Positions 1 to 64,000 of a DNA stretch of 64,000 nt are shown here, one piece after another. The notes beneath the pieces were generated by a model, which was given only the letters and a program-made list of their open reading frames with translations, did no database searches and was not told the origin of the DNA. Every line of letters begins with the position of its first letter. The first letter of the stretch is position 1. Source of the DNA: Lachnospiraceae bacterium (GTDB lineage: Bacteria > Bacillota_A > Clostridia > Lachnospirales > Lachnospiraceae); assembly GCA_028694115.1 (NCBI GenBank), contig JAQUUB010000002.1, positions 46,698 through 110,697 on the forward strand. The letters are read 5' to 3'. A program made the translations under genes and the position numbers.

Positions 1-1077
1 AAATTTCATATTGTTGCAGTTCCCACTCCTATTAATCAAGACAAGACTCCTGATTTAACACCAGTAGAGGGTGCAAGTCACGTGGTAGGAAGAAATCTTA
101 CAAAAGGATCCATCGTGGTTTACGAATCAACGGTTTATCCAGGAGTAACGGAGGATGTGTGTGTTCCTATTCTAGAACAGGAATCAGGATTAACATGTGG
201 GATTGACTTTAAGGTTGGTTATTCGCCAGAAAGAATTAATCCAGGAGATAAGGTTCATCGATTAGAGAACATTAAAAAGATTGTTTCGGGAATGGATGAG
301 GAATCTCTTTTAGAGATTGCGAAAGTATACGAATTAGTGATCAAAGTGGGCGTTCATCGTGCAAGCTCGATTAAGGTAGCAGAGGCTGCAAAAGTAGTGG
401 AGAATAGTCAGAGGGATATCAACATTGCATTTATTAATGAACTTGCAATGGCTTTTGATAAGATGGGGATTGATACAAGAGAAGTGATTGAAGCAATGAA
501 TACCAAGTGGAATGCACTAGGTTTTTATCCAGGATTGGTAGGGGGTCATTGCATTGGTGTAGATCCCTATTATTTTGTTTATGAAGCAGAAAAGCTAGGA
601 TATCATTCCCAAATTATATCATCCGGTAGAAGAGTAAATGATGACATGCCAGTATTTATCGCAGAAAAAATCATCAAGCAATTAGTTTTGGCCAACAAAA
701 AGGTAAGGCAATCGAAAATTGTTTTTCTGGGTGCTACTTTTAAGGAAAATTGCCCTGATGTCAGAAATTCAAAAATCATGGAAGTTGTTTCACAAGTTGA
801 AAAATATGGAATTTACCCTCTTATTGTTGATCCCATTGCAGATAGCAGAGAAGTACAAAGAGAATATGGATACGAATTATCAGACATAGAGAGTATAAAG
901 GATGCGGACTGTATTGTAATCGGTGTTGCTCATAAATGCTTTTGTGACATGTCCTTAAATCAAATCAATGCATTCTTTGGAGAAATGCCTCAGGAAGAAA
1001 AGGTAATCATTGATATTAAAAGTATTCTTGAACGGAAGGAACTTGAAAAATTAGGTTTTTGTTATTGGAGATTGTAA
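1..1077 (+). CDS. UDP-N-acetylhexosamine 6-dehydrogenase, TviB/WbpA type (5' end cut by window)
   Basis: Oxidises the C6 hydroxyl of a UDP-N-acetylhexosamine to the uronic acid in the cytoplasm, giving a UDP-HexNAcA donor. The frame is open from base 1 and begins inside the protein (KFHIVAVPTPINQD), so the N-terminal Rossmann glycine motif lies outside the window. The catalytic-cysteine motif GGHCIGVDPYY lies near base 545, and 'SPERINPGD' is typical of the TviB/WbpA branch rather than of UDP-glucose dehydrogenase. The C-terminal UDP-binding part (GATFKENCPDVRNS) is complete. The GTG at 82 is internal and not a start. The gene ends 3 bp before the flippase gene, so they are probably one operon. 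Which HexNAc is the substrate (Glc or Gal) cannot be told. Confidence 0.9.
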   Translation, partial: KFHIVAVPTPINQDKTPDLTPVEGASHVVGRNLTKGSIVVYESTVYPGVTEDVCVPILEQESGLTCGIDFKVGYSPERINPGDKVHRLENIKKIVSGMDEESLLEIAKVYELVIKVGVHRASSIKVAEAAKVVENSQRDINIAFINELAMAFDKMGIDTREVIEAMNTKWNALGFYPGLVGGHCIGVDPYYFVYEAEKLGYHSQIISSGRRVNDDMPVFIAEKIIKQLVLANKKVRQSKIVFLGATFKENCPDVRNSKIMEVVSQVEKYGIYPLIVDPIADSREVQREYGYELSDIESIKDADCIVIGVAHKCFCDMSLNQINAFFGEMPQEEKVIIDIKSILERKELEKLGFCYWRL

Positions 1078-1080
1078 TAC

Positions 1081-2562
1081 ATGAGTGAAGAAAAAAAACC
1101 AAGTGCATTTACAGGTTTTTTGCGCTATTTTTATGGTAATTTTATAGTTCTAATTTTGGGATTTGTATCGATTCCATTAATTACAAGGCTGATGTCAACC
1201 GATGAATACGGAAAATCGGGCATGTTTACAACTGCAGTTACAGTCATTTATATATTTGCAATCCTTGGTATGGACCAAACATACATTAGATACTATTATA
1301 AGGAGGGAATCAATCGAGTTGCTTTGATGAAGCAATGTTTATTTCCTGCACTTGGAATTGTCGGAGTTTTGGCTATTATTTATAGCATTTTTTCTGACTA
1401 TGCAAATCATTTTCTGTTTGGACAAGGGGGTAGGGATATTACTATCCTTGTAATTGCTTACACGGTTATTTCAGTCTTTGAACGTTTTATGTTTTTAGAT
1501 ATCCGCATGTCACAAAATGGGAAATTGTATTCAAACTTAAATATTTTTTCAAAAGTATTGTATATCGGTCTTTTATTAATAGCCTTTCACTTTTTAGGGG
1601 ACAATTTCAGGGTAGTACTTTATGCAATGACGCTGTCATTGGGGATTGTTACCGCTTATATATCCTTAAGATTTGTGATGATACACCGCAAGGATGATAA
1701 AACTATAGAACAAAACCAAACGGTATCACAAAAAGAATTAATAAAATATGGAATGCCCTTTATTATGGTACTCCTCATGGAGTGGCTGTTATCATCTTGC
1801 GATCGATGGTCTCTAAGAATCTGGTCTGGCTATCACGAGTTAGGGATTTACAATGCGGCAATGAACATTATGTCTATTTTGTTAACCTTCAAAGCTACAT
1901 TTGTAGCATTTTGGTCACCTGTAGCAATGGAAAAATATGAAATGGATAGTGAAGAAAACTGTCATTTATTTTTCAGAAAAGCGTTCTCGATTACTAGATT
2001 TTTATGTGTATTAGCAGCTTTTGGCCTGATTTTATTCCGCCAGATCATTGCATTTATTTTAGGTGGTGATTACAGGAGTGCAGTGTCTGTAATCCCGTTC
2101 CTTACATTAATGCCTATTTTTAGTATTATGTTTGAAATAACAAATCAGGGAATCAAGTTTAAAAACCAAAATCGATATCTTAATTATGCATCCTTCGTTG
2201 CAATCCTATGTAACTTGTGTGGAAATGCATTGTTAGTACCGCGTTTTGGCGGGGTGGGTGCAGCATTTGCAACCGGAATTACGTATATGACATATTTTGT
2301 AATAGGTTCATTTTTTTCGGAAAAGTGTTATACGGTTGGATATGATTATAAAAAAACAATCCTTTATGGGATTTTATTGATTTTATATGCTGGCATTGCA
2401 ACCTTTGTCACAGGAATGCTGATGAGTGTTATATCAGGTGTTTTGGGTATTCTTTTTGTCTGCATTGTGGATTATAAGACATTCAAAGAAATTTTAGATT
2501 TTATATTACAGATATTCAAAAGGAAAAAGTGTGAGAAGTCGCAAGCGCCTTCTTCTCACTGA
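1081..2562 (+). CDS. Wzx-type polysaccharide flippase (MOP superfamily)
   Basis: Predicted inner-membrane protein of 493 residues with about 12-14 hydrophobic segments, the usual size for Wzx/O-antigen flippases of the MVF/MATE/MOP superfamily. The N-terminus FYGNFIVLILGFVSIPLITR followed by the MSTDEYG motif is characteristic of this family. It would move undecaprenyl-diphosphate-linked repeat units across the membrane. The start is ATG 1081, preceded by GGAG 14 bp upstream at the end of the dehydrogenase gene. The C-terminus is basic and its last codons overlap a hairpin (2531-2559). Two unknown membrane genes follow; one may be the matching polymerase. Family assignment is good, the specific cargo is unknown. 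Confidence 0.88.
   Translation: MSEEKKPSAFTGFLRYFYGNFIVLILGFVSIPLITRLMSTDEYGKSGMFTTAVTVIYIFAILGMDQTYIRYYYKEGINRVALMKQCLFPALGIVGVLAIIYSIFSDYANHFLFGQGGRDITILVIAYTVISVFERFMFLDIRMSQNGKLYSNLNIFSKVLYIGLLLIAFHFLGDNFRVVLYAMTLSLGIVTAYISLRFVMIHRKDDKTIEQNQTVSQKELIKYGMPFIMVLLMEWLLSSCDRWSLRIWSGYHELGIYNAAMNIMSILLTFKATFVAFWSPVAMEKYEMDSEENCHLFFRKAFSITRFLCVLAAFGLILFRQIIAFILGGDYRSAVSVIPFLTLMPIFSIMFEITNQGIKFKNQNRYLNYASFVAILCNLCGNALLVPRFGGVGAAFATGITYMTYFVIGSFFSEKCYTVGYDYKKTILYGILLILYAGIATFVTGMLMSVISGVLGILFVCIVDYKTFKEILDFILQIFKRKKCEKSQAPSSH
2531..2559 (+). repeat. Hairpin element with CGCAAGCG loop, at the 3' end of the flippase gene
   Basis: Arms GTGAGAAG (2531-2538) and CTTCTCAC (2552-2559) form an 8-bp perfect stem around a loop containing CGCAAGCG. 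The same core recurs at 6819-6842 (AGAAG-C-CGCAAGCG-T-CTTCT), differing at two positions in 23. It overlaps the last codons of the flippase gene and precedes the next gene by about 75 bp. No clear U-tract follows, so I read it as a leader or processing element rather than a standard terminator. Confidence 0.55.
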
Positions 2563-2632
2563 TTATTTGTGGCGCTGGAGCGGCATGTTTGGAAGTGTGA
2601 AAAGAATAATTTCTAGAGAAATGAGGAAAAGT

Positions 2633-3433
2633 ATGAAAAAGAGTCAAGTGATAATACAAGGAATGATTACTGCTGTTTTATTTCTCCTTCTCTTTCTGTC
2701 ATTAAGTATATCATCAAATAAAGTTCGGATTGTCTTTTCTATATTGGGAATTGGTGCTTTTGTATTAGCAAAATCAAAAAAAATAAATATAAAAATTTTG
2801 ATAATTTCGGTTATGATAGTCTTTTTTCTATTAAATGGAATTTATAACTATAGAAATATGAGCATTGTTCTTCCAATGGAACAAACCACAAATCAAACGC
2901 TATATCAATTATCTGACTATGAAAATAAAATCTATCCGGATAGCTTTTTGCGTTTATTATTAAGTGAGAAAAAGGTTGTAATTCCTTATGAATTGAAACC
3001 TTATTCAGAATATAGCTCCTACGGAAAAGATGATCTTGAGGGAAATCCTTTTTCTAATCAATACTATATAGAAAATAATTATGCCAGATATCTTATGACC
3101 TTTGCAAATGCTTATACGGTGGATGAAAAGTTACCTAAAGTAGAAACCGTTAATATGGAATTGTATCAAGATGATTTCTACAATTTTGGCGGTACAAATG
3201 ATATGTTACGATACTCTTTTCTACTCAATCAGGAGGGGATTCAAGAATCCTCTTATTTTTGGTACTCGTGGTATTACTTTACCTTTGCTCAGGAAAGAGA
3301 ACAGTACGGTTTTGTGTATATCAATATGGATGGAATAACTGAAGAAGATGTAGTAGTGGCAATATGGGATAAAAATGAGAATTTATTTCTTATGCCAATG
3401 AGCTATTATGAAAAGGAGGTAGCCAATGGATAA
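2633..3433 (+). CDS. Unknown membrane-anchored protein
   Basis: I do not recognise this 266-residue protein. It has about three N-terminal hydrophobic segments (roughly residues 7-25, 31-45 and 50-70), followed by a ~190-residue polar, tyrosine- and aromatic-rich domain with no motif I can name. A longer frame starts at GTG 2531, but that would put a hairpin and a basic leader before the first membrane segment; ATG 2633 follows GAGGAAAA at suitable distance and fits a membrane protein better. The stop overlaps the next start by 8 bp, implying translational coupling with the following multi-spanning protein. A role with the flippase or a polymerase is only a guess from position. Confidence 0.6.
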   Translation: MKKSQVIIQGMITAVLFLLLFLSLSISSNKVRIVFSILGIGAFVLAKSKKINIKILIISVMIVFFLLNGIYNYRNMSIVLPMEQTTNQTLYQLSDYENKIYPDSFLRLLLSEKKVVIPYELKPYSEYSSYGKDDLEGNPFSNQYYIENNYARYLMTFANAYTVDEKLPKVETVNMELYQDDFYNFGGTNDMLRYSFLLNQEGIQESSYFWYSWYYFTFAQEREQYGFVYINMDGITEEDVVVAIWDKNENLFLMPMSYYEKEVANG

Positions 3434-4916
3434 GCTGGCATTGCAGTCAGACATTTTTGATTTAGCAAAAGGGTATTATATTAGACAAGTTGTAGTGATT
3501 ATTGGAATTTTCTTTTTGGGCTATGTCTTCTTATCTTTTATGCAAAGAAGAAATTCCAATGTTTGGAAAGCCTTGCTGGCATACCCCATAGGGCTATCTA
3601 TTTGGGGATTAGTAAGCTACTGTTTATTGGAGGTTGGGATTCCCTATCGCCTTAGTAGTATTGGGATTTCCATATTGTTGCTTCTGATTGTTCTCTGCAT
3701 CTATTTTGTAAAACAAAGAGTACAAATTGAATTTTCTTGGAAGAGATTTTGTTTTTTGTTTTTTTTAGTAGCAGTTATCTCACTCATCAGTGCATCCGGA
3801 ATATTAAGAGTCAGTATATCAAATGACTCTGTTTATTATTATTCGGTATTTCCAGAAATTCTTGTAAAAACAGGATATTATCTTGCTTCCTTTGATGTAT
3901 TTTTGACGGATGTTGGTCAGACGACTGCCATCATTAATTGTATTCCTTATTTCTTTGGCTTTAATGAAAGCTTTGGAATTCAGCATTTCTTAAACTTTAA
4001 TTTTGCTGGTATTTTTTATATGGCAGTTTATGAAACGATACAAAATGGCAGAGATAAAAAGAAAGCTTCTATTTTTGCTGTTTTTTCAACAATGTTACTA
4101 TTTTCCTCTACGCCATTTCTATTAACTTCTAAATGGGTATTAGCAAATGTATACTTCATGGATTTTCTATTTATTATCTTTTATTTAGGGATTAAAAGGG
4201 AAAGAGAGAAAGGAAACGAAGAAGGAAGTCAAGATTTGCTGTGGATTCAGGGGATTTTGATTGCAATGCTCTGCATGATGAGAATGGAAGGCGGAATGAT
4301 GGCATGTCTGCTGATCCTTTGTATTTCTTATTTATCTTATTCTAATAAGGAGTTAATTTGCTACCTGACACTTCCAGTCTGTGTTATGCAGCTATCTTAT
4401 TATGCGATGTTATTTATACGACTAAAAGTAGATCCGTTATATAGCTTTTTAGACATTAAGAAAGCGATGGTAATGGTTCTGCTTTTGGCTATGGTATTCA
4501 TTTATTTCTTGCTTTTTCGCAATAAAGTATTTCTATTTCTACAGAAATACTTTGCAACCTTTTTTATAGGTACTTTAAGTATTGGAAATCTTTTGCTACT
4601 CATTTTGAATACGGATAGATATATGACAAATCTGTCATGTTTTGGACAAAATATAATTCTTCAAAATGGTTGGGGCTATTTTGGGTTCTTTGTATTGATT
4701 ATGCTATTGCTGTTGCCTAAGAGTGATAAAAAGATGAGCTATTCTGATTTGTTTTGTATTGGATATATTCTTTTTACGATAGCGGTCTGTTGGGCAAGAA
4801 GCGGTACATTGCGAATCGGTATTGGCGATTCTGGGAATCGAGTAATGATGCAGATTATCCCATTTGTTGTGTTTACCATTGTAGAAAAAATAACGGAGTT
4901 GATCTACAAGAAATAA
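3426..4916 (+). CDS. Polytopic membrane protein, candidate Wzy-like polymerase or GT-C transferase
   Basis: 496 residues with about 12 predicted membrane segments spread over the whole length and only short loops, apart from a loop around residues 125-170 containing SNDSVYYYS and 'FDVFLTDVGQT'. This size and topology match O-antigen-type polymerases and GT-C glycosyltransferases, but no family signature is clear. Start ATG 3426 has GGAGG 6 nt upstream and overlaps the preceding gene by 8 bp. It lies after a dehydrogenase, a flippase and a membrane-anchored protein, so a polymerase for the same glycan is the natural guess. The stop codon is directly adjacent to the stop of the convergent gene on the other strand. 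Confidence 0.6.
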   Translation: MDKLALQSDIFDLAKGYYIRQVVVIIGIFFLGYVFLSFMQRRNSNVWKALLAYPIGLSIWGLVSYCLLEVGIPYRLSSIGISILLLLIVLCIYFVKQRVQIEFSWKRFCFLFFLVAVISLISASGILRVSISNDSVYYYSVFPEILVKTGYYLASFDVFLTDVGQTTAIINCIPYFFGFNESFGIQHFLNFNFAGIFYMAVYETIQNGRDKKKASIFAVFSTMLLFSSTPFLLTSKWVLANVYFMDFLFIIFYLGIKREREKGNEEGSQDLLWIQGILIAMLCMMRMEGGMMACLLILCISYLSYSNKELICYLTLPVCVMQLSYYAMLFIRLKVDPLYSFLDIKKAMVMVLLLAMVFIYFLLFRNKVFLFLQKYFATFFIGTLSIGNLLLLILNTDRYMTNLSCFGQNIILQNGWGYFGFFVLIMLLLLPKSDKKMSYSDLFCIGYILFTIAVCWARSGTLRIGIGDSGNRVMMQIIPFVVFTIVEKITELIYKK

Positions 4917-4932
4917 TTACTTTCTGTAGATC
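4901..4932. terminator. Hairpin shared by two convergent gene ends
   Basis: Arms GATCTACA (4901-4908) and TGTAGATC (4925-4932) extend by GAAA/TTTC with one bulged base, giving 12 bp. The stop codons of the + gene (4914-4916) and the - gene (4917-4919) sit back to back in the loop, and both proteins end in IYxK encoded by the arms. Position and symmetry suggest a bidirectional transcription end point, but neither side has a good U-tract. Confidence 0.45.
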
Positions 4933-6644
4933 ATACCACAATCCGTTCTTATTATTTCATAATTATTTTCTGTAACATATTCTAAAAGCCAGCCACCAAC
5001 CTCATTTTCGTTTGGTGTGGGATCGGCCTCAACATCTCCACATGCATCATAGGAGCCTATTTTTTCATCTAAAACAAATATTATATTGGGAAATTTTTCA
5101 GGATGCTCCTGATAATAAACGGGTAGTCTTTCACTACTGAATTTTGTCCTCCAGGTAGTAGGTGCGGCACATTTCATATCGGTTGCCAGATAACCCCAAG
5201 GGAGTAACTTCGTAAAAAAGATGGTACCTTCATCATTCGTGCAGTATGTCTGAATGGTTTCATAAACCGTTTGATAATCGGACTGGTGTCGTTCGGTGGT
5301 ATAAAGACCAGCAGCAGGTCCTATTGTAATCTTTCTAGTTAACTGAGATAATGGTGCATCACGATAGATATTCACCATTCGTAAGGTCATGGTTTGAATC
5401 AGTGTAATTCCAATAATGAGTGCAAACAGTGTACAGAACAGCTTCTGGGTGGTAAGCGTATAGGACGAGGAAGCGTCTAAAATCTCCTGCATAAAGTCGC
5501 TAATAAAGCAAATAGATCCAATAGCAGAGATACTATGACCAAGAGTCATGATATAAAGATAACCATTTGAGGAATAGCTAAACACCATAGAAAATATAAG
5601 ACCAGATCCATAAAGCAAGAAAAGGAGTGGCTGATTGCGTTTTACTGTCATAAAGTAACAAGGTAAGGCAAAGAGAGTCATCGCTGTGCTGATATAACCA
5701 GTGTGTCCAATACTAAAATAAAAGTAAATAAAAAATAACAGGATGTTCCCGATTGTCAGTAGCTGCTTATAAACGGGATTTAATCTGCGTCCAAAAATGA
5801 ATGTAAAAAGTATAAACAGGTAACTGATATAAGTAGCTTTTCCATAAACTTGATGAATGGATATAAAAAACTTTTTGAAAGGGTAGATCAGACTTGTTGC
5901 ATGCTCTTCATCACTTAATACGAAAGGTAATGTTTCTAAAATATCTTTGATCGAGATCTTTGAGAAAACGTAAATCAAAATAATCACTGCCAAGGATACG
6001 ATACCAATCAGTGTATAAGGAAAGATAGAACGAAGCTCCTTCTTTTTAATAGAGCATAAGATGAGAGCAGCGCTGCATATAAAATAAGCCAATGCCATGG
6101 AAGGAAGGCAAATGACGGAGGCAGCAAAGAAAACACCGGAAGCAATTAGCTTTCTCTTTTTATAATCAATGGAATTGATACTATCATAAATCAAAAGCAT
6201 TGCTAGTAAATAAAAACCAACAGACATGGTATAATAGGATAGGGTAGCAATATTTAGGTGTGCATAAAAAAAGTAAAATAGAGCACAACATAATGAGATA
6301 AAAACAGAGTAGGTTTTCTTCAATATATGAAATGCAGTTAAAGAAACAGCAAGAGAAAAGAATACATAGCAGATACGAAAGAAAAGTAATATTCCAGTTG
6401 TTGAACCAGTAATGATAACAAAAAGACTGTGGAGAGGTAATAATAGTAACGAAACTAATTGAGTTGGAAACCATTCGTGATAAAAGATAGAATCCCCCTG
6501 ATAAAAGCGATGGGTCGTGGAAGCATAAAAAGTTTCATCTGACCAGCAGAAGCTATATCTTGTTTTTAGCAAAAGCGCGATCGTACAAATAGTAAAAAGA
6601 AGGTATGGAATATACTGATAATAATTTTTTTTTACTTGATTCAT
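4917..6644 (-). CDS. GT-C superfamily integral membrane glycosyltransferase (GT39/ArnT-like)
   Basis: 575 residues with many membrane segments in the first ~400 residues and a soluble C-terminal part of ~150 residues. After the first membrane helix comes WSDETFY with the acidic pair D36-E37, the position of the catalytic or metal-binding Asp/Glu of GT-C enzymes that use polyprenyl-phosphate sugars. It would transfer a sugar from undecaprenyl-phosphate outside the membrane. On the minus strand, the ATG is preceded by GGAG at 6 nt spacing. It is the only gene of the first 35 kb that runs against the rest, so it must have its own promoter in 6645-6760. Acceptor and donor are unknown. Confidence 0.72.
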   Translation of the reverse strand: MNQVKKNYYQYIPYLLFTICTIALLLKTRYSFCWSDETFYASTTHRFYQGDSIFYHEWFPTQLVSLLLLPLHSLFVIITGSTTGILLFFRICYVFFSLAVSLTAFHILKKTYSVFISLCCALFYFFYAHLNIATLSYYTMSVGFYLLAMLLIYDSINSIDYKKRKLIASGVFFAASVICLPSMALAYFICSAALILCSIKKKELRSIFPYTLIGIVSLAVIILIYVFSKISIKDILETLPFVLSDEEHATSLIYPFKKFFISIHQVYGKATYISYLFILFTFIFGRRLNPVYKQLLTIGNILLFFIYFYFSIGHTGYISTAMTLFALPCYFMTVKRNQPLLFLLYGSGLIFSMVFSYSSNGYLYIMTLGHSISAIGSICFISDFMQEILDASSSYTLTTQKLFCTLFALIIGITLIQTMTLRMVNIYRDAPLSQLTRKITIGPAAGLYTTERHQSDYQTVYETIQTYCTNDEGTIFFTKLLPWGYLATDMKCAAPTTWRTKFSSERLPVYYQEHPEKFPNIIFVLDEKIGSYDACGDVEADPTPNENEVGGWLLEYVTENNYEIIRTDCGMIYRK

Positions 6645-6722
6645 GATGACTCCATTTCCATATGTTAGGATTTTATATCAAACTAAATATAGCAAATATT
6701 TCTAAAGAATTCAATTAGCCTA

Positions 6723-6751
6723 TTGAAAAAGTGGTTCATAATTCGTATTAT
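6723..6751 (+). promoter_or_regulatory. Sigma-A-type promoter for ugd
   Basis: TTGAAA (6723-6728) and TATTAT (6746-6751) are separated by 17 nt. The predicted transcript starts near 6758, exactly at the 5' arm GTGTGAAA of the hairpin leader described next. Confidence 0.65.
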
Positions 6752-6754
6752 ATA

Positions 6755-6843
6755 AAGTGTGAAAAGATATACTAGCGCATAAAAGAACCATGCTAAGTAT
6801 ATCTAAGTTTCACACCTGAAGAAGCCGCAAGCGTCTTCTTCTA
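6755..6843 (+). repeat. Structured 5' leader with 55-bp repeat (copy A)
   Basis: Bases 6755-6809 match 12626-12680 at 53 of 55 positions. GTGTGAAA (6757-6764) pairs with TTTCACAC (6808-6815); inside it AGATATACT (6765-6773) pairs with AGTATATCT (6796-6804), then GCAT with ATGC, giving a long bulged hairpin. A second hairpin, GAAGAAG/CTTCTTC around CGCAAGCG, follows at 6819-6842. Because the predicted start site is at the first base of the outer stem, the mRNA would carry a 5'-terminal stem-loop. Function unknown; mRNA stabilisation or an antitermination/attenuation signal are possible. Confidence 0.7.
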
Positions 6844-6895
6844 GCGAAATAAAGGTTTTATTTTTAATTGAAGAAGATAGCGGGAGGCTTAAGAT

Positions 6896-8200
6896 ATGAA
6901 GATCGCAGTGGCTGGTACGGGATATGTGGGATTAGTAACGGGCGTATGTCTGGCAGAAAATGGACATTATGTAACCTGTGTTGACGTTGAGGAAAAAAAG
7001 GTTCAGATGATGCAAAAAGGAAAATCCCCTATTTATGAACCAGGACTATCAGAATTAATGAAAAAGAATATGGACAAGTTATCTTTTACAACTGATTATA
7101 AAGAGGCATATCAGGATGCAGATGTGATTTTCGTTGGTGTTGGAACGCCAGAGAAAAGAGATGGATCAGCAAATTTAACCTATGTATATACGGTGGTAGA
7201 CCAAATTGCAGAATCTATCACAAAAGAGTGTGTTGTAGTAATAAAATCAACGGTTCCAATTGGAACAAATGATAAAATAGAAGCTTATTTACATGAAAAA
7301 CTGGACGGAAAGTTTAAAATTCATATTGCTTCTAATCCAGAGTTTTTAGCACAGGGAACAGCAGTACAAGATACACTTCATGCTTCTAGAATTGTAATTG
7401 GTGTAGAAGATGATTTTTCAGAGACAATCTTAAAGGAAGTTTATAAGAATTTTGATGCACCATTATTAACTACGAACAGACGAAGTGCAGAAATGATAAA
7501 ATATGCATCAAATGATTTTCTTGCATTAAAAATATCTTATATCAATGAAATTGCAAATCTTTGTGAAATTATTGGTGCAGATATTGAAGATGTGGCAAAA
7601 GGCATGAGCTTTGATAGCAGAATTGGAAGTAAATTTTTAAATGCTGGGATTGGATATGGTGGATCCTGTTTTCCAAAGGATACAAAGGCATTAAGCTGGC
7701 TGGCAAATTATAATGATAATGAGATTAAAACAATTAAAGCGGCAATCGAAGTTAATGAGAATCAGAAATTGAAATTAGTCAAAAAAGCTGCTAAATATTA
7801 TAAGGATTTCAGAGGATTGACAATTGCTGTCCTGGGGTTAACATTTAAACCTGGAACAGATGATTTGAGAGAGGCACCCTCATTAGTGACAGTACCTCTA
7901 TTAATTGATGATGGAGCTAAAGTAAAGGCTTGGGATCCTGTTGGAGTAGAAAATTTTAAAAAACATGTTTCTGATGGGATTACCTATTATGAAACAATAG
8001 AAGAGACGTTAGAAGACACAGATCTCTGCTTTATTTTCACGGAATGGGAAGAAATAAAAAAATTAGATCCTTCGATATTTACTAAAAAAATGAAGAATCC
8101 CATTGTAATTGACGGAAGAAATTGCTTTCGAAGTGGAGTAATGAAGGATGTTCCAATCGTATATGAAAGTATTGGAAGAGCTGTTGTTGATCATCGCTAG
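6896..8200 (+). CDS. ugd: UDP-glucose 6-dehydrogenase
   Basis: Cytoplasmic enzyme oxidising UDP-glucose to UDP-glucuronate with two NAD+. The 434-residue length is standard. N-terminal GTGYVG (residues 7-12) is the NAD-binding glycine motif, STVPIGT and NPEFLAQGTA are family signatures, GYGGSCFPKDTKAL carries the catalytic cysteine, and GLTFKPGTDDLREAPS marks the UDP-binding domain. Start ATG has GGGAGG 8 nt upstream. It has its own promoter and structured leader, and probably begins a transcript that continues into the YfhO-family gene 30 bp downstream. It is distinct from the truncated TviB-like dehydrogenase at the window start, so two different uronic acid donors are made. Confidence 0.95.
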   Translation: MKIAVAGTGYVGLVTGVCLAENGHYVTCVDVEEKKVQMMQKGKSPIYEPGLSELMKKNMDKLSFTTDYKEAYQDADVIFVGVGTPEKRDGSANLTYVYTVVDQIAESITKECVVVIKSTVPIGTNDKIEAYLHEKLDGKFKIHIASNPEFLAQGTAVQDTLHASRIVIGVEDDFSETILKEVYKNFDAPLLTTNRRSAEMIKYASNDFLALKISYINEIANLCEIIGADIEDVAKGMSFDSRIGSKFLNAGIGYGGSCFPKDTKALSWLANYNDNEIKTIKAAIEVNENQKLKLVKKAAKYYKDFRGLTIAVLGLTFKPGTDDLREAPSLVTVPLLIDDGAKVKAWDPVGVENFKKHVSDGITYYETIEETLEDTDLCFIFTEWEEIKKLDPSIFTKKMKNPIVIDGRNCFRSGVMKDVPIVYESIGRAVVDHR

Positions 8201-8230
8201 AAATACTTCTGATGGGTATAAGGGAATAAA

Positions 8231-10885
8231 ATGATAAACAAAAATAAACTAAATTTAATTATAAAATATATAATACCATCCATGATAACTCTCATAATCA
8301 CTATGGGAGTTTTAATGGTTAAGGGGATTTATCCCTTTGGTAATGCTCGGATTGATTATTATGATATGGGTCAGACAAATGCACCATTATATTATCATCT
8401 CTATGATTTCCTGCATGGAAAGGTGTCCCTTTTTTTTGATTGGTATATCAATGAAGGACAGAATTTATCGATGGGGAGTGCGATTCAGTGGAATATCTCG
8501 CCCTTTAATCTTTTCTTTATTTTCGTAAAAAGAAATAGGATACTTGAAAGTCTATCCTTATTTACAATCTTAAGGTTAGTTTTTATGGCTTTTACAATGA
8601 ATCTGTTTTTAACGAAAGTATGTAAAAAGACTCCTTATTTTTATCAGGTGATTTTCAGTGTACTCTATAGCCTCTGCGGATATTCGCTGATTCACTATAC
8701 GATTCCAACCTATCTTGATATGGCGGTCTTTTTCCCAATTCTTGTGCTGAGTTTATTTAAGCTGCTGAAAGAAGGAAAGCTGCTTTTCTATACCTTGACT
8801 TTGGGGTATACGATTGCATTAAGTTATTATCTGGGGTTCATGAATCTTATCTATATTTTATTGGTTGGAGGTTTATACTTTCTATTCATTCTACCCAAAG
8901 AGGAGCGTGGGAATAGAGCTTTTCGTCTGGGAATAGGTACGATAGCTGGACTTTCACTATCTTCAGTAATTCTGCTTCCGGCAGTTTTCCAGATGAGTAA
9001 ATCCACACGGTTTCATTCTAATTTAAGTGGAGGGCCAATCGAGACAATCATATCAATTTTAAATTCGATTGGTGCAGATATGTATTATGTCAAATGGTGG
9101 CTCCTTTTTGGTATGGCATTACCAGGGGTTATTATTCTATTTGGACTATTTAAAAAGAGAAAAAATATAAGAGAAAAATTGTTTCTGATACTAGCAACAT
9201 TTATTCCTTGTGCGCTAATTCCTGTAGAAAGCATCAATATTCTTTGGCATTTTGGAACATATTATCATTATCCAGTCAGATGTGGATATCTAATACCCTT
9301 TGCTATTTTAAGTTGCGCAGCCTATTTTGCTGGAGAAACATTTACAGAGAAATCTAAATATGAAAAAAGAACCGGTGTATTGTGTATAGCAGGTGTATTT
9401 TGCGGGTTGTTATTATCCATTGGAGTACTAAGGTTATACTTAAAACATGATTTGTGGTATGTAAAAGATTTGTTTCTTGTATCCATTGGCGTATTTGCAG
9501 TTTTGTTTCTGATTTATTTTGCAATTATTATTTTGGGAAAAGGAAAATGGAGAGGAATTCTTCTTATTCCAATCTTTTTTGAATTAATCGTTGGAGCATA
9601 TATCAGCTATGGAAACCCATACTATTATACGGATTATTCTGGAGATCCTGAGCAAAGTGGAGAGTATATTATTACTGCGAATACATTAAAAGAATCATTA
9701 CCAATTGAAGAATCTTTTATTGACAGAATAAAAAATCCAGATACGGACTTAAATACGAATTATTCTATGGTTTTGAATCGTGCAACAATCACGGGATGGG
9801 CCAATACCGTTTGCAGTGAACAACAGAATGCGGCCATCCAGTTCGGATATGGGGCACATTTTATGAGAATTCTAGATTCAGGCGGAACATATTTTACGGA
9901 TTCTTTACTGAATGTAAAAGAAATTCTTACGTGTGCACCAGCTCAGACGGATGCATCTGTCTATGAGAAGATTGCGCAGGCAAATGGTTATACACTTTAT
10001 AAAAATATGGTAGCATTGCCATTTGGATTAACTGTTTCAGACAAATTGTTATCTATGGATGTTTATTCTATTGATTATGTGGAGATACAAAACGAAATCT
10101 ATCATAGCTTATCGGATGATAAAGGGATGATTGCAGAAAGAGTTCCCATGGAGGCCGAAGATGATGGGACCGAATTTACGGTAAAAATAGAAGGAAACAA
10201 GGCTCTTTATCTGCAGGGTGGAAGCTTTGAGAAAATTATCGTAAACGGACAGGAAGTGGTAGTTCCAAGTATTAGAGAAACGGATAACAAAGCATATCCT
10301 GCATGGTTTAATTCGAATGTCATTTGTCTTGGCAATTTTAACGAAGAAACAGTGACAATGGAAGTTGTGTTAAAAGAAGGATCTCCTTTTAATTCTAAAT
10401 TATCGACGCTGGATCTTGAAAAATTGAATCAATTATCAAACTCTTATCGGGATTATTCTGTAAAGGAACAGGTGACAAAAAGCTCGTTAACGTTGCAGGC
10501 GGTTGGAACTGAGGAAAAGAATCTTTTATTACTTCCAATCAATTATGATGAAGGATTTAAAATAACAAACAATGGAGTACTGGTAACAAATGCACAAAGA
10601 GTAGCTGGATTATTTGTGGGAATCCCATTAAATATAGGTGAGAATGAAATTGCTATGAGGTATACGCCTCCTGGATTAAAAACTGGAGCCCTGCTTACCT
10701 TGATTACCTGTATTTTGATTGCAATTGTGACTTCGTTAAATTGTAAGCGGCAAATAATGATAAATAGATTTTTTGAAAAGACAGCAAGTATTATTTTGCA
10801 GACTGTCTGGTGGGGCGTTGCAATTTTACTTTATATCATACCAATCAGCTGGCTCATCGTCCACGTGATTGTAAAAAGGCTATGA
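8231..10885 (+). CDS. YfhO-family membrane protein (GT-C glycosyltransferase-like)
   Basis: 884 residues: about 12 membrane segments in the first ~470 residues, a ~330-residue extracytoplasmic region rich in beta-type sequence, and two further C-terminal membrane segments. This layout and motifs such as YDMGQTNAPLYYHLYDF and SYYLGFMNLIY are typical of the YfhO family, whose Bacillus/Listeria/Staphylococcus members glycosylate teichoic acids using undecaprenyl-phosphate sugars made by a CsbB/GtrB-type GT2. Such GT2 proteins are present here at 19541 and 22916. The 3' end of this gene carries a promoter-like sequence and is duplicated at 12571-12617. The acceptor is unknown. Confidence 0.82.
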   Translation: MINKNKLNLIIKYIIPSMITLIITMGVLMVKGIYPFGNARIDYYDMGQTNAPLYYHLYDFLHGKVSLFFDWYINEGQNLSMGSAIQWNISPFNLFFIFVKRNRILESLSLFTILRLVFMAFTMNLFLTKVCKKTPYFYQVIFSVLYSLCGYSLIHYTIPTYLDMAVFFPILVLSLFKLLKEGKLLFYTLTLGYTIALSYYLGFMNLIYILLVGGLYFLFILPKEERGNRAFRLGIGTIAGLSLSSVILLPAVFQMSKSTRFHSNLSGGPIETIISILNSIGADMYYVKWWLLFGMALPGVIILFGLFKKRKNIREKLFLILATFIPCALIPVESINILWHFGTYYHYPVRCGYLIPFAILSCAAYFAGETFTEKSKYEKRTGVLCIAGVFCGLLLSIGVLRLYLKHDLWYVKDLFLVSIGVFAVLFLIYFAIIILGKGKWRGILLIPIFFELIVGAYISYGNPYYYTDYSGDPEQSGEYIITANTLKESLPIEESFIDRIKNPDTDLNTNYSMVLNRATITGWANTVCSEQQNAAIQFGYGAHFMRILDSGGTYFTDSLLNVKEILTCAPAQTDASVYEKIAQANGYTLYKNMVALPFGLTVSDKLLSMDVYSIDYVEIQNEIYHSLSDDKGMIAERVPMEAEDDGTEFTVKIEGNKALYLQGGSFEKIIVNGQEVVVPSIRETDNKAYPAWFNSNVICLGNFNEETVTMEVVLKEGSPFNSKLSTLDLEKLNQLSNSYRDYSVKEQVTKSSLTLQAVGTEEKNLLLLPINYDEGFKITNNGVLVTNAQRVAGLFVGIPLNIGENEIAMRYTPPGLKTGALLTLITCILIAIVTSLNCKRQIMINRFFEKTASIILQTVWWGVAILLYIIPISWLIVHVIVKRL

Positions 10886-10897
10886 TAATGGTACAAT
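10869..10897 (+). promoter_or_regulatory. Promoter overlapping the end of the YfhO-family gene
   Basis: TTGTAA (10869-10874) and TACAAT (10892-10897) with 17-nt spacing lie across the stop codon of the preceding gene. Homologous to the promoter at 12589-12617. It would give a leader of about 55 nt before ATG 10959. Confidence 0.5.
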
Positions 10898-10958
10898 GTG
10901 GAAAGTGTGAGTCGCATTAACAGTGATTCTTTTCATTATCATAAAAAGGGAGTTATAG

Positions 10959-12526
10959 ATGAATCAGAATATTATGAAAAAAAATATAGTCATATTCATA
11001 GGAATTACAATATTGTTATTGCTTTGGGCAATTATATGGACAGGACAAAAAAAGGATGCTATATTGACGAATACTATACGTATACATTGACGAATGGAAT
11101 TCATTTGGGAATTGATATCAAGGATGGAGAATGGAACTCTACGAATAACTTTTTTGAAGAACTAGTTACACGAGAGGTTGATCGATTTGATTTTGTACAA
11201 ACGTGTAAAAATACGGCAGATGATGTGCATCCGCCTGTTTACTATCTGGTATTAAATGTAATTTCTTCTTTGTTTCCAGGAAAATTTTCTCTTTGGTTTG
11301 CGCTTGGTATTAATATTGTCTGCTTTTTGATGGTATCTTTTTTACTCTATCGTTGTGCAATATTATTGACAGAAAACTCCGTGTTGTCACTTCTGGTTGT
11401 AATGGCGTATGCAATCAATCCGAGTACTGTAACGGGATTGGTATATTTACGTATGTATTTTTTGTTCTCAGTATTTGCGGTTGCGTATGTATACCTGCAT
11501 ATGAAAATGCTGAAGCAGGGTGATATGATACCTCGAAGGGTAATCCCGTTAATTATAATTGGTTTTTTGGGATTTCTGACACATTATTATATGCTTTTTG
11601 TTATGTTTTGCATCTCGTTTTTCTTTGCGGTTTATTTTTTCTTTATTAAAAAGCAGTATATAAAGACGGTACTTTATGGGGTATCAATTGCATTATCACT
11701 TGTGATGGCATATCTTGTCTGGCCGGTTAGTTATTTCCATATGTTTAAAGGCTATCGAGGTAAGGGAGCAACAAAGAGTCTTCTGGATTTTGAAAAATTA
11801 TTGTCCAGAGTTATATTTTTTATGGAAAAATATAGTGATAAAGTTCTTGGAAGAGCAGGGCTACTCGTGTTTCTTCTTGTAGTGGTATTGCTTGTCTTGA
11901 ATATTAAAAAGAAGACCATAAAAGAGAATTTTGAAATAATATTTAGGTTTCTGGTTCCGGCACTTGGAATTGTCGGATATTTTTTTCTTGTATCTTTTAC
12001 GGCATTGGTAGTAGATTATTCTAATCGTTATGAGTTCCCGATTATAGGTTTGACGATTTTGTATTTGGTAATTAGTCTTTATTTTCTTTTTACGCGGATA
12101 AATATATCAGAAAAAAGGGCACTTGTTATTGTATGTAGTATATTTATTATTTTTTCTGGTGTAGGATATTTGTCAAAGGAAGTAGATTTCTTATATCGTC
12201 AGCAGGCTAAAATTGATGAATATATCAACGAGCATAAAGATGCAGATGTGGTTGTCTTTTCAAGAGGCAACTATGATGCACTGATTGGTGATTTGGTTAA
12301 ATTCCCACGTGTTTTTATTGCAGGAAAAGAAAAAACAGAAGAAATGATGGAAAATGGAATTCAAGATGAGACTTTATGTACAAGTCAGGAGATTTTATTC
12401 TATGCTGAGAATGGGAGTAATGTAGAAAAATTGAAGGGAATGATTTTAGAAAATAATAAGAAGCTTTCTCAGGTTGAAAAATTATGGGAATGTAATGATT
12501 TTTTTTCTATCTACCGAGTATTTTGA
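10959..12526 (+). CDS. GT-C glycosyltransferase (GT39/PMT-like) interrupted at an A7 slippery site
   Basis: Two frames together give one normal protein of about 522 residues. The upstream frame starts at ATG 10959 with AAGGGAG 6 nt before it and encodes an N-terminal membrane helix ending ...WTGQKK; it stops 43 codons after the start. The -1 frame supplies GCYIDEYYTY (acidic pair D37-E38 of GT-C enzymes), the HPPVYY loop and about 10 more membrane segments. The frames meet exactly at A-AAA-AAG (11048-11054), the classic bacterial -1 frameshift heptamer. Either it is programmed, or one A was lost from an A8 run by mutation or sequencing error. A continuous frame from GTG 10898 exists, but it lacks a ribosome site and a plausible N-terminus. 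Confidence 0.7.
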
Positions 12527-12544
12527 TAATAGCGTAACGTTACT

Positions 12545-12605
12545 TTTGGGAAATAGTCACATGAATTATTGGCCCATCATCCATGTGATTGTAAAGCGAC
12601 TATGA
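12545..12605 (+). pseudogene. Remnant of the 3' end of a second YfhO-like gene
   Basis: The bases 12571-12617 match 10851-10897 (end of the YfhO-family gene, its stop codon and the promoter behind it) at about 41 of 47 positions. In frame the remnant reads WPIIHVIVKRL-stop against WLIVHVIVKRL-stop in the intact gene. No coding sequence for the rest of such a protein remains between 12527 and 12570. This is the scar of a duplicated gene lost by recombination, or the edge of a swapped cassette. Confidence 0.65.
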
Positions 12606-12617
12606 TAATGGTACAAT
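12589..12617 (+). promoter_or_regulatory. Promoter for the CDP-sugar module
   Basis: TTGTAA (12589-12594) and TACAAT (12612-12617), spacing 17 nt. The predicted start near 12624 is at the beginning of the 55-bp repeat, as for the ugd promoter. Confidence 0.6.
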
Positions 12618-12625
12618 ATAGTGTG

Positions 12626-12680
12626 AAGTGTGAAAAGATATACTAACGCATGAAAGAACCATGCTAAGTATATCTAAGTT
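12626..12680 (+). repeat. 55-bp leader repeat (copy B)
   Basis: Differs from 6755-6809 at only two positions. The inner stem AGATATACT/AGTATATCT and the GCAT/ATGC extension are intact; the outer GTGTGAAA arm has no TTTCACAC partner here because the sequence changes to GTTCCATAGTGTG after the repeat. It lies in the 5' leader of rfbG. Confidence 0.75.
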
Positions 12681-12724
12681 CCATAGTGTGAGAAGTAATT
12701 CTTGTGAGAACGGAGATTGAGTGA

Positions 12725-13771
12725 ATGGATTTTAGCTTTTATAAAGGGAAGAAAGTATTGATTACTGGACATACGGGATTTAAGGGGACTTGGTTATGTA
12801 AATTACTTTTAAACCAAGGAGCAAAAATCACAGGATATAGTTTGGAGCCACCGACAAACCCCGCACTGTTTCAATTACTTCATATGGATGAGAAAATGAA
12901 TTCTGTAATTGGAGATATCAGAGATTTTGATAAACTGAAATCAGTATTTGATTGTGTACAGCCAGAAATCGTATTCCATCTTGCAGCACAACCTTTAGTG
13001 CGTGATTCTTATAAGGAGCCCAAATACACATATGAGACGAATGTTCTAGGAACAGTGAATGTTTTGGAATGTGTACGGATCTCTAGTTGTGTAAAATCTT
13101 TTCTGAATGTTACAACAGATAAGGTATATGCAAATAATGAACAGAATATTGGATTTACGGAGGACATGCCTTTAGATGGATATGATCCCTATTCGAATAG
13201 TAAATCCTGTTCAGAGCTGATTACTCATAGCTATCAGAAATCATTTCTAAACGAAATGGGAATTGCTGTTTCAACGGCACGGGCGGGCAATGTAATTGGC
13301 GGAGGTGATTTTGCCAATGATCGAATCATACCTGATTGCATCCGGGCAGCAGAAAAAAAAGAAGCAATTCAGATTCGTAATCCACATTCTACGAGACCTT
13401 TTCAGCATGTATTGGAACCCTTATGTGCATATCTTATGATTGCCATGAGACAATACACAGATAAGTCAATGGAAGGCTACTATAACGTGGGCCCTGAGGA
13501 TCGGGATTGTGTTACAACAGGAACGTTAGTAACCATGTTTTGTGAGAAATGGGGACAGGGAATGTCGTTTGAAGACTGCTATGATGGGGGTCCTCATGAG
13601 GCAGGATTCTTAAAACTAAATTGTGATAAACTGAAAACTACATTTGACTGGAAACCAAAATGGGGAATAGAAGAAGCAATCGAAAAGACTGTTGAATGGA
13701 GTAAAGTCTACTTTTCCGGTAATGATATCAATAAGGAAACAGATAGACAAATTGAGGTTTATTTAAAATAA
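12725..13771 (+). CDS. rfbG: CDP-glucose 4,6-dehydratase
   Basis: Short-chain dehydrogenase/reductase enzyme that converts CDP-glucose into CDP-4-keto-6-deoxyglucose, the entry step to CDP-3,6-dideoxyhexoses. 348 residues is normal for RfbG/DdhB. The nucleotide motif is GHTGFKG (residues 15-21); NVTTDKVYAN and the YSNSK catalytic Tyr-Lys motif are present, and the sequence AAQPLVRDSYKEP is diagnostic for CDP-glucose rather than dTDP-glucose dehydratases. Start ATG has CGGAG 9 nt upstream. It heads a module with RfbH and a ThDP enzyme. No glucose-1-phosphate cytidylyltransferase (RfbF) is in the window, so CDP-glucose must come from a gene elsewhere. Confidence 0.93.
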   Translation: MDFSFYKGKKVLITGHTGFKGTWLCKLLLNQGAKITGYSLEPPTNPALFQLLHMDEKMNSVIGDIRDFDKLKSVFDCVQPEIVFHLAAQPLVRDSYKEPKYTYETNVLGTVNVLECVRISSCVKSFLNVTTDKVYANNEQNIGFTEDMPLDGYDPYSNSKSCSELITHSYQKSFLNEMGIAVSTARAGNVIGGGDFANDRIIPDCIRAAEKKEAIQIRNPHSTRPFQHVLEPLCAYLMIAMRQYTDKSMEGYYNVGPEDRDCVTTGTLVTMFCEKWGQGMSFEDCYDGGPHEAGFLKLNCDKLKTTFDWKPKWGIEEAIEKTVEWSKVYFSGNDINKETDRQIEVYLK

Positions 13772-13815
13772 AGACAAGCCCAGACTTTGTGGTTGTCATG
13801 AGAATGGAGAGTACT

Positions 13816-15183
13816 ATGTTTGAGAATAAGACGGAACAGCAGGCAAAGGAAGAAATCCTGACACTGGTGTCAGAATACTGTAAAACCTATCATAATAAGA
13901 AAAAGGACTTCGAAGAAGGGGACAGAATCCCTTATGCAAGCCGCGTTTATGATGAAAAAGAAATGTGCAATCTCGTGGACAGCTCTTTAGAATTTTGGTT
14001 GACTGCCGGAAGATATACGGAGGAATTTGAAAAGAAATTAGCTGGTTATCTGGGTGTGAAATTTTGTTCTCTAGTAAATTCTGGTTCCTCTGCAAATCTG
14101 AATGCATTTATGGCGTTAACATCTCCCTTACTGAAGGAAAGAAAAATTAATCGTGAAGATGAAGTAATTACTGTGGCAGCAGGATTTCCAACCACGGTTA
14201 CGCCTATCATACAGTATGGGGCAATTCCTGTATTTGTAGATGTCACAATTCCACAATACAATATTGATGTATCCGCGCTAGAAGAAGCTTTGTCTGAAAA
14301 AACAAAGGCTGTTATGGTTGCACATACGCTTGGTAATCCATTTGATTTAACAGAGGTAAAATCATTTTGCGAAAAGCATAATCTTTGGTTAATTGAAGAT
14401 AATTGTGATGCACTAGGTTCCACCTATACGATAAATGGGGAAACAAAATTTACAGGTACCATTGGTGACATTGGAACTTCAAGCTTCTACCCACCACACC
14501 ATATGACAATGGGAGAGGGCGGAGCTGTTTACACAAATAATGCACTTTTAAATAAATGTATTCGCTCTTTTAGAGATTGGGGAAGAGACTGTGTATGTCC
14601 CTCAGGAGTAGACAATCTTTGCGGTCACCGTTTTGATAGACAATATGGAGAGCTTCCTGTAGGTTATGATCATAAATATGTATATTCTCATTTTGGGTAT
14701 AATTTAAAGGCTACGGACATGCAAGCTGCGATTGGATGTGCCCAGATAGAAAAATTTCCTGAATTTGTGGAAAAGAGAAAGCATAATCATGCACGCTTAA
14801 AAGCGTCCTTAAAGGGATTAGAAGAATTTCTGATTCTTCCTGAGGCATGCGAGAATTCAGATCCCAGCTGGTTTGGATTTTTGATTACCTGCAAAGAAGG
14901 GATTGATAGAAATCATGTAGTGCAATTGATTGAGAAAAAGGGAGTTCAAACAAGAATGCTGTTTGCGGGCAATTTAATCAAACACCCTTGTTTTGATGAA
15001 ATGAGAGAAAGTGGTACAGGTTTTCGTATAGTAGGAGAACTTACGAATACAGATCGAATTATGAAAGACACTTTCTGGGTAGGGGTTTATCCAGGAATGT
15101 CAGATAAACATATTGACTATATAGGAAAAACAATAAGAGAAGCAGTAGAAAGAAACTTTCTAGAGAGGACGGAAAGGGAATGA
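13816..15183 (+). CDS. rfbH: CDP-4-keto-6-deoxyglucose 3-dehydrase (E1)
   Basis: PLP- and [2Fe-2S]-dependent enzyme that removes the C3 hydroxyl of CDP-4-keto-6-deoxyglucose. 455 residues from ATG 13816 (GGAG 6 nt upstream; upstream in-frame GTG 13789 and ATGs lack a good site). In place of the PLP lysine it has the diagnostic pair H228-H229 in YPPHHMTMGEGGA. Cysteines C197, C259, C261 and C269 correspond to the unusual C-Xn-C-X-C-X7-C cluster motif of E1; the first spacing is 61 instead of the published 57 owing to a 4-residue insertion. It ends by overlapping the next start (ATGA). The E3 reductase partner that normally delivers electrons is not in the window. Confidence 0.93.
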   Translation: MFENKTEQQAKEEILTLVSEYCKTYHNKKKDFEEGDRIPYASRVYDEKEMCNLVDSSLEFWLTAGRYTEEFEKKLAGYLGVKFCSLVNSGSSANLNAFMALTSPLLKERKINREDEVITVAAGFPTTVTPIIQYGAIPVFVDVTIPQYNIDVSALEEALSEKTKAVMVAHTLGNPFDLTEVKSFCEKHNLWLIEDNCDALGSTYTINGETKFTGTIGDIGTSSFYPPHHMTMGEGGAVYTNNALLNKCIRSFRDWGRDCVCPSGVDNLCGHRFDRQYGELPVGYDHKYVYSHFGYNLKATDMQAAIGCAQIEKFPEFVEKRKHNHARLKASLKGLEEFLILPEACENSDPSWFGFLITCKEGIDRNHVVQLIEKKGVQTRMLFAGNLIKHPCFDEMRESGTGFRIVGELTNTDRIMKDTFWVGVYPGMSDKHIDYIGKTIREAVERNFLERTERE

Positions 15184-16778
15184 AAGACATAAAATTGCTG
15201 GATTGTACCCTAAGAGATGGCGGATTTGTAAATGATTGGGAGTTCGGACAGGATGATATCGCTAATATATTTGAGCGTTCCGTGAGTGCAGGCTTAGATA
15301 TTATTGAAGTTGGATTAATTGATGAAAGAAGAAATTTTGATAGAAACCGCACCATCATGCCAGATAGCAAGTCTATTAATACAATTTTTGGTGGATTTGA
15401 TACGGGTAAATCCATGATTGTTGGAATGATAGATTATGGTACCTGCAGTATCGAAAACATATGTGATAAAAAAGACAGCATTCTCGATGGGATTCGTGTC
15501 ATTTTTAAAAAGAAAAATTTAAAGGAAGCATTAGTGTATTGTAAAGAGCTAAAAGATAAGGGCTATGAAATGTTTGTTCAGCCAGTATCTATTACAGGCT
15601 ATTCTGATGAAGAAATGATTGCTTTAGTAGAAATGGTGAATGAGTTAATGCCACACGCAATGTCAATGGTAGATACGTACGGTTTGCTGCATCAGAGCAA
15701 CCTTTTACACTATTTTGATCTGATTGATCATCATCTTCATAAGGATATTGCAATGGGATACCATGCACATAACAACTTTCAGTTAGGATATTCCAACTCA
15801 CTTGCATTAATGGAGAAAGATTCAAACAGGAGCATCGTCGTAGATGGTTCTGCTTTTGGAATTGGAAAAGGGGCAGGGAATGCACCACTGGAATTGCTGG
15901 CAATGTACGCAAATGAGCATTTTCAAAAAGCTTATGATATCAATCAGATATTAGAAAATATTGATGTGAATATTATGAAAATTTATCTAAAAGCTCCTTG
16001 GGGATATTCGCTCAAATATTATCTGGCAGCATCAAATGATTGTCACCCTGATTATGTCAAATATTTGATGGAAAAGAGGACGCTATCTTTAAAATCAGTA
16101 AATGAGATATTGGCAAGTATTCAGAAAAGTGAAAAGCTGGCTTTTAATAAAGAACATATAGAGGCGTTATATAAGGAATATCAAAATAAAGAAATTAATG
16201 ATGGCGACGCACTGGAAAGACTGAAAAAAGAATTGGCTGGACATGAAATATTAGTGTTAGGGCCTGGGAAGAGTATGCAGAAGCAGGCAATGGATATTCA
16301 AGCCTTTATTGCAAAGAAAAAACCGGTGATCATCACAATCAACTATAAGCCTGTAGATTTTTATAGTGATTATATTTTTCTAAGTAATGCGAAACGATAT
16401 GTTGGTCTTGCAACCAAACTGCAGCAGGAGGAAGGAACAATAAAAATTATTGCAACCTCCAATGTTACAAAGGTAAGCGGAAATTTTGAATACACGATAG
16501 ATTATAGTAGTCTGGTTGATATGAATTTTGAGATTATCGATAGTTCTCTTCTAATGCTTTTAAGATTACTCATTAAAACAGGTGTAGAAAAGGTATCCCT
16601 TGCCGGTTTTGATGGATATACCCATGCAAAAGGAGAAAACTATTTTAATGTAGCCATGGAATATGCATTTGTAAATGATTATGCGGAAAAGCTAAATAGA
16701 TATACAAAGGAAACTCTGGAACAAATGGCAACATCCTTGCAAATTGATTTTATCACGAAATCAAAGTATACAGAATAG
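15180..16778 (+). CDS. HMGL-type aldolase fused to a Rossmann-like domain
   Basis: 532 residues in two parts. Residues 1-~290 are a DRE-TIM metallolyase like 4-hydroxy-2-oxovalerate aldolase: LDCTLRDGG (residues 7-15, with R12-D13) and the metal-binding H195-x-H197 (GYHAHNN). Residues ~340-525 begin HEILVLGPGKS and include LAGFDGY, resembling the DUF115/MptE-like Rossmann fold. The start overlaps rfbH by 4 bp. The gene lies in a CDP-dideoxy-sugar module next to a HAD phosphatase and a pyruvate-type ThDP enzyme, so it may make or use a 2-oxo acid for a branched sugar. The reaction is not known; the domain calls are firm for the N-terminal half and tentative for the C-terminal half. Confidence 0.78.
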   Translation: MKDIKLLDCTLRDGGFVNDWEFGQDDIANIFERSVSAGLDIIEVGLIDERRNFDRNRTIMPDSKSINTIFGGFDTGKSMIVGMIDYGTCSIENICDKKDSILDGIRVIFKKKNLKEALVYCKELKDKGYEMFVQPVSITGYSDEEMIALVEMVNELMPHAMSMVDTYGLLHQSNLLHYFDLIDHHLHKDIAMGYHAHNNFQLGYSNSLALMEKDSNRSIVVDGSAFGIGKGAGNAPLELLAMYANEHFQKAYDINQILENIDVNIMKIYLKAPWGYSLKYYLAASNDCHPDYVKYLMEKRTLSLKSVNEILASIQKSEKLAFNKEHIEALYKEYQNKEINDGDALERLKKELAGHEILVLGPGKSMQKQAMDIQAFIAKKKPVIITINYKPVDFYSDYIFLSNAKRYVGLATKLQQEEGTIKIIATSNVTKVSGNFEYTIDYSSLVDMNFEIIDSSLLMLLRLLIKTGVEKVSLAGFDGYTHAKGENYFNVAMEYAFVNDYAEKLNRYTKETLEQMATSLQIDFITKSKYTE

Positions 16779-16789
16779 AGGAGAAACCA

Positions 16790-17443
16790 ATGAACCGATA
16801 CGATATTGCCGTCTTTGATGTAGATGGTACACTTTTAAATACAAAAGAAGGAATCCTGCTGGCTGTGCAAGACACAATGAAACAATGTGGTCTCAGAGAT
16901 ATAACAAAAGAAGAAGAACCTTTATTTATTGGACCGCCTATTCAGGAGTCACTGATTAAAGTTTTTGGGATGTCCCAAGTAGAAGCTCAGGAAACAGCAA
17001 ATGTGTTTCGTACAATGTATAAGGAAGAGGGGTATCTTTTAAAAGCAACCGCTTATGAAGGTATAATAGAGGTTATGGAAGCACTTTTAAATCGAGGGGT
17101 CAAGGTGGCAGTGGCTACTTATAAACGCCATGATTATGCAGTTAAAATTTGCAATCATTTTGGAATCAATAAATATTCGAATGTTATTTATGGAGCGGAT
17201 AACGAAAATAAACTAAAGAAACTTGATATTATTGAACTTTGCTTAAAGAATCTTGGGGCAAAAGATTACCGCAGGGCGGTCATGATTGGCGACAGTTCTT
17301 TTGATGCGATTGGAGCAGATCAGATTGGTACCGATTTTATTGGTGTGACTTATGGATTCGATTTCAAGACAAAAGAGGATGTCGATCAATTCTCCAATAT
17401 TGGGACTGCAAATACACCTTTGGAGATTCTGAAATTTTTCTGA
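16790..17443 (+). CDS. HAD-family phosphatase
   Basis: 217 residues, a phosphoglycolate-phosphatase-like HAD hydrolase with a helical cap. Motif I is DVDGTLLNT (nucleophile D9), motif II falls at VAVATYK, motif III lysine is in NKLKK, and motif IV is MIGDSSFDAIGA. Start ATG with GAGGAG about 6 nt upstream, 11 bp after the aldolase fusion. Its position between the aldolase and the ThDP enzyme suggests it dephosphorylates an intermediate or the 2-oxo acid precursor of that pathway. HAD substrates cannot be predicted from sequence. Confidence 0.85.
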   Translation: MNRYDIAVFDVDGTLLNTKEGILLAVQDTMKQCGLRDITKEEEPLFIGPPIQESLIKVFGMSQVEAQETANVFRTMYKEEGYLLKATAYEGIIEVMEALLNRGVKVAVATYKRHDYAVKICNHFGINKYSNVIYGADNENKLKKLDIIELCLKNLGAKDYRRAVMIGDSSFDAIGADQIGTDFIGVTYGFDFKTKEDVDQFSNIGTANTPLEILKFF

Positions 17444-17488
17444 TGACCAGGAATACAGAGAACTGGGTTTGAAAGGAGTACATGATAA

Positions 17489-19291
17489 ATGAAAATAAAA
17501 GTTGCAAAATACATTGCGGACTTTTTAGTTAATAAGGGAGTTAAACATATCTTTACCGTGACGGGCGGAGGCGCCATGCATTTAAATGATGCGCTTGGTC
17601 ATAAGGAGGGTCTGACCTGTATTTATAATCATCATGAGCAGGCCTGCTCCATTGCAGCAGAAGGTTATACAAGAGACACAGGGAAGGTAGCAGCTGTCTG
17701 CGTGACAAGCGGACCAGGTGGTACAAATGCAATCACAGGAGTTTTAGGCGGCTGGCTTGATTCCATTCCTATGTTTATCCTTTCGGGACAGGTGAAAAGA
17801 GAGACGACAATTTGGTCAACGGAGGTTCCTTTACGTCAATTAGGGGATCAGGAATTTAATATCGTAGATTCTGTTTCAGCCATGACAAAGTATGCAGTGA
17901 TGATTACAGAGCCTGAAAAAATCCGTTACCATTTAGAAAAAGCATGGTTTCTCTGTAAAAATGGAAGAGGAGGCCCTGTATGGCTTGATATTCCCTTAGA
18001 TGTTCAAGCAGCTCTAGTAGAGACAGAAGAGCTGATTGGCTACGACCCCGCTGAAAACAAATTAGAAACCCCTATTTATGACAAATGTGTCATTAATACA
18101 ATTTTAGATAAAATCTGTCAGTCTAAACGTCCTGTCATTTTTGCGGGAACGGGGATTCGTTTAGCAGATGCACACAAAGAATTTATGGAATGTATTGATG
18201 CATTACAAATTCCAGTTGTAACTGCTTGGAATGCACATGATGTATTAGAGGATCATCATCCCTTATATTGCGGACGTCCTGGAACCGTAGGAACAAGAGG
18301 GGGCAATTTTGTTGTACAGAATAGTGACCTCCTATTAGTGCTTGGATCCAGATTAAATATACGTTTAATCAGCTATAATTATAAAGATTTCGCAAAAGAT
18401 GCATACAAAATAGTCATTGATATTGATGAGAATGAATTAAAGAAGCCGACGGTAACACCCGATCTTCCTGTCCATGCCGATGTAAAGGAAGTGATGAAGG
18501 ATTTAGCCAATCAAGCAAAAGCGTGTCAGATGGACCACTCTAAATGGGTCAGCTGGTGTCATGAAATTAATCAAAGATATCCTGCCACGTTACCAAAATA
18601 TTTTGAAAAGAATGAGCCATTAAATCCCTATGTATTTACAACAAAACTCTTTCGGAAACTCAAGGAAGGGGATAAAGTAATTTGTGGCAATGGAAGTGCA
18701 TGTGTAATTACCTTTCAGGCAGCAGAAATCAAGAAAAACCAAAGGTTGTTTACAAATTCGGGATGTGCGGCAATGGGCTATGGTTTCCCAGCAGCATTAG
18801 GTGTCTGCGTGGCCAATCCAGAGCAGCGTGTCATCTGCATTGATGGAGATGGAAGCTTCCAGATGAATATGCAGGAGTTACAAACAGTTGTTTACCATCA
18901 GATGAATCTCAAATTATTCCTTTTGAATAATAATGGATATCATTCCATAAGACAGACACAGACAAATCTGTTTGAACCCCCACTCGTAGGAGTTTGCGAT
19001 GGGAATGGAATCAGCTTCCCTTCATTTGAAAAATTAGCATTTGCCTATGAGATTCCTTATCAAAAGATTACTATGCTAGAAGGGATAGAGGAAAAAATAG
19101 AGCAGGTATTAGAGTCAGAGGGTCCGATGATTTGTGAGGTAGTTGTTGATCCAAACCAAAACTTTGAACCGAAGCTATCCTCCAAGGTTCTTCCGGATGG
19201 AAAAATAGTTTCACCTCCTATTGATGATATGTTTCCGTTTTTACAAAAGGAAGAATATGAAAAGAATAAGGACATGAGTCAGTTTTTATAG
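17489..19291 (+). CDS. Thiamine-diphosphate enzyme, acetolactate-synthase-like (YerE-type candidate)
   Basis: 600-residue enzyme of the pyruvate oxidase/acetolactate synthase family with the three usual domains. E50 in HHEQACS is the glutamate that activates ThDP; GDGSFQMN from residue 453 through NNNGY near 483 is the ThDP/Mg motif. Acetolactate synthase for amino acids would normally have a small-subunit gene beside it; none is present. In Yersinia the homologous YerE transfers an acetyl unit from pyruvate onto C4 of a CDP-3,6-dideoxy-4-ketohexose, using the product of RfbG/RfbH chemistry. The same gene set stands here, so a sugar-branching carboligase is the best reading; the substrate assignment is inference. 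SD AAAGGAG, ATG start. Confidence 0.82.
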   Translation: MKIKVAKYIADFLVNKGVKHIFTVTGGGAMHLNDALGHKEGLTCIYNHHEQACSIAAEGYTRDTGKVAAVCVTSGPGGTNAITGVLGGWLDSIPMFILSGQVKRETTIWSTEVPLRQLGDQEFNIVDSVSAMTKYAVMITEPEKIRYHLEKAWFLCKNGRGGPVWLDIPLDVQAALVETEELIGYDPAENKLETPIYDKCVINTILDKICQSKRPVIFAGTGIRLADAHKEFMECIDALQIPVVTAWNAHDVLEDHHPLYCGRPGTVGTRGGNFVVQNSDLLLVLGSRLNIRLISYNYKDFAKDAYKIVIDIDENELKKPTVTPDLPVHADVKEVMKDLANQAKACQMDHSKWVSWCHEINQRYPATLPKYFEKNEPLNPYVFTTKLFRKLKEGDKVICGNGSACVITFQAAEIKKNQRLFTNSGCAAMGYGFPAALGVCVANPEQRVICIDGDGSFQMNMQELQTVVYHQMNLKLFLLNNNGYHSIRQTQTNLFEPPLVGVCDGNGISFPSFEKLAFAYEIPYQKITMLEGIEEKIEQVLESEGPMICEVVVDPNQNFEPKLSSKVLPDGKIVSPPIDDMFPFLQKEEYEKNKDMSQFL

Positions 19292-19329
19292 AAGGAATAT
19301 GGGTAAAAAATGAGTGGAATAAAGTGTTT

Positions 19330-19440
19330 ATGAAACCACTTTTGTTATTTTTTTCGTATGTAAATATACGTTCTTTTACAAATTTTGTGGATTTCTTGAC
19401 CGCACCATTAATCACTTTGGGAATTTTGGTTTACTTATAG
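19330..19440 (+). other. Possible gene remnant or small hydrophobic ORF
   Basis: A 36-codon ATG frame encodes a hydrophobic peptide ending FLTAPLITLGILVYL. The same frame stays open for about 13 codons upstream (reading ...WVKNEWNKVF) without a start codon or ribosome site, so it looks more like the C-terminal tail of a lost membrane protein than a designed small gene. It fills most of the gap between the ThDP gene and the next GT2 gene. Confidence 0.3.
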
Positions 19441-19454
19441 AGAATAAATTATAG
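19426..19454 (+). promoter_or_regulatory. Weak promoter candidate before the DPM1-like gene
   Basis: TTGGTT (19426-19431) and TTATAG (19449-19454) at 17-nt spacing. Both hexamers are poor, but the position before a ~85-nt structured leader is reasonable. Confidence 0.3.
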
Positions 19455-19510
19455 CGGTCTTTTCAAGTTTGTGTTTTTAATGAATTTCTTCACGAAATTT
19501 ACAACATAAA

Positions 19511-19540
19511 AGGAGGTTATGCCGTTTGGCATAAAATAGT
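19511..19540 (+). promoter_or_regulatory. Shine-Dalgarno separated from the start codon by a hairpin
   Basis: AGGAGG (19511-19516) lies 24 nt before ATG 19541, too far for normal initiation. Between them is a perfect 7-bp hairpin, TTATGCC (19517-19523), loop GTTT, GGCATAA (19528-19534). When folded, the site is only 6 nt from the ATG, the optimal distance. An upstream hairpin AATTTC/GAAATT (19483-19499) is also present. Compare 42440-42476. Confidence 0.6.
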
Positions 19541-20470
19541 ATGAATAAAATTGCGGTGTTAATTCCATGTTATAACGAGAGTATAACAATAAAAAAGGTA
19601 ATTATGGATTATAAAGCAGTATTACCAGAAGCAGATATTTATGTTTATGATAATAATTCTACTGACGATACTGCTTCCATAGCAGAAAGTGCTGGTGCAA
19701 TTGTTAGACATGAATATAAACAAGGAAAAGGAAATGTGATTCGTAGTATGTTCCGTGAGATAGATGCAGATTGCTATTTGATGATAGATGGCGATGATAC
19801 CTATGCGTCAGAAAATGCACGAGAAATGGTAAATTTAGTGATTAATAAAAAGGTTGATATGGTAATTGGTGATCGTCTCAGTTCTACTTATTTTACCGAA
19901 AATAAGAGGGTATTTCATAATACTGGGAACAGAGTGGTTTCCCTTTTAATAAACAAACTTTTTAAGAGTAATATTAATGATATAATGACAGGTTATCGAG
20001 CATTTAGTAAAATTTTTGTTAAATCATTTCCTGTTTTGTCAAAAGGATTTGAGATTGAAACGGAGATGACAATACATGCTTTGGATAAAAATTTCAATCT
20101 AGAAGAAGTACCAATTATGTATCGTGACAGACCAAAGGGAAGCGTATCAAAGCTCAACACATATAGCGATGGAATGAAAGTATTATATACCATTACTTCT
20201 TTATTCAGAGATTATAAACCCTACATTTTTTTCTCTATGATAGCAATATTTTTATGGATCGTTTCTTGTATTTTATTTATCCCGCCACTTATTGGATATT
20301 TTGAAACTGGTTTAGTTTTAAAATTTCCTAGTGTGATTGTTTCCGTTGCAATAGCAATTATGGGGTTATTATTATGGGTTTGTGGAATAATATTAGATGT
20401 TGTAACGAAAAAACATAAGCAACTTTTTGAACTATACTTAAATAGAATATATAATGAAATAAACAAATAG
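19541..20470 (+). CDS. GT2 polyprenyl-phosphate glycosyltransferase, DPM1/GtrB-like
   Basis: 309 residues. The N-terminal GT-A domain has IPCYNE (residues 8-13), DNNSTDDT and the metal motif DGDDTY; TGYRAFSK and RPKGSVSK are typical of dolichol/undecaprenyl-phosphate sugar synthases. Two C-terminal membrane segments (about 227-250 and 262-287) anchor it. It would load a sugar from an NDP-sugar onto undecaprenyl phosphate for a GT-C or YfhO-type transferase. It follows the CDP-sugar module and precedes a reductase/epimerase, so it may carry that module's sugar. Translation is probably governed by the leader hairpin just upstream. Confidence 0.87.
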   Translation: MNKIAVLIPCYNESITIKKVIMDYKAVLPEADIYVYDNNSTDDTASIAESAGAIVRHEYKQGKGNVIRSMFREIDADCYLMIDGDDTYASENAREMVNLVINKKVDMVIGDRLSSTYFTENKRVFHNTGNRVVSLLINKLFKSNINDIMTGYRAFSKIFVKSFPVLSKGFEIETEMTIHALDKNFNLEEVPIMYRDRPKGSVSKLNTYSDGMKVLYTITSLFRDYKPYIFFSMIAIFLWIVSCILFIPPLIGYFETGLVLKFPSVIVSVAIAIMGLLLWVCGIILDVVTKKHKQLFELYLNRIYNEINK

Positions 20471-20508
20471 CGAAGTATTCAATGTTGTAGAATAGTGAGG
20501 ATATTTTT

Positions 20509-21474
20509 TTGATAGAAAGTATTGGGATAGATAACCATATTAAAAAAGTTGTAATAACCGGCGCAACAGGAATGATAGGATGTTCACTAATTGAGGAGCT
20601 ATTAAAATATAATATTGAAGTGCTAGCAATTGTGAATCCAAATTCACCTAGAATTTCGCGTATACCAAAACATAATAAAGTTCAGGTTTTAGCATGTAGG
20701 CTAGAAGATTTAGAACAATTATTTATGAATGAAAAGAATATGGATCACATTTATGATGCTTTTTTTCATCTGGCATGGTCAGGGACAATTGGAGATGGTA
20801 GAAATGATATGCTTCTACAAAATAGAAATATTAAGTATACACTTGATGCGGTTGCACTTGCGAAGCGTTTATCATGCAAGGTATTTCTAGGAGCTGGCTC
20901 CCAGGCAGAATATGGCCGTGTGGAAGAAAAGATAAATTCGAACACACCGACAAATCCAGAAAACGGATATGGAATTGCAAAACTCTGCGCTGGTCAGATG
21001 AGCAGAATTGAATGTGAAAAGCTCGGGATAAAGCATATTTGGGTACGTATTTTAAGTGTTTATGGACCTTGTGATGGGGAAGCAACCATGATCATTTCGG
21101 GAATACGAAAAATGCTTAGAGGGGAACAACCTGAATTTTCAAAGGGTGAGCAGCAATGGGATTATCTCTATTGTGCAGACGCAGGACGTGCACTCTATCT
21201 GGCAGCAGAAAAAGGAAAAGATAAAAGTATTTATCCAATAGGAAGTGGGAAAGTAAGACCTCTCTCAGAGTACATTGAGCTTATGGAAAATGCAGTAAAG
21301 GAAACAAAACCAGATGCCAGGGCATTGATAGGTGCTTTACCTTATCGGGATAAACAAGTGATGTATCTTTGCGCAGATATTGAGGAGCTTACAAAGGATA
21401 CAGGTTTTATACCAGAAGTATCCTTTGAAGAGGGAATCAAGAAAACCGTAGAATGGTGCAAACAAGTGATATAA
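20509..21474 (+). CDS. NAD-dependent epimerase/reductase (CDP-dideoxysugar type candidate)
   Basis: Extended short-chain dehydrogenase, 321 residues. GATGMIG (residues 18-24) binds the nucleotide, and Y-x3-K is in NGYGIAK; WDYLYCADAGRAL and a C-terminal EGIKKTVEW complete the family pattern. Start is TTG 20509, preceded by GTGAGG at 8 nt; no better start exists before the glycine motif. By context it may be the ketoreductase of the CDP-sugar module (the role of YerF or CDP-abequose/paratose synthases), reducing the ketone after deoxygenation or branching. A UDP-sugar epimerase is the alternative. Confidence 0.78.
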   Translation: MIESIGIDNHIKKVVITGATGMIGCSLIEELLKYNIEVLAIVNPNSPRISRIPKHNKVQVLACRLEDLEQLFMNEKNMDHIYDAFFHLAWSGTIGDGRNDMLLQNRNIKYTLDAVALAKRLSCKVFLGAGSQAEYGRVEEKINSNTPTNPENGYGIAKLCAGQMSRIECEKLGIKHIWVRILSVYGPCDGEATMIISGIRKMLRGEQPEFSKGEQQWDYLYCADAGRALYLAAEKGKDKSIYPIGSGKVRPLSEYIELMENAVKETKPDARALIGALPYRDKQVMYLCADIEELTKDTGFIPEVSFEEGIKKTVEWCKQVI

Positions 21475-21514
21475 TATTTCTTCAAATGAAGGAATGGGAG
21501 AAAAGGATTCCAAA

Positions 21515-22750
21515 ATGAAAACATTACATGTAACAACGACAGATTATGGTGGAGCTTATAGGGCAACACAACGAATTAACTATGCAATGCAGCAAAAGGG
21601 GATTGATAGCTGTGTCTTGGTACGAAGTAAATTTAATGATGAGACAGATGTTATAGAAGCATTTCATAGTCCTATTGCAAAATTAATTTCTAAAATCAAA
21701 AATGTAGGAAATCTTTTTTTTTCAAAGGGTGAAATTATAAGTGATTTATTTGGCACGGATATTACCATGTCATCAAGTGTCAAAGAAGCAGATATCATAT
21801 TTTTGCATTGGGTAAATTCGTTTATCTCTTACGGTGTGGTTAAAAAATTACTAAAGTTGAATAAACCAATTATTTGGGTAATGCATGATATGTGGGTATT
21901 CACTGGTGGCTGTCATATCGATAAATACTGCGGAAAGTATAGAGAAGAATGTGGGAAATGCCCCATAATTAGGAGTAGCAAAGATAACGATATATCTTAT
22001 TACAATGTTATACAGAAGAAAAGAATTTTTAAAGAATCAAATATTGTATTTGTGGGACCAAGTAGATGGATGGTGCAGTCAGCACAGGAAAGTTCAATAT
22101 TGAAACATCAAAAGGTAATTAGGATACCAAATCCAATTAATACAGATATTTTTAGACCTCTCGAAAAAAAAACAATACGAAAGAAATATAATATTCCAGA
22201 AGATAAGAAAGTAATTATGTTTGGTGCACTAAAGGCTACAGAAAACAGTAATAAAGGTATTAAATATTTAATTAGTGCGTTAGAAATTTTAAACGATTCA
22301 CAGTATATTGCGATCGTATTTGGAAATGAAAATCAAAATAGTAAAATTGAAAGATATATCGAAACCAAATATGTAGGGATAGTAAAAGATGACGATATCC
22401 TGTCTGAAATTTATAATATTGCGGATGTATTTGTAGCACCTTCTGAACAAGATAATTATGCAAATACGGTATTAGAGGCATTATCGTGTGGGATTCCAGT
22501 AACAGCCTTTAATATTGGAGGGATGCCTGATATGATAGAAAACAAGCAAAATGGTTATTTGGCTGAATTTAGAAATTCAAAGGATTTATTGGAAGGTATC
22601 CGGTATTGTTGTGATAATACAGATTTATTAGGAAATAGAGCACGGGAAAGAGTTTTAGAGAACAACTCATATAGTTTAATTGGAAATGAATATGTAGAAT
22701 TATGCCTGAAATTATTAGAAAAAGATAGAGATGGAAAACAGGGGAATTAG
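21515..22750 (+). CDS. GT4-family (GT-B) glycosyltransferase
   Basis: 411 residues from ATG 21515 (AAGGA 7 nt upstream); an in-frame ATG at 21494 adds seven polar residues and has no better site. GT-B fold: the N-terminal acceptor domain has TTDYGGAYRATQR and MHDMWVFTGGC, which occurs in WcaC/colanic-type GT4 enzymes; the C-terminal domain has the donor motif PSEQDNYANTVLEALSCG (E-x7-E). It is a retaining transferase acting at the cytoplasmic membrane face. It closes the transcript from the CDP module; the next gene has its own promoter. Confidence 0.88.
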   Translation: MKTLHVTTTDYGGAYRATQRINYAMQQKGIDSCVLVRSKFNDETDVIEAFHSPIAKLISKIKNVGNLFFSKGEIISDLFGTDITMSSSVKEADIIFLHWVNSFISYGVVKKLLKLNKPIIWVMHDMWVFTGGCHIDKYCGKYREECGKCPIIRSSKDNDISYYNVIQKKRIFKESNIVFVGPSRWMVQSAQESSILKHQKVIRIPNPINTDIFRPLEKKTIRKKYNIPEDKKVIMFGALKATENSNKGIKYLISALEILNDSQYIAIVFGNENQNSKIERYIETKYVGIVKDDDILSEIYNIADVFVAPSEQDNYANTVLEALSCGIPVTAFNIGGMPDMIENKQNGYLAEFRNSKDLLEGIRYCCDNTDLLGNRARERVLENNSYSLIGNEYVELCLKLLEKDRDGKQGN

Positions 22751-22766
22751 CTTTCATAACACAGGT

Positions 22767-22795
22767 TTGATTATATTTTGGTTTTATATTATAAT
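22767..22795 (+). promoter_or_regulatory. Sigma-A-type promoter for the second glycosyltransferase block
   Basis: TTGATT (22767-22772) and TATAAT (22790-22795), 17-nt spacing. The predicted start near 22802 lies just before the leader hairpin. Confidence 0.65.
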
Positions 22796-22820
22796 AATGG
22801 GAAAAGAATTTCTATGTTTC

Positions 22821-22857
22821 ACATCTGAAGAAAGCAAAGAACGCTTTCTTCAGATGT
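22821..22857 (+). repeat. Strong 15-bp leader hairpin
   Basis: ACATCTGAAGAAAGC (22821-22835) pairs perfectly with GCTTTCTTCAGATGT (22843-22857) around a 7-nt loop. The preceding TTTCACATCTGAAGAA resembles TTTCACACCTGAAGAA in the ugd leader (6808-6823). No run of U follows, and the hairpin sits downstream of a promoter, so it is more like a regulatory or stabilising leader than a terminator. Confidence 0.6.
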
Positions 22858-22915
22858 TCTTGAATGTTTATGTAAATAGGTATGTGAATAAGTATGTATA
22901 GAGACGGGAGAATGG

Positions 22916-23857
22916 ATGAAAAAGATTAGTGTAATGATTCCATGCTTTAATGAAGTGGAAAATGTAGGTCCCATGAGTGAGGCAGTTGTAAATATTATGG
23001 TAAAAGAATTACCACAATATGACTATGAACTGTTGTTTATTGATAACTGTTCTCAGGATGGAACAAGGGATAAGCTTGAGGAAATTTGTAAAGGTAATAA
23101 AAAAATAAAGTCTATTTTTAATGTCACAAACTTTGGACAGTTCAATTCTCCTTTTTATGGAATGTGTCAGACAACGGGAGACTGTACAATTTCAATGTGT
23201 TGTGATTTTCAAGATCCCGTTGAAATGATTCCAAAATTTATAGCAGAATGGGAAAAAGGATATAAAATAGTGAGTGGAATTAAGACATCCAGTAAAGAAA
23301 ATGGATTCATCTATTTCCTTCGAAGTATGTATTATAAAATGATTAAAAATATGTCTTCTGTCCAGATGATTGAACATTTCACGGGATTTGGACTATATGA
23401 TAAGAGTTTTATTTCACTCATCAGCCAATTAGATGATCCGATTCCATTTTTAAGAGGAATTGTTGCAGAATATGGATTTAAACGTAAGGATTTAGAGTAT
23501 GAGCAGGCACAAAGAAGGGCAGGAAAGACCAGTAATAATTTTTACTCGTTATATGATGCAGCAATGTTAAGCATTACCTCTTACACAAAGGTAGGACTTA
23601 GACTCGCAACTTTTTTGGGATTTATTAGTTCAGGAATCAGTTTGGTGATTGCTTTTGTATACTTGATATTAAAATTATTCTATTGGGATAGTTTCGTGGC
23701 CGGTTATGCACCTATGGTAATTGGTGTTTTTGTATTGGGTTCTCTCCAATTGTTTTTTATTGGTTTATTAGGTGAATATATATTAAATATCAATACAAGA
23801 GTGATGCATCGTCCTTTGGTTGTGGAAGAAAAGAGGATTAATTTTGATGAAGATTGA
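22916..23857 (+). CDS. GT2 glycosyltransferase, GtrB/ArnC-like
   Basis: 313 residues. The GT-A domain has IPCFNEVEN and FQDPVEM at the metal/donor site, and FTGFGLYD is typical of bactoprenol glucosyltransferase relatives (GtrB, CsbB, ArnC). Two membrane segments follow (about 232-254 and 265-292), then a short cytoplasmic tail. It would make undecaprenyl-phosphate-hexose for GT-C or YfhO enzymes. Start ATG has GGGAG close upstream. It begins a long run of glycosyltransferases read from the promoter at 22767. No GtrA-type flippase adjoins it; one is at 58337. Confidence 0.87.
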   Translation: MKKISVMIPCFNEVENVGPMSEAVVNIMVKELPQYDYELLFIDNCSQDGTRDKLEEICKGNKKIKSIFNVTNFGQFNSPFYGMCQTTGDCTISMCCDFQDPVEMIPKFIAEWEKGYKIVSGIKTSSKENGFIYFLRSMYYKMIKNMSSVQMIEHFTGFGLYDKSFISLISQLDDPIPFLRGIVAEYGFKRKDLEYEQAQRRAGKTSNNFYSLYDAAMLSITSYTKVGLRLATFLGFISSGISLVIAFVYLILKLFYWDSFVAGYAPMVIGVFVLGSLQLFFIGLLGEYILNINTRVMHRPLVVEEKRINFDED

Positions 23858-24863
23858 TGTTCTTTACCAGTTTAATGAAAAATATGCACCTTTTGCAGGT
23901 GTATCAATGACTTCATTATTTGAGAATAATAAGCACTTTGATGAAATCAGAGTGTTTATTTTAGGTGAAGAGATTGAGGAATGCAGTAAGAATAAATTAG
24001 TGCAGTTGGCAAGACAATATCAGCGTGAAATATTGTTTCTATCAATTGATCCATTAATTGAAATGATGAAACAGTGGAATATGCCAACTTACAGAGGTTC
24101 TTATGCGGCAAATGCACGTTTGTTTCTGAATGAGATAGTACCTGAGGATGTTGATAAATTACTATACCTTGATGCCGATACGATAGTAGCTGGAAAATTA
24201 AATGAATTATTTGAAATGGAAATGGGAGATTACCCCATTGCGATGGCACTAGATTCCCTTGTCAGAAAACATAAGTTGCGTTTAGGATATCAGAATCAGA
24301 GTTATTATTTTAATTCTGGTGTGATTGTTTTTCAAATGAGAAATTGGAAAAAAGGAAAATATTCTGAAAAAATTGCAAATCATGTGAAAACAATAAGAGC
24401 ACATTATCCTTCACCAGATCAGGATTTATTAAATATTGTTTGTAGGAATAGAATTAAGTTACTGAAACCTCAGTTTAATTTACAACCGATTCATTTAGCT
24501 TTTTCATTAGCTGACTATTTCAGATGGTTTTGCAGAACCGGTTATTATCAGGTAGAAGAAATACGTGAGGCAAAGGAAAAACCGATCATTTTTCATTTTT
24601 TCCGTTTTGTCGGTGAATTTCCATGGAATAAAGATAATGTACATCCAGATAAGGAACTTTTTGATTGCTACCTAAAAATTTCTCCCTGGAGAGATTTTGA
24701 AAAAGCGCCAACAGATAATAATCTTATTTTTCGGATAGAAAAAGAAATGTATAAGCGAATTCCACGTTCATTATTTATTGTTTTCTTTAAGGTGGCATAT
24801 GAATTTTTTATTTGGAAATCAAACAAAGATTCTTTAAAAAAGAAAATTAATAAGATTATGTAG
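23847..24863 (+). CDS. GT8-family glycosyltransferase
   Basis: 338 residues from ATG 23847, which overlaps the preceding gene by 11 bp; AGAGG is about 10 nt upstream. A TTG at 23820 would add nine residues without support. The retaining GT8 pattern is clear: MTSLFENN near the start, YLDADTIV with the DxD metal motif, ALDS, YFNSGVIVFQMRNWK, the SPDQDLLNIV segment and a late FHFFRFVGEFPW. Family members transfer glucose or galactose from UDP-sugars. The C-terminus has a basic/hydrophobic stretch that may touch the membrane. Confidence 0.9.
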   Translation: MKIDVLYQFNEKYAPFAGVSMTSLFENNKHFDEIRVFILGEEIEECSKNKLVQLARQYQREILFLSIDPLIEMMKQWNMPTYRGSYAANARLFLNEIVPEDVDKLLYLDADTIVAGKLNELFEMEMGDYPIAMALDSLVRKHKLRLGYQNQSYYFNSGVIVFQMRNWKKGKYSEKIANHVKTIRAHYPSPDQDLLNIVCRNRIKLLKPQFNLQPIHLAFSLADYFRWFCRTGYYQVEEIREAKEKPIIFHFFRFVGEFPWNKDNVHPDKELFDCYLKISPWRDFEKAPTDNNLIFRIEKEMYKRIPRSLFIVFFKVAYEFFIWKSNKDSLKKKINKIM

Positions 24864-24871
24864 GAAAGAAA

Positions 24872-25654
24872 ATGAGTCAAAAAAAAATAACAGTAATTAC
24901 CGTTTGTTATAATGCAGAAAAAAGCATTGGGAAAACAATAGAATCGGTTAAGTGTCAGAGTTATAAAAATATTGAATATATTATCATTGATGGAAATTCT
25001 AAGGATTCTACACTTCAAAAAATCGAAGAGCACCGGGGAGATCTACCTATTATTCTGATATCAGAACCCGATCATGGTATTTATGATGCAATGAATAAAG
25101 GGGTAGCAATATCGACAGGTGACTATATTCATTTCCTAAATGCAGGAGATTTATATTATGACAAAGATGTCATTAATAGGATAGTGGAAGATATAGAGAA
25201 TGAGGGAGCTGATATTCTTTATGGAAATATTCTGTATCGATATCTGAATGGAAATACTGAAACAAGAGAATATGGGAGAGCCTGTTCTAGAAAAATCTAT
25301 TTTGCGACTGGTGATTGTATCAATCATCAAGCTATATTTGCAAAAAGAGAATTGTTAACTCGCATGCCTTTTGATTTAACCTACAAAATTTGTGCGGATC
25401 GGGATTGGATGATGAGGGTATCAAAAGCAGATAGTACATTTTATGCATGTGGAAGAATAATTTGTGTGTATGGTCTCGATGGTGCAAGTCTTATCCAAAA
25501 GGATATTTACAATGACGAAGCTAAGAAATGTATAAAAAAGCAGTTTTTAATATTATATCCTCTATTTTTGCTTTTTGATTTTTTTAGAAACAATGCAATT
25601 CTATCAAAAATATTGCATTGGGTTTATCGAAAACTTTATATAAAGAAAGAATAG
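24872..25654 (+). CDS. GT2 glycosyltransferase (WcaE/EpsE-like)
   Basis: 260 residues. ITVITVCYNAE at residues 5-15, IDGNSKDST, the HGIYDAMNKG motif (highly typical of this GT2 subgroup) and FLNAGD as the DxD equivalent identify a GT-A inverting transferase. RDWMM provides the C-terminal acidic motif. The C-terminal ~25 residues are hydrophobic followed by basic residues, probably a membrane-associating helix. It starts 8 bp after the GT8 gene with AGGAAAG as ribosome site and belongs to the same operon. Sugar specificity unknown. Confidence 0.9.
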   Translation: MSQKKITVITVCYNAEKSIGKTIESVKCQSYKNIEYIIIDGNSKDSTLQKIEEHRGDLPIILISEPDHGIYDAMNKGVAISTGDYIHFLNAGDLYYDKDVINRIVEDIENEGADILYGNILYRYLNGNTETREYGRACSRKIYFATGDCINHQAIFAKRELLTRMPFDLTYKICADRDWMMRVSKADSTFYACGRIICVYGLDGASLIQKDIYNDEAKKCIKKQFLILYPLFLLFDFFRNNAILSKILHWVYRKLYIKKE

Positions 25655-25663
25655 GTATTTTTC

Positions 25664-26557
25664 ATGACAAACCAACTATCTAATGGAGGAGTATCCATAA
25701 TCATTACGACTTGTAACAGAGATAAAGATGTTTTGCAAAGAGCAATAGAGAGTGCACTCAATCAAACATATTTATACAAAGAAATTATTATCGTTAATGA
25801 TTATCCCCCAATGTGTGAACAGATTCAATCATTAATACAAGAAATACAATCAGGTAATATCTACTTATTGCAGAATGAGAAACAAAGAGGGGCCTGTTAT
25901 TCAAGAAATAGAGGATTACAGGAGTCAAGAGGAGAATTTATAGCGCTATTAGATGATGATGACGAATGGATGCCAGATAAAATAGAAAAACAGGTGAATA
26001 GGATGCAAGAAGATACCGTTATGGTCTATTGTAACTATGTTGCAAAATCACCTGATTTCCCAATCAAACAAGATACAAGCAGGAAATTCCCAGAAGGGAA
26101 TATATTAAATCCGTTACTCGCTAATAATTTTATTGGGGGATGTTCTATCCCATTGTTTCGAAAAGATGCGGCTTTAAAGTGTGGAGGATTTGATGAAGCG
26201 TTTCAATCCTGCCAGGACTATGATATGTGGTTAAGGATTAGTAAGTTTGGTAATGTAATGGCAGTAAAGGAAGTACTGTCTGTCTATTATGTTTGGAATA
26301 CATCGATAACAGGAAATTTTGAACGTAGAATTGCTGGTTGGGAAAAATTATTAGAGAAGCATAAAAGTGATTATGATAAGAACACTAGGCAAAAGCTAAA
26401 ATTTCAAAGCATTATGATTAATGAATCAGTAAAACATAATAGAATGGAATATGCAAGAAATCAATTAAACAAATCTTTTCATTTTTTTCCCAAAAATATA
26501 ATTTGTATTTATATGTTTGGGAAAGGAATTTTACAGAGAATTTTAAAAATATATTGA
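25664..26557 (+). CDS. GT2 glycosyltransferase
   Basis: 297 residues, GT-A fold. SIIITTCNRDK at residues 10-20, VNDYPP (in place of the usual VDDGS), ACYSRNRGLQ and LLDDDDEWMPDK carry the nucleotide and metal sites; QDYDMWLRIS is the conserved C-terminal acidic motif. It is the ordinary length for an inverting polysaccharide transferase without membrane segments. ATG start, 9 bp after the previous gene. Sugar and linkage cannot be predicted. Confidence 0.9.
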   Translation: MTNQLSNGGVSIIITTCNRDKDVLQRAIESALNQTYLYKEIIIVNDYPPMCEQIQSLIQEIQSGNIYLLQNEKQRGACYSRNRGLQESRGEFIALLDDDDEWMPDKIEKQVNRMQEDTVMVYCNYVAKSPDFPIKQDTSRKFPEGNILNPLLANNFIGGCSIPLFRKDAALKCGGFDEAFQSCQDYDMWLRISKFGNVMAVKEVLSVYYVWNTSITGNFERRIAGWEKLLEKHKSDYDKNTRQKLKFQSIMINESVKHNRMEYARNQLNKSFHFFPKNIICIYMFGKGILQRILKIY

Positions 26558-26579
26558 ACTTTAGTGAGTGAGGTATGGT

Positions 26580-28016
26580 ATGGAATCAGCGGAAAAATTC
26601 TTAGAAATGGAAATAGCGGAAAATTTAAATAAACAAACATACAATGGTTATGCATATTGGACCTATAATCGCTTTTCTATATTTAATATTATAGATGTAC
26701 AGGTAAATGATAGAAATGAACAGACCTTTACACCTACAATTAGTAAACAAGATAAAATGAAAAGATATTACAAGGTTCTTTTTACTAAAAAATACAAAAT
26801 ATTTGAGAATTTAATGAATGGTGAAATTCTTGTATTTAACCACCCAAGAAGAGTAAAAAAAGGTGATTTATATGAGTGTGTTTATACAGATGATATTGTA
26901 TCAAAATTAAAAAATGTACGTGTTTTAGAATCTTCTTATCAAAGTAAACACTTTGAGCCTACTAATACGCAAAATTTGATATATTTAGATCAAGTTGAAG
27001 TGTTAAGTGAATTACAATATTATTATTATAGAATCTTTCAAAAGAAGAATTATGATAAGGATAAAGAAAATTTTTATCATATTGCTAAGAAGCTTAAAAA
27101 CTATATTCAGGAATACTTTGAAGTAAATATCAATGCAGATGTTTTAACAAATTGTCTTTTTCAAGGTTATTGCGTTTATCGGTTTTCCTATCATGCAATG
27201 GAAAAAATATTTCAAACTATGCGACCTAAAATAATTATTGAATGTGCTTCTTATTGCACTCCAATCGTAATGATAGCAAATGAAATTGCAAAGCTTAAAA
27301 ATATTCCAACAATCGAGTTGCAACACGGTGTCATGGGAAAAAATCACATGGGTTATAATTATGCAGAAAAAGGAATTGTTCAGTTTCCAGATATTATATT
27401 AACTTACTCGGAATATTGGAATAGAGTTACTCGGTTCCCACTGGATAAGGAGAATGTTATAGCGTGTGGTTATCCATACTTCGAAAGAAATGTACAGGAG
27501 TATATAAAAAAAGGAATTATGAGAAAGAAACAGGTTCTTTTTATTTCTCAAACTGTTATTGGTATGACGCTTAGTAAATTTGCTGTGGAATTATATGATA
27601 AGGTAAAAGATTTATGTGATTACACTTTTGTCTATAAACTTCATCCAGGAGAATGTTCCGATTGGAAGAAACGTTATCCGGAACTTGCGGATTCCGATAT
27701 TTGTGTTATTGATAATAATGAGAAAAGCATTTATGAATTATTTGCAGAAAGCAGTGTGCAAATTGGTGTTTTTTCTACAGCAGTCTATGAAGGTCTTGGT
27801 TTTGGATTAAAGACTTTTCTTGTGAAAGCATACAGATCAGAAGATATGGAAGAATTATGTAAAGAAGGATATGCAACTATGGTTGAAAGTGTGGAACCAA
27901 TTACAGAATATCTGTTAAGTCAGCCAGAGAAGATGACTTTTTCTTATGATAAGTTTTGGGAAAAAAATGCGACCGAAAAGATAATTACAATGATTAATAC
28001 TTGTATAGATCAGTAA
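26580..28016 (+). CDS. GT-B-like capsule polysaccharide synthesis protein
   Basis: 478 residues from ATG 26580, with GAGG 6-7 nt upstream; GTG 26568 would add four residues. The N-terminal ~200 residues are unlike anything I can name. From about 220 on it looks like the capsule-synthesis/CDP-glycerol glycerophosphotransferase GT-B group: ELQHGVMG, DIILTYSEYWN, the YKLHPGE motif and VGVFSTAVYEGLGFG-type donor site (here QIGVFSTAVYEG). It may transfer a sugar or polyol phosphate onto the growing chain. The exact family is uncertain. Confidence 0.68.
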   Translation: MESAEKFLEMEIAENLNKQTYNGYAYWTYNRFSIFNIIDVQVNDRNEQTFTPTISKQDKMKRYYKVLFTKKYKIFENLMNGEILVFNHPRRVKKGDLYECVYTDDIVSKLKNVRVLESSYQSKHFEPTNTQNLIYLDQVEVLSELQYYYYRIFQKKNYDKDKENFYHIAKKLKNYIQEYFEVNINADVLTNCLFQGYCVYRFSYHAMEKIFQTMRPKIIIECASYCTPIVMIANEIAKLKNIPTIELQHGVMGKNHMGYNYAEKGIVQFPDIILTYSEYWNRVTRFPLDKENVIACGYPYFERNVQEYIKKGIMRKKQVLFISQTVIGMTLSKFAVELYDKVKDLCDYTFVYKLHPGECSDWKKRYPELADSDICVIDNNEKSIYELFAESSVQIGVFSTAVYEGLGFGLKTFLVKAYRSEDMEELCKEGYATMVESVEPITEYLLSQPEKMTFSYDKFWEKNATEKIITMINTCIDQ

Positions 28017-28067
28017 TAAAACTGATGATTAAAAATAGTTTAAATTTTTTTGAAGTGGAGAATAACG

Positions 28068-28568
28068 ATGATAGGAAGATGGATAAGAAAACTCAAACAA
28101 AAATTTTATACTTGGCGTGTGAAAAGGGCATGTGCCTATTATGGTGCGGATTTAAAAGTAAATCACAGATGCCAGGTAACAAATCAGACATTTCTTAGAG
28201 ATAATGTAAATTTTAATGGGATGTATATTGCAGGACAAGGAAAAGTAGAAATAGGGAATAACTTCCATTCTGGAATAGAATGTATGATACTTACACAAAA
28301 TCATAATTATGACAAAGGGAACAAAATTCCATATGATGATACAGTTATTTGTAAAGATATAAAGATTAAAGATCAAGTATGGTTGGGAAACCGTGTGTTA
28401 ATTTTAGGTGGCGTTACGATTGGCGAAGGAGCAATCATTCAGGCTGGAAGTGTGGTATCATCAAACATACCTGATTATGCAATCGCAGGAGGAAATCCAG
28501 CAAGAGTTTTTAAAATGAGAGATATAGAACACTATAACAGATTAAAAAGTGAAGAAAAATTCAAATAA
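28068..28568 (+). CDS. Left-handed beta-helix O-acetyltransferase
   Basis: 166 residues from ATG 28068 with GGAG 7 nt upstream (a TTG at 28050 adds six residues). Hexapeptide-repeat sequence from about 60 to 145, with the catalytic His in MILTQNHNYD, an IKDQVWLGN-GVTIGEGAIIQAGSVV run of turns, and the family end motif AIAGGNPARVF. This is the WbbJ/maltose-acetyltransferase type, using acetyl-CoA to O-acetylate a sugar in the cytoplasm. It suggests the glycan made by this block is acetylated as well as possibly sulfated. Confidence 0.9.
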   Translation: MIGRWIRKLKQKFYTWRVKRACAYYGADLKVNHRCQVTNQTFLRDNVNFNGMYIAGQGKVEIGNNFHSGIECMILTQNHNYDKGNKIPYDDTVICKDIKIKDQVWLGNRVLILGGVTIGEGAIIQAGSVVSSNIPDYAIAGGNPARVFKMRDIEHYNRLKSEEKFK

Positions 28569-28589
28569 AATGTAGAGTAATCAACAAAT

Positions 28590-28618
28590 TTGATTTTAAG
28601 TAAATTGTATAATATAAT
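28590..28618 (+). promoter_or_regulatory. Sigma-A-type promoter before the GT4/ABC exporter genes
   Basis: TTGATT (28590-28595) and TATAAT (28613-28618) with 17-nt spacing, giving a leader of about 75 nt before ATG 28699. Confidence 0.65.
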
Positions 28619-28698
28619 AAATAAGAATTTTTGAGATATTTTACAGAATAGTATGAAGGGATTAGCCATTTTTTATATCAAATATGGTTAGGTGCAAA

Positions 28699-29877
28699 AT
28701 GAAAATATTAGTTGTATCCTTAGAAAATTGTAGCATTCTGGAAGATTCCAATTTCCTAACCGGAGCAGGTTCATGTATTGATGCTATAATTAAGGCAGAA
28801 GCAAAAGTTATAAAAGTTTCTTATTGGAGTATTTCTACAAGCTTAAATAACATAAATACACGACTCAAAATATTGAATGCAATAATTAAAAATTTCTTTT
28901 ATATAGCCATATTCTATATAAAAAATTTTAAAATCATTCATGAAATGTTTGGAATGAAAGATCTATTATTAAACATCATAATCTTGGGTAAATTTTCTAG
29001 AAAAGTCAAAAAAGAAGCTCCAGATATTATACACTTTCATGGGACAGGTCAAATCATTCAATTGTTATCAAAATATTGTGAATATACAAAAAGAAAACAT
29101 ATAATTACCATTCATTTATATTTAGGGAAAAAAAATAATGAAATAAATACAGACTTAATTATGTCCGAATCTAAATACAAGTGGCTTTCTACAGTAAGTA
29201 CAGGTATTAAAAAATGTTTACAGAGTGACTATCCAAATAGATTTCCTAATAGAATCAAGGTGATTCTGAACGGAACAAATTATAGTATCGAAAAACCACA
29301 AATTGATATCCGAAAGCGCTATCAGATTAATAATAACAGTAAAATATTATTGTGTATTGGTTCAATTAATGAACGTAAAAATCAAATCCAGATTGTAAAG
29401 GCATTTTCATTATTACCAGAAGAATATAAAAAACAAATTACAATCATATTTTGTGGTAAAGATTTCACTAATAATGAATTCGAGCTTTTAATAAAAAAAA
29501 TGAAATTGGAAAAATATTTAATAACTGCAGGAACTATTTCACAGACAGATTTAAAATCTTACTATGCAGAGTCAGAAGGTGTCATAACAACAAGTTACCA
29601 TGAAGGGTTTTCAATGGTTTTTCTAGAAGCAATGGTTTATGGATTACCTCTAATTGTACCTAAAGGTTTGGAATCAAATGATGACTTGAATGATAGTAAA
29701 ATAGTCACTATTATAGAGGAAAGAACAGATAAGGCAGTAGCTGACAGTATGAAAACGTGGTTTGAAAAAGAATGGGACAAGGATTATATTAGAATCTATT
29801 CTAAGAATTTTTCGATGGATACAGTTGTTCAAAATTATCTGAATTATTATAAAGATATTATAAAGTGGAAAGAATAG
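28699..29877 (+). CDS. GT4-family (GT-B) glycosyltransferase
   Basis: 392 residues from ATG 28699 (AGGTG at 5 nt); ATG 28684 adds five residues. GT-B fold with HFHGTGQIIQ in the N-terminal domain and, in the donor domain, LCIGSINERKNQ and the E-x7-E motif in EGFSMVFLEAMVYG. The C-terminal KNFSMDTVVQNYLNYY helix is usual for GT4. It is more A+T-rich and lysine/isoleucine-rich than the genes before it, as are the following exporter and sulfotransferase genes, which may mark a block of separate origin. Confidence 0.87.
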   Translation: MKILVVSLENCSILEDSNFLTGAGSCIDAIIKAEAKVIKVSYWSISTSLNNINTRLKILNAIIKNFFYIAIFYIKNFKIIHEMFGMKDLLLNIIILGKFSRKVKKEAPDIIHFHGTGQIIQLLSKYCEYTKRKHIITIHLYLGKKNNEINTDLIMSESKYKWLSTVSTGIKKCLQSDYPNRFPNRIKVILNGTNYSIEKPQIDIRKRYQINNNSKILLCIGSINERKNQIQIVKAFSLLPEEYKKQITIIFCGKDFTNNEFELLIKKMKLEKYLITAGTISQTDLKSYYAESEGVITTSYHEGFSMVFLEAMVYGLPLIVPKGLESNDDLNDSKIVTIIEERTDKAVADSMKTWFEKEWDKDYIRIYSKNFSMDTVVQNYLNYYKDIIKWKE

Positions 29878-29892
29878 AAATTCTATTCTTTT
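29871..29892 (+). terminator. Weak A+T-rich hairpin between GT4 and the exporter gene
   Basis: AGAATAG (29871-29877) pairs with CTATTCT (29883-29889), followed by a short T-run. It overlaps the GT4 stop codon. The stem has little G+C, so it would at most attenuate read-through into the exporter gene. Confidence 0.3.
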
Positions 29893-29903
29893 AGGAGAAA
29901 ACA

Positions 29904-31724
29904 ATGATACAGAATATAAAAACATTATTATATATGTTAAAACAATTGGTGATAATTTTAGATAAAAGCCAAAAGAAGAGATGTTTGTTTGCCTTTATTT
30001 TTATCTTAATAGGTGCATTTTTTGAAATGCTAGGAGTCTCTATTTTATTACCTTTTTTGCAAACTTTAATGGCACCAGAAGTAATTATTAATAATAAATA
30101 TATTAAGCCAATTTTAGAAAATTTGAACATAATCAACACACAAAATGTATTTTATCTAGTCAGTTTTAGTGTTATGCTACTTTATATTGTTAAAAATTTA
30201 ATTCTATTATATTCTACTTATGTACAGAATGTATTAAGCACAAGTATTAACAGAGAGCTTTCGACATTAATGCTACGTTCTTACATGAAACGTCCATATT
30301 TTTATTTTCTAGAAAATAACAGTGCAGATATGTTGAGAGGTATAAATGGAGATGTAACAGGTGTATATAATATTATAGCAAATTTGTTTAAGCTTATAAC
30401 AGAATTACTTACCTGTCTTGTTATAGCAATCTTATTACTTGCTACAGATATATTTATGGCAACGGGTGTAATTCTTGTGGCTTTATTATGTCTTATTATG
30501 GTTGTATTAGTCTTTAAATCTAAAATGAGAGATATGGGAATAAAGCAGAGGATTTCTATTACTTTATGTAATAAACATGCATATCAATCAATTAATGGTA
30601 TTAAAGAAATAACTGTTATGCAAAGACGTGATAATTTTGTGAAACTGTTTGATATGGCAGCTGATATTAAAAGAGAAACAAATTTAGCTTACAATTTTAT
30701 AATTGCATGTCCAAATAGAATCATTGAAGCAGTTTGTATCTGCGGTATTATTGGTGTTGTTTGCTTGAAAATGGTTTTGGGAGTTGAGGTGGAAAAATTT
30801 ATTCCGCGGTTAGGAGTTTTTGCTGTGGCTGCATTTAAAGTACTACCTTCTATTGCTACTATTTCTGGAAACATATCAAGCTTTGTGTTTTATAGACCCA
30901 CACTTGAGGAAGCTTATGAAAATATAACAAAGGCAAGAGAGTATGAAAAGAGTAGAACAGATAATGCAATAAAAAGAGTGGAGGAGAATAATCAAAAGGC
31001 TAATGAAGAAAAAGTATTAGAGAATGGCTTTCAAGACAAGATTTCAATTAGATCGATTGATTGGAAATACCATAATGCTACGAGAAAAATATTGGAAAAT
31101 TGTTCGTTAGACATAATAAAAGGTGAATCAATCGCATTTATTGGTACATCTGGAGCTGGGAAAACAACATTAGCCGACATTATACTTGGACTACTGATTC
31201 CGCAGAGTGGAACTGTAGAAATGGATGGAATAGATATCTATAGCATACCCAATGCATGGGCACATATTATTGGATATGTACCACAATCGATTTTTCTTAT
31301 TGATGATACGATTAGAAATAATATCACGTTTGGTTTATTGTCAGAAGAAATTGATGATGAAAAGATTTGGTATGCATTGGAACAAGCTCAGATAGATGAT
31401 TTTATAAGAAATTTACCGAAGGGCCTGGATACGATTGTTGGAGAACGAGGTATCAAGTTTTCAGGGGGGCAACGCCAAAGAATTGCCATAGCAAGAGCGC
31501 TATATAATAATCCAGATATATTGGTTCTTGATGAAGCAACATCTGCATTAGATAGTGAAACAGAAGAGGCTGTAATGGAATCAATCGAAGCACTACAGGA
31601 ACAAAAAACACTGATTATTGTTGCACACAGATTAACTACTATTAGAAATTGTAAACGTATTGTTGAAGTATCAAATGGAAGTATCATTGAGAGAAAAAAA
31701 GAAGAAGTATTATCAAATATTTAA
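29904..31724 (+). CDS. ABC exporter, PglK/MsbA-like lipid-linked oligosaccharide flippase
   Basis: 606 residues with fused domains. Residues 1-~335 form six membrane segments; residues ~370-600 form the ATPase, with Walker A GTSGAGKTT, Q-loop YVPQS, signature FSGGQRQR, Walker B ILVLDEATSALD and the H-loop VAHRLTT. Half-transporters of this size act as homodimers and, within glycan loci, flip lipid-linked oligosaccharides as PglK does. It follows a GT4 gene and precedes the sulfation genes. This is the second of three export systems in the window, so it may serve a different glycan from the Wzx protein at 1081. Confidence 0.88.
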   Translation: MIQNIKTLLYMLKQLVIILDKSQKKRCLFAFIFILIGAFFEMLGVSILLPFLQTLMAPEVIINNKYIKPILENLNIINTQNVFYLVSFSVMLLYIVKNLILLYSTYVQNVLSTSINRELSTLMLRSYMKRPYFYFLENNSADMLRGINGDVTGVYNIIANLFKLITELLTCLVIAILLLATDIFMATGVILVALLCLIMVVLVFKSKMRDMGIKQRISITLCNKHAYQSINGIKEITVMQRRDNFVKLFDMAADIKRETNLAYNFIIACPNRIIEAVCICGIIGVVCLKMVLGVEVEKFIPRLGVFAVAAFKVLPSIATISGNISSFVFYRPTLEEAYENITKAREYEKSRTDNAIKRVEENNQKANEEKVLENGFQDKISIRSIDWKYHNATRKILENCSLDIIKGESIAFIGTSGAGKTTLADIILGLLIPQSGTVEMDGIDIYSIPNAWAHIIGYVPQSIFLIDDTIRNNITFGLLSEEIDDEKIWYALEQAQIDDFIRNLPKGLDTIVGERGIKFSGGQRQRIAIARALYNNPDILVLDEATSALDSETEEAVMESIEALQEQKTLIIVAHRLTTIRNCKRIVEVSNGSIIERKKEEVLSNI

Positions 31725-31770
31725 TACTTATGGATAAATTAATTTATTGTAGGTAGAATTGGAGGAAAAT

Positions 31771-32670
31771 ATGAGTGAGTTAACACATTTAGATGCACTA
31801 GAAGCTGAGGCGATATTTATTATGAGAGAGGTGGCAGCAGAGTGTGAAAAGCCAGTAATGTTATACTCTATAGGAAAAGATAGTTCAGTTATGCTACATT
31901 TAGCAATGAAGGCATTTTATCCAGAAAAACCACCCTTTCCCTTTATGCATATCGATACTACCTGGAAATTTAAAGAAATGATAGAATTTCGTGATAGAAT
32001 TGCCAAAGAAAAAGGAATTGAAATGCTTGTATATACAAACGAAGAGGGCTTAGGGCAAGGGATAAATCCTTTTGATCATGGTTCAGCTTATACGGATATC
32101 ATGAAGACACAAGCTTTAAAACAGGCATTGAATAAGTATGAATTTACCGCAGCTTTTGGCGGTGGAAGAAGAGATGAAGAAAAATCGAGGGCAAAGGAGA
32201 GAATCTTTTCTTTTCGTAATGAAGCACATGCATGGGATCCTAAAAACCAACGTCCAGAAATGTGGAAGCTATTTAATACAAGGATTCATAAGGGAGAAAG
32301 TATGAGAGTTTTCCCGATTTCAAACTGGACGGAAAAGGATATATGGCAGTATATACAAAGAGAAAATATTGAAATTGTACCATTATATTTTGCTAAGGAA
32401 AGACCTGTTGTATATCGTGATGGGAATATCATAATGGTTGATGATGATAGAATGAAAATACTTGCTGATGAAAAAATTGAAATGAAGAAGGTAAGATTCC
32501 GTACGCTTGGCTGCTATCCACTTACTGGTGGATGTGAATCAAAAGCAGATACGTTGGAAGAAATTATCGAAGAAACTTTAAGTGCAGTTTCCTCAGAACG
32601 TACGAGCCGAGTGATTGATCATGAAGCTGCTGGTAGTATGGAAAGACGCAAGAGAGAGGGGTATTTCTAG
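31771..32670 (+). CDS. cysD: Sulfate adenylyltransferase subunit 2
   Basis: ATP sulfurylase catalytic subunit, forming adenosine 5'-phosphosulfate from sulfate and ATP together with CysN. 299 residues from ATG 31771 with GGAGG 5 nt upstream. PP-loop motif [11 protein letters not shown] near residue 31, [26 protein letters not shown] and the C-terminal [10 protein letters not shown] are all diagnostic. It ends 2 bp before cysNC. Sulfate reduction genes (CysH, CysIJ) are absent nearby while sulfotransferases follow, so this pair most likely serves sulfation rather than cysteine synthesis. Confidence 0.96.
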
Positions 32671-32672
32671 AG

Positions 32673-34496
32673 ATGAAGAGTTTATTAAAGTTTATAACAT
32701 GTGGTAGTGTTGATGATGGAAAATCAACTTTAATTGGTCATATGCTCTATGATGCCAAACTCTTATTTGCTGACCAGGAAAGAGCATTGGAACTCGATAG
32801 TAAGGTGGGTAGCAGAGAAGGAAAGATTGATTATTCTCTTTTGCTTGATGGATTAATGGCGGAAAGAGAGCAGGGAATCACGATCGATGTGGCATATCGT
32901 TATTTCACCACAGAAAAGAGGAGTTTTATAGTTGCAGATACGCCAGGTCATGAAGAATATACTAGAAATATGGCAGTTGGAGCATCGTTTGCTGACTTGT
33001 CTGTAATTTTAATAGATGCATCTCAAGGGGTTTTGGTTCAGACAAAAAGACATGCCAGAATCTGTTCACTGATGGGAATTAAACATTTTATTTTTGCTAT
33101 TAATAAAATGGATTTGGTTCATTATAATAAAGGAACATTTGATAAAATTAGTAGAGATATTAAGAAACTAATATCAGAATTTGATTATGATAGTCTGAAA
33201 ATAATTCCTGTATCAGCAACAGAAGGAGATAATATCACAAAGAAATCCTCTCTGATGTCCTGGTATCAAGGTGAGACACTATTTGATTATTTAGAGAATA
33301 TAGAACTAGCAGATAAAGACGATACAGAGGAATTTATTATGCCGGTTCAGCGTGTAAGCAGACCGAATCATACATTTCGTGGTTTTCAGGGTCAGATAGA
33401 AGCAGGATCATTAAAAATCGGAGATGAAATTATAACACTTCCAAGTCGTGAAAATGCGAAGGTTAAGAATCTGTATGTGACAGATAAAGAAACCTCATCT
33501 GCAACGATGGGACAGCCTGTAACAGTCCAGCTTGACCGTGAGGTGGATGTATCCAGAGGCTGTGTGCTGACTACAGACAAAAGTCTGAGTGTTAGCAATA
33601 TGCTTACTGCGACACTTTTATGGATGGATGATACAGAATTGATTGCAGGTAAGAATTATTACATTAAGATTGGTACAAAAATGTATCCTGCTTTTGTAAT
33701 GAATATCAAACATAAAATAGACATTAATAGTGGAGATTTTATACCTGCAGATCAGATATATAAGAATGAGATTGTGGAATGTGACATCTCTATATCCGAT
33801 AAAATCGCGTTTAGTACATTTAAGAAAAACCGAACTTTAGGTGGTCTGATATTAATAGACCGTATTACTAATATGACATCTGCCTGCGGTGTAGTTGAAC
33901 ATGGACTTAGAAGATCAGATAATTTAGTGTGGCAGAAACTTGATATTACAAGAGAAATACGTTCCAGACAAAAAAATCAAAATCCTATGACTATCTGGTT
34001 TACTGGATTATCAGGATCAGGAAAATCTACGCTTGCTAATGCGCTAGAGCAGAGATTATTTGCTATGGGTAAACACTCTATGTTGCTTGATGGTGATAAT
34101 ATCCGGATGGGGTTAAATAAGAATCTAGGATTTAAAGAACAAGATCGAATTGAAAATATCAGAAGAATATCAGAAGTGGCAAGACTTATGAATGATGCTG
34201 GATTAGTTGTTATTACATCATTTATCTCACCCTATATAAGAGACCGGGAAAATGCCAGAGAAATAATAGGAGATGGTTTTTTTGAAGTGTATGTAAATAC
34301 ACCATTAGAGGAATGTGAGAGAAGAGATGTAAAGGGATTATACAAAAGGGCAAGAAGTGGTGAAATACCTAATTTTACAGGAATATCAGGTCCTTATGAA
34401 GCATCAGACAATCCAGAAATCACAATTGATACAACAGGTATAAGCATCGAGGATGCAGTTGATAAGATTATTGAAATAATTAAGGAAAGGATTTAG
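32673..34496 (+). CDS. cysNC: Bifunctional sulfate adenylyltransferase subunit 1 / APS kinase
   Basis: 607-residue fusion that makes PAPS from sulfate. Residues 1-~430 are the CysN GTPase: GSVDDGKSTL (P-loop), DTPGHEEY (G3), NKMDLVHY (G4), then beta-barrel domains. Residues ~435-607 are APS kinase: P-loop GLSGSGKST from about 445, LDGDNIR, FISPYIRDRENAR and KGLYKRARSGEIPNFTG. Such NodQ-type fusions are common where PAPS is wanted as sulfate donor. The gene follows cysD directly and is followed by a sulfotransferase gene. Confidence 0.96.
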   Translation: MKSLLKFITCGSVDDGKSTLIGHMLYDAKLLFADQERALELDSKVGSREGKIDYSLLLDGLMAEREQGITIDVAYRYFTTEKRSFIVADTPGHEEYTRNMAVGASFADLSVILIDASQGVLVQTKRHARICSLMGIKHFIFAINKMDLVHYNKGTFDKISRDIKKLISEFDYDSLKIIPVSATEGDNITKKSSLMSWYQGETLFDYLENIELADKDDTEEFIMPVQRVSRPNHTFRGFQGQIEAGSLKIGDEIITLPSRENAKVKNLYVTDKETSSATMGQPVTVQLDREVDVSRGCVLTTDKSLSVSNMLTATLLWMDDTELIAGKNYYIKIGTKMYPAFVMNIKHKIDINSGDFIPADQIYKNEIVECDISISDKIAFSTFKKNRTLGGLILIDRITNMTSACGVVEHGLRRSDNLVWQKLDITREIRSRQKNQNPMTIWFTGLSGSGKSTLANALEQRLFAMGKHSMLLDGDNIRMGLNKNLGFKEQDRIENIRRISEVARLMNDAGLVVITSFISPYIRDRENAREIIGDGFFEVYVNTPLEECERRDVKGLYKRARSGEIPNFTGISGPYEASDNPEITIDTTGISIEDAVDKIIEIIKERI

Positions 34497-34534
34497 TTAA
34501 TTTTATCCATAAATAGAATAGTGAAGGAGTTATA

Positions 34535-35680
34535 ATGACAGAAAATATTTTTTTTCATATAGGAACACCTAAAACAGGTTCTAGTGCATTGCAATTTTTT
34601 TTACTTGAAAACAAAGAGAAATTAGAAAAGCAGGGTTTTTTGTATCCAGGATTAGGAATTTCAAAACGTAAAGAGGTTAATTATAAAACCCGATTTAGTG
34701 GAAATGGAACTTTTGTACGCAATTGTTTGTTGAAGGATCAGAAACATTTTACTATTCAAGGTAAGAAATTATTTCAAAAAATAATTTCTTTATCAGATAG
34801 TAGTAATATTATTATCTCAGAAGAAACATTATTTAATGATTCAAATTATGATTTTTATAATAACTTTATTCAAAAAGGAAGAACAGTAAAAGTAATTGTT
34901 TATTTACGAAGACAGGATAGATATCTAGAATCTTTGTGGGGTTATTTTATTAAGGTGCATTCTGATTTCAATTTACATTTTACAGACTTTGTGCATGAAG
35001 TTCAAACATCGGATGCATTTAGAGTTGATTATTATAAAAGATTACAAGAAATTAGTTCTTATATAGGGAAAGAAAATATAATAGTTAGAGCTTATGATCA
35101 TTTGGAAGGTAATATTTTTAGAGATTTTATTGAAAGTATAGGAGCAAAGTGGGATGACGAATTTATAATACCTAAAGAACGTATTAATGTTAAGTTAGAC
35201 AATCGATATATCGAGGTTAAACGTAGGATTAATGAATTGCAATTATTAAACAAAAAAATAATCACGAAAATACTATTTGAAAGACAGGCAAAAGCACTCC
35301 AAAATAGTAATTCAAAGAATGAAAAAACTTTATTATCTATAGAACAAAGAGAGTTATTATGTGAAAAATATAGGAGTAATAATGATAAGATAGAAAAAGA
35401 ATTTTTAAATGGTAAAAAGTTATTTTCGTATGAGATTACAAGAGAGCAGTCAGTTTTAAATGAAACAGAGATACAAACGGAAGTTGAGAAGATATTGTTT
35501 AAACTATGCCAAGAGCAAGAAAAAGAAATTGTTGAAGCAAAAAAAGAGCACATTTTTAATAGATTAAAAAATTTTATATATAGGAACATCCGTATGTTTT
35601 TAATTTTAGCAAATATTAAAGATGAAGAAAATATAAAAAGGTTTAAACATTATAAGTCTTATAAAGACGAAGAAAAATGA
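34535..35680 (+). CDS. PAPS-dependent carbohydrate sulfotransferase
   Basis: 381 residues. FHIGTPKTGSSALQ at residues 7-20 is the 5'-phosphosulfate loop (PKTGSS), and VYLRRQDRYLESLWGYF is the 3'-phosphate (PAP) binding segment with conserved Arg and Ser. The rest is lysine-rich and helical, with a short hydrophobic stretch near residue 355. It would transfer sulfate from PAPS to a sugar hydroxyl or amine. AAGGAG at 7 nt before ATG, 38 bp after cysNC. A clear paralogue lies convergent at 35702-36853. Confidence 0.88.
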   Translation: MTENIFFHIGTPKTGSSALQFFLLENKEKLEKQGFLYPGLGISKRKEVNYKTRFSGNGTFVRNCLLKDQKHFTIQGKKLFQKIISLSDSSNIIISEETLFNDSNYDFYNNFIQKGRTVKVIVYLRRQDRYLESLWGYFIKVHSDFNLHFTDFVHEVQTSDAFRVDYYKRLQEISSYIGKENIIVRAYDHLEGNIFRDFIESIGAKWDDEFIIPKERINVKLDNRYIEVKRRINELQLLNKKIITKILFERQAKALQNSNSKNEKTLLSIEQRELLCEKYRSNNDKIEKEFLNGKKLFSYEITREQSVLNETEIQTEVEKILFKLCQEQEKEIVEAKKEHIFNRLKNFIYRNIRMFLILANIKDEENIKRFKHYKSYKDEEK

Positions 35681-35701
35681 ATCGTAACCAATGCCACATA
35701 A

Positions 35702-36853
35702 TTATTTATCAGAATAGGTATTTTTATAATTTATTTTGCGGGTAAATTCATTCGCATATCGCTCATCGATAAGATGAAAATTAATTGCATATTTACGAAA
35801 TGTCCTTTTCACTTTATCTATAAAGAGAAAGAGACCAGAAGGGTTCAATTTTGTTTTTAGAGTTTCATCATAGGATTTTGTTATTTCGCATAAAGTCTCA
35901 GTGTATAATTCCTGAATATAATTATCATCAGGGGTGAATTTTTTTGCTGTATATTCATAAGAAAATAAAGTCTCACCATTAAGAAATTCATCTATTATTT
36001 TATCATTCCCATCTTTATAATAATCACAGATACTTTTTTTCTCTTCATTTGATAGATAGCTTCCTTTTGTTGTTACTGAGTATTTTTGTTGAATTTTGGA
36101 GATGGATTCGTTAATAAGAGCCTTATTCTTTAAACTTAATTCATTAATTCTTCGTTTGATTTCCAACATTTCGAGAGATAACTTCTCATTTATAATCCCT
36201 TCAGGAATGCGGTATTCGTCAGACCAATCAGCTTTTATGGTATCAAAAAAATCTTGATATATATTAACATTTAAATGATTAAATGATCTTACATGAACAT
36301 GATCAGCACCTATAATATCTGAAATTTCAGTTAATTTTTTATAATAATCCAAAGTATAGTGAGATTTTATTTCGGTACTTTTGCAAAAATCGATACACTT
36401 ATAATTAAAATCAGAATAGGTTTTTACGAAATATCCCCATAGGGATTCATAGTATTCATCTTGTCTCCTGAGATAACATACAACTTCTAATTTACAATTA
36501 GAATTCAGAAAATTCTCATAAAAATCTTTTGTTCCCATATCAAAAAAATCTTCGGCTGAGATTATGACATAGGGATATTTTTTTGTGGAATTTACTATTT
36601 TATGAAAAATTCTTTTGCTTTTTAAAGAAAAAGAATCATATTTTTTTGTAAATGAAAAACGTAACATAGTCCCATTACCATTAAAACTTGCTAAAGGGTT
36701 GCTAAGTTTCACAATATTTCTACTTTGAGAATTAAATGCTGGATAATAAATACCATGTTTCTTTAATTCATTTCTATTTTGTACAAAAAAAGTTTGCAAA
36801 GCACTTGTTGCCGTTTTTGGGGTACCAATATGCAATATAATTTTACCGTTCAT
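35702..36853 (-). CDS. Second PAPS-dependent sulfotransferase (paralogue, opposite strand)
   Basis: 383 residues with ILHIGTPKTATSALQ at 6-20, CYLRRQDEYYESLWGYF, DYYKKLTEIS and IKRRINELSLKN, matching the neighbouring sulfotransferase along its whole length. The two genes are inverted relative to each other with 21 bp between stops, which implies duplication followed by inversion and later divergence. Two enzymes suggest two sulfation positions or acceptors. The start ATG has GAGAGGA close upstream on the minus strand. A T-rich candidate promoter (TTAATA-16-TATAAT) lies in 36865-36910 on the minus strand. Confidence 0.87.
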   Translation of the reverse strand: MNGKIILHIGTPKTATSALQTFFVQNRNELKKHGIYYPAFNSQSRNIVKLSNPLASFNGNGTMLRFSFTKKYDSFSLKSKRIFHKIVNSTKKYPYVIISAEDFFDMGTKDFYENFLNSNCKLEVVCYLRRQDEYYESLWGYFVKTYSDFNYKCIDFCKSTEIKSHYTLDYYKKLTEISDIIGADHVHVRSFNHLNVNIYQDFFDTIKADWSDEYRIPEGIINEKLSLEMLEIKRRINELSLKNKALINESISKIQQKYSVTTKGSYLSNEEKKSICDYYKDGNDKIIDEFLNGETLFSYEYTAKKFTPDDNYIQELYTETLCEITKSYDETLKTKLNPSGLFLFIDKVKRTFRKYAINFHLIDERYANEFTRKINYKNTYSDK

Positions 36854-37029
36854 AAAAATCCTCTCTAGAAAATAATTTGTATATTATATAAATATATAAG
36901 TTTCTATTAATATTTTAGTCTTAAAGTGTTACGAAACTAGCCTAAGAACACATATGATAGATTGTTTATAATCATACCATATAAAAAAAATTTGTATAAC
37001 AATATGGGATAGAAATTTCACTTTGTAAA

Positions 37030-38022
37030 TCAAATTTTTTTATCAGGGCAGCTTTCTCTGACAATCAATTTGCAAGGAAAATCAACTCTCATATTTTCCT
37101 TGTGATGATGTGCAATACGGTCTAAAAGAATCTTTACTGCCATTCGCCCCATATCCTCTTTGGGAACATTAACAGTTGTAAGCAGGGGGGTACATTCTTC
37201 AGCAGCTTGTATGTTGTCAATGGAAATGATAGCTGGATACTTTGATCTTTTCACATGCTTTTTTAGATATTTTAGTATTCCAAGAGCTGTGGCATCATTA
37301 GCACAAAATATAGCGGAAATATCATTCTTTAAACAGAGGGATTCCATGACTTGATATCCCTCCGCCTCCGTTTGATTGGTAGAATAAATAAAGGAGTAGT
37401 CTATTGGAAGATTATGTCGCATAAGACACTCACAATATCCAATATAGCGATTTTCATAAGAACAATCTCCAATATAGGCAATCTTTTTGTAACCATTGGA
37501 AATCAAATATTCCATTGCTAATATGGCAGCATTTTTTCCATCGCAAATAACTTCATCTATATCATAGTTCGTATGATTTCGACCAACACCGATAACGTTC
37601 CTGCTTTTTTCTTTTAGCTTGCTTAAAATTTTTTCAGAGCATCTTCCTAAAATGATATACCCATCAGATTCTAAATTCGTTGTGATTAGTAATTTATTAG
37701 AAGAAACAATTTGTTCAATAATACATTGATTTGCAAATAACTCTTCTTCTATATAGCGAAATAATTCTTTAAAGAAAGGATCAGTCTCCAGAGTGTCAAA
37801 ACGACCTAATATTATTGTGATGCGATAGTGATTTTTATTTACGCTATAACCTTTTTTAAGACTACGAGCGGATTCATTAGGCGTATAATTTATATTCTTT
37901 GCAGCTTCCCAAATCTTATCCTTCATCTCTTTTGATGCACAGTTATAAGAAGTATTATTCAGAACACGTGAAACTGTGGAAGGAGCAACCCCTACCATTT
38001 CGGCAATTTTTTTTAATGACAT
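37030..38022 (-). CDS. LacI/GalR-family transcriptional repressor
   Basis: 330 residues from ATG 38022 (GGGGGA just upstream on the minus strand); an in-frame upstream ATG at 38055 would add eleven residues before the DNA-binding domain. The N-terminus MSLKKIAEMVGVAPSTVSRVLNN is the LacI helix-turn-helix, followed by the hinge helix SARSLKKG and a periplasmic-binding-protein-like effector domain with SDGYIILGR and SIDNIQAAEECTPLLTTVNVP. It is divergent from the SsuABC-like operon and a 16-bp perfect LacI-type palindrome lies between them, so it most likely controls the transporter and itself. The effector is unknown, probably a sugar. Confidence 0.92.
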   Translation of the reverse strand: MSLKKIAEMVGVAPSTVSRVLNNTSYNCASKEMKDKIWEAAKNINYTPNESARSLKKGYSVNKNHYRITIILGRFDTLETDPFFKELFRYIEEELFANQCIIEQIVSSNKLLITTNLESDGYIILGRCSEKILSKLKEKSRNVIGVGRNHTNYDIDEVICDGKNAAILAMEYLISNGYKKIAYIGDCSYENRYIGYCECLMRHNLPIDYSFIYSTNQTEAEGYQVMESLCLKNDISAIFCANDATALGILKYLKKHVKRSKYPAIISIDNIQAAEECTPLLTTVNVPKEDMGRMAVKILLDRIAHHHKENMRVDFPCKLIVRESCPDKKI

Positions 38023-38095
38023 AGGATCCCCCGTTCTTGTGATTATAAGTGGCAATTGTATGATTCTGTCCGCACATAACGATATCTTCCTTGTA

Positions 38096-38111
38096 AAGCA
38101 AACGTTTGCTT
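38096..38111. promoter_or_regulatory. LacI-family operator, site 1
   Basis: AAGCAAACGTTTGCTT is a perfect 16-bp palindrome with the central CG typical of LacI/GalR operators. It lies between the divergent repressor and transporter genes, 10 bp upstream of the -35 element of the transporter promoter. Confidence 0.8.
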
Positions 38112-38120
38112 ATTATTAAG

Positions 38121-38149
38121 TTGAAAAAGTAAAAAAACCAAAATATAAT
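38121..38149 (+). promoter_or_regulatory. Promoter of the sulfur importer operon
   Basis: TTGAAA (38121-38126) and TATAAT (38144-38149) with 17-nt spacing, a near-consensus sigma-A promoter. Flanked by LacI-type sites at 38096-38111 and about 38228-38239. Confidence 0.75.
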
Positions 38150-38212
38150 TGTGTTTGTTATATAAATATTATCAAAAATACACGAAAAAAGCAATATGAA
38201 GGGAGAAACAAA

Positions 38213-39211
38213 ATGAAAAATAAAAGAGCAAACGTTTCCGTAATAATACTTGCGGTGTTTCTAGCTGCAATTATGGTAACTGGATGTGGGAAAGAATCTG
38301 AAGGTGGAAAGACCAAGGTACGTATTGCATACTTTCCCAATATTACGCATACGCAGGCATTGATTATGAAAGAACAGGGAATGCTAGAAAACAAATTGGG
38401 GGAAGAATGTGAAGTTTCCTATACGTCCTTTAATGCAGGGCCAGCGGAAGTCGAAGCTTTGATGGCAGGAGAAATTGATATGGGCTATATAGGACCAGTG
38501 CCAGCAATTAATGCAAATGTAAAATCGAAAGGGGATGTACAGATTATTGCAAATGCGACAAATGCAGGAGCAGTCCTGATTAAGAGTATAGGTGCGGATA
38601 TTGAAACAGCGGCAGATCTTGATGGTAAGACAGTTGCTATTCCACAATTGGGAAATACTCAACATTTAGGACTTTTAAATATCTTAACTAAAAATGGATT
38701 GTCACCAAAATCGGAAGGTGGTACAGTAGATGTAGTTGCAGTAGCAAATGCTGATGTACAGAACTTGATGGATCAGGGAGAAATAGATGCAGCATTAGTT
38801 CCGGAGCCTTGGGGAAGCATATTACAGGAAAAATGTGGTGCTGAAATTGTGCTTGATTATGATGAAGTGTTTTTAGATGGAAATTATCCTACAGCAGTCG
38901 TTGTAGCAAGCAAAGATTTCTTACAAAAGCACCCAGATATAGTAGAAAAATTCTTGAAGGCACATGAGGAAGCAACTCTTTATATAAACGAAAATCCAGT
39001 AGATATGGCTGCGATTGTTAATAAGCAAATAGAAGAAGCAACTGGAAAAAGTTATGACGAAGCGATTATACAAAGTGCTTTTTCTAGAATTCAAGTAACA
39101 AAAGAGCTGTCTGAAGAAGCAATTCAGGAATTCGCAAAAATAGGCGTTGAACAAGGATTTATATCCAAATTGCCAGATGATAGCTTGATTAATACAGAAA
39201 TTCAGAAATAA
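38213..39211 (+). CDS. ABC transporter substrate-binding lipoprotein, SsuA/NrtA-like
   Basis: 332 residues. N-terminal signal peptide with lipobox VTGC (cysteine near residue 24), so it is anchored outside the membrane. The mature part RIAYFPNITHTQALIMKEQG, followed by GEIDMGYIGPVPAINA and VPEPWGS, is typical of the NMT1/SsuA family that binds sulfonates, nitrate, taurine or thiamine precursors. With permease, ATPase and CysQ downstream and sulfate-activating genes upstream, a sulfur compound is the likely ligand; this is inference. SD AAGGGAG. The first codons contain the second operator-like site. Confidence 0.85.
   Translation: MKNKRANVSVIILAVFLAAIMVTGCGKESEGGKTKVRIAYFPNITHTQALIMKEQGMLENKLGEECEVSYTSFNAGPAEVEALMAGEIDMGYIGPVPAINANVKSKGDVQIIANATNAGAVLIKSIGADIETAADLDGKTVAIPQLGNTQHLGLLNILTKNGLSPKSEGGTVDVVAVANADVQNLMDQGEIDAALVPEPWGSILQEKCGAEIVLDYDEVFLDGNYPTAVVVASKDFLQKHPDIVEKFLKAHEEATLYINENPVDMAAIVNKQIEEATGKSYDEAIIQSAFSRIQVTKELSEEAIQEFAKIGVEQGFISKLPDDSLINTEIQK
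38228..38239. promoter_or_regulatory. LacI-family operator, imperfect site 2 inside the coding sequence
   Basis: GCAAACGTTTCC repeats the core of site 1 with one changed position in the right arm, within codons 6-9 of the binding-protein gene. Centres of the two sites are 130 bp apart with the promoter between them, an arrangement compatible with repression by looping. Confidence 0.55.
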
Positions 39212-39241
39212 GGGAATAGATGGATAAGGGGAGAGAAAAAT

Positions 39242-40015
39242 ATGGCTCTTGAAATTAGACATGTGAGTAAAGTATTTGAAGGAACAAAAAAGGAAACACT
39301 ACAGAATATTAATTTAACTGTTGAAAATGGTGAATTTATATGTATAGTCGGACCTTCCGGTTGTGGCAAATCGACACTTTTAAATCAAGTGGCAGGTCTA
39401 GATACTCCAACAGCAGGAGAAATCTTTTTAGACGGAGTAAAAATCACACGACCAGGTTCTGAAAGAATGGTTATGTTTCAAGAGTCTGCTCTCTATCCTT
39501 GGCTGACGGTAAAAGAAAATGTTGTATTTGGAATGAAATTGGCGGGGCTTTTGAAAGAAGAGCAGGAAAAGAAAGCCGAATATTATTTGAAGATGGTTCA
39601 ATTATGGGATTTTAGGAATTATGCAATTCATGAAATATCCGGAGGTATGAAGCAGAGAACTGCATTAGCTAGGGCATTAACATTGGATTGCAAAGTTCTT
39701 TTGATGGATGAGCCGTTTTCTGCACTTGATAAACAAACGACCAATATGCTTAGGGAAGAGTTAGAACAGATATGGGAAAAGACTCATAAAACTATATTTT
39801 TCATAACACATAGTGTGGAAGAAGCAGTATATTTTGCAGATCGGGTAGTAATTTTGTCAGACAATCCTGGTACAATTAAAGAAATCGTAAAGATTGATTT
39901 ACAAAGACCTAGAAAAATTGATTCTGATGAATTTATAACTTTAAGAAGTACAATTTTAGATCTTGTACAAAGGGAGGTACACAAAATTGCAGAAAACGAA
40001 TACGATAAAGAATAG
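39242..40015 (+). CDS. ABC transporter ATPase, SsuB/TauB-like
   Basis: 257 residues. Walker A GPSGCGKST (about 40-48), Q-loop MFQES, signature SGGMKQR, Walker B LLMDEPFSALD and switch His in FITHSVEEA. It belongs to the nitrate/sulfonate/taurine subfamily that pairs with BPD_transp_1 permeases. SD GGGGAGAG, start ATG 39242, 30 bp after the binding protein; the 3' end overlaps the permease start by 29 bp. It powers uptake from the cytoplasmic side. Confidence 0.9.
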   Translation: MALEIRHVSKVFEGTKKETLQNINLTVENGEFICIVGPSGCGKSTLLNQVAGLDTPTAGEIFLDGVKITRPGSERMVMFQESALYPWLTVKENVVFGMKLAGLLKEEQEKKAEYYLKMVQLWDFRNYAIHEISGGMKQRTALARALTLDCKVLLMDEPFSALDKQTTNMLREELEQIWEKTHKTIFFITHSVEEAVYFADRVVILSDNPGTIKEIVKIDLQRPRKIDSDEFITLRSTILDLVQREVHKIAENEYDKE

Positions 40016-40772
40016 TTTGAAGGGTCTGTTCTTTTATGCTGCTCTGATTATTGCATGGCAAGTGATTGCGGTTTTGGGATCGGAAGTTTTTGGGTTTTGG
40101 AAAACCTATACATTTCCGAACCCTATGGGAGTCGTAGAAAGCTTTTTACAACTGATCCGGAAGGGGAGTATATTTCTAGCTATTGCTTATAGTATGAAAC
40201 GTGCGTTAATTGGATTCTTTCTGGCAATAGTGGCAGGTACCATTTTTGGTGTTTTGATAACAAATTATGCTTTTTTAAATAAAAATTTAAAACCCCTTCT
40301 AATGGGAATACAGGCATTACCTAGTGTTTGTTGGGTACCATTTGCTATTTTATGGTTTGGACTAAAAGAATCTGCTATTATATTCGTAGTAGTAATGGGA
40401 TCTGTATTTAGTATATCTCTTGCTATAGAAAATGCAATACGTAATATTCCACCCATATATATAAAAGCGGCAAGAACAATGGGAGCATCGAAAAAAGATC
40501 TTTATTTACATGTCATATTTCCCGCAGCTTTCCCCGGATTCATTGCAGGATTGAAGCAGGGATGGTCTTTTGCATGGAGAGCACTGATGTCTGGTGAAGT
40601 CATGTCTGCAGTAGTGGGGCTTGGATATACACTGAATCTTGGAAGAGATATGGCAGACATAAATCAGGTAATGGCTGTTATGATAATTATCATAATAGTT
40701 GGAATTGTAATTGATAAATATATTTTTAGCGTTATTGAATATAAGATACTTAAAAAGCGTGGCATGATATAA
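39987..40772 (+). CDS. ABC transporter permease, SsuC/TauC-like
   Basis: 261 residues from TTG 39987, chosen because AGGGAGG lies 8 nt before it; the earlier TTG 39963 has no ribosome site. Six membrane segments, and the ATPase-contact loop EAA motif is seen in KAARTMGASKKDLYLHVIFPAAFPG. FAWRALMSGEVM near the C-terminus is characteristic of the sulfonate/taurine permeases. It forms the channel of the importer with the two genes before it. Confidence 0.9.
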   Translation: MQKTNTIKNSLKGLFFYAALIIAWQVIAVLGSEVFGFWKTYTFPNPMGVVESFLQLIRKGSIFLAIAYSMKRALIGFFLAIVAGTIFGVLITNYAFLNKNLKPLLMGIQALPSVCWVPFAILWFGLKESAIIFVVVMGSVFSISLAIENAIRNIPPIYIKAARTMGASKKDLYLHVIFPAAFPGFIAGLKQGWSFAWRALMSGEVMSAVVGLGYTLNLGRDMADINQVMAVMIIIIIVGIVIDKYIFSVIEYKILKKRGMI

Positions 40773-40781
40773 GGAGGGAAC

Positions 40782-41564
40782 ATGAACTATAAGAAAGAAC
40801 TGGAAGCTGCAAAGGAAGCAGCTATTCTTGCTGGTAAAATGATTATGGATATCTATGAATCGTCCGAAGATTTATCTATAGAATATAAGGACGGAGATAT
40901 GCCTCTGACAAGGGCTGATAAATCTGCAAACGCAATAATTATTAAAATTCTTAAAGAAAGATTCCCCGATTATGCTATTCTTTCAGAAGAAGAAAAAGAT
41001 AATAAGGAACGTTTAAATAATCCATACTGCTTTGTGATAGATCCATTGGATGGAACCAAAGAATTTATTAAGAGAAATGGTCAATTCACAGTAAATATTG
41101 CATTATCCTATGAACATGAGTCGGTTATGGGTGTAATTTATGTTCCAACAACAGAGGTTATATACTTTGCATCAAAAGGGGCAGGTGCCTTCTTGAAAGA
41201 TAAAGTGGGTATCAGAAGAATAAAAGTTTCGGACGTTATAGATAAAAAAGAACTACGAGTTGTAATGAGTAATTCGCATGGTTGTGAAAAAATGAATCAA
41301 TTACTGGAAAAATATCATCTGACGCATTTTGTGAAAGTGGGAAGTTCTTTAAAGGGTTGTATGGTTGCTGAAGGAAGTGCTGATATTTACTATCGATATA
41401 ATCCTACTATGGAATGGGATACAGCGGCAATGCAGTGTATTGTTGAAGAAGCTGGGGGGATTTTCAGGCAAATGGATGGTAGTGTAATGTACTATAATCG
41501 GAATCATTGCCTAAATGAGAAAGGATTTTATCTTGTAAATTGTTCTGCAAATATCATACAATAA
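40782..41564 (+). CDS. cysQ: 3'(2'),5'-bisphosphate nucleotidase
   Basis: 260 residues, inositol-monophosphatase fold. Metal and substrate motifs are ILSEEEKDN (E in the first site), IDPLDGTKEF (DPLDGT) and MEWDTAAMQCIVEEAGG (WD near the C-terminus). It hydrolyses 3'-phosphoadenosine 5'-phosphate, the inhibitory by-product of PAPS-dependent sulfotransferases, to AMP. AAGGAGGG ribosome site, 9 bp after the importer permease. Presence in the same operon links the transporter to the sulfotransferases upstream. Confidence 0.93.
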   Translation: MNYKKELEAAKEAAILAGKMIMDIYESSEDLSIEYKDGDMPLTRADKSANAIIIKILKERFPDYAILSEEEKDNKERLNNPYCFVIDPLDGTKEFIKRNGQFTVNIALSYEHESVMGVIYVPTTEVIYFASKGAGAFLKDKVGIRRIKVSDVIDKKELRVVMSNSHGCEKMNQLLEKYHLTHFVKVGSSLKGCMVAEGSADIYYRYNPTMEWDTAAMQCIVEEAGGIFRQMDGSVMYYNRNHCLNEKGFYLVNCSANIIQ

Positions 41565-41566
41565 CA

Positions 41567-41595
41567 TTTACATATTCTTCCATACGTAGTATACT
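41567..41595 (+). promoter_or_regulatory. Promoter of the Spo0A-domain gene
   Basis: TTTACA (41567-41572) and TATACT (41590-41595), 17-nt spacing, directly after the cysQ stop codon. Confidence 0.6.
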
Positions 41596-41599
41596 CTTT

Positions 41600-41607
41600 T
41601 TGTCGAT
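41600..41607. promoter_or_regulatory. 0A-box-like site over the transcription start
   Basis: TTGTCGAT matches the known Spo0A box TTGTCGAA at seven of eight positions and lies 5-12 nt downstream of the -10 element, where binding would block initiation. Confidence 0.5.
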
Positions 41608-41663
41608 AAAAATAGATAAATGTAAATTTATGCTAGCATTATATTTTTGCTAGGGAGGAAGAT

Positions 41664-42047
41664 ATGACAAAACAAAAAAAAGAAGTGGAACTCGAAGTCA
41701 GGGTGACAGATATTTTGCATGAATTTGGAGTCCCTGCACATTTGAATGGGTATGTCTATTTGAGAAAAGCGATTATGCATTTAGTAGGGGATATGAGTGC
41801 AGCACATTCTATAACAAAAGTATTGTATTTTGACATTGCAAAAGAATATGATTCCACAATCAATAAAGTGGAACGTTCCATAAGAAATGCAATAGAGGTA
41901 GCATGGAATAGGGGAAATGATGAGGCTTTTGAAAAATATTTTGGATATTCTGCACGAATGGGGAAAAACAGACCGTGTAATTCTGAATATATGGTGCAAA
42001 TAGCGGATAAACTAAGAATAAACATGATGTTGCAACAAAGAATATGA
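41664..42047 (+). CDS. Stand-alone Spo0A C-terminal DNA-binding domain protein
   Basis: 127 residues corresponding to the effector half of Spo0A only. VTDILHEFGVPAHLNGYVYLR, SITKVLYFDIAKEY, INKVERSIRNAIEVAWNRGN (recognition region) and CNSEYMVQIADKLR follow Spo0A closely, but there is no receiver domain or phosphorylatable aspartate. It should bind 0A boxes without phosphorelay control, as a competitor or as a dedicated regulator of surface polysaccharide genes. SD AGGGAGG at 5 nt. Its own promoter carries a 0A-box-like sequence. A strong terminator follows, so it is monocistronic. Confidence 0.88.
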   Translation: MTKQKKEVELEVRVTDILHEFGVPAHLNGYVYLRKAIMHLVGDMSAAHSITKVLYFDIAKEYDSTINKVERSIRNAIEVAWNRGNDEAFEKYFGYSARMGKNRPCNSEYMVQIADKLRINMMLQQRI

Positions 42048-42054
42048 TTGAAAT

Positions 42055-42086
42055 AACTTCTGTCTAAATAATTAGACAGAAGTTTT
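42055..42086. terminator. Bidirectional intrinsic terminator
   Basis: AACTTCTGTCTAA (42055-42067) pairs perfectly with TTAGACAGAAGTT (42072-42084) over 13 bp with a 4-nt loop, followed by TTTTCATTTT. It sits between the convergent Spo0A-domain and zinc-ribbon genes, ending both; the zinc-ribbon stop codon is in the right arm. Confidence 0.88.
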
Positions 42087-42323
42087 CATTTTAAAACGTT
42101 TGGTATGTTTAGCAAAACGATAATGGGTAGTATTTTTTTCTAGAAACTCTGGATTTGATAATTTTCTGCGGAGTAATTCCCTGTCAGTGGGGAGCATCTC
42201 ACTGTAGTCATCAAAGGAAAGCTTTAATTCTTCGATTGGATTCTCACAACGGGGACATTCTTGTTTATGACCATTTAGCATAAAAAGTGTTTGACATGTG
42301 GGACAAAAATGAATATACATCAT
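42072..42323 (-). CDS. Small zinc-ribbon protein
   Basis: 83 residues with CPTC near residue 7 and CPRC near residue 23, a rubredoxin-like zinc knuckle pair, followed by a charged helical segment (LPTDRELLRRKLSNPEF) and a basic tail. AAAGGAGG precedes the two adjacent ATG codons on the minus strand. A promoter with consensus TTGACA (plus-strand 42378-42383) lies upstream and a 10-bp inverted repeat overlaps its spacer. Function unknown; not obviously part of glycan synthesis. Confidence 0.75.
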   Translation of the reverse strand: MMYIHFCPTCQTLFMLNGHKQECPRCENPIEELKLSFDDYSEMLPTDRELLRRKLSNPEFLEKNTTHYRFAKHTKRFKMKTSV

Positions 42324-42351
42324 GGGTAATTCCTCCTTTGGGTCTACCTAT

Positions 42352-42377
42352 TATTTTTACATACATGTAAAAATATG
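42352..42377. promoter_or_regulatory. Inverted repeat in the zinc-ribbon promoter
   Basis: TATTTTTACA (42352-42361) and TGTAAAAATA (42368-42377) flank CATACA. The repeat lies between the minus-strand -35 (TTGACA) and the likely -10, a usual repressor position. Confidence 0.45.
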
Positions 42378-42395
42378 TCAACAAATATCATGTTT

Positions 42396-42424
42396 GTATT
42401 TTAAAGAAAAAAATGGTATAATAT
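42396..42424 (+). promoter_or_regulatory. Promoter of the rml/Wzm-Wzt operon
   Basis: TTGTAT (42396-42401) and TATAAT (42419-42424), spacing 17 nt; transcription would start near 42431, just before AGGAGG. Confidence 0.7.
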
Positions 42425-42439
42425 CCATTAATTATGACT

Positions 42440-42473
42440 AGGAGGAAAGTGTGAAGCTTCTTGCCATTCACAC
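42440..42473 (+). promoter_or_regulatory. Shine-Dalgarno followed by a hairpin before rmlB
   Basis: AGGAGG (42440-42445) is 28 nt from ATG 42474. Between them GTGTGAA (42449-42455) and TTCACAC (42467-42473) form a 7-bp hairpin with an 11-nt loop. Folding brings the site to within 3 nt of ATG 42474 or 12 nt of ATG 42483. The stem sequence is the same as the outer stem of the ugd leader. Confidence 0.55.
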
Positions 42474-43559
42474 ATGAATAAAATGAAAACGTATTTAGTT
42501 ACAGGTGGAGCTGGATTTATCGGTTCAAATTATATTCATTATATGTTTCGCAAATATAATAATAGTATCCGCATTATTAATGTGGATGCATTAACGTATG
42601 CAGGAAACCTAGAAAACTTAAAAGATATTGCAAAAAGAGAGAATTATACATTTATAAAAGCGGATATAAGAGATAAAGAGGCGATTGCCAAGATTTTTGC
42701 AGAGAATGCTATTGATCGTGTTGTTCATTTTGCGGCTGAAAGCCATGTGGATAGAAGTATTAAAGACCCAGAAGTCTTTGTGGAAACGAATGTTTACGGT
42801 ACTTTAGTTATGTTAAACTGTGCGAAAGATGCATGGGAAACAGCAGATGGTTTTATGGAGGATAAAAAATTTCTACATGTTTCTACTGATGAAGTTTATG
42901 GATCATTAGATAATTTAGAAGATTTCTTCTACGAGACGACTCCGTATGATCCACATAGTCCATACTCAGCAAGTAAAGCATCTTCAGATTTTTTAGTTAA
43001 GGCTTATATTGATACGTATAAATTTCCAGCAAATATTACGAATTGTTCCAATAATTATGGACCGTATCAATTTCCAGAGAAATTAATTCCACTGATTATC
43101 AATAATGCGCTACAAGGCAAAAAGCTTCCGGTTTATGGTGATGGAAAGAACATTAGAGACTGGTTATATGTAGAAGATCATGCAAAAGGAATCGATATGG
43201 TGCAGGAGCTTGGCAGAATTGGACAAACCTATAATATTGGTGGACACAATGAAAAGCAAAACATCCAGATTATCCATATTATTTTAGATACACTGAGAGA
43301 TATGCTGCCAGATAGCGACCCCAGAAAAGCGTTAGTAAGTGATGATTTAATTACCTTTGTTGAGGATAGGAAAGGTCACGATCGAAGATATGCCATTGCA
43401 CCAGACAAGATAAGAGAAGAAATCGGCTGGAAGCCAGAAACAATGTTTGCAGAAGGAATCCGTAAAACGATTCAATGGTTCTTCGAAAATGAAGACTGGA
43501 TGAATAATGTAACTAATGGAGATTATCAGAAATATTATGAGGATATGTACCAGAAATAA
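42474..43559 (+). CDS. rmlB: dTDP-glucose 4,6-dehydratase
   Basis: Converts dTDP-glucose to dTDP-4-keto-6-deoxyglucose in the cytoplasm. 361 residues; TGGAGFIGSNY near the start binds NAD, HFAAESHVDRSI and STDEVYG are the family signatures, YSASKASSD gives the catalytic Tyr-x3-Lys and NNYGPYQFPEKLIPL is specific to RmlB. Two start codons are possible (42474, 42483); most homologues begin at the sequence of the second. It opens the rmlB-rmlA-muramidase-rmlC-wzm-wzt run, with a hairpin between its ribosome site and start. Confidence 0.95.
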   Translation: MNKMKTYLVTGGAGFIGSNYIHYMFRKYNNSIRIINVDALTYAGNLENLKDIAKRENYTFIKADIRDKEAIAKIFAENAIDRVVHFAAESHVDRSIKDPEVFVETNVYGTLVMLNCAKDAWETADGFMEDKKFLHVSTDEVYGSLDNLEDFFYETTPYDPHSPYSASKASSDFLVKAYIDTYKFPANITNCSNNYGPYQFPEKLIPLIINNALQGKKLPVYGDGKNIRDWLYVEDHAKGIDMVQELGRIGQTYNIGGHNEKQNIQIIHIILDTLRDMLPDSDPRKALVSDDLITFVEDRKGHDRRYAIAPDKIREEIGWKPETMFAEGIRKTIQWFFENEDWMNNVTNGDYQKYYEDMYQK

Positions 43560-43576
43560 GGAAAGAATGGTTATAA

Positions 43577-43619
43577 GTAAGGAGGACTGCAGGGAATGTG
43601 CAGACCTGCTTACTTATCT
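43577..43619 (+). other. Intergenic hairpin between rmlB and rmlA
   Basis: TAAGTAAG near 43577 pairs with CTTACTTA near 43611, with an inner GCAGG/CCTGC pair. No U-tract follows, so processing or differential mRNA stability is more likely than termination. Confidence 0.4.
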
Positions 43620-43655
43620 TTGTGAAAGAGAACATATTGATAGAGGAGAACGTGT

Positions 43656-44525
43656 ATGAAAGGTATTATTTTAGCAGGTGGTTCAGGAACGAGATTATAT
43701 CCATTAACAAAAGCAATATCAAAACAAATGATGCCAGTTTATGATAAACCAATGATCTATTACCCATTATCAACATTAATGCTGGCAGGAATACAGGATA
43801 TACTGATAATTTCAACACCAAGAGATTTGCCTATGTTTAAAGAACTCTTTGGAAGTGGAGAACAATTAGGATTAAAGATGTCCTATGCAGTTCAGGAGGA
43901 ACCCAGAGGGTTAGCAGAAGCATTTATCATTGGAGCAGAATTTATCGGAAAAGATAGTGTTGCAATGGTACTAGGAGATAATATTTTTTATGGACAAAGT
44001 TTCTCGAACGTGTTAAGAGAAGTAGCAAGTAGAGAAAGTGGTGCAACTATTTTTGGTTATTATGTCCGTGATCCCAGAGAATATGGTGTTGTTGAATTTG
44101 ATGAAAATGGAATGGCACTTTCGATTGAAGAGAAACCAGAAAATCCAAAATCAAATTATGCGGTTCCAGGACTCTATTTTTATGACAATGATGTTGTTGA
44201 AATTGCTAAAAATGTGAAGCCTTCTGCAAGAGGTGAAATTGAAATAACGAGTATCAACAATGAATATTTAAGAAGAGGCACCTTAAAAGTTGAAACCCTA
44301 GGAAGAGGATTCGCATGGTTAGATACAGGAAATCATGATTCCCTTCTGGATGCTGCTGATTTTGTGTCCGCATTTCAAAAACGTCAAGGGCTATATATTT
44401 CCTGCATTGAGGAAATTGCATATAAGAGAGGCTTTATCAACAAGGAGCAGCTCTTAAAACTGGCAGAATCCTTACGAAAAACGGAATATGGTCAATATTT
44501 GCTAGATGTCGCAAATGGGTTATAA
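43656..44525 (+). CDS. rmlA: Glucose-1-phosphate thymidylyltransferase
   Basis: 289 residues. Makes dTDP-glucose from glucose-1-phosphate and d[32 protein letters not shown] shows the G-x-G-x-R nucleotide loop and catalytic Lys; LGDNIFYGQ has the metal-binding Asp, [20 protein letters not shown] and the [10 protein letters not shown] segment complete the RmlA pattern. AGAGGAG ribosome site at 8 nt. Its end overlaps the next start by 20 bp. Phosphohexomutase for its substrate is encoded at 54694. Confidence 0.96.
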
Positions 44526-45717
44526 GAAGCTATTATCTGTACTTGCTTTTATGCTTTCCATTACCGGAATCGCAATTGTAGTAGTTTTCTTTCTCTATTC
44601 TATGGAGCTTAGAAATCAAAAGAATGAAACAGACAGTCAAAGCACTGATAGAGAAATAGCAATTTCAGAAAATATTGCGAAATTAACAGATATTGCAAAA
44701 GTGAAGAAGAAGGAAGAAAGACAAAAGAGGGAAGTATCTGTTCAATTATCTTCTATACAAAAAGATATCAAAGTAAAGCTCTTAGATTCGAATGAAAAGA
44801 GGATAAAAGGAACTCTTTTTCGTATTTCAGTGATTGATCCGTACGGCCAAACTTCTGACTACCAAGATGATGATATGGATGGTTATCTGCATATTGAAAA
44901 TATAAAATCGGGTCCGTATGATGTGAAACTTATGGAAATAGAAGGCTTAGATGTTCCCAAAAACCCGATTAGGGTTCGCGTGAAAGAGGAAATACAATAT
45001 CGGGTGCTGAATGATATTGTTGATGAAATAAAATTAGAATCAGAAATAAACGCTAGCCTTGAAGATACGGCTAATATTGAAGAAGTGGATCAAGGTGTTG
45101 CACATGAAGTCGGAAAAGTCGGATCCCTCGGAATTGATGTATCCAAATGGAATAAGGAAATTGACTGGCAGAAAGTTAAGGATGAAGGAGTAGAGTATGC
45201 GGTTATTCGTCTAGGATATAGGGGTTCATCCACAGGAGTGTTAGTAGAAGATCCGTATTTTGAGAGAAACTTAGAAGAGGCAAGCAGGGTAGGAATCAAC
45301 ACGGCGGTTTATTTCTTTACACAGGCAATCAATGAAGTGGAAGCTGTCGAAGAAGCAAGTATGTGTGTGGCTCTGCTTGATGGGAAAGAGATTCAAATGC
45401 CAATCTATCTTGATGTAGAGGGAAGCTCGGGAAGGGCAGATTCACTTGATCCTACAACAAGAACAAATAATATCTTGGCATTTCTTAAAACAATTGAAAG
45501 CAAAGGGTACGATGCTGGGGTATATGCAAATAAGAATTGGTTAACAAATAAAATAGAGGCGAATCGTTTAGAAAAAAATGAGATCTGGCTGGCTCAATAT
45601 AATGTGATAGAGCCCAATTATGAAGGAAATTATCAAATGTGGCAATATTCTTCCAAAGGAAAAATGAATGGAATTGAAGGCTATGTAGATATGAACAAAA
45701 GACTTAATGTTGAATAA
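44506..45717 (+). CDS. Membrane-anchored GH25 muramidase
   Basis: 403 residues in three parts: an N-terminal membrane helix (about 8-32), a prealbumin/SpaA-like beta domain near 80-165 ([20 protein letters not shown] ... [17 protein letters not shown]), and a glycoside hydrolase family 25 domain from about 208 to the end, with [16 protein letters not shown] (acidic D-x-E) and IWLAQYN motifs. It would cut peptidoglycan at the outer membrane face. It lies between rmlA and rmlC with overlap to rmlA (start ATG 44506 or 44515). It may open the wall locally for polymer export or attachment; this is inference. Confidence 0.87.
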
Positions 45718-45730
45718 GGAGAATGAAAAG

Positions 45731-46294
45731 ATGGGAAAGATTACAATAGAAACATGTCATATAGAAGGTCTTAAGGTTATCACTCCTTCTGTTTTTGGAG
45801 ATGCGAGAGGTTATTTTATGGAAACTTATCATTATAATGATTTCAAAGAAGCTGGTATCGACCAGATATTCGTACAGGATAACCAATCAGCCTCAAAAAA
45901 AGGCGTGTTAAGAGGAATGCATTTCCAAAAGAATTTTCCACAAGACAAACTTGTCCGCGTCATAAAGGGAGAAGTTTTTGATGCGGTCATTGATCTGCGT
46001 GAAGGTTCCAAAACATTTGGACAGTGGTATGGTGTTCGCTTATCAGAGGAAAACAAAAAGCAATTCTTCATTCCTAAGGGATTTGCACATGGTTTCCTGG
46101 TATTATCTGATTATGCAGAATTTTGTTACAAATGTACTGATTTTTATCACCCTAATGACGAGGGCGGTATTTTATGGAATGACAAAGAAGTTGGAATCGA
46201 ATGGCCTTTTGAGGACGTAGCGGAATTAACTTTTTCTGATAAGGATCAAGAATGGAAAGGGATTGCTGATTACAAGGCAGAGAGAAACTTATAA
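45731..46294 (+). CDS. rmlC: dTDP-4-dehydrorhamnose 3,5-epimerase
   Basis: 187 residues from ATG 45731 with AAGGAG at 9 nt; the TTG at 45707 overlaps the upstream gene and adds eight residues. Cupin fold with KGVLRGMHFQ (catalytic His), DLREGSKTFGQWYGVRLSEEN and IPKGFAHGFLVLSDYAEFCYKCTDFYHP-type sequence (conserved Tyr/Asp). It epimerises dTDP-4-keto-6-deoxyglucose on the way to dTDP-L-rhamnose. The last reductase (RmlD) is not in the window; if it exists it is elsewhere. Confidence 0.95.
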   Translation: MGKITIETCHIEGLKVITPSVFGDARGYFMETYHYNDFKEAGIDQIFVQDNQSASKKGVLRGMHFQKNFPQDKLVRVIKGEVFDAVIDLREGSKTFGQWYGVRLSEENKKQFFIPKGFAHGFLVLSDYAEFCYKCTDFYHPNDEGGILWNDKEVGIEWPFEDVAELTFSDKDQEWKGIADYKAERNL

Positions 46295-46296
46295 TT

Positions 46297-47271
46297 ATGA
46301 CCAAAAAGAAAAAAGTGATCTTGGTAGGACTGGCTTTTGTGATCATTGCAAATGTCTATATTATTACGCATCACAATCCACTAGCCGTACAAGCACAAGA
46401 AATAATTAAAAAGATAATATCATGCGTTTTATTAGATAGTGCATTTACTGGATTCTGTCTGTTATACGATAAGATTATTATTTTGCCCATTGAGTTATGG
46501 CAAAATAGGGAGCTTATCGCAAAACTGTCAGTAAATGATTTTAAATCAAAGTATTCAGGAAATTATCTGGGTGTTTTCTGGGCCTTTGTTCAACCAGTCA
46601 TTACGGTCTTGGTATATTGGTTTGTCTTTGCGGTCATGCGTGGTGACTGGGGACTTGATGCAGGAAAATATCCATTTGTATTATGGCTTATTGTTGGTAT
46701 TGTTCCATGGTTTTTCTTTGCTGATGCACTAAGCCAGGGGACAAGTGCTCTGTTATCCTACGAATATCTTGTAAAGAAGGTAGTATTCAAAATCAGTATC
46801 TTACCTATTATTAAAGTGATTTCAGCTATGTTTATCCATGGCTTTTTTGTGCTTTTTGCGCTGGTTTTATTATGCTGTTATGGATATTTTCCTGATTTCT
46901 ATACCTTACAGATTTTTTATTTTACTTTTTGTATGTTTATGCTTACATTGGGACTTAGTTATATTACTTGTTCCGTTGTAGTGTTTTTTAGAGACTTGGG
47001 ACAAATGATATCTATTGTTTTGCAGGTGGGTATTTGGATAACGCCGATTATGTGGAATATAGAAATCTTACCAAGATGGCTACAGATGGTTTTTAAATTA
47101 AATCCAGTTTTTTATATTGTAGATGGTTATCGAATGGCTCTTCTTGATAAGATGTGGTTCTTTGAACATTTCTATTCTACAGCATATTTTTGGATCTTTA
47201 CCGTATCCACATTTCTATTTGGTGCAGTAATATTTAAGAGATTGAAAGTACATTTTGCTGATGTGCTCTAA
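46297..47271 (+). CDS. wzm: Polysaccharide ABC transporter permease (Wzm/TagG family)
   Basis: 324 residues. An N-terminal extra membrane helix (about 7-25) precedes the ABC-2 core, which begins NRELIAKLSVNDFKSKYSGN and continues YLGVFWAFVQPVITVLVYW, a signature of polysaccharide and teichoic acid exporters. About six further membrane segments. It pairs with the Wzt ATPase 17 bp downstream to move a completed lipid-linked polymer out of the cell. It begins 2 bp after rmlC. The N-terminal extra helix is unusual for the family. Confidence 0.92.
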   Translation: MTKKKKVILVGLAFVIIANVYIITHHNPLAVQAQEIIKKIISCVLLDSAFTGFCLLYDKIIILPIELWQNRELIAKLSVNDFKSKYSGNYLGVFWAFVQPVITVLVYWFVFAVMRGDWGLDAGKYPFVLWLIVGIVPWFFFADALSQGTSALLSYEYLVKKVVFKISILPIIKVISAMFIHGFFVLFALVLLCCYGYFPDFYTLQIFYFTFCMFMLTLGLSYITCSVVVFFRDLGQMISIVLQVGIWITPIMWNIEILPRWLQMVFKLNPVFYIVDGYRMALLDKMWFFEHFYSTAYFWIFTVSTFLFGAVIFKRLKVHFADVL

Positions 47272-47288
47272 AATTAGAAAGGTACAGA

Positions 47289-48563
47289 TTGAGAATGGAA
47301 GAAATAGCTATCCAGGTGGAGCATTTAGATAAAGTATATAAGCTGTATGATAAGCCAATGGACCGTTTAAAAGAGTCCTTGGGTATGGCAAGAAGAAAAA
47401 AACTTTCTAGAGAACATTATGCTTTGAAAGATGTAAATGTAACCGTAAAGCGCGGAGAAACAATAGGCATCATTGGTACCAATGGATCTGGAAAATCGAC
47501 AATATTAAAAATTATTACAGGTGTTTTAAATCCGACGTCAGGAAATGTCATGATTAATGGTAGGATTTCAGCACTTTTGGAATTAGGTGCTGGTTTTAAT
47601 ATGGAGTTTACAGGTATTGAGAATGTATATTTGAATGGTACCATGATTGGCTTCTCGAAGGCAGAGATTGATGCAAAATTACAGGATATTCTTGACTTTG
47701 CTGATATTGGTGAATTTGTTTATCAAAAGGTAAAAACCTACTCGAGTGGTATGTTCGTAAGACTTGCATTTGCAGTTGCTATCAATATTGAACCAGAAAT
47801 ACTAATTGTTGACGAAGCACTATCTGTGGGAGACGTGTTTTTTCAGAATAAGTGTTATCATAAATTTGAAGAATTTAAAGCACAAGGAAGGACCATCCTT
47901 TTTGTGAGTCATGATTTGAGCAGTATCAGCAAGTATTGTGACAGAGTTGTTTTGCTAGAGCATGGGAAAAAACTTGGTGAAGGCACACCAAAAGATATGA
48001 TCGATATGTACAAGAAGGTGTTGGTACACCAGCTTGACGATAGTACAATGAGCAATGCAGCAAAAAATGTGCAACCAAAAGGAAGTTTATGGAAAGATAA
48101 GATGACGTTGAATCCGGACCAGGATGTTTATGGAAGCGGGTTGGCGGAGATAGAAGATTTTTGTGCAGTTGATAATAGTGGTAACATTACCAATACGATT
48201 ATTAAGGGTGAGCCATTTACCATAAAAATGAAAGTAAGGTTTTATGATAATCTTTCGGAACCAATTATTGCAGTATCTTATAAAAATCGATTAGGTGTTG
48301 AAATTACCGGTACCAATACTATGTTTGAAAAAATCAGCACCGGTACACCGGGACCCGGTGAATTCCTAATCGTAACCTTCACCCAGAATATGTCGTTACA
48401 GGGAGGAGAATATCTGATTTCTCTTGGATGTACAGGATATCGAGAGGGTGAATTTACCGTATATCATAGAATGTATGATATCTTTAATTTGCAGGTAATC
48501 TCATCGAAAGATACAACAGGTTATTATGATATGGACTCAGAAACAGAAGTTAGACGTGTTTGA
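47289..48563 (+). CDS. wzt: Polysaccharide ABC transporter ATPase with Wzt C-terminal glycan-binding domain
   Basis: 424 residues. Residues ~1-245 are the ATPase (Walker A GTNGSGKST, signature YSSGM, Walker B ILIVDEALSVGD, H-loop FVSHD); residues ~265-415 form a beta-sandwich Wzt_C domain with DFCAVDNSGN and FTIKMKVRF. In E. coli O9a this domain recognises the modified non-reducing end of the polymer. Start TTG 47289 (AAAGG at 6 nt) is slightly better placed than ATG 47295. The next gene encodes a methyltransferase-kinase fusion, the type of enzyme that makes such an end cap. Confidence 0.92.
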   Translation: MRMEEIAIQVEHLDKVYKLYDKPMDRLKESLGMARRKKLSREHYALKDVNVTVKRGETIGIIGTNGSGKSTILKIITGVLNPTSGNVMINGRISALLELGAGFNMEFTGIENVYLNGTMIGFSKAEIDAKLQDILDFADIGEFVYQKVKTYSSGMFVRLAFAVAINIEPEILIVDEALSVGDVFFQNKCYHKFEEFKAQGRTILFVSHDLSSISKYCDRVVLLEHGKKLGEGTPKDMIDMYKKVLVHQLDDSTMSNAAKNVQPKGSLWKDKMTLNPDQDVYGSGLAEIEDFCAVDNSGNITNTIIKGEPFTIKMKVRFYDNLSEPIIAVSYKNRLGVEITGTNTMFEKISTGTPGPGEFLIVTFTQNMSLQGGEYLISLGCTGYREGEFTVYHRMYDIFNLQVISSKDTTGYYDMDSETEVRRV

Positions 48564-48591
48564 AATACAGGGAAGTTGAAAGGAACATGGT

Positions 48592-50766
48592 ATGAAGATA
48601 GAAAACAAAGTTGAAAAGATAGGTGAGGTACTTCTTGACTACAGCAATTATCCAGGTGAAGACTTTTATAGCGAAGGTGCAGAAGAGGATGCGCTATTAG
48701 AAACAGTAAAAAGCCATTCCAAAAAGGAATATAATCGTCTAATTGCAGAAAACAGTCGCTGGTCCATGCTCTATCATTTATCCCATATTCGCGGAAATAT
48801 TGTAGACTTCCTTCCAATTACAAAGCATGATCGTGTGTTGGAAGTGGGTTCTGGATGTGGGGCCATTACTGGTACGCTTGCAGAAAAAGCCCACAAGGTT
48901 ACGTGTATTGAACTTAGTAAGAAAAGAAGTCTGATTAATGCATATCGAAATAAGGATAAAGATAATGTTGAGATTAAGGTGGGGAATTTTCAAGATGTAG
49001 AGATCCATTTAACTGAAAAATATGATTATATCATGTTAATAGGTGTTTTTGAATATGCAGCAAGCTATATCAAAGATGATTCCCCCTATGAGAAATTTTT
49101 AGAAATATTATCTTCTCATCTAACAAATGGTGGTCAGATTGTAATTGCGATTGAAAATAAATATGGAATGAAATATTGGGCTGGGTGCAAAGAGGACCAT
49201 GTAGGAAAGTTTTTCGAAGGAATCGAAGGTTATACAAAAACAGAGGGAGTAAAAACTTTCTCCAAGAATTCTCTCGAGAAATTAGTAAAAAGGTGTGGTT
49301 TCAGTAGTGAATTTTTCTATCCGTATCCTGATTATAAATTACCGATTACCATCTACTCCGATCAATATCTTCCGAAGGTGGGGGAACTGAACGATAACAT
49401 TAGAAATTTTGATGCGGAGAGGGTAATCGCATTTGACGAGGGATTAGCCTTTGATGAGATGATTCGTGAAGATATGTTTCCTTTTTATTCAAACTCCTAT
49501 CTTGCAATATTGAATAGGGATGAAAAGGTGGAAAGCTTTACAACAAGGAAACCAATCTATTCCAAGCATTCGAATGAAAGAGATGATAGATTCTGTATTC
49601 GTACAGATATTGAAAAAAACGGATATGGAGAAATGTTTGTATCGAAAACACCACATAGTCCTATTGCAAAAGAACACGTTGCAAAGCTTGCAAATCATTA
49701 TGATAAACAGATAGAGCAATATGAAGGAACAAAACTAAAGCCCAATAAAGGGATATTAAAAGAAGACAGAGACTCAAACCAAATAATGATGCAATTAGAA
49801 TATCTGACAGGGAAGACATTAGAGCAGAAATTAGATGAGTTGTATGACCAAGGAAAAATAGACGAACTAATAAACCAGATTGATGAATTTTGTTCCACAA
49901 TAAGAGGCATGAATAAGAAGGTTCCTTTTACAATGACGGAACCATACCAAACGATATTTGGTAATGTTGCTCTTCCTGGAGAACAGGAAAGTTTACAAAT
50001 AACAAATCTAGATTTAATTTTTTCAAATATTATAATCAATCAAGGATGGAATGTGATTGATTATGAATGGACCTTTGAATTTCCAATTCCAATTAATTTC
50101 GTAATATACCGCGCGTTATTTTATTATTTCTTTCATGATAAACAAGAGTTTGCAATTAAGAATAAGATTTATGAGAGATTTGGTATTTCAAAAGAGGAAG
50201 TAGTCCTATATAAACAAATGGAACATCATTTCCAACAATATATTATTGGAGATAAGTTTTCTTTGGTAAGTATGTATTCTTTAATGGGAAGAAATGCTGT
50301 ATCAATTGCAAGACTTGCAGAGTATGGAGCTCTTTTACCACGCTGTGACCGTGTAAAAGTCTACTTTGATAAAGGGGATGGATTTAACGAAAATAACACG
50401 TGTTTTTATACTGCCACCTTTACCGATGAGGAAAGAGTGACTCTTGAGTTTGTAACAGAAGCTGATGTAAAGGCAGTCCGAATAGACCCAGCATCTTATC
50501 CCTGTATGGTAATGCTTCACAATTTTGGAGTAGAGTGTGTATTAGTAAATGGTACGGTTATGCCAGGAAATACCGTTTTCTATCATACAGATGATCCTCA
50601 GATAATTATTGAAAAGATAAATGGAGGTCAGAAAATCCATATCGAATATACAATCACCATGTTCCGTAAGGATTTCTTTGAAAATATAGCTGAGGGAATT
50701 ACCCATATGCAGAATTCAATCTTTAAAAAAAGGAAAGGACCTTATGAAAAAGTCAGATTATCTTAA
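48592..50766 (+). CDS. Methyltransferase-kinase fusion, WbdD-like chain-capping candidate
   Basis: 724 residues. Residues ~40-250 are a class I SAM methyltransferase (LEVGSGCGAITG from about 83, then IELSKKR acidic site). Residues ~330-590 look like a protein-kinase/APH-like fold: MFVSKTPHS supplies a lysine near 350, and NLDLIFSNIIIN with IDYEW near 472-492 matches the catalytic-loop Asn and metal-binding Asp. A ~120-residue C-terminal domain follows. The same two activities in WbdD add a phosphate/methyl cap that stops polymer growth and is read by Wzt. Adjacent to wzm/wzt, that role is likely here. AAAGGA ribosome site; the 3' end overlaps the next gene by 23 bp. Confidence 0.8.
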   Translation: MKIENKVEKIGEVLLDYSNYPGEDFYSEGAEEDALLETVKSHSKKEYNRLIAENSRWSMLYHLSHIRGNIVDFLPITKHDRVLEVGSGCGAITGTLAEKAHKVTCIELSKKRSLINAYRNKDKDNVEIKVGNFQDVEIHLTEKYDYIMLIGVFEYAASYIKDDSPYEKFLEILSSHLTNGGQIVIAIENKYGMKYWAGCKEDHVGKFFEGIEGYTKTEGVKTFSKNSLEKLVKRCGFSSEFFYPYPDYKLPITIYSDQYLPKVGELNDNIRNFDAERVIAFDEGLAFDEMIREDMFPFYSNSYLAILNRDEKVESFTTRKPIYSKHSNERDDRFCIRTDIEKNGYGEMFVSKTPHSPIAKEHVAKLANHYDKQIEQYEGTKLKPNKGILKEDRDSNQIMMQLEYLTGKTLEQKLDELYDQGKIDELINQIDEFCSTIRGMNKKVPFTMTEPYQTIFGNVALPGEQESLQITNLDLIFSNIIINQGWNVIDYEWTFEFPIPINFVIYRALFYYFFHDKQEFAIKNKIYERFGISKEEVVLYKQMEHHFQQYIIGDKFSLVSMYSLMGRNAVSIARLAEYGALLPRCDRVKVYFDKGDGFNENNTCFYTATFTDEERVTLEFVTEADVKAVRIDPASYPCMVMLHNFGVECVLVNGTVMPGNTVFYHTDDPQIIIEKINGGQKIHIEYTITMFRKDFFENIAEGITHMQNSIFKKRKGPYEKVRLS

Positions 50767-52588
50767 GGAAATAGAGAGAGCTGAAAATCCATATACTTTT
50801 TGGCTAGGTGAACATCCACTAACCAATCCTTTGAATGGTGATGATAAATGTCTGTTGAATGATGACTATATTGCGTTTGCAAATGTTGATGGTAAAGTGG
50901 AAGAAACAGCATTTTTCATAATCAATCAATATATTGAAAAGTATAATCCTGATTTAATTTATACAGACGAAGACCAGATAGATCATGAAACAGGGAAACG
51001 GAAAAGTCCATGGTTAAAACCAGATTGGTCTCCAGATACACTAGATAGTTTTTTCTATTTTGGTGGTTTTGTTATTCTTCGCAAATCATATGCAGAAGAT
51101 ATTGCAAAAGGGAGGGTATCTATCTGTGAATTGTCAAAAATGGGAAATACAAATCAGGAATTGATGGATTTTTTGAAGGAATGTGCCTTTGCAACAAAGG
51201 AAATTGTTCATATTCCTGAGATTCTATTTCATCATTTTTCTGAAAAAAATTATTATTATGATACGAGCAGTAAACAAGAAGAACCATTTCAGATAGAGAA
51301 GACAGAATCTGTAAACAAAATATCAATCATTATCCTCAGTAAAGATAATTGTGAGATGTTAAAAAAATGCGTCTCCTCCATAAAACAGTATTCTGACTAT
51401 GAATACTATGAAGTCATCGTGGTTGATAATGGGAGCGAGGAAGAAAATCGTATAAAATCGGAGATGTTGTCTCAAGAATTACAATTCTCCTATTACTATC
51501 ACCCTTCAGAATTTGAATATTCTACACTGTGCAACTTTGGAGCAGCAAAAGCAACAGGTGATTTTCTTTTATTTATGAATGATGATATAGAAGTTACGGA
51601 ATGCAATCACTTTATGCAAAGAATGTTGTGCTATGCAAAGAAAACGCATGTTGGTGCAGTCGGTATTAAATTATTATATCCTGAAACAAAGCTGATTCAG
51701 CATGTTGGGATTACCGATTTAGACGTGGGACCTTCTCATAAACTAGCTACGTACCCGGATGGAAAGGTGTATGATCGAGGCAGAAACCGATTGAATTATA
51801 ATGTACTTGCTGTTACCGGTGCGTGCCTGATGATTCAAAGAGTTAAATTCGAAGAAGTGGGTGCCTTTGATGAGAGAATCAAAGTGTCTTATACAGATGT
51901 TGATTTGTGTGTTGATTTGTATGAGAAAGGATATTTTAACGTTGTCATAAACGAGTGTTTTTTGCTTCACTATGAATCCATATCCAGAGGAAATGACATT
52001 CAGAATGCGAAAAAAAGAGAACGATTAATAAGCGAAAAGAAGTTTTTTTATCAAAAACATCCTTTTCTAAAACAAACAGGGGATCCTTTTTATCATAAGT
52101 ATTTTAGTAGAAATTCTTTGGCTTATGAGATTGATTATCCAATGGAATGGGAGAAAAAAGATCATTTCACAACGATTACTCCTGTAAATGAAAAAAAACT
52201 TGTAGCTTTTAAGAGTGATTCTTTCCATTTTAATATTGATCGAATGGACTTAAAGATGCCAGAAGATGAAAATCAGATTCCTATATATGAAATAGAAGGA
52301 TGGTGTTTCTTTTCGAGAAAAAACAATCTGAGATTTCAAAAAGAATTGATTTTAGTTTCGGAAAACGACCAAATGCAATGTTCTGTGATTTCAAAATATA
52401 GAAAAGATTTAGAAGATGTTTTTCCAGGAGAAAAATATATTATGATGTCAGGATTCCTATGTAAAATACCTGTTTCAAAGCTTTCAGAGGGTGCAACTTA
52501 TGATGTGAAGGTTGGGTTGACATCAGAATGGACTGGAAAATGTTATGTGAAGGAGACAAAATGGCAGATAAAGAACAAGAGGCTTTAG
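50744..52588 (+). CDS. GT2 glycosyltransferase with degenerate first domain
   Basis: 614 residues. Residues ~45-165 resemble only the second half of a GT2 domain (LIYTDEDQIDHETG, WLKPDWSPDTLDSFFYFGGF), lacking the nucleotide-binding first half. Residues ~190-440 are a complete GT-A domain with IIILSKDNCE, VDNGSEE, MNDDIEV (DxD-like), TGACLMIQR and DVDLCVDLYEKG, as in RfbN/RgpF-like rhamnosyltransferases. A C-terminal beta-rich region (~480-610) has IEGWCFFSRK. AGGAAAGG upstream; coupled to the methyltransferase-kinase and to the next GT2. Confidence 0.85.
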   Translation: MKKSDYLKEIERAENPYTFWLGEHPLTNPLNGDDKCLLNDDYIAFANVDGKVEETAFFIINQYIEKYNPDLIYTDEDQIDHETGKRKSPWLKPDWSPDTLDSFFYFGGFVILRKSYAEDIAKGRVSICELSKMGNTNQELMDFLKECAFATKEIVHIPEILFHHFSEKNYYYDTSSKQEEPFQIEKTESVNKISIIILSKDNCEMLKKCVSSIKQYSDYEYYEVIVVDNGSEEENRIKSEMLSQELQFSYYYHPSEFEYSTLCNFGAAKATGDFLLFMNDDIEVTECNHFMQRMLCYAKKTHVGAVGIKLLYPETKLIQHVGITDLDVGPSHKLATYPDGKVYDRGRNRLNYNVLAVTGACLMIQRVKFEEVGAFDERIKVSYTDVDLCVDLYEKGYFNVVINECFLLHYESISRGNDIQNAKKRERLISEKKFFYQKHPFLKQTGDPFYHKYFSRNSLAYEIDYPMEWEKKDHFTTITPVNEKKLVAFKSDSFHFNIDRMDLKMPEDENQIPIYEIEGWCFFSRKNNLRFQKELILVSENDQMQCSVISKYRKDLEDVFPGEKYIMMSGFLCKIPVSKLSEGATYDVKVGLTSEWTGKCYVKETKWQIKNKRL

Positions 52589-54579
52589 CGGAATATTATA
52601 AGTCATTGTATGAAAAAGAAGAGAAGAAAAACAGAGAATTAACAGAGCATTTAGTTTCAGCAGAAGCTCGTGTGGCCGATTTAGAACTCAAGGTAATGCA
52701 GGTAAAGAACAGTATGTTGTTTCGTATGATTAAGCCTTTTCGAACGATGTGGGCAAAAATGAAGCATTTAGTAATTCGTATGAAACGCTATGGGTCTCTC
52801 AAAAATCTTATTCGAAAAGTAAAGAGCAAATTCATAGAAATGGGTGCGTATAAGCTACATGGAACATTAAGTTTTCCGAATGAGGAACAAGCAAAAGCAC
52901 AAAGAGAAACTATTTTTGAAAAGAATATTAAATATAGTATTTTAGTACCTCTATACAATACTCCTGAGAATTTTCTCCGTGAGATGATTGATTCTGTTCT
53001 TGCACAGACCTATAAAAATTGGGAACTCTGTTTAGCAGATGGGTCAGATGAGGAACATACCTATGTTGAAAAAATTGTCTCTGAATATATAGAAAAGGAA
53101 AAGACGGAAGGAAACCGTATCAAGTATCAGAGAATAGAAAAGAATCTAGGCATTTCAGGGAATACCAATGTATGCTTTCAACTTGCTACGGGAAATTATA
53201 TTGGGTTATTTGATCATGATGATTTATTACATCCTTCGGTACTTTTTGAATATAGTAGTGTGCTAGAACAAACAGATGCAGATTTTATATATTGTGATGA
53301 AGCTACTTTCCAGGGAAATAGTGTTAACAATATGATTACCCTTCATTTTAAACCAGACTTTTCACTGGATAATCTACGAGCAAATAATTATATCTGCCAT
53401 TTTTCAGTGTTTAAGCAAAGTCTGTTAGATAAAACAGGATTATTTCGAAGTGAATTTGATGGAAGCCAGGATCATGACATGATCTTAAGACTAACAGCTG
53501 CTGCAAAGAACATTTATCATGTTCCTAAAATATTGTATTACTGGCGCTCTCATGCCGCTTCTGTGGCTTCTGACATTAATGCCAAAACGTATGCGATTGA
53601 TGCAGCAAAAGGAGCAGTCGCTGCTCATTTGGAAACATGCGGATTTCGAAACTTTAAGATTGAAAGCACTCGTGCGTTTGCAACCATCTTTCGAATTAAA
53701 TATGAGTTGACAGACAGACCTAAGATTTCTATTATTATTCCAAATAAGGATCATGCAAAAGACTTAAAAAGATGTATTGAATCCATTACCATTAAGGCAT
53801 CTTATGAAAATTATGAAATCATAGTGGTTGAAAATAATAGTACAGAAGCAGCAACGTTTGCTTATTATGAGGAATTAGAATCTTGTCCACTTGTTAAAAA
53901 AATAACTTATCAGGGTGTATTTAATTATTCAGCAATTGTAAATTCTGGTGTTCGTGAAGCGACCGGAACTTACATACTTTTGCTAAATAATGATACCGAG
54001 ATTATCACAAGAAACTTTATGGAAGAACTTTTGATGTACGCGCAGAGAAAAGATGTAGGTGCAGTTGGATGTAAATTGTATTATGAAGATTACACAATAC
54101 AGCATGCAGGCATTGTTTTAGGACTTGGTGCACATCGAACAGCAGGACATTCTCATTATAAATTACAAAAAGAGAACCTTGGTTATATGGGAAGATTATG
54201 CTATGCACAGAATGTTTCGGCGGTTACAGGTGCCTGTCTAATGGTTAAAAAGTCTGATTATGAAATGGTAGGGGGCTTTGGTGAGGAATTTGCGGTAGCT
54301 CTCAATGATGTTGACTTTTGCCTGAAACTTAGAAATGCAGGAAAAGTAAATATTTTCACACCTTTTGCAGAGCTGTATCATTATGAATCCAAATCCAGAG
54401 GACAGGACTTGATAGATAAAAATCCAGAAAATGCGAAGAGATATGATCAGGAGGCAGAGCGTTTTCGTAGTAAGTGGAAGGAAGTTCTTGATAAAGGGGA
54501 CCCTTATTATAATATTAATTTTTCACTAGATCATAGTAATTATACGTTAAATGGGAAAGAAAAAAGTATGTTAAGTTAG
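52561..54579 (+). CDS. Dual-domain GT2 glycosyltransferase
   Basis: 672 residues from ATG 52561 (AAGGAG at 5 nt); the upstream ATG 52528 lies inside the previous gene without a site. Residues ~1-45 form a coiled coil (KSLYEKEEKKNRELTEHL), then basic segments. First GT-A domain ~118-375: SILVPLYNTPENF, LFDHDDLLHP and SQDHDMILRL. Second ~385-640: ISIIIPNKDHAKDL, LNNDTEII, VTGACLMVKKSDY and NDVDFCLKLRNAG. Two complete active sites suggest that it adds two residues of the repeat. It shares its second-domain type with the preceding gene and ends the operon. Confidence 0.88.
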   Translation: MADKEQEALAEYYKSLYEKEEKKNRELTEHLVSAEARVADLELKVMQVKNSMLFRMIKPFRTMWAKMKHLVIRMKRYGSLKNLIRKVKSKFIEMGAYKLHGTLSFPNEEQAKAQRETIFEKNIKYSILVPLYNTPENFLREMIDSVLAQTYKNWELCLADGSDEEHTYVEKIVSEYIEKEKTEGNRIKYQRIEKNLGISGNTNVCFQLATGNYIGLFDHDDLLHPSVLFEYSSVLEQTDADFIYCDEATFQGNSVNNMITLHFKPDFSLDNLRANNYICHFSVFKQSLLDKTGLFRSEFDGSQDHDMILRLTAAAKNIYHVPKILYYWRSHAASVASDINAKTYAIDAAKGAVAAHLETCGFRNFKIESTRAFATIFRIKYELTDRPKISIIIPNKDHAKDLKRCIESITIKASYENYEIIVVENNSTEAATFAYYEELESCPLVKKITYQGVFNYSAIVNSGVREATGTYILLLNNDTEIITRNFMEELLMYAQRKDVGAVGCKLYYEDYTIQHAGIVLGLGAHRTAGHSHYKLQKENLGYMGRLCYAQNVSAVTGACLMVKKSDYEMVGGFGEEFAVALNDVDFCLKLRNAGKVNIFTPFAELYHYESKSRGQDLIDKNPENAKRYDQEAERFRSKWKEVLDKGDPYYNINFSLDHSNYTLNGKEKSMLS

Positions 54580-54638
54580 TTCTATCTATGATATAATAAT
54601 ATGAAAATTTTGGTACGATGATTATCTGATTGATTTGT

Positions 54639-54677
54639 AATCATGCGTAAGCATGATTTGGCATGACTTAAGCATGC
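54639..54677 (+). other. Two hairpins upstream of the phosphohexomutase gene
   Basis: AATCATGC (54639-54646), loop GTAA (GNRA type), GCATGATT (54651-54658) is a perfect 8-bp hairpin; GCATG-ACTTAA-GCATGC follows at 54661-54677. A TATAAT at 54592-54597 could be the -10 of a promoter for this leader, with a poor -35. GGGAG and ATG 54694 follow. Confidence 0.45.
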
Positions 54678-54693
54678 AGATGGGAGAAAAGTT

Positions 54694-56418
54694 ATGAATT
54701 ACAAAGAACAATACGAATTTTGGCTAAAGGATTCTTATTTTGATGATGCGACGAAAGAAGAATTAAAAAACATCGCTGATAATCAAGCAGAAATAGAAGA
54801 TCGATTTTATAAAGAATTAGAATTTGGTACCGGTGGACTTCGTGGTGTCATTGGGGCAGGTACCAACAGAATGAATTTATATACGGTGAGAAAGGCTACG
54901 CAAGGTCTTGCTAATTACATTTTAATGCAAAATGCTGCTGATAAAGGAGTAGCAATTGCATATGACTCTCGTTTTATGTCTCCAGAATTTGCAGATGAAG
55001 CCGCATTGTGTTTAAGTGCAAACGGGATTAAGACTTATGTTTTTGAGTCACTTCGTCCAACACCTGAATTATCCTTTGCAGTTCGTAAATTATCATGTAC
55101 AGCAGGAATTGTAGTGACTGCAAGTCATAACCCACCGGAATATAATGGATATAAGGTTTACTGGGATGATGGTGCACAAGTAACATCACCGAAAGATGTT
55201 GAAATTATTAATGAAGTAAAAAATGTTACGGATTATCATAAAGTAAAGACGATGAGTAAAGAAGAAGCAATAGCAAAAGAGCTTTACCATGTGATTGGAC
55301 AAGAAATTGATGATGCCTATATGGCAGAGCTTAAAAAGCTGATTATTCATGAAGAAGTGATTAAAGAGGTGGCAGATGACATAAAAATTGTATACTCGCC
55401 ATTTCATGGTACGGGTAATTTACCAGTGCGCCGTATCCTATCAGAATTAGGGTTTAAAAATGTATATGTTGTTCCAGAACAGGAATTACCAGACCCTGAA
55501 TTTACGACATTGGATTATCCAAATCCAGAGGATCCCAAAGCATTTACGCTGGCTCTTAAATTAGCAAAAGAAAAAGATGCTGATATTGTTCTGGCAACGG
55601 ATCCTGATGCAGATCGTCTTGGGGTTTATGCAAAAGACTCTAAAACGGGCGAATACATTCCTTTCACTGGAAATATGTCTGGTATGCTGATTGCAGAATA
55701 TATTTTGAGAGAAAGAAAGGAAGTAGGTACATTGCCAAAGAATGCAGCATTAGTAAAGACAATTGTTACTACAAATCTTGCGGATTCTTTAGCAGAAGCA
55801 TACGGTGTAAGATTAATTGAGGTATTGACAGGATTTAAATATATCGGTGAGCAAATCAAATGGTTTGAAGAACAAAAAAATTACGAATATGTTTTTGGCC
55901 TTGAAGAAAGCTATGGATGTCTGGTTGGCACACATGCAAGGGATAAGGATGCAGTTGTTGCAGTTATGGCTTTATGTGAGGTTGCAGCATGGTGCAAAAA
56001 GCAAGGAATTACCGTATGGGATCAGATGCTAAAAATATATGAAGAATATGGATACTATTTAGAGGGAATCCATACAATTACCTTAAAAGGAATTGATGGT
56101 GCAGAACAAATCAAATCCATTATGGAGAAAATCAGAAAGAATCCTCCAAAGAATTTTGGAGATTTAGAAGTAAAAGAATTTAGAGATTATACTATGGATA
56201 CTGCAACAGATATGAAAACAGGAACTGTTAAGAAAACAGGATTACCAAATTCAAACGTTCTTTATTTTGATCTTAGCAATCAGTCATGGTGTTGCGCAAG
56301 ACCATCTGGAACAGAGCCTAAGATAAAGTTTTACATGGGTGTGAAAGGTTCGAGCTTACAGGATGCAGAGCAAAAATTAGAAAATCTAAAGGAAAAGGTC
56401 GTTGAACTTTCAAAATAG
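54694..56418 (+). CDS. Phosphoglucomutase/phosphomannomutase
   Basis: 574 residues, four-domain alpha-D-phosphohexomutase of the Firmicute PgcA type. The phosphoserine loop is TASHNPPEYNGYK (S144), the metal loop TDPDADRLG (D303, D305, D307), the sugar-specificity loop GLEESYGCLVG and the phosphate-binding end loop RPSGTEPKIK. It interconverts hexose 6- and 1-phosphates, feeding RmlA, UTP- and CTP-sugar synthesis. It has its own structured leader and probably starts a transcript running into the GT87 gene. Confidence 0.94.
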   Translation: MNYKEQYEFWLKDSYFDDATKEELKNIADNQAEIEDRFYKELEFGTGGLRGVIGAGTNRMNLYTVRKATQGLANYILMQNAADKGVAIAYDSRFMSPEFADEAALCLSANGIKTYVFESLRPTPELSFAVRKLSCTAGIVVTASHNPPEYNGYKVYWDDGAQVTSPKDVEIINEVKNVTDYHKVKTMSKEEAIAKELYHVIGQEIDDAYMAELKKLIIHEEVIKEVADDIKIVYSPFHGTGNLPVRRILSELGFKNVYVVPEQELPDPEFTTLDYPNPEDPKAFTLALKLAKEKDADIVLATDPDADRLGVYAKDSKTGEYIPFTGNMSGMLIAEYILRERKEVGTLPKNAALVKTIVTTNLADSLAEAYGVRLIEVLTGFKYIGEQIKWFEEQKNYEYVFGLEESYGCLVGTHARDKDAVVAVMALCEVAAWCKKQGITVWDQMLKIYEEYGYYLEGIHTITLKGIDGAEQIKSIMEKIRKNPPKNFGDLEVKEFRDYTMDTATDMKTGTVKKTGLPNSNVLYFDLSNQSWCCARPSGTEPKIKFYMGVKGSSLQDAEQKLENLKEKVVELSK

Positions 56419-56430
56419 TATGGAGAAAGT

Positions 56431-57585
56431 ATGCAAATAGAAAATAAGAATAAAAAAATTGCATGGAATTTAATATCCGTTATTTTGGGCGTTTTGGCAG
56501 TCCTGTCTATTGTACAGGGCTGTCGTAACGCTATTTTGTATAGTCAGGATTTTCAATGGGACGCAGTGAAAGCACTTACGCTTAGAATTAATCCATATCT
56601 TGAATCATTAAATCCTTCTGGTGTAATGAATTCCTTGGGATATGAAGAATATTTTAAACAGATGGAAGCAAACCAGTTTCCATCTTTACTCATTCTATTA
56701 CTTCCTTACACATTTTTGGAGCCAATGGCGGCCAGATATGCATGGCTCATATCCAATCTGTTATTTACCATCGGTATTGCTTTTTTACTTCGAAAAACAT
56801 TTTTAAAAGATTTAAACAAACAATATTACCAGGTACTGATACTACTGATGATCGCAGGTACCCCTTGGAGAAATCAAATCGGAGTGGGACAGCACACCTT
56901 GTTTTCGTTCCTGTTTTTCTTATTAGCAGTCTGGTTTAGTGAGAATAATAGAGTATTTTCAGCAGCCATTAGCCTTACGGTATGTTATTTTAAATATACC
57001 TTAACGGTTCCACTTACTCTCTATTTTGTTTATAAAAGGAAATGGAAAGAATTAGGAATCTCTATTTTAATTCATGTTGTGCTTACGTTTTTAGCTGCAG
57101 CTTGGCTGGGAGAGAGTTTTATTTCCATGATTATACAGCCACTTAAAGTTTCAAGTGCTTTAGTAGGTGAGGGTAGCCTGGATATTGGGGCGCTTCTAGG
57201 CGGATCGAGTAGTGCTATGATGGTAACTGTTTTCATTATGATGTTCTTACTTGCCCTTGCAATATTTTTTCCTAATTATCAAGACAAGCTTTTGATTTCT
57301 ATTCTATTATTATGGTCTTTGATTGTTACTTATCATAGATCGTATGATTATTTTGTTTTGATTCTCCCTTTTTGCTACTTTATAGATGGAGAAAAGAGTG
57401 CTAAAAAATATGAAACAATCATGTATGTGATACTTGTTTTGTCAGTATTTTTTATATTAAGAGTTTTTCATGAATCAAGTATTTCACTATTGTGTGTTGG
57501 TGCTTTTTATTATTTAGTTACCATAATAATGACTATAAAAGGAATACAAACTTGTATTTCTGGTAGAAAAATCAAGCACATATAA
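56431..57585 (+). CDS. GT87-family (DUF2029) polyprenyl-phosphate-dependent glycosyltransferase
   Basis: 384 residues with about 10 membrane segments. A first helix (about 12-32) is followed by an extracytoplasmic loop with DFQWDAVKAL and INPYLESLNP, the acidic site of GT87 enzymes; QFPSLLILLLPYTFLEP, then AGTPWRNQIGVGQHTLFSF fit the alpha-mannosyltransferase PimE-like family. It transfers a sugar from polyprenyl phosphate outside the membrane. The next two genes encode the matching DPM1-like GT2 and GtrA flippase. Start ATG, GGAGAAAG upstream. Confidence 0.83.
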   Translation: MQIENKNKKIAWNLISVILGVLAVLSIVQGCRNAILYSQDFQWDAVKALTLRINPYLESLNPSGVMNSLGYEEYFKQMEANQFPSLLILLLPYTFLEPMAARYAWLISNLLFTIGIAFLLRKTFLKDLNKQYYQVLILLMIAGTPWRNQIGVGQHTLFSFLFFLLAVWFSENNRVFSAAISLTVCYFKYTLTVPLTLYFVYKRKWKELGISILIHVVLTFLAAAWLGESFISMIIQPLKVSSALVGEGSLDIGALLGGSSSAMMVTVFIMMFLLALAIFFPNYQDKLLISILLLWSLIVTYHRSYDYFVLILPFCYFIDGEKSAKKYETIMYVILVLSVFFILRVFHESSISLLCVGAFYYLVTIIMTIKGIQTCISGRKIKHI

Positions 57586-57601
57586 AAGATTGGAGAAGTT
57601 T

Positions 57602-58309
57602 ATGGATAAGCTATACATTGTGATACCTGCCTATAATGAGGAAGCGACAATTAATCAGGTAATTGACGATTGGTATCCTGTTGTAGAAAAGATTGGGGAA
57701 GAAAGCAGATTAGTTATTATTGATGATGGTAGTAAAGACCACACCTATGAACAGCTGGAGAGTGCAGCAAAAACAAGACCACAGCTAGTTGCAATGACGA
57801 AACCCAATGGCGGACACGGAGCTACGATTTTATTTGGTTACGATTTTGCAGTGAATCAGGGGGCAGATTACATCTTTCAAACAGATTCTGATGGACAGAC
57901 CTTACCTGCTGAATTCCCACCATTCTGGAAAGAACGAAAAAATTATGAAATGATTGTAGGACATAGAAACCATAGAAAAGATGGTGCATCAAGAGTTTTT
58001 GTTACAAAGGTATTGAAACTTGTGATTCGTCTTTGCTTTCATGTAGATGTTGTAGATGCAAATACACCATATCGTTTAATGGAAACAAAAACATTGAAAG
58101 AGCAGTTAAAGCTGATTCCAAACGATTTCTTTCTTACAAATGTTTTAATCAATGTAATTTATACGAAAAAATGTCTGAATGTAAAATATGTTCCCATTAC
58201 ATTTCGGCCAAGACAGGGCGGAGTGAACTCCATCAATATGAGGAGAATAATTAAAATTGGAAAACAAGCTTTTAAAGATTTTCGAAAGTTGAATAAAGAA
58301 TTAGAGTAA
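57602..58309 (+). CDS. GT2 polyprenyl-phosphate sugar synthase (DPM1-like)
   Basis: 235 residues from ATG 57602 with GGAGAA at 6 nt (TTG 57590 adds four residues). VIPAYNEEATI at residues 5-15, IDDGSKDHT, QTDSDGQT (metal motif), GHRNHRKDGASR and DANTPYRLM identify the dolichol-phosphate-mannose synthase-like family. Unlike those at 19541 and 22916 it has no C-terminal membrane segments and would be a peripheral enzyme. It supplies Und-P-sugar for the GT87 protein before it; GtrA follows. Confidence 0.9.
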   Translation: MDKLYIVIPAYNEEATINQVIDDWYPVVEKIGEESRLVIIDDGSKDHTYEQLESAAKTRPQLVAMTKPNGGHGATILFGYDFAVNQGADYIFQTDSDGQTLPAEFPPFWKERKNYEMIVGHRNHRKDGASRVFVTKVLKLVIRLCFHVDVVDANTPYRLMETKTLKEQLKLIPNDFFLTNVLINVIYTKKCLNVKYVPITFRPRQGGVNSINMRRIIKIGKQAFKDFRKLNKELE

Positions 58310-58336
58310 AACAAAAAGGATAAATAAGGAGTTTTT

Positions 58337-58780
58337 ATGTTTAAAGATGAAAAAATACAAAAACTGATTAAGCAGATATTAAAATTTGGTGTAGTTGGTG
58401 GAATATCTGCAATTTTAGATTTTGCTATTTACACGGTATTAATCAAATTATTTGGTGTTCATTATTTAGTTGCTGGTTTTTTTGGATTCACCATTTCGCT
58501 TATCTTTAATTATGTAGCAAGCATGGCATTTGTGTTTGAAAGAAAAGAAGATGCCGATAAGAAAAAAGAATTTATGGTGTTTACTATTTTGAGTTTAATA
58601 GGCTTAGTATTAACTGAATTGATTATTTGGATAATTGTAGAAGGGTACCATCTTATCCCTGCAATTCATTTTGAATTAATGAATCAGTGGATTGAAATAT
58701 TTGGAAAAGTAGTTGCTACGGGAATTGTTATGGTTTACAATTTTGTAACTCGAAAAATATTTATAGAAAAGAAGGGTTGA
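58337..58780 (+). CDS. GtrA-family polyprenyl-phosphate sugar flippase
   Basis: 147 residues, four membrane segments, with KFGVVGGISAILDFAIYTVLI and FNYVASMAFVFERKED, the GtrA signatures, and a C-terminal NFVTRKIFIEKK. It is thought to flip Und-P-sugar across the membrane. AAGGAG ribosome site, 27 bp after the GT2. Together with the GT2 and GT87 proteins it makes a three-component (GtrABC-like) glycosylation unit. Confidence 0.92.
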   Translation: MFKDEKIQKLIKQILKFGVVGGISAILDFAIYTVLIKLFGVHYLVAGFFGFTISLIFNYVASMAFVFERKEDADKKKEFMVFTILSLIGLVLTELIIWIIVEGYHLIPAIHFELMNQWIEIFGKVVATGIVMVYNFVTRKIFIEKKG

Positions 58781-58783
58781 CAA

Positions 58784-59836
58784 TTGAATAAAGGATATGT
58801 ACGTCTGTTTACGATTTTAATACTTTTATGTGCAGGGATTACTGGGATAGCAGTTTTTAAGAATGCAGATACGAAGGAAGAGGTAAGTGAAAATACGATA
58901 TCCGATATGACAGTTATAGAACCTAAAGAAGAGCCAGTTACAGAACCAGAAAATCTGGAGCCAGAATTAGAAAAACAATTAAGTGCGGCAGAAATCCTTG
59001 AACAGGATACTATGAAAGTTTCTAAGAAGGAAAGAGTGAAAGTAGATTTAATCATATTTGCAGGGCAGAGCAATATGGCAGGCTTTGGTGGAGATGCCTC
59101 CCTCGCACCAAAATTAACAGAGGGTGCGGGAGGTGAATTCCGTGCAGTATCGAATCCCACTTGTTTATATACAATTACAGAGCCTTTTGGATTTTATGAA
59201 AACAGCCCTATTATGAACGATTTTTACGCAAAGAGAGGGAGTCTGGTAACTGCATTTGTAAATGCCTACTATCAGGAAACAGGAGTACCGGTTGTGGCAG
59301 TTTCTGCATCAAAAGGAGGCATGTCTTCTCCTTATTGGGCTTCAAAACCGGTTTGCGATGAAATCGTATCTCGTTATCGGACAGCATATGATTGGCTGAA
59401 TAGTAATGGATATCAGGTAAGACACAAATATCTGGTTTTTTTACAAGGTGAAAATGATGTATTAGAGAAAATACCAATGGAACAATACCTTGCAAATATG
59501 TATCAATTTTCGACGGCTCTCTATCATGAGGGGCTTGATAAATTTTTTATGATAAGAATTGGTGGAACCGGATCCGATGATGATCTTTTCACCCAAATAA
59601 TTGATACACAAACAGAGTTGTGCAGAAATAATCCGAATTTTGTTCTGGCTTCTACCGTATTATCGGCATATAAAGCAAAAGATATGGTAGACGAGTATCA
59701 TTATACACAACAGGTTTTAAATGATGTTGGAGATGATGCTGGTAAAAATGTAGGAATCTTTACAAATACCTGGGTAGAACCAAGTATGTATGATTACCGA
59801 TATGAAAATACCTATGTTCCTATGAAAATGGAATAA
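58784..59836 (+). CDS. Membrane-anchored sialate-O-acetylesterase-like (SASA) protein
   Basis: 350 residues from TTG 58784 (AGAAGGG at 7 nt). N-terminal membrane helix about 5-25, an acidic Glu/Pro-rich linker to ~75, then an SGNH/SASA-type esterase domain: FAGQSNMAG (nucleophile Ser), SASKGGMSSPYW, FLQGENDVL (the GEND block) and DEYHYTQ (Asp/His pair). Such enzymes remove O-acetyl groups from sugars. Facing outward, it could trim acetyl groups added by the acetyltransferase at 28068 or act on wall polymers. It lies 3 bp after gtrA-like, in one operon. Confidence 0.84.
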   Translation: MNKGYVRLFTILILLCAGITGIAVFKNADTKEEVSENTISDMTVIEPKEEPVTEPENLEPELEKQLSAAEILEQDTMKVSKKERVKVDLIIFAGQSNMAGFGGDASLAPKLTEGAGGEFRAVSNPTCLYTITEPFGFYENSPIMNDFYAKRGSLVTAFVNAYYQETGVPVVAVSASKGGMSSPYWASKPVCDEIVSRYRTAYDWLNSNGYQVRHKYLVFLQGENDVLEKIPMEQYLANMYQFSTALYHEGLDKFFMIRIGGTGSDDDLFTQIIDTQTELCRNNPNFVLASTVLSAYKAKDMVDEYHYTQQVLNDVGDDAGKNVGIFTNTWVEPSMYDYRYENTYVPMKME

Positions 59837-59866
59837 TATATGCTAAAGCATACAGAGGGGAGTACA

Positions 59867-60637
59867 ATGGAAAAAATATTACTGTTTATACCAGTCTATA
59901 ATTGTGAAAAGCAAGTGATAAGAGTACTAAGACAATTAGATGAAGAAGTGTTACAATATATTACGGAAGTCATTGTTGTAAATAATAGAAGTACCGATCA
60001 TACAGAACAGGTAGTGATGGAATTTCAAAGGGAACATAAAGAAATCCATCTGAAATTACTTGAAAATAAAGAAAATTATGGACTTGGAGGTTCTCACAAG
60101 GTGGCGTTTTCTTATGCCAAGGAACATAATTTTGATTTTGTCTGTGTCCTTCATGGTGATGACCAGGGAACCATACGTGATATGTTGCCTGTATTAAAAA
60201 AAGGCATTCATAGGAATTATGATTGTGTGTTAGGCGCAAGATTTATGATGGGTTCAAGATTACAGGGATATTCAGCATTTCGAACATTTGGAAATATCGT
60301 ATATGATTTCCTTTTCGCAGCAGTTATCAGGAAACGTGTATTTGATTTAGGATCAGGATTAAATTTGTACAAAACATCCATGTTAGAAAACGAGTTCTAT
60401 AAAAAATTTCCTGATAATCTCATGTTTAATTATTGTATGGTATTGGCATCTGATTATTACCATCATGATATTCGCTTTTATCCTATCTCATGGCGAGAGG
60501 ATGATCAAGTTTCAAACGTGAAAATGATAAATCAGGCAGTTTCTGTTTTGAAAATGCTGTTTGCCTATTTAAAAAATAAAGAAGTGATTACGAGTGATTA
60601 CCGCGAAAAGGTGATTGAAACATACGAAACTGAATGA
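59867..60637 (+). CDS. GT2 glycosyltransferase
   Basis: 256 residues from ATG 59867 (GAGGGG at 6 nt; ATG 59840 adds nine residues). FIPVYNCEK at 6-14, VNNRSTDHT, the GLGGSHKVAF segment, HGDDQG (metal motif) and GARFMMGSRL place it near the polyprenyl-phosphate mannose synthase type; LGSGLNLYKTS is also typical. There is no clear membrane segment. It overlaps an alternative start of the next gene and would act with the UPF0104 protein. Confidence 0.88.
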   Translation: MEKILLFIPVYNCEKQVIRVLRQLDEEVLQYITEVIVVNNRSTDHTEQVVMEFQREHKEIHLKLLENKENYGLGGSHKVAFSYAKEHNFDFVCVLHGDDQGTIRDMLPVLKKGIHRNYDCVLGARFMMGSRLQGYSAFRTFGNIVYDFLFAAVIRKRVFDLGSGLNLYKTSMLENEFYKKFPDNLMFNYCMVLASDYYHHDIRFYPISWREDDQVSNVKMINQAVSVLKMLFAYLKNKEVITSDYREKVIETYETE

Positions 60638-60644
60638 GGGAACT

Positions 60645-61409
60645 ATGAGAGAATATGTAATGCTAATACCACTTTTTTTACTATGCTTCTTAGCAGCACA
60701 TGTGGTAAAGATGTTTCGGCTTTATTTAGTACTTCTGGAACAAAAAATACCTTTTGATCGGTTTGTGATTTTATATCTAAAAACTACATTAGTGAATTTA
60801 GTGATTCCATTTAAGCTAGGAGAAGTGTTTCGTATTTTTTCAATTACGAAGGAAGTTCATAAGCTGCAAATTGGCATATTAAGTGTATTGGTGGATCGAT
60901 TTTTTGATACAGCAGCTTTGCTGATTTTGTTGATTCCAATTCAGTTGTTTATTACTAAAAATTTCACAGTAGTTGCAGGACTACTTTTATTGGCTGTTTT
61001 TATGCTTGCTTTGGGCTATAAAGCTTTTCTGTCTACCTATGCTTATATCAATAAATATTTGATTCAAAATAAGAAATCAAGACGGTCACTGTTAGCTTTA
61101 AAAGGTATAGAGGTAATGAAAGAATGGTATGATTACTGCAAACAATTAATTATTGGGAGAAGTCCTCTCATTGTCATTTTTTCATGCGCAGGATGGATTC
61201 TAGATATTTGTGTTCTATTTGTATTAGGAAAATATTTTGATATTATATTTGATATTGAAGAATTTTCCAGATATATTGCAGCAATTTTTCTCTCGGGAAA
61301 AAGTGATTTATTAAATTGGTATTGCATAATAGGTGCGCTAATTCTATTAATAGGAACTGTTTTAGGTTATTTGTATATCGGTGTGAGAAGATTTAGGGAG
61401 CGTGTATGA
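60645..61409 (+). CDS. UPF0104/LPG-synthase-TM-like membrane protein
   Basis: 254 residues from ATG 60645 (TGAGGG at 4-5 nt); TTG 60615 would overlap the GT2 gene. About six to seven membrane segments. HVVKMFRLYLVL, TTLVNLVIPFKLGEVFRIF and SVLVDRFFDTAALL are signatures of the lysylphosphatidylglycerol synthase membrane domain family (UPF0104, AglD-like), considered lipid or lipid-linked-sugar flippases. The family average is ~300 residues, so this is a short member. Its stop overlaps the next start by 4 bp. Confidence 0.83.
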   Translation: MREYVMLIPLFLLCFLAAHVVKMFRLYLVLLEQKIPFDRFVILYLKTTLVNLVIPFKLGEVFRIFSITKEVHKLQIGILSVLVDRFFDTAALLILLIPIQLFITKNFTVVAGLLLLAVFMLALGYKAFLSTYAYINKYLIQNKKSRRSLLALKGIEVMKEWYDYCKQLIIGRSPLIVIFSCAGWILDICVLFVLGKYFDIIFDIEEFSRYIAAIFLSGKSDLLNWYCIIGALILLIGTVLGYLYIGVRRFRERV

Positions 61410-62827
61410 AACAGGTTATTATTGTTTTTGATGATCGTATAAAACCAAATAATGAAATCGCAAGTATCACAGGTGGAAAGAGTTTTGGGGACACCATTTT
61501 TAAAAGAAAAAAGCTTTCTGAGATTATGCAGGAGCATGTATCTAAAAAAATGTTAGTATGGAAAGACAAGCAGCCGAATTTTGCATATTATGAGGAGCAG
61601 ACGGTAATTGGTCATATATTTTCAAACTTTGCGATAAAAGATCATCATGAATTTCAAATTGTTATGCAAAAAGCACCCTATGTAAAAGAGGATTATGTGG
61701 TATTTTGTGAAGGGGAACCTGCTATGGGAATTTTCTCTTCTATGACATCTTATATGCATTTTATTGAAAATCTATCCAATGACCCACAGATTCTTTCTTT
61801 TCGTCTAAAGCAACTAGAAGAACTAAAGGCAGATGTATTTGTTAATATTGGAATACAAGAGGAGTTCTTAACCTTTATCACCAGCGGGTTTGAAGCCCGA
61901 TTTTTTAATGCATTAGAGGGTGATGAATATACAGTCACTAAAAAATCAACCAACAAGGAAAAAATTAAATCGGAATATAATTTCTACCATTTATTACCCG
62001 ATAGTATGAAAATGTGGTTTGTAATGCCTTTTGATTATACGGAGGATGAAAAAAGTGCATCTTATACAATGGAAAGATATCATATGACAGATATAGCAGT
62101 CCGCTATGTCCATGGAGCGGTGACGATAGAGGAATTCCGTAGTATTCTAGATCGTTTATTTCAATTCTTGAATACCAGAGTAAGAAAAACAGTCGGAATT
62201 GATGAATGGAAGAATACGGCCAATCACTTATATATTGAAAAAGTCAAAAAGAGAATCCATGAATTAGAACAACATAAAGATTTTCCTAAAATAGAACAAA
62301 TGATTATCACTGGTACGAAATATAACGGAATTAATGATATTCTTGAAAAATATGAAACAACATATCAAGAATTAACCAATGAGAAAACAGGTCCTTTTGA
62401 ATTAGTGATAGGCCATGGAGACTTGTGCTTTTCTAATATTTTATATCAAAGAGATGCAGGTATCCTTAGATTGATTGATCCTAAAGGATGCCAAAAAGAA
62501 GAGGATTTGTATACTAATCCTTATTATGACGTAGCAAAATTATCCCATTCGATCTGTGGAAACTATGATTTTTTTAATAGTGGACTTTATGAAATAAAAC
62601 TTACGGATCATATGATGTTTGAATTACAGATTGAGCATGACAATCATGAATATGTAGAAGTGTTTAAAGAATATTTATCGAAGAATGGGTATGATTATTC
62701 CATGGTCCGGTTATATGAAGCTTCTCTATTTTTATCCATGTTACCATTACATATGGATCGGGAGCAGAAGGTCTTTGGATTTATTCTAAATGCAATAAAT
62801 ATTTTGGAAATGGAGAATATACGATGA
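61406..62827 (+). CDS. APH-like small-molecule kinase, first gene of a three-gene activation module
   Basis: 473 residues. The C-terminal half has the aminoglycoside-phosphotransferase/choline-kinase fold signature HGDLCFSNILY (about 337) with LIDPKG and a following DVAKLSHS, the catalytic Asp and metal-binding Asp of the fold. The N-terminal ~200 residues (VIIVFDDRIKPNNEIASITGG, FCEGEPAMGIFSS) are not a kinase N-lobe I recognise and may be a nucleotidyltransferase-like or binding domain. Start and stop both overlap neighbours by 4 bp (ATGA), so it is translated together with the HAD and nucleotidyltransferase genes. Substrate unknown, perhaps a sugar or polyol. Confidence 0.7.
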   Translation: MKQVIIVFDDRIKPNNEIASITGGKSFGDTIFKRKKLSEIMQEHVSKKMLVWKDKQPNFAYYEEQTVIGHIFSNFAIKDHHEFQIVMQKAPYVKEDYVVFCEGEPAMGIFSSMTSYMHFIENLSNDPQILSFRLKQLEELKADVFVNIGIQEEFLTFITSGFEARFFNALEGDEYTVTKKSTNKEKIKSEYNFYHLLPDSMKMWFVMPFDYTEDEKSASYTMERYHMTDIAVRYVHGAVTIEEFRSILDRLFQFLNTRVRKTVGIDEWKNTANHLYIEKVKKRIHELEQHKDFPKIEQMIITGTKYNGINDILEKYETTYQELTNEKTGPFELVIGHGDLCFSNILYQRDAGILRLIDPKGCQKEEDLYTNPYYDVAKLSHSICGNYDFFNSGLYEIKLTDHMMFELQIEHDNHEYVEVFKEYLSKNGYDYSMVRLYEASLFLSMLPLHMDREQKVFGFILNAINILEMENIR

Positions 62828-63216
62828 AATACAAGGATTTGAAATTTGTTTTTGATATTGATGGAACGATTTGTCCTCTCAAAAAGAAAGAAGAAAGATA
62901 CGAAGATCTAGTTCCTTATAAGGAAATGGTAGATAAGATAAGGGAGTACAAGAGGGAAGGGGCAACTATTTCTTTATTGACATCCAGAAATGTGAACACT
63001 TATCAAGGTAATATTGGCTTAATTAATGCCAATACCGCAAAAGTATTATTAACATGGTTAGACAAATGGGAAATACCCTATGATGAGATTGTATATGGAA
63101 AGCCGTGGCCGGGACATGAAGGATTCTATGTGGATGACCGGACGGTAAGACCAGATGAGTTTTTAAAGCTGACAGTAGAAGAGATGGATGAAGTCTGCAG
63201 GAAAAGTAGGTGTTAA
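62824..63216 (+). CDS. Small HAD-family capsular phosphatase-like protein
   Basis: 130 residues. FDIDGTICPL (D11, D13) is HAD motif I, SLLTSRN motif II, and YGKPWPG with YVDDRTVRPDEF supply motifs III and IV. Cap-less small HAD proteins of this type are found in capsule loci beside nucleotidyltransferases. It could act on a sugar- or polyol-phosphate between the kinase and the nucleotidyltransferase steps. Translationally coupled to the kinase by a 4-bp overlap. Confidence 0.8.
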   Translation: MKYKDLKFVFDIDGTICPLKKKEERYEDLVPYKEMVDKIREYKREGATISLLTSRNVNTYQGNIGLINANTAKVLLTWLDKWEIPYDEIVYGKPWPGHEGFYVDDRTVRPDEFLKLTVEEMDEVCRKSRC

Positions 63217-63217
63217 T

Positions 63218-63964
63218 GTGAATATTGTAATTACGATGGCAGGAGTGGGACAGAGATTTCGGGATGCGGGATATCAAGTGCCTAAATATAGAATAGAAGC
63301 ACATAATAAGAGTCTTTTTGAGTGGTCGATGGAGAGTCTCGCAGGGTTCAGTGATGAATCCAATACTTATTATTTTATTGTTCGAAAAGAAGATGATTCC
63401 AGGGAATTCATTAAGGAAACCTGTAAGGGGATGGGAATCCTTCATGCAGAGGTGATTGAACTTGATTATCGAACAGATGGCCAAGCGACTACCGCATTGC
63501 TTGCAGAAGAAAAATGGAATGGTGCGGATAGTTTATTGATTTATAATATTGATACGTACGTTGAATCGGGTGAAATGAACGAGAGCCAGATTGAAGGAGA
63601 TGGGTTTATTCCTTGTTTTACGGCAGAAGGAACGCATTGGAGTTTTGTAAAGCTTGATGAGGATGGTAAAGCAATTGAGGTAAAGGAAAAAGAAAGAATT
63701 TCGGATTATTGCACTTTGGGTGCCTATTACTTTAAAACAGCAGAGCTTTACGGCAGACTATACAGAGAATATTATGAAGAAAAAAAGGGCACAGAACTAG
63801 GTGCGGCAGAAGCAGAGAAAAAGGAACGTTACGTGGCTCCACTTTATAACTATTTAATCAGCCAAGGAGGAGAAGTCAGAATCTCAAATGTTGAGGCTTC
63901 AAAGGTACATGTGCTTGGTACTCCGGAAGAGTTAAGGGTGTTTATGGATGAATATCAAAAATAA
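63218..63964 (+). CDS. Sugar-phosphate-type nucleotidyltransferase
   Basis: 248 residues from GTG 63218, which has AGG at 7 nt and gives the usual family start MNIVITMAGVGQRF; ATG 63188 would overlap the HAD gene and add ten residues. G-x-G-x-R is at residues 9-13, VPKY contains the conserved Lys, YNIDTYV is the metal-binding Asp loop, and WSFVKLDEDGKAIEVKEKERIS the substrate region. It would attach a nucleotide to the phosphate made by the preceding kinase. Which nucleotide is unclear. Confidence 0.83.
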   Translation: MNIVITMAGVGQRFRDAGYQVPKYRIEAHNKSLFEWSMESLAGFSDESNTYYFIVRKEDDSREFIKETCKGMGILHAEVIELDYRTDGQATTALLAEEKWNGADSLLIYNIDTYVESGEMNESQIEGDGFIPCFTAEGTHWSFVKLDEDGKAIEVKEKERISDYCTLGAYYFKTAELYGRLYREYYEEKKGTELGAAEAEKKERYVAPLYNYLISQGGEVRISNVEASKVHVLGTPEELRVFMDEYQK

Positions 63965-64000
63965 TATTCAAAAAGGATTCCTGTATTTAAAAAGAAATGG
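63948..64000 (+). CDS. Start of a further gene running off the window
   Basis: ATG 63948 overlaps the end of the nucleotidyltransferase gene by 17 bp and stays open for 17 codons to the window edge, reading MNIKNNIQKGFLYLKRNG. AGGGTG is about 8 nt upstream. The basic, YLKRNG-containing start resembles the leader of some large clostridial GT2 proteins, but too little is present to name it. Confidence 0.45.
   Translation, partial: MNIKNNIQKGFLYLKRN

Follow-up and report, generated by a model that had tools for sequence, protein, structure and literature searches.

A probable sulfation cassette of divergent units between glycan genes

The window, a 64-kb stretch of Lachnospiraceae DNA, holds a set of sulfate-activation, sulfotransferase and transport genes flanked on both sides by glycan genes. 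The upstream glycan genes (19541..29877, plus strand, assigned with Pfam) run in the order GT2, epimerase, GT4, GT2, GT8, GT2, GT2, a 482-aa protein that received no Pfam family, hexapeptide transferase and GT4. They are followed by a PglK/MsbA-like ABC exporter (29904..31724, plus strand) with Pfam ABC_membrane and ABC_tran domains, whose top NCBIfam model, PglK, scored 301 bits, under its cut-off of 1000. The downstream glycan genes (42474..48563, plus strand, Pfam) comprise rmlB, which passes its NCBIfam cut-off, an rmlA-like gene, a gene for a GH25 protein, rmlC and a Wzm/Wzt-type exporter with Wzt_C.

The exporter lies directly 5' of cysD, which encodes the small subunit of ATP sulfurylase (31771..32670, plus strand; NF009214, 518.8 bits against a cut-off of 413). 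The ORF call for cysD opens with TTG at 31759; we preferred the ATG at 31771 because the ribosome-binding site GGAGG lies close upstream. Next comes cysNC (32673..34496, plus strand; NF004035, 828.6 against 715), in which the GTPase subunit of ATP sulfurylase is fused to an APS kinase (Pfam APS_kinase PF01583, residues 438-586, E-value of 1.9e-66). It is followed by sulfotransferase 1 (ST1; 34535..35680, plus strand) and its paralogue ST2 (35702..36853, minus strand). A LacI/PurR-type regulator (37030..38055, minus strand; Pfam LacI and Peripla_BP_3) is divergent from three importer genes on the plus strand, which encode an SsuA-family substrate-binding protein and probable sulfate binder (38213..39211; TIGR01728, 243.4 against 163.5), an SsuB-like ATPase (39242..40015; ABC_tran) and an SsuC-like permease that overlaps SsuB and has an uncertain start (39963..40772; BPD_transp_1). 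The last gene is cysQ, encoding a PAP phosphatase (40782..41564, plus strand; TIGR01331, 236.0 against 228.8 bits). The narrower PRK10931 model gave CysQ 189.8, under its cut-off of 379, and its nearest solved chain is CysQ 3b8b (E-value of 1.8e-44).

The first-pass annotation had described these genes as standing in a row. All of them were found, but ST2 and the LacI gene lie on the minus strand, so the cassette is not one row; it consists of divergent units whose ST ends converge. The identities proposed for cysD, cysNC and cysQ were borne out, as CysD, CysNC and CysQ pass NCBIfam cut-offs, as does SsuA for the general model of its family.

Sulfotransferases outside the profile families

ST1 and ST2 share 42% identity over 318 aligned columns. 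Searches with Pfam and NCBIfam gave no sulfotransferase match for either protein; Sulfotransfer_1, 2 and 3 (PF00685, PF03567 and PF13469) were absent for both even at an E-value of 10, and the sole Pfam match at E ≤ 10 was DUF1002 in ST2 (0.14). Sequence searches of the PDB, one with ST1 and one with profile A1, returned only weak, unrelated rows (best E-values of 0.28 and 0.09). Their identity as sulfotransferases rests on motifs and fold. The N-terminal P-loop, corresponding to the 5'-PSB loop, has G10, K13 and T14 in all 40 aligned STs, G15 in 36 of them and S or T at position 16 in all 40. A putative 3'-phosphate-binding arginine, R125, is also invariant (40/40), and S133, eight residues on, is present in 39. 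SULTs have the same R-to-S spacing. E97 is also invariant, which makes it a speculative candidate for the catalytic base. In predicted structure, both proteins have the fold that defines the PAPS-dependent sulfotransferase superfamily, and both models are closer to glycan sulfotransferases than to SULTs; the fold itself shows no acceptor. The motifs and models confirm ST1 and ST2 as PAPS-type sulfotransferases with a heparan-sulfate-sulfotransferase-like predicted fold, and the earlier call of two related sulfotransferases was upheld by both PAPS-binding motifs, the fold and their mutual identity. One scan found 412 ST-related stretches.

The locus glycan as the favoured acceptor

We favour the locus glycan as the sulfate acceptor by its position, the predicted fold of the STs and published marine parallels. 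A true sulfation system with some other acceptor (a peptide, a lipid, a small molecule, or a sterol from host or diet), its place in a glycan locus being incidental, is in our judgement unlikely. It gains from the many relatives in which the module stands outside recognisable glycan loci, and from Bacteroides BT_0411-0416, where the same logic serves to sulfate cholesterol (PMC9417993, partial text). Against it, cysD begins 46 nt past the exporter and behind GT genes, with rml genes next; the ST models lean towards glycan enzymes; and the closest CysD (L091, 88% identity) and that of L093 stand amid glycan genes. The other three of the five nearest CysD rows (L036, L098 and L109) are not evidently in such a setting, and in L002, L006 and L012 the module adjoins genes that look, by eye, like housekeeping genes.

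Local profiles found a GT in 15 of 80 ST loci. As locus flanks were at most 10 kb and often ended by contig ends, such absences make these counts lower bounds. Among 132 nearest-neighbour proteins of STs, response regulators (13), CTP synthase (8), L10 (7), GT2 (5) and pyruvyl transferase (5) were counted; six of 138 drawn ORFs (five SsuB-type ATPases and one 766-aa ORF) had been left out before the scan, and many of the sampled MAGs are near-copies. This census did not bear out glycan loci as the rule for ST neighbourhoods. The first-pass annotation had proposed to look in gut Firmicute genomes for such genes co-occurring within glycan loci; in the relatives covered here, CysNC often lies close to an ST (see below).

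Importer and regulator

The locus had been proposed to import a sulfur source. We refine this to sulfate itself as the most likely substrate on comparative sequence evidence, because the SsuABC-like importer goes together with kinase-bearing CysNC (present in 10 of 299 genomes, all 10 with such a CysNC), because a CysT-type importer takes its place in sister loci (6 against 7 of 32, never both together), and because the importer binding proteins of L091 and L105 exceed NCBIfam sulfate-binding cut-offs. That the transporter instead supplies sulfur from sulfonates or taurine, independently of sulfation, seems improbable to about the same degree as a non-glycan acceptor. It would agree with the general SsuA model and with the closest relatives of SsuA among solved structures, which bind taurine, nitrate or aliphatic sulfonate. 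However, against the models specific for sulfonate and taurine SsuA scores under the curated cut-offs (PRK11553, 75.4 of 299; TIGR01729, 73.6 of 304), and other loci have the CysT-type substitute, which L091 combines with a regulator and operators similar to those of the window. The permease is likewise below cut-off for the SsuC model (107.4 of 347).

Between the regulator and importer genes we predicted a LacI operator, the perfect palindrome AGCAAACGTTTGCT (38097..38110, unstranded), which is the only exact or one-mismatch match in the 64 kb. A motif scan placed a second predicted operator, with two mismatches, at the start of ssuA (38227..38240, unstranded). Homologues of the LacI protein (58% identity in L091, 55% in L107) adjoin sulfate or Ssu-like importers. 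L091 has two one-mismatch sites in the LacI-importer gap, the second where its gene for the sulfate-binding protein begins, and L107 has one two-mismatch site there; the exact 12-base core occurs in one of 109 loci (L091). The scan at up to three mismatches took in 14 loci. L042, with a LacI of 47% identity and a CysT-type importer, has a three-mismatch site only, as have L012, L002, L105 and L015, where such sites are at chance level; the two-mismatch site of L093 falls within another gene, and at this threshold none was found in L089, L082, L006, L038, L053 or L075.

A PAPS supply apart from sulfate reduction in relatives

Of the 44 relatives having a full CysNC, 29 have it on the same strand as an ST and no more than 3 kb away, and CysNC-sulfotransferase co-location thus exceeds chance. 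The parent set of 50 genomes was picked for ST presence irrespective of CysNC distance; six had no full single CysNC match, and 11 weak or partial ST rows were left out of the 3-kb count. In the 299-genome set, whose centre, G006, came from the ST scan, 29 genomes have a kinase-bearing CysNC, defined by a match that extends to at least residue 600 (G183, in two pieces, G345, residues 1-486, and G076, 37% identity, were dropped; G084, residues 91-605, was kept). Fisher values on genome co-occurrence ignore shared ancestry. The ST family is absent from 14 of these 29 genomes; G223, the sixteenth ST genome, has no fused CysNC, and its kinase match adjoining the ST contains two stop codons.

By the same definition, kinase-bearing CysNC is missing from 22 of 25 AprA genomes, among them G345, with its partial CysNC, and G223, with a separate kinase piece; the remaining three carry both kinds. 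Across the relatives that we examined, the CysNC with a kinase is encoded apart from the CysN adjoining AprA, which has no APS kinase. The AprA route consumes APS, so an APS kinase is superfluous there. In a CysD tree, ST-linked sequences were clustered without forming one clade (8 changes against a shuffled mean of 16.2), and two AprA-linked rows sit in different parts of the tree. CysD phylogeny therefore does not separate the two uses, whereas the kinase domain does.

In the window, tblastn with L081 proteins and Pfam scans of the main ORFs found no AprA, AprB or sulfite reductase, in line with the earlier observation that no sulfate-reduction genes accompany the cassette. No AprA match occurs in 41 of the 50 ST genomes, and cysH over cut-off in none of 15 relatives, in four of which a frame of 605-794 aa resembles PAPS reductase at a score under the cysH cut-off. 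A role of CysD-CysNC and the importer in cysteine synthesis by assimilatory sulfate reduction, with the STs as incidental neighbours, could draw on the sulfite-reductase-type domains of 10 of the 15 relatives and on the 85% identity of the window CysD to the AprA-linked CysD of G002, but we rejected it as the main role and give it very little credence, given the distribution of cysH, AprA and the kinase domain in relatives and the adjacent CysQ and STs. A dedicated PAPS supply with STs and CysQ, apart from sulfate reduction in relatives, is well supported.

Comparison with described systems

Rhizobial NodPQ-NodH resembles the window in that a glycan sulfotransferase has an ATP sulfurylase/APS kinase dedicated to it. 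According to partial texts, NodH sulfates a lipo-chitooligosaccharide signal rather than a surface polysaccharide, and PF13469 recognises NodH (PMC11625862). Cobetia marina KMM 1449, with a reported sulfated capsule structure, has a cysN/cysC fusion, cysD, cysQ, a sulfotransferase, dTDP-Rha genes, GTs and an ABC exporter in one CPS cluster; this Gram-negative marine bacterium differs in its kpsSC and wcb lipid-carrier genes and in a sulfate permease gene where the window has the SsuABC-like set, and the partial text mentions no LacI regulator or operator (PMC11766843). The CPS cluster of Vibrio sp. KMM 8419, also Gram-negative, holds second copies of cysC, cysN and cysD with sulfotransferases; a sulfate importer, regulator and cysQ go unmentioned in the available portion (PMC11641403). 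As in both clusters, the PAPS-synthesis and sulfotransferase genes of the window lie within a glycan cluster with GTs and an exporter. The xss genes for synechan, a demonstrated sulfated EPS of the cyanobacterium Synechocystis, include two sulfotransferases, GTs, Wzx/Wzy and a regulator, of a different type (XssS/R/Q), with no PAPS genes mentioned in that part of the source (PMC8205485). Bacteroides BT_0411-BT_0416 shares with the window a putative sulfate importer, putative PAPS genes and a sulfotransferase in a bacterium of the gut, but is Gram-negative and acts on cholesterol, and the excerpt mentions no glycan locus (PMC9417993). The EPS cluster wps-1 of the Gram-positive Actinoplanes missouriensis has two predicted sulfotransferases, and a sulfate-activation-type gene, AMIS_7390, is also required for normal sporangia; unlike here, the host is an actinomycete, the sulfated product is predicted, InterPro recognises the sulfotransferases, and a compact PAPS/importer/CysQ module is not mentioned in the partial text (PMC13390465).

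Among bacteria, sulfated polysaccharides have been called exclusive to cyanobacteria (PMC8205485, PMC13390465, both in part); marine proteobacterial cases are on record (PMC11766843, PMC11641403), and Weissella and Anoxybacillus are credited with sulfated EPS in titles cited by PMC9570845. Our literature search covered titles and abstract beginnings and few subscription papers; among the matches listed, none described a polysaccharide locus of Clostridia that contains a PAPS-sulfotransferase module.

Proposed pathway and implications

We consider it likely that the segment encodes a self-contained pathway from sulfate import through PAPS synthesis to transfer, most likely onto the polysaccharide made by the neighbouring genes, and PAP removal. 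The SsuABC-like transporter, under the divergent LacI-type regulator, would take up sulfate; judged by their families, CysD-CysN would form APS and the fused APS kinase PAPS. ST1 and ST2, presumably cytosolic, may then sulfate sugars of a lipid-linked glycan before its export through one of the adjoining transporters, and CysQ would break down the inhibitory PAP. Beyond this, we suggest tentatively, with slightly less than even confidence, that Lachnospiraceae have a sulfation regulon of their own, in which a LacI-family repressor and the operator AGCAAACGTTTGCT govern interchangeable importers (CysTWA or a repurposed SsuABC) feeding a dedicated CysDNC-CysQ PAPS cycle, and Pfam-invisible, heparan-sulfate-sulfotransferase-like enzymes produce sulfated, glycosaminoglycan-like gut surface polysaccharides.

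The locus offers a testable regulator-operator pair, and we propose reassigning this SsuABC subfamily to sulfate. The chemistry of sulfated coats is most familiar from animals and algae and, among bacteria, from a few that are marine or photosynthetic. If our reading is correct, it would add a large sulfotransferase family invisible to Pfam, gut-type anaerobic Firmicutes would bear sulfated coats, and sulfated bacterial glycans would enter the gut community as molecules on which sulfatases might act and which might mimic mucin or the glycosaminoglycans of the host.

Module layout

ORF prediction and profile scans recovered every gene of the row proposed in the first-pass annotation, in the order CysD, CysNC with an APS-kinase domain, the sulfotransferase ST1, its paralogue ST2, a LacI-type regulator, SsuA/B/C-like importer genes and CysQ, although ST2 and the LacI-type gene lie on the minus strand. 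To the left of CysD are genes of the families GT2, GT4 and GT8 and a PglK/MsbA-like exporter whose gene stops 46 nt short of the likely CysD start codon (ATG). To the right of CysQ follow a short Spo0A-C protein, rmlB, an rmlA-like gene, a GH25 protein, rmlC and a Wzm/Wzt exporter. Because of these GT/exporter genes on one side and rml/Wzm/Wzt genes on the other, the module is physically within a polysaccharide locus, as originally claimed. LacI-ST2 and SsuABC-CysQ are divergent units either side of the LacI-SsuA gap, and the PglK/MsbA-like exporter is followed by CysD-CysNC-ST1; from spacing and strand, each of these three sets may be an operon.

The Spo0A-type gene between cysQ and rmlB (41664-42047) encodes a 127-aa stand-alone C-terminal DNA-binding domain, the receiver being absent, and the GH25 (lysozyme-type) gene (44506-45717) has the rmlA-like gene on one side and rmlC on the other. 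Three different export routes occur in the 64 kb, Wzx-like (1081-2562), PglK/MsbA-like (29904-31724) and Wzm/Wzt with Wzt_C (46297-48563), which suggests that two or more glycans are made from this stretch. Consecutive genes at 12725-19291, for a CDP-glucose 4,6-dehydratase (over cut-off), a DegT aminotransferase, a DRE-TIM aldolase-like protein, a HAD protein and an acetolactate-synthase-like TPP enzyme, probably form an unusual pathway to a CDP-linked sugar, which may be branched.

Sulfation and sulfate reduction in relatives

One scan of genome contigs for the sulfotransferase (ST) family identified 412 relatives among 441 pattern matches. The loci of the best 80 are labelled Lachnospiraceae, Clostridia, Eubacteriales or their genera, with a few vaguer labels and one Bacteroidales (L068); several labels suggest that the samples came from rabbit, deer or rumen. 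ST and CysNC occur together in 32 of these 80 loci by ORF labels, and tblastn finds a CysNC match in 33. A full CysNC match is present in 44 of 50 ST-bearing genomes, in 29 of which it lies within 3 kb of the ST (within 200 bp in 24), on the same strand in all 29. In L090 (G136), CysD-CysNC occurs without this ST family. The homologues P0004 (38% to ST1) and P0123 (80% to CysNC) may share one metagenome relative of the locus.

Thirteen of 15 relatives carry one CysD copy. In the other two, one copy sits in a cluster of CysTWA-like, AprA, CysD and CysN genes with a sulfite-reductase-type gene (L081, L082; in L081, CysN, AprA and Sir were also assigned by profile models). AprA was found in 9 of the 50 ST genomes. 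All nine AprA contigs also carry CysN, with a match ending before or barely into the kinase domain (query residue 306-471; the G021 frame is short). Eight of these genomes have a full CysNC on a separate contig; in the ninth, G020, there is a stand-alone frame of kinase size.

In the family of Lachnospiraceae bacterium 3-2, 299 genomes were scanned: ST was found in 16, kinase-bearing CysNC in 29, AprA in 25, CysQ in 13 and SsuA-like genes in 10. Kinase-bearing CysNC was present in 15/16 ST, 11/13 CysQ and 10/10 SsuA-like genomes, and in only 3/25 AprA genomes; Fisher tests on these co-occurrences take no account of common descent. In the 16th ST genome (G223), a separate kinase match containing two stop codons adjoins the ST. 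The PAPS reductase gene cysH was over cut-off in none of the 15 relative genomes and in 8 of 14 controls. Counting against a separation from reduction are sulfite-reductase-type domains in 10 of the 15 relatives and, in four, frames of 605-794 aa with a PAPS-reductase-like match below cut-off. In our judgement, the genes very likely constitute a PAPS-dependent sulfation module, whichever acceptor it serves.

Importer and regulator

The SsuABC-like set, previously described as importing a sulfur source, is present. Its SsuA fits the general SsuA model but scores far below the cut-offs of the sulfonate-specific and taurine-specific models; its relatives of known structure bind taurine, nitrate or sulfonates. 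The 32 ST and CysNC loci have SsuA and SsuC in six cases, a CysT-type permease in seven and both in none, and by the same ORF labels the 48 ST loci without CysNC have neither. Sulfate itself is the most likely cargo of the SsuABC-like transporter, which refines the earlier proposal. In two of the 10 genomes of the 299-genome set that have an SsuA-like gene (G012, G310), it lies near CysNC on the same contig; in the other eight the two are on different contigs. Locus L107 combines CysD-CysNC-CysQ-ST with SsuABC and LacI, and L091 has CysT-type permeases and a sulfate-binding protein (over cut-off) in place of SsuABC. In Lachnospiraceae bacterium 3-2 (L038:11167-13812), two short SsuA-like ORFs flank a 454-aa ORF, as if a gene had been interrupted.

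The LacI-SsuA gap contains a perfect palindrome, AGCAAACGTTTGCT (38097-38110), the sole exact or one-mismatch match in the 64-kb window. A two-mismatch copy lies at the ssuA start; with three mismatches allowed, matches are no more frequent than chance predicts. This predicted operator resembles PurR-type sites. L091, with a LacI 58% identical to that of the window, has two one-mismatch copies, in the LacI-adjoining gap and at the binding-protein gene start, and is the only case of importer exchange with the same predicted operator. L107 (LacI 55%) has one two-mismatch site, and the best match in L042 (LacI 47%, CysT-type importer) has three mismatches. In G010, a 41% LacI homologue (L082:6291-7367) lies inside the AprA-type cluster for sulfate assimilation, so regulators of this family may control a wider set of sulfur genes.

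The acceptor

We consider it reasonably probable that the glycan of the window locus is sulfated. In favour are the position of the module in the polysaccharide locus and the predicted ST fold. L091, with the closest CysD in the tree set (88%), adds GT2 and SDR genes (local profile) in favour of a glycan acceptor; it also encodes three similar 412-413-aa proteins, with a Sulfotransfer_1 match in the one scanned. Glf, NKWYS and RgpF (Pfam) with GT2 and GT4 (local profile) surround CysD-CysNC-CysQ and a CysT-type importer in L093, and Sulfotransfer_2 and Polysacc_synt proteins adjoin CysD-CysNC-CysQ in L094, both likewise favouring a glycan. The same holds for Cobetia, which has a chemically defined sulfated capsule and a cluster with cysN/C, cysD, cysQ, ST and a sulfate permease gene (PMC11766843, excerpt), and for a similar Vibrio capsule cluster (PMC11641403, excerpt).

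Another acceptor is favoured by L002, L006 and L012, where complete SsuABC-CysD-CysNC-ST sets lie, by eye, beside purine or other housekeeping genes, and by a Bacteroides cluster whose acceptor is cholesterol (PMC9417993, excerpt). GT profiles also match only 15 of the best 80 ST loci. The five CysD rows nearest that of the window include two in glycan loci and three not evidently so (L036, L098, L109). No sulfotransferase was recognised in the PAPS-bearing glycan locus L093, where the protein with an 'NKWYS' putative capsular polysaccharide domain (3894-5156) could be another sulfotransferase.

Bacterial sulfated polysaccharides have been called exclusive to cyanobacteria (PMC8205485, PMC13390465, excerpts), marine proteobacterial ones exist (PMC11766843, PMC11641403), and titles cited in part of PMC9570845 indicate chemical reports from Bacilli and lactic bacteria. 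Among the papers that our literature searches listed, judged by title or opening of the abstract, none reports such a module for Clostridia polysaccharide loci. This kind of sulfation cluster is already known; what is new is that it occurs in a Gram-positive lineage, with an unrecognised family of ST, exchange between importers and a predicted operator shared between loci.
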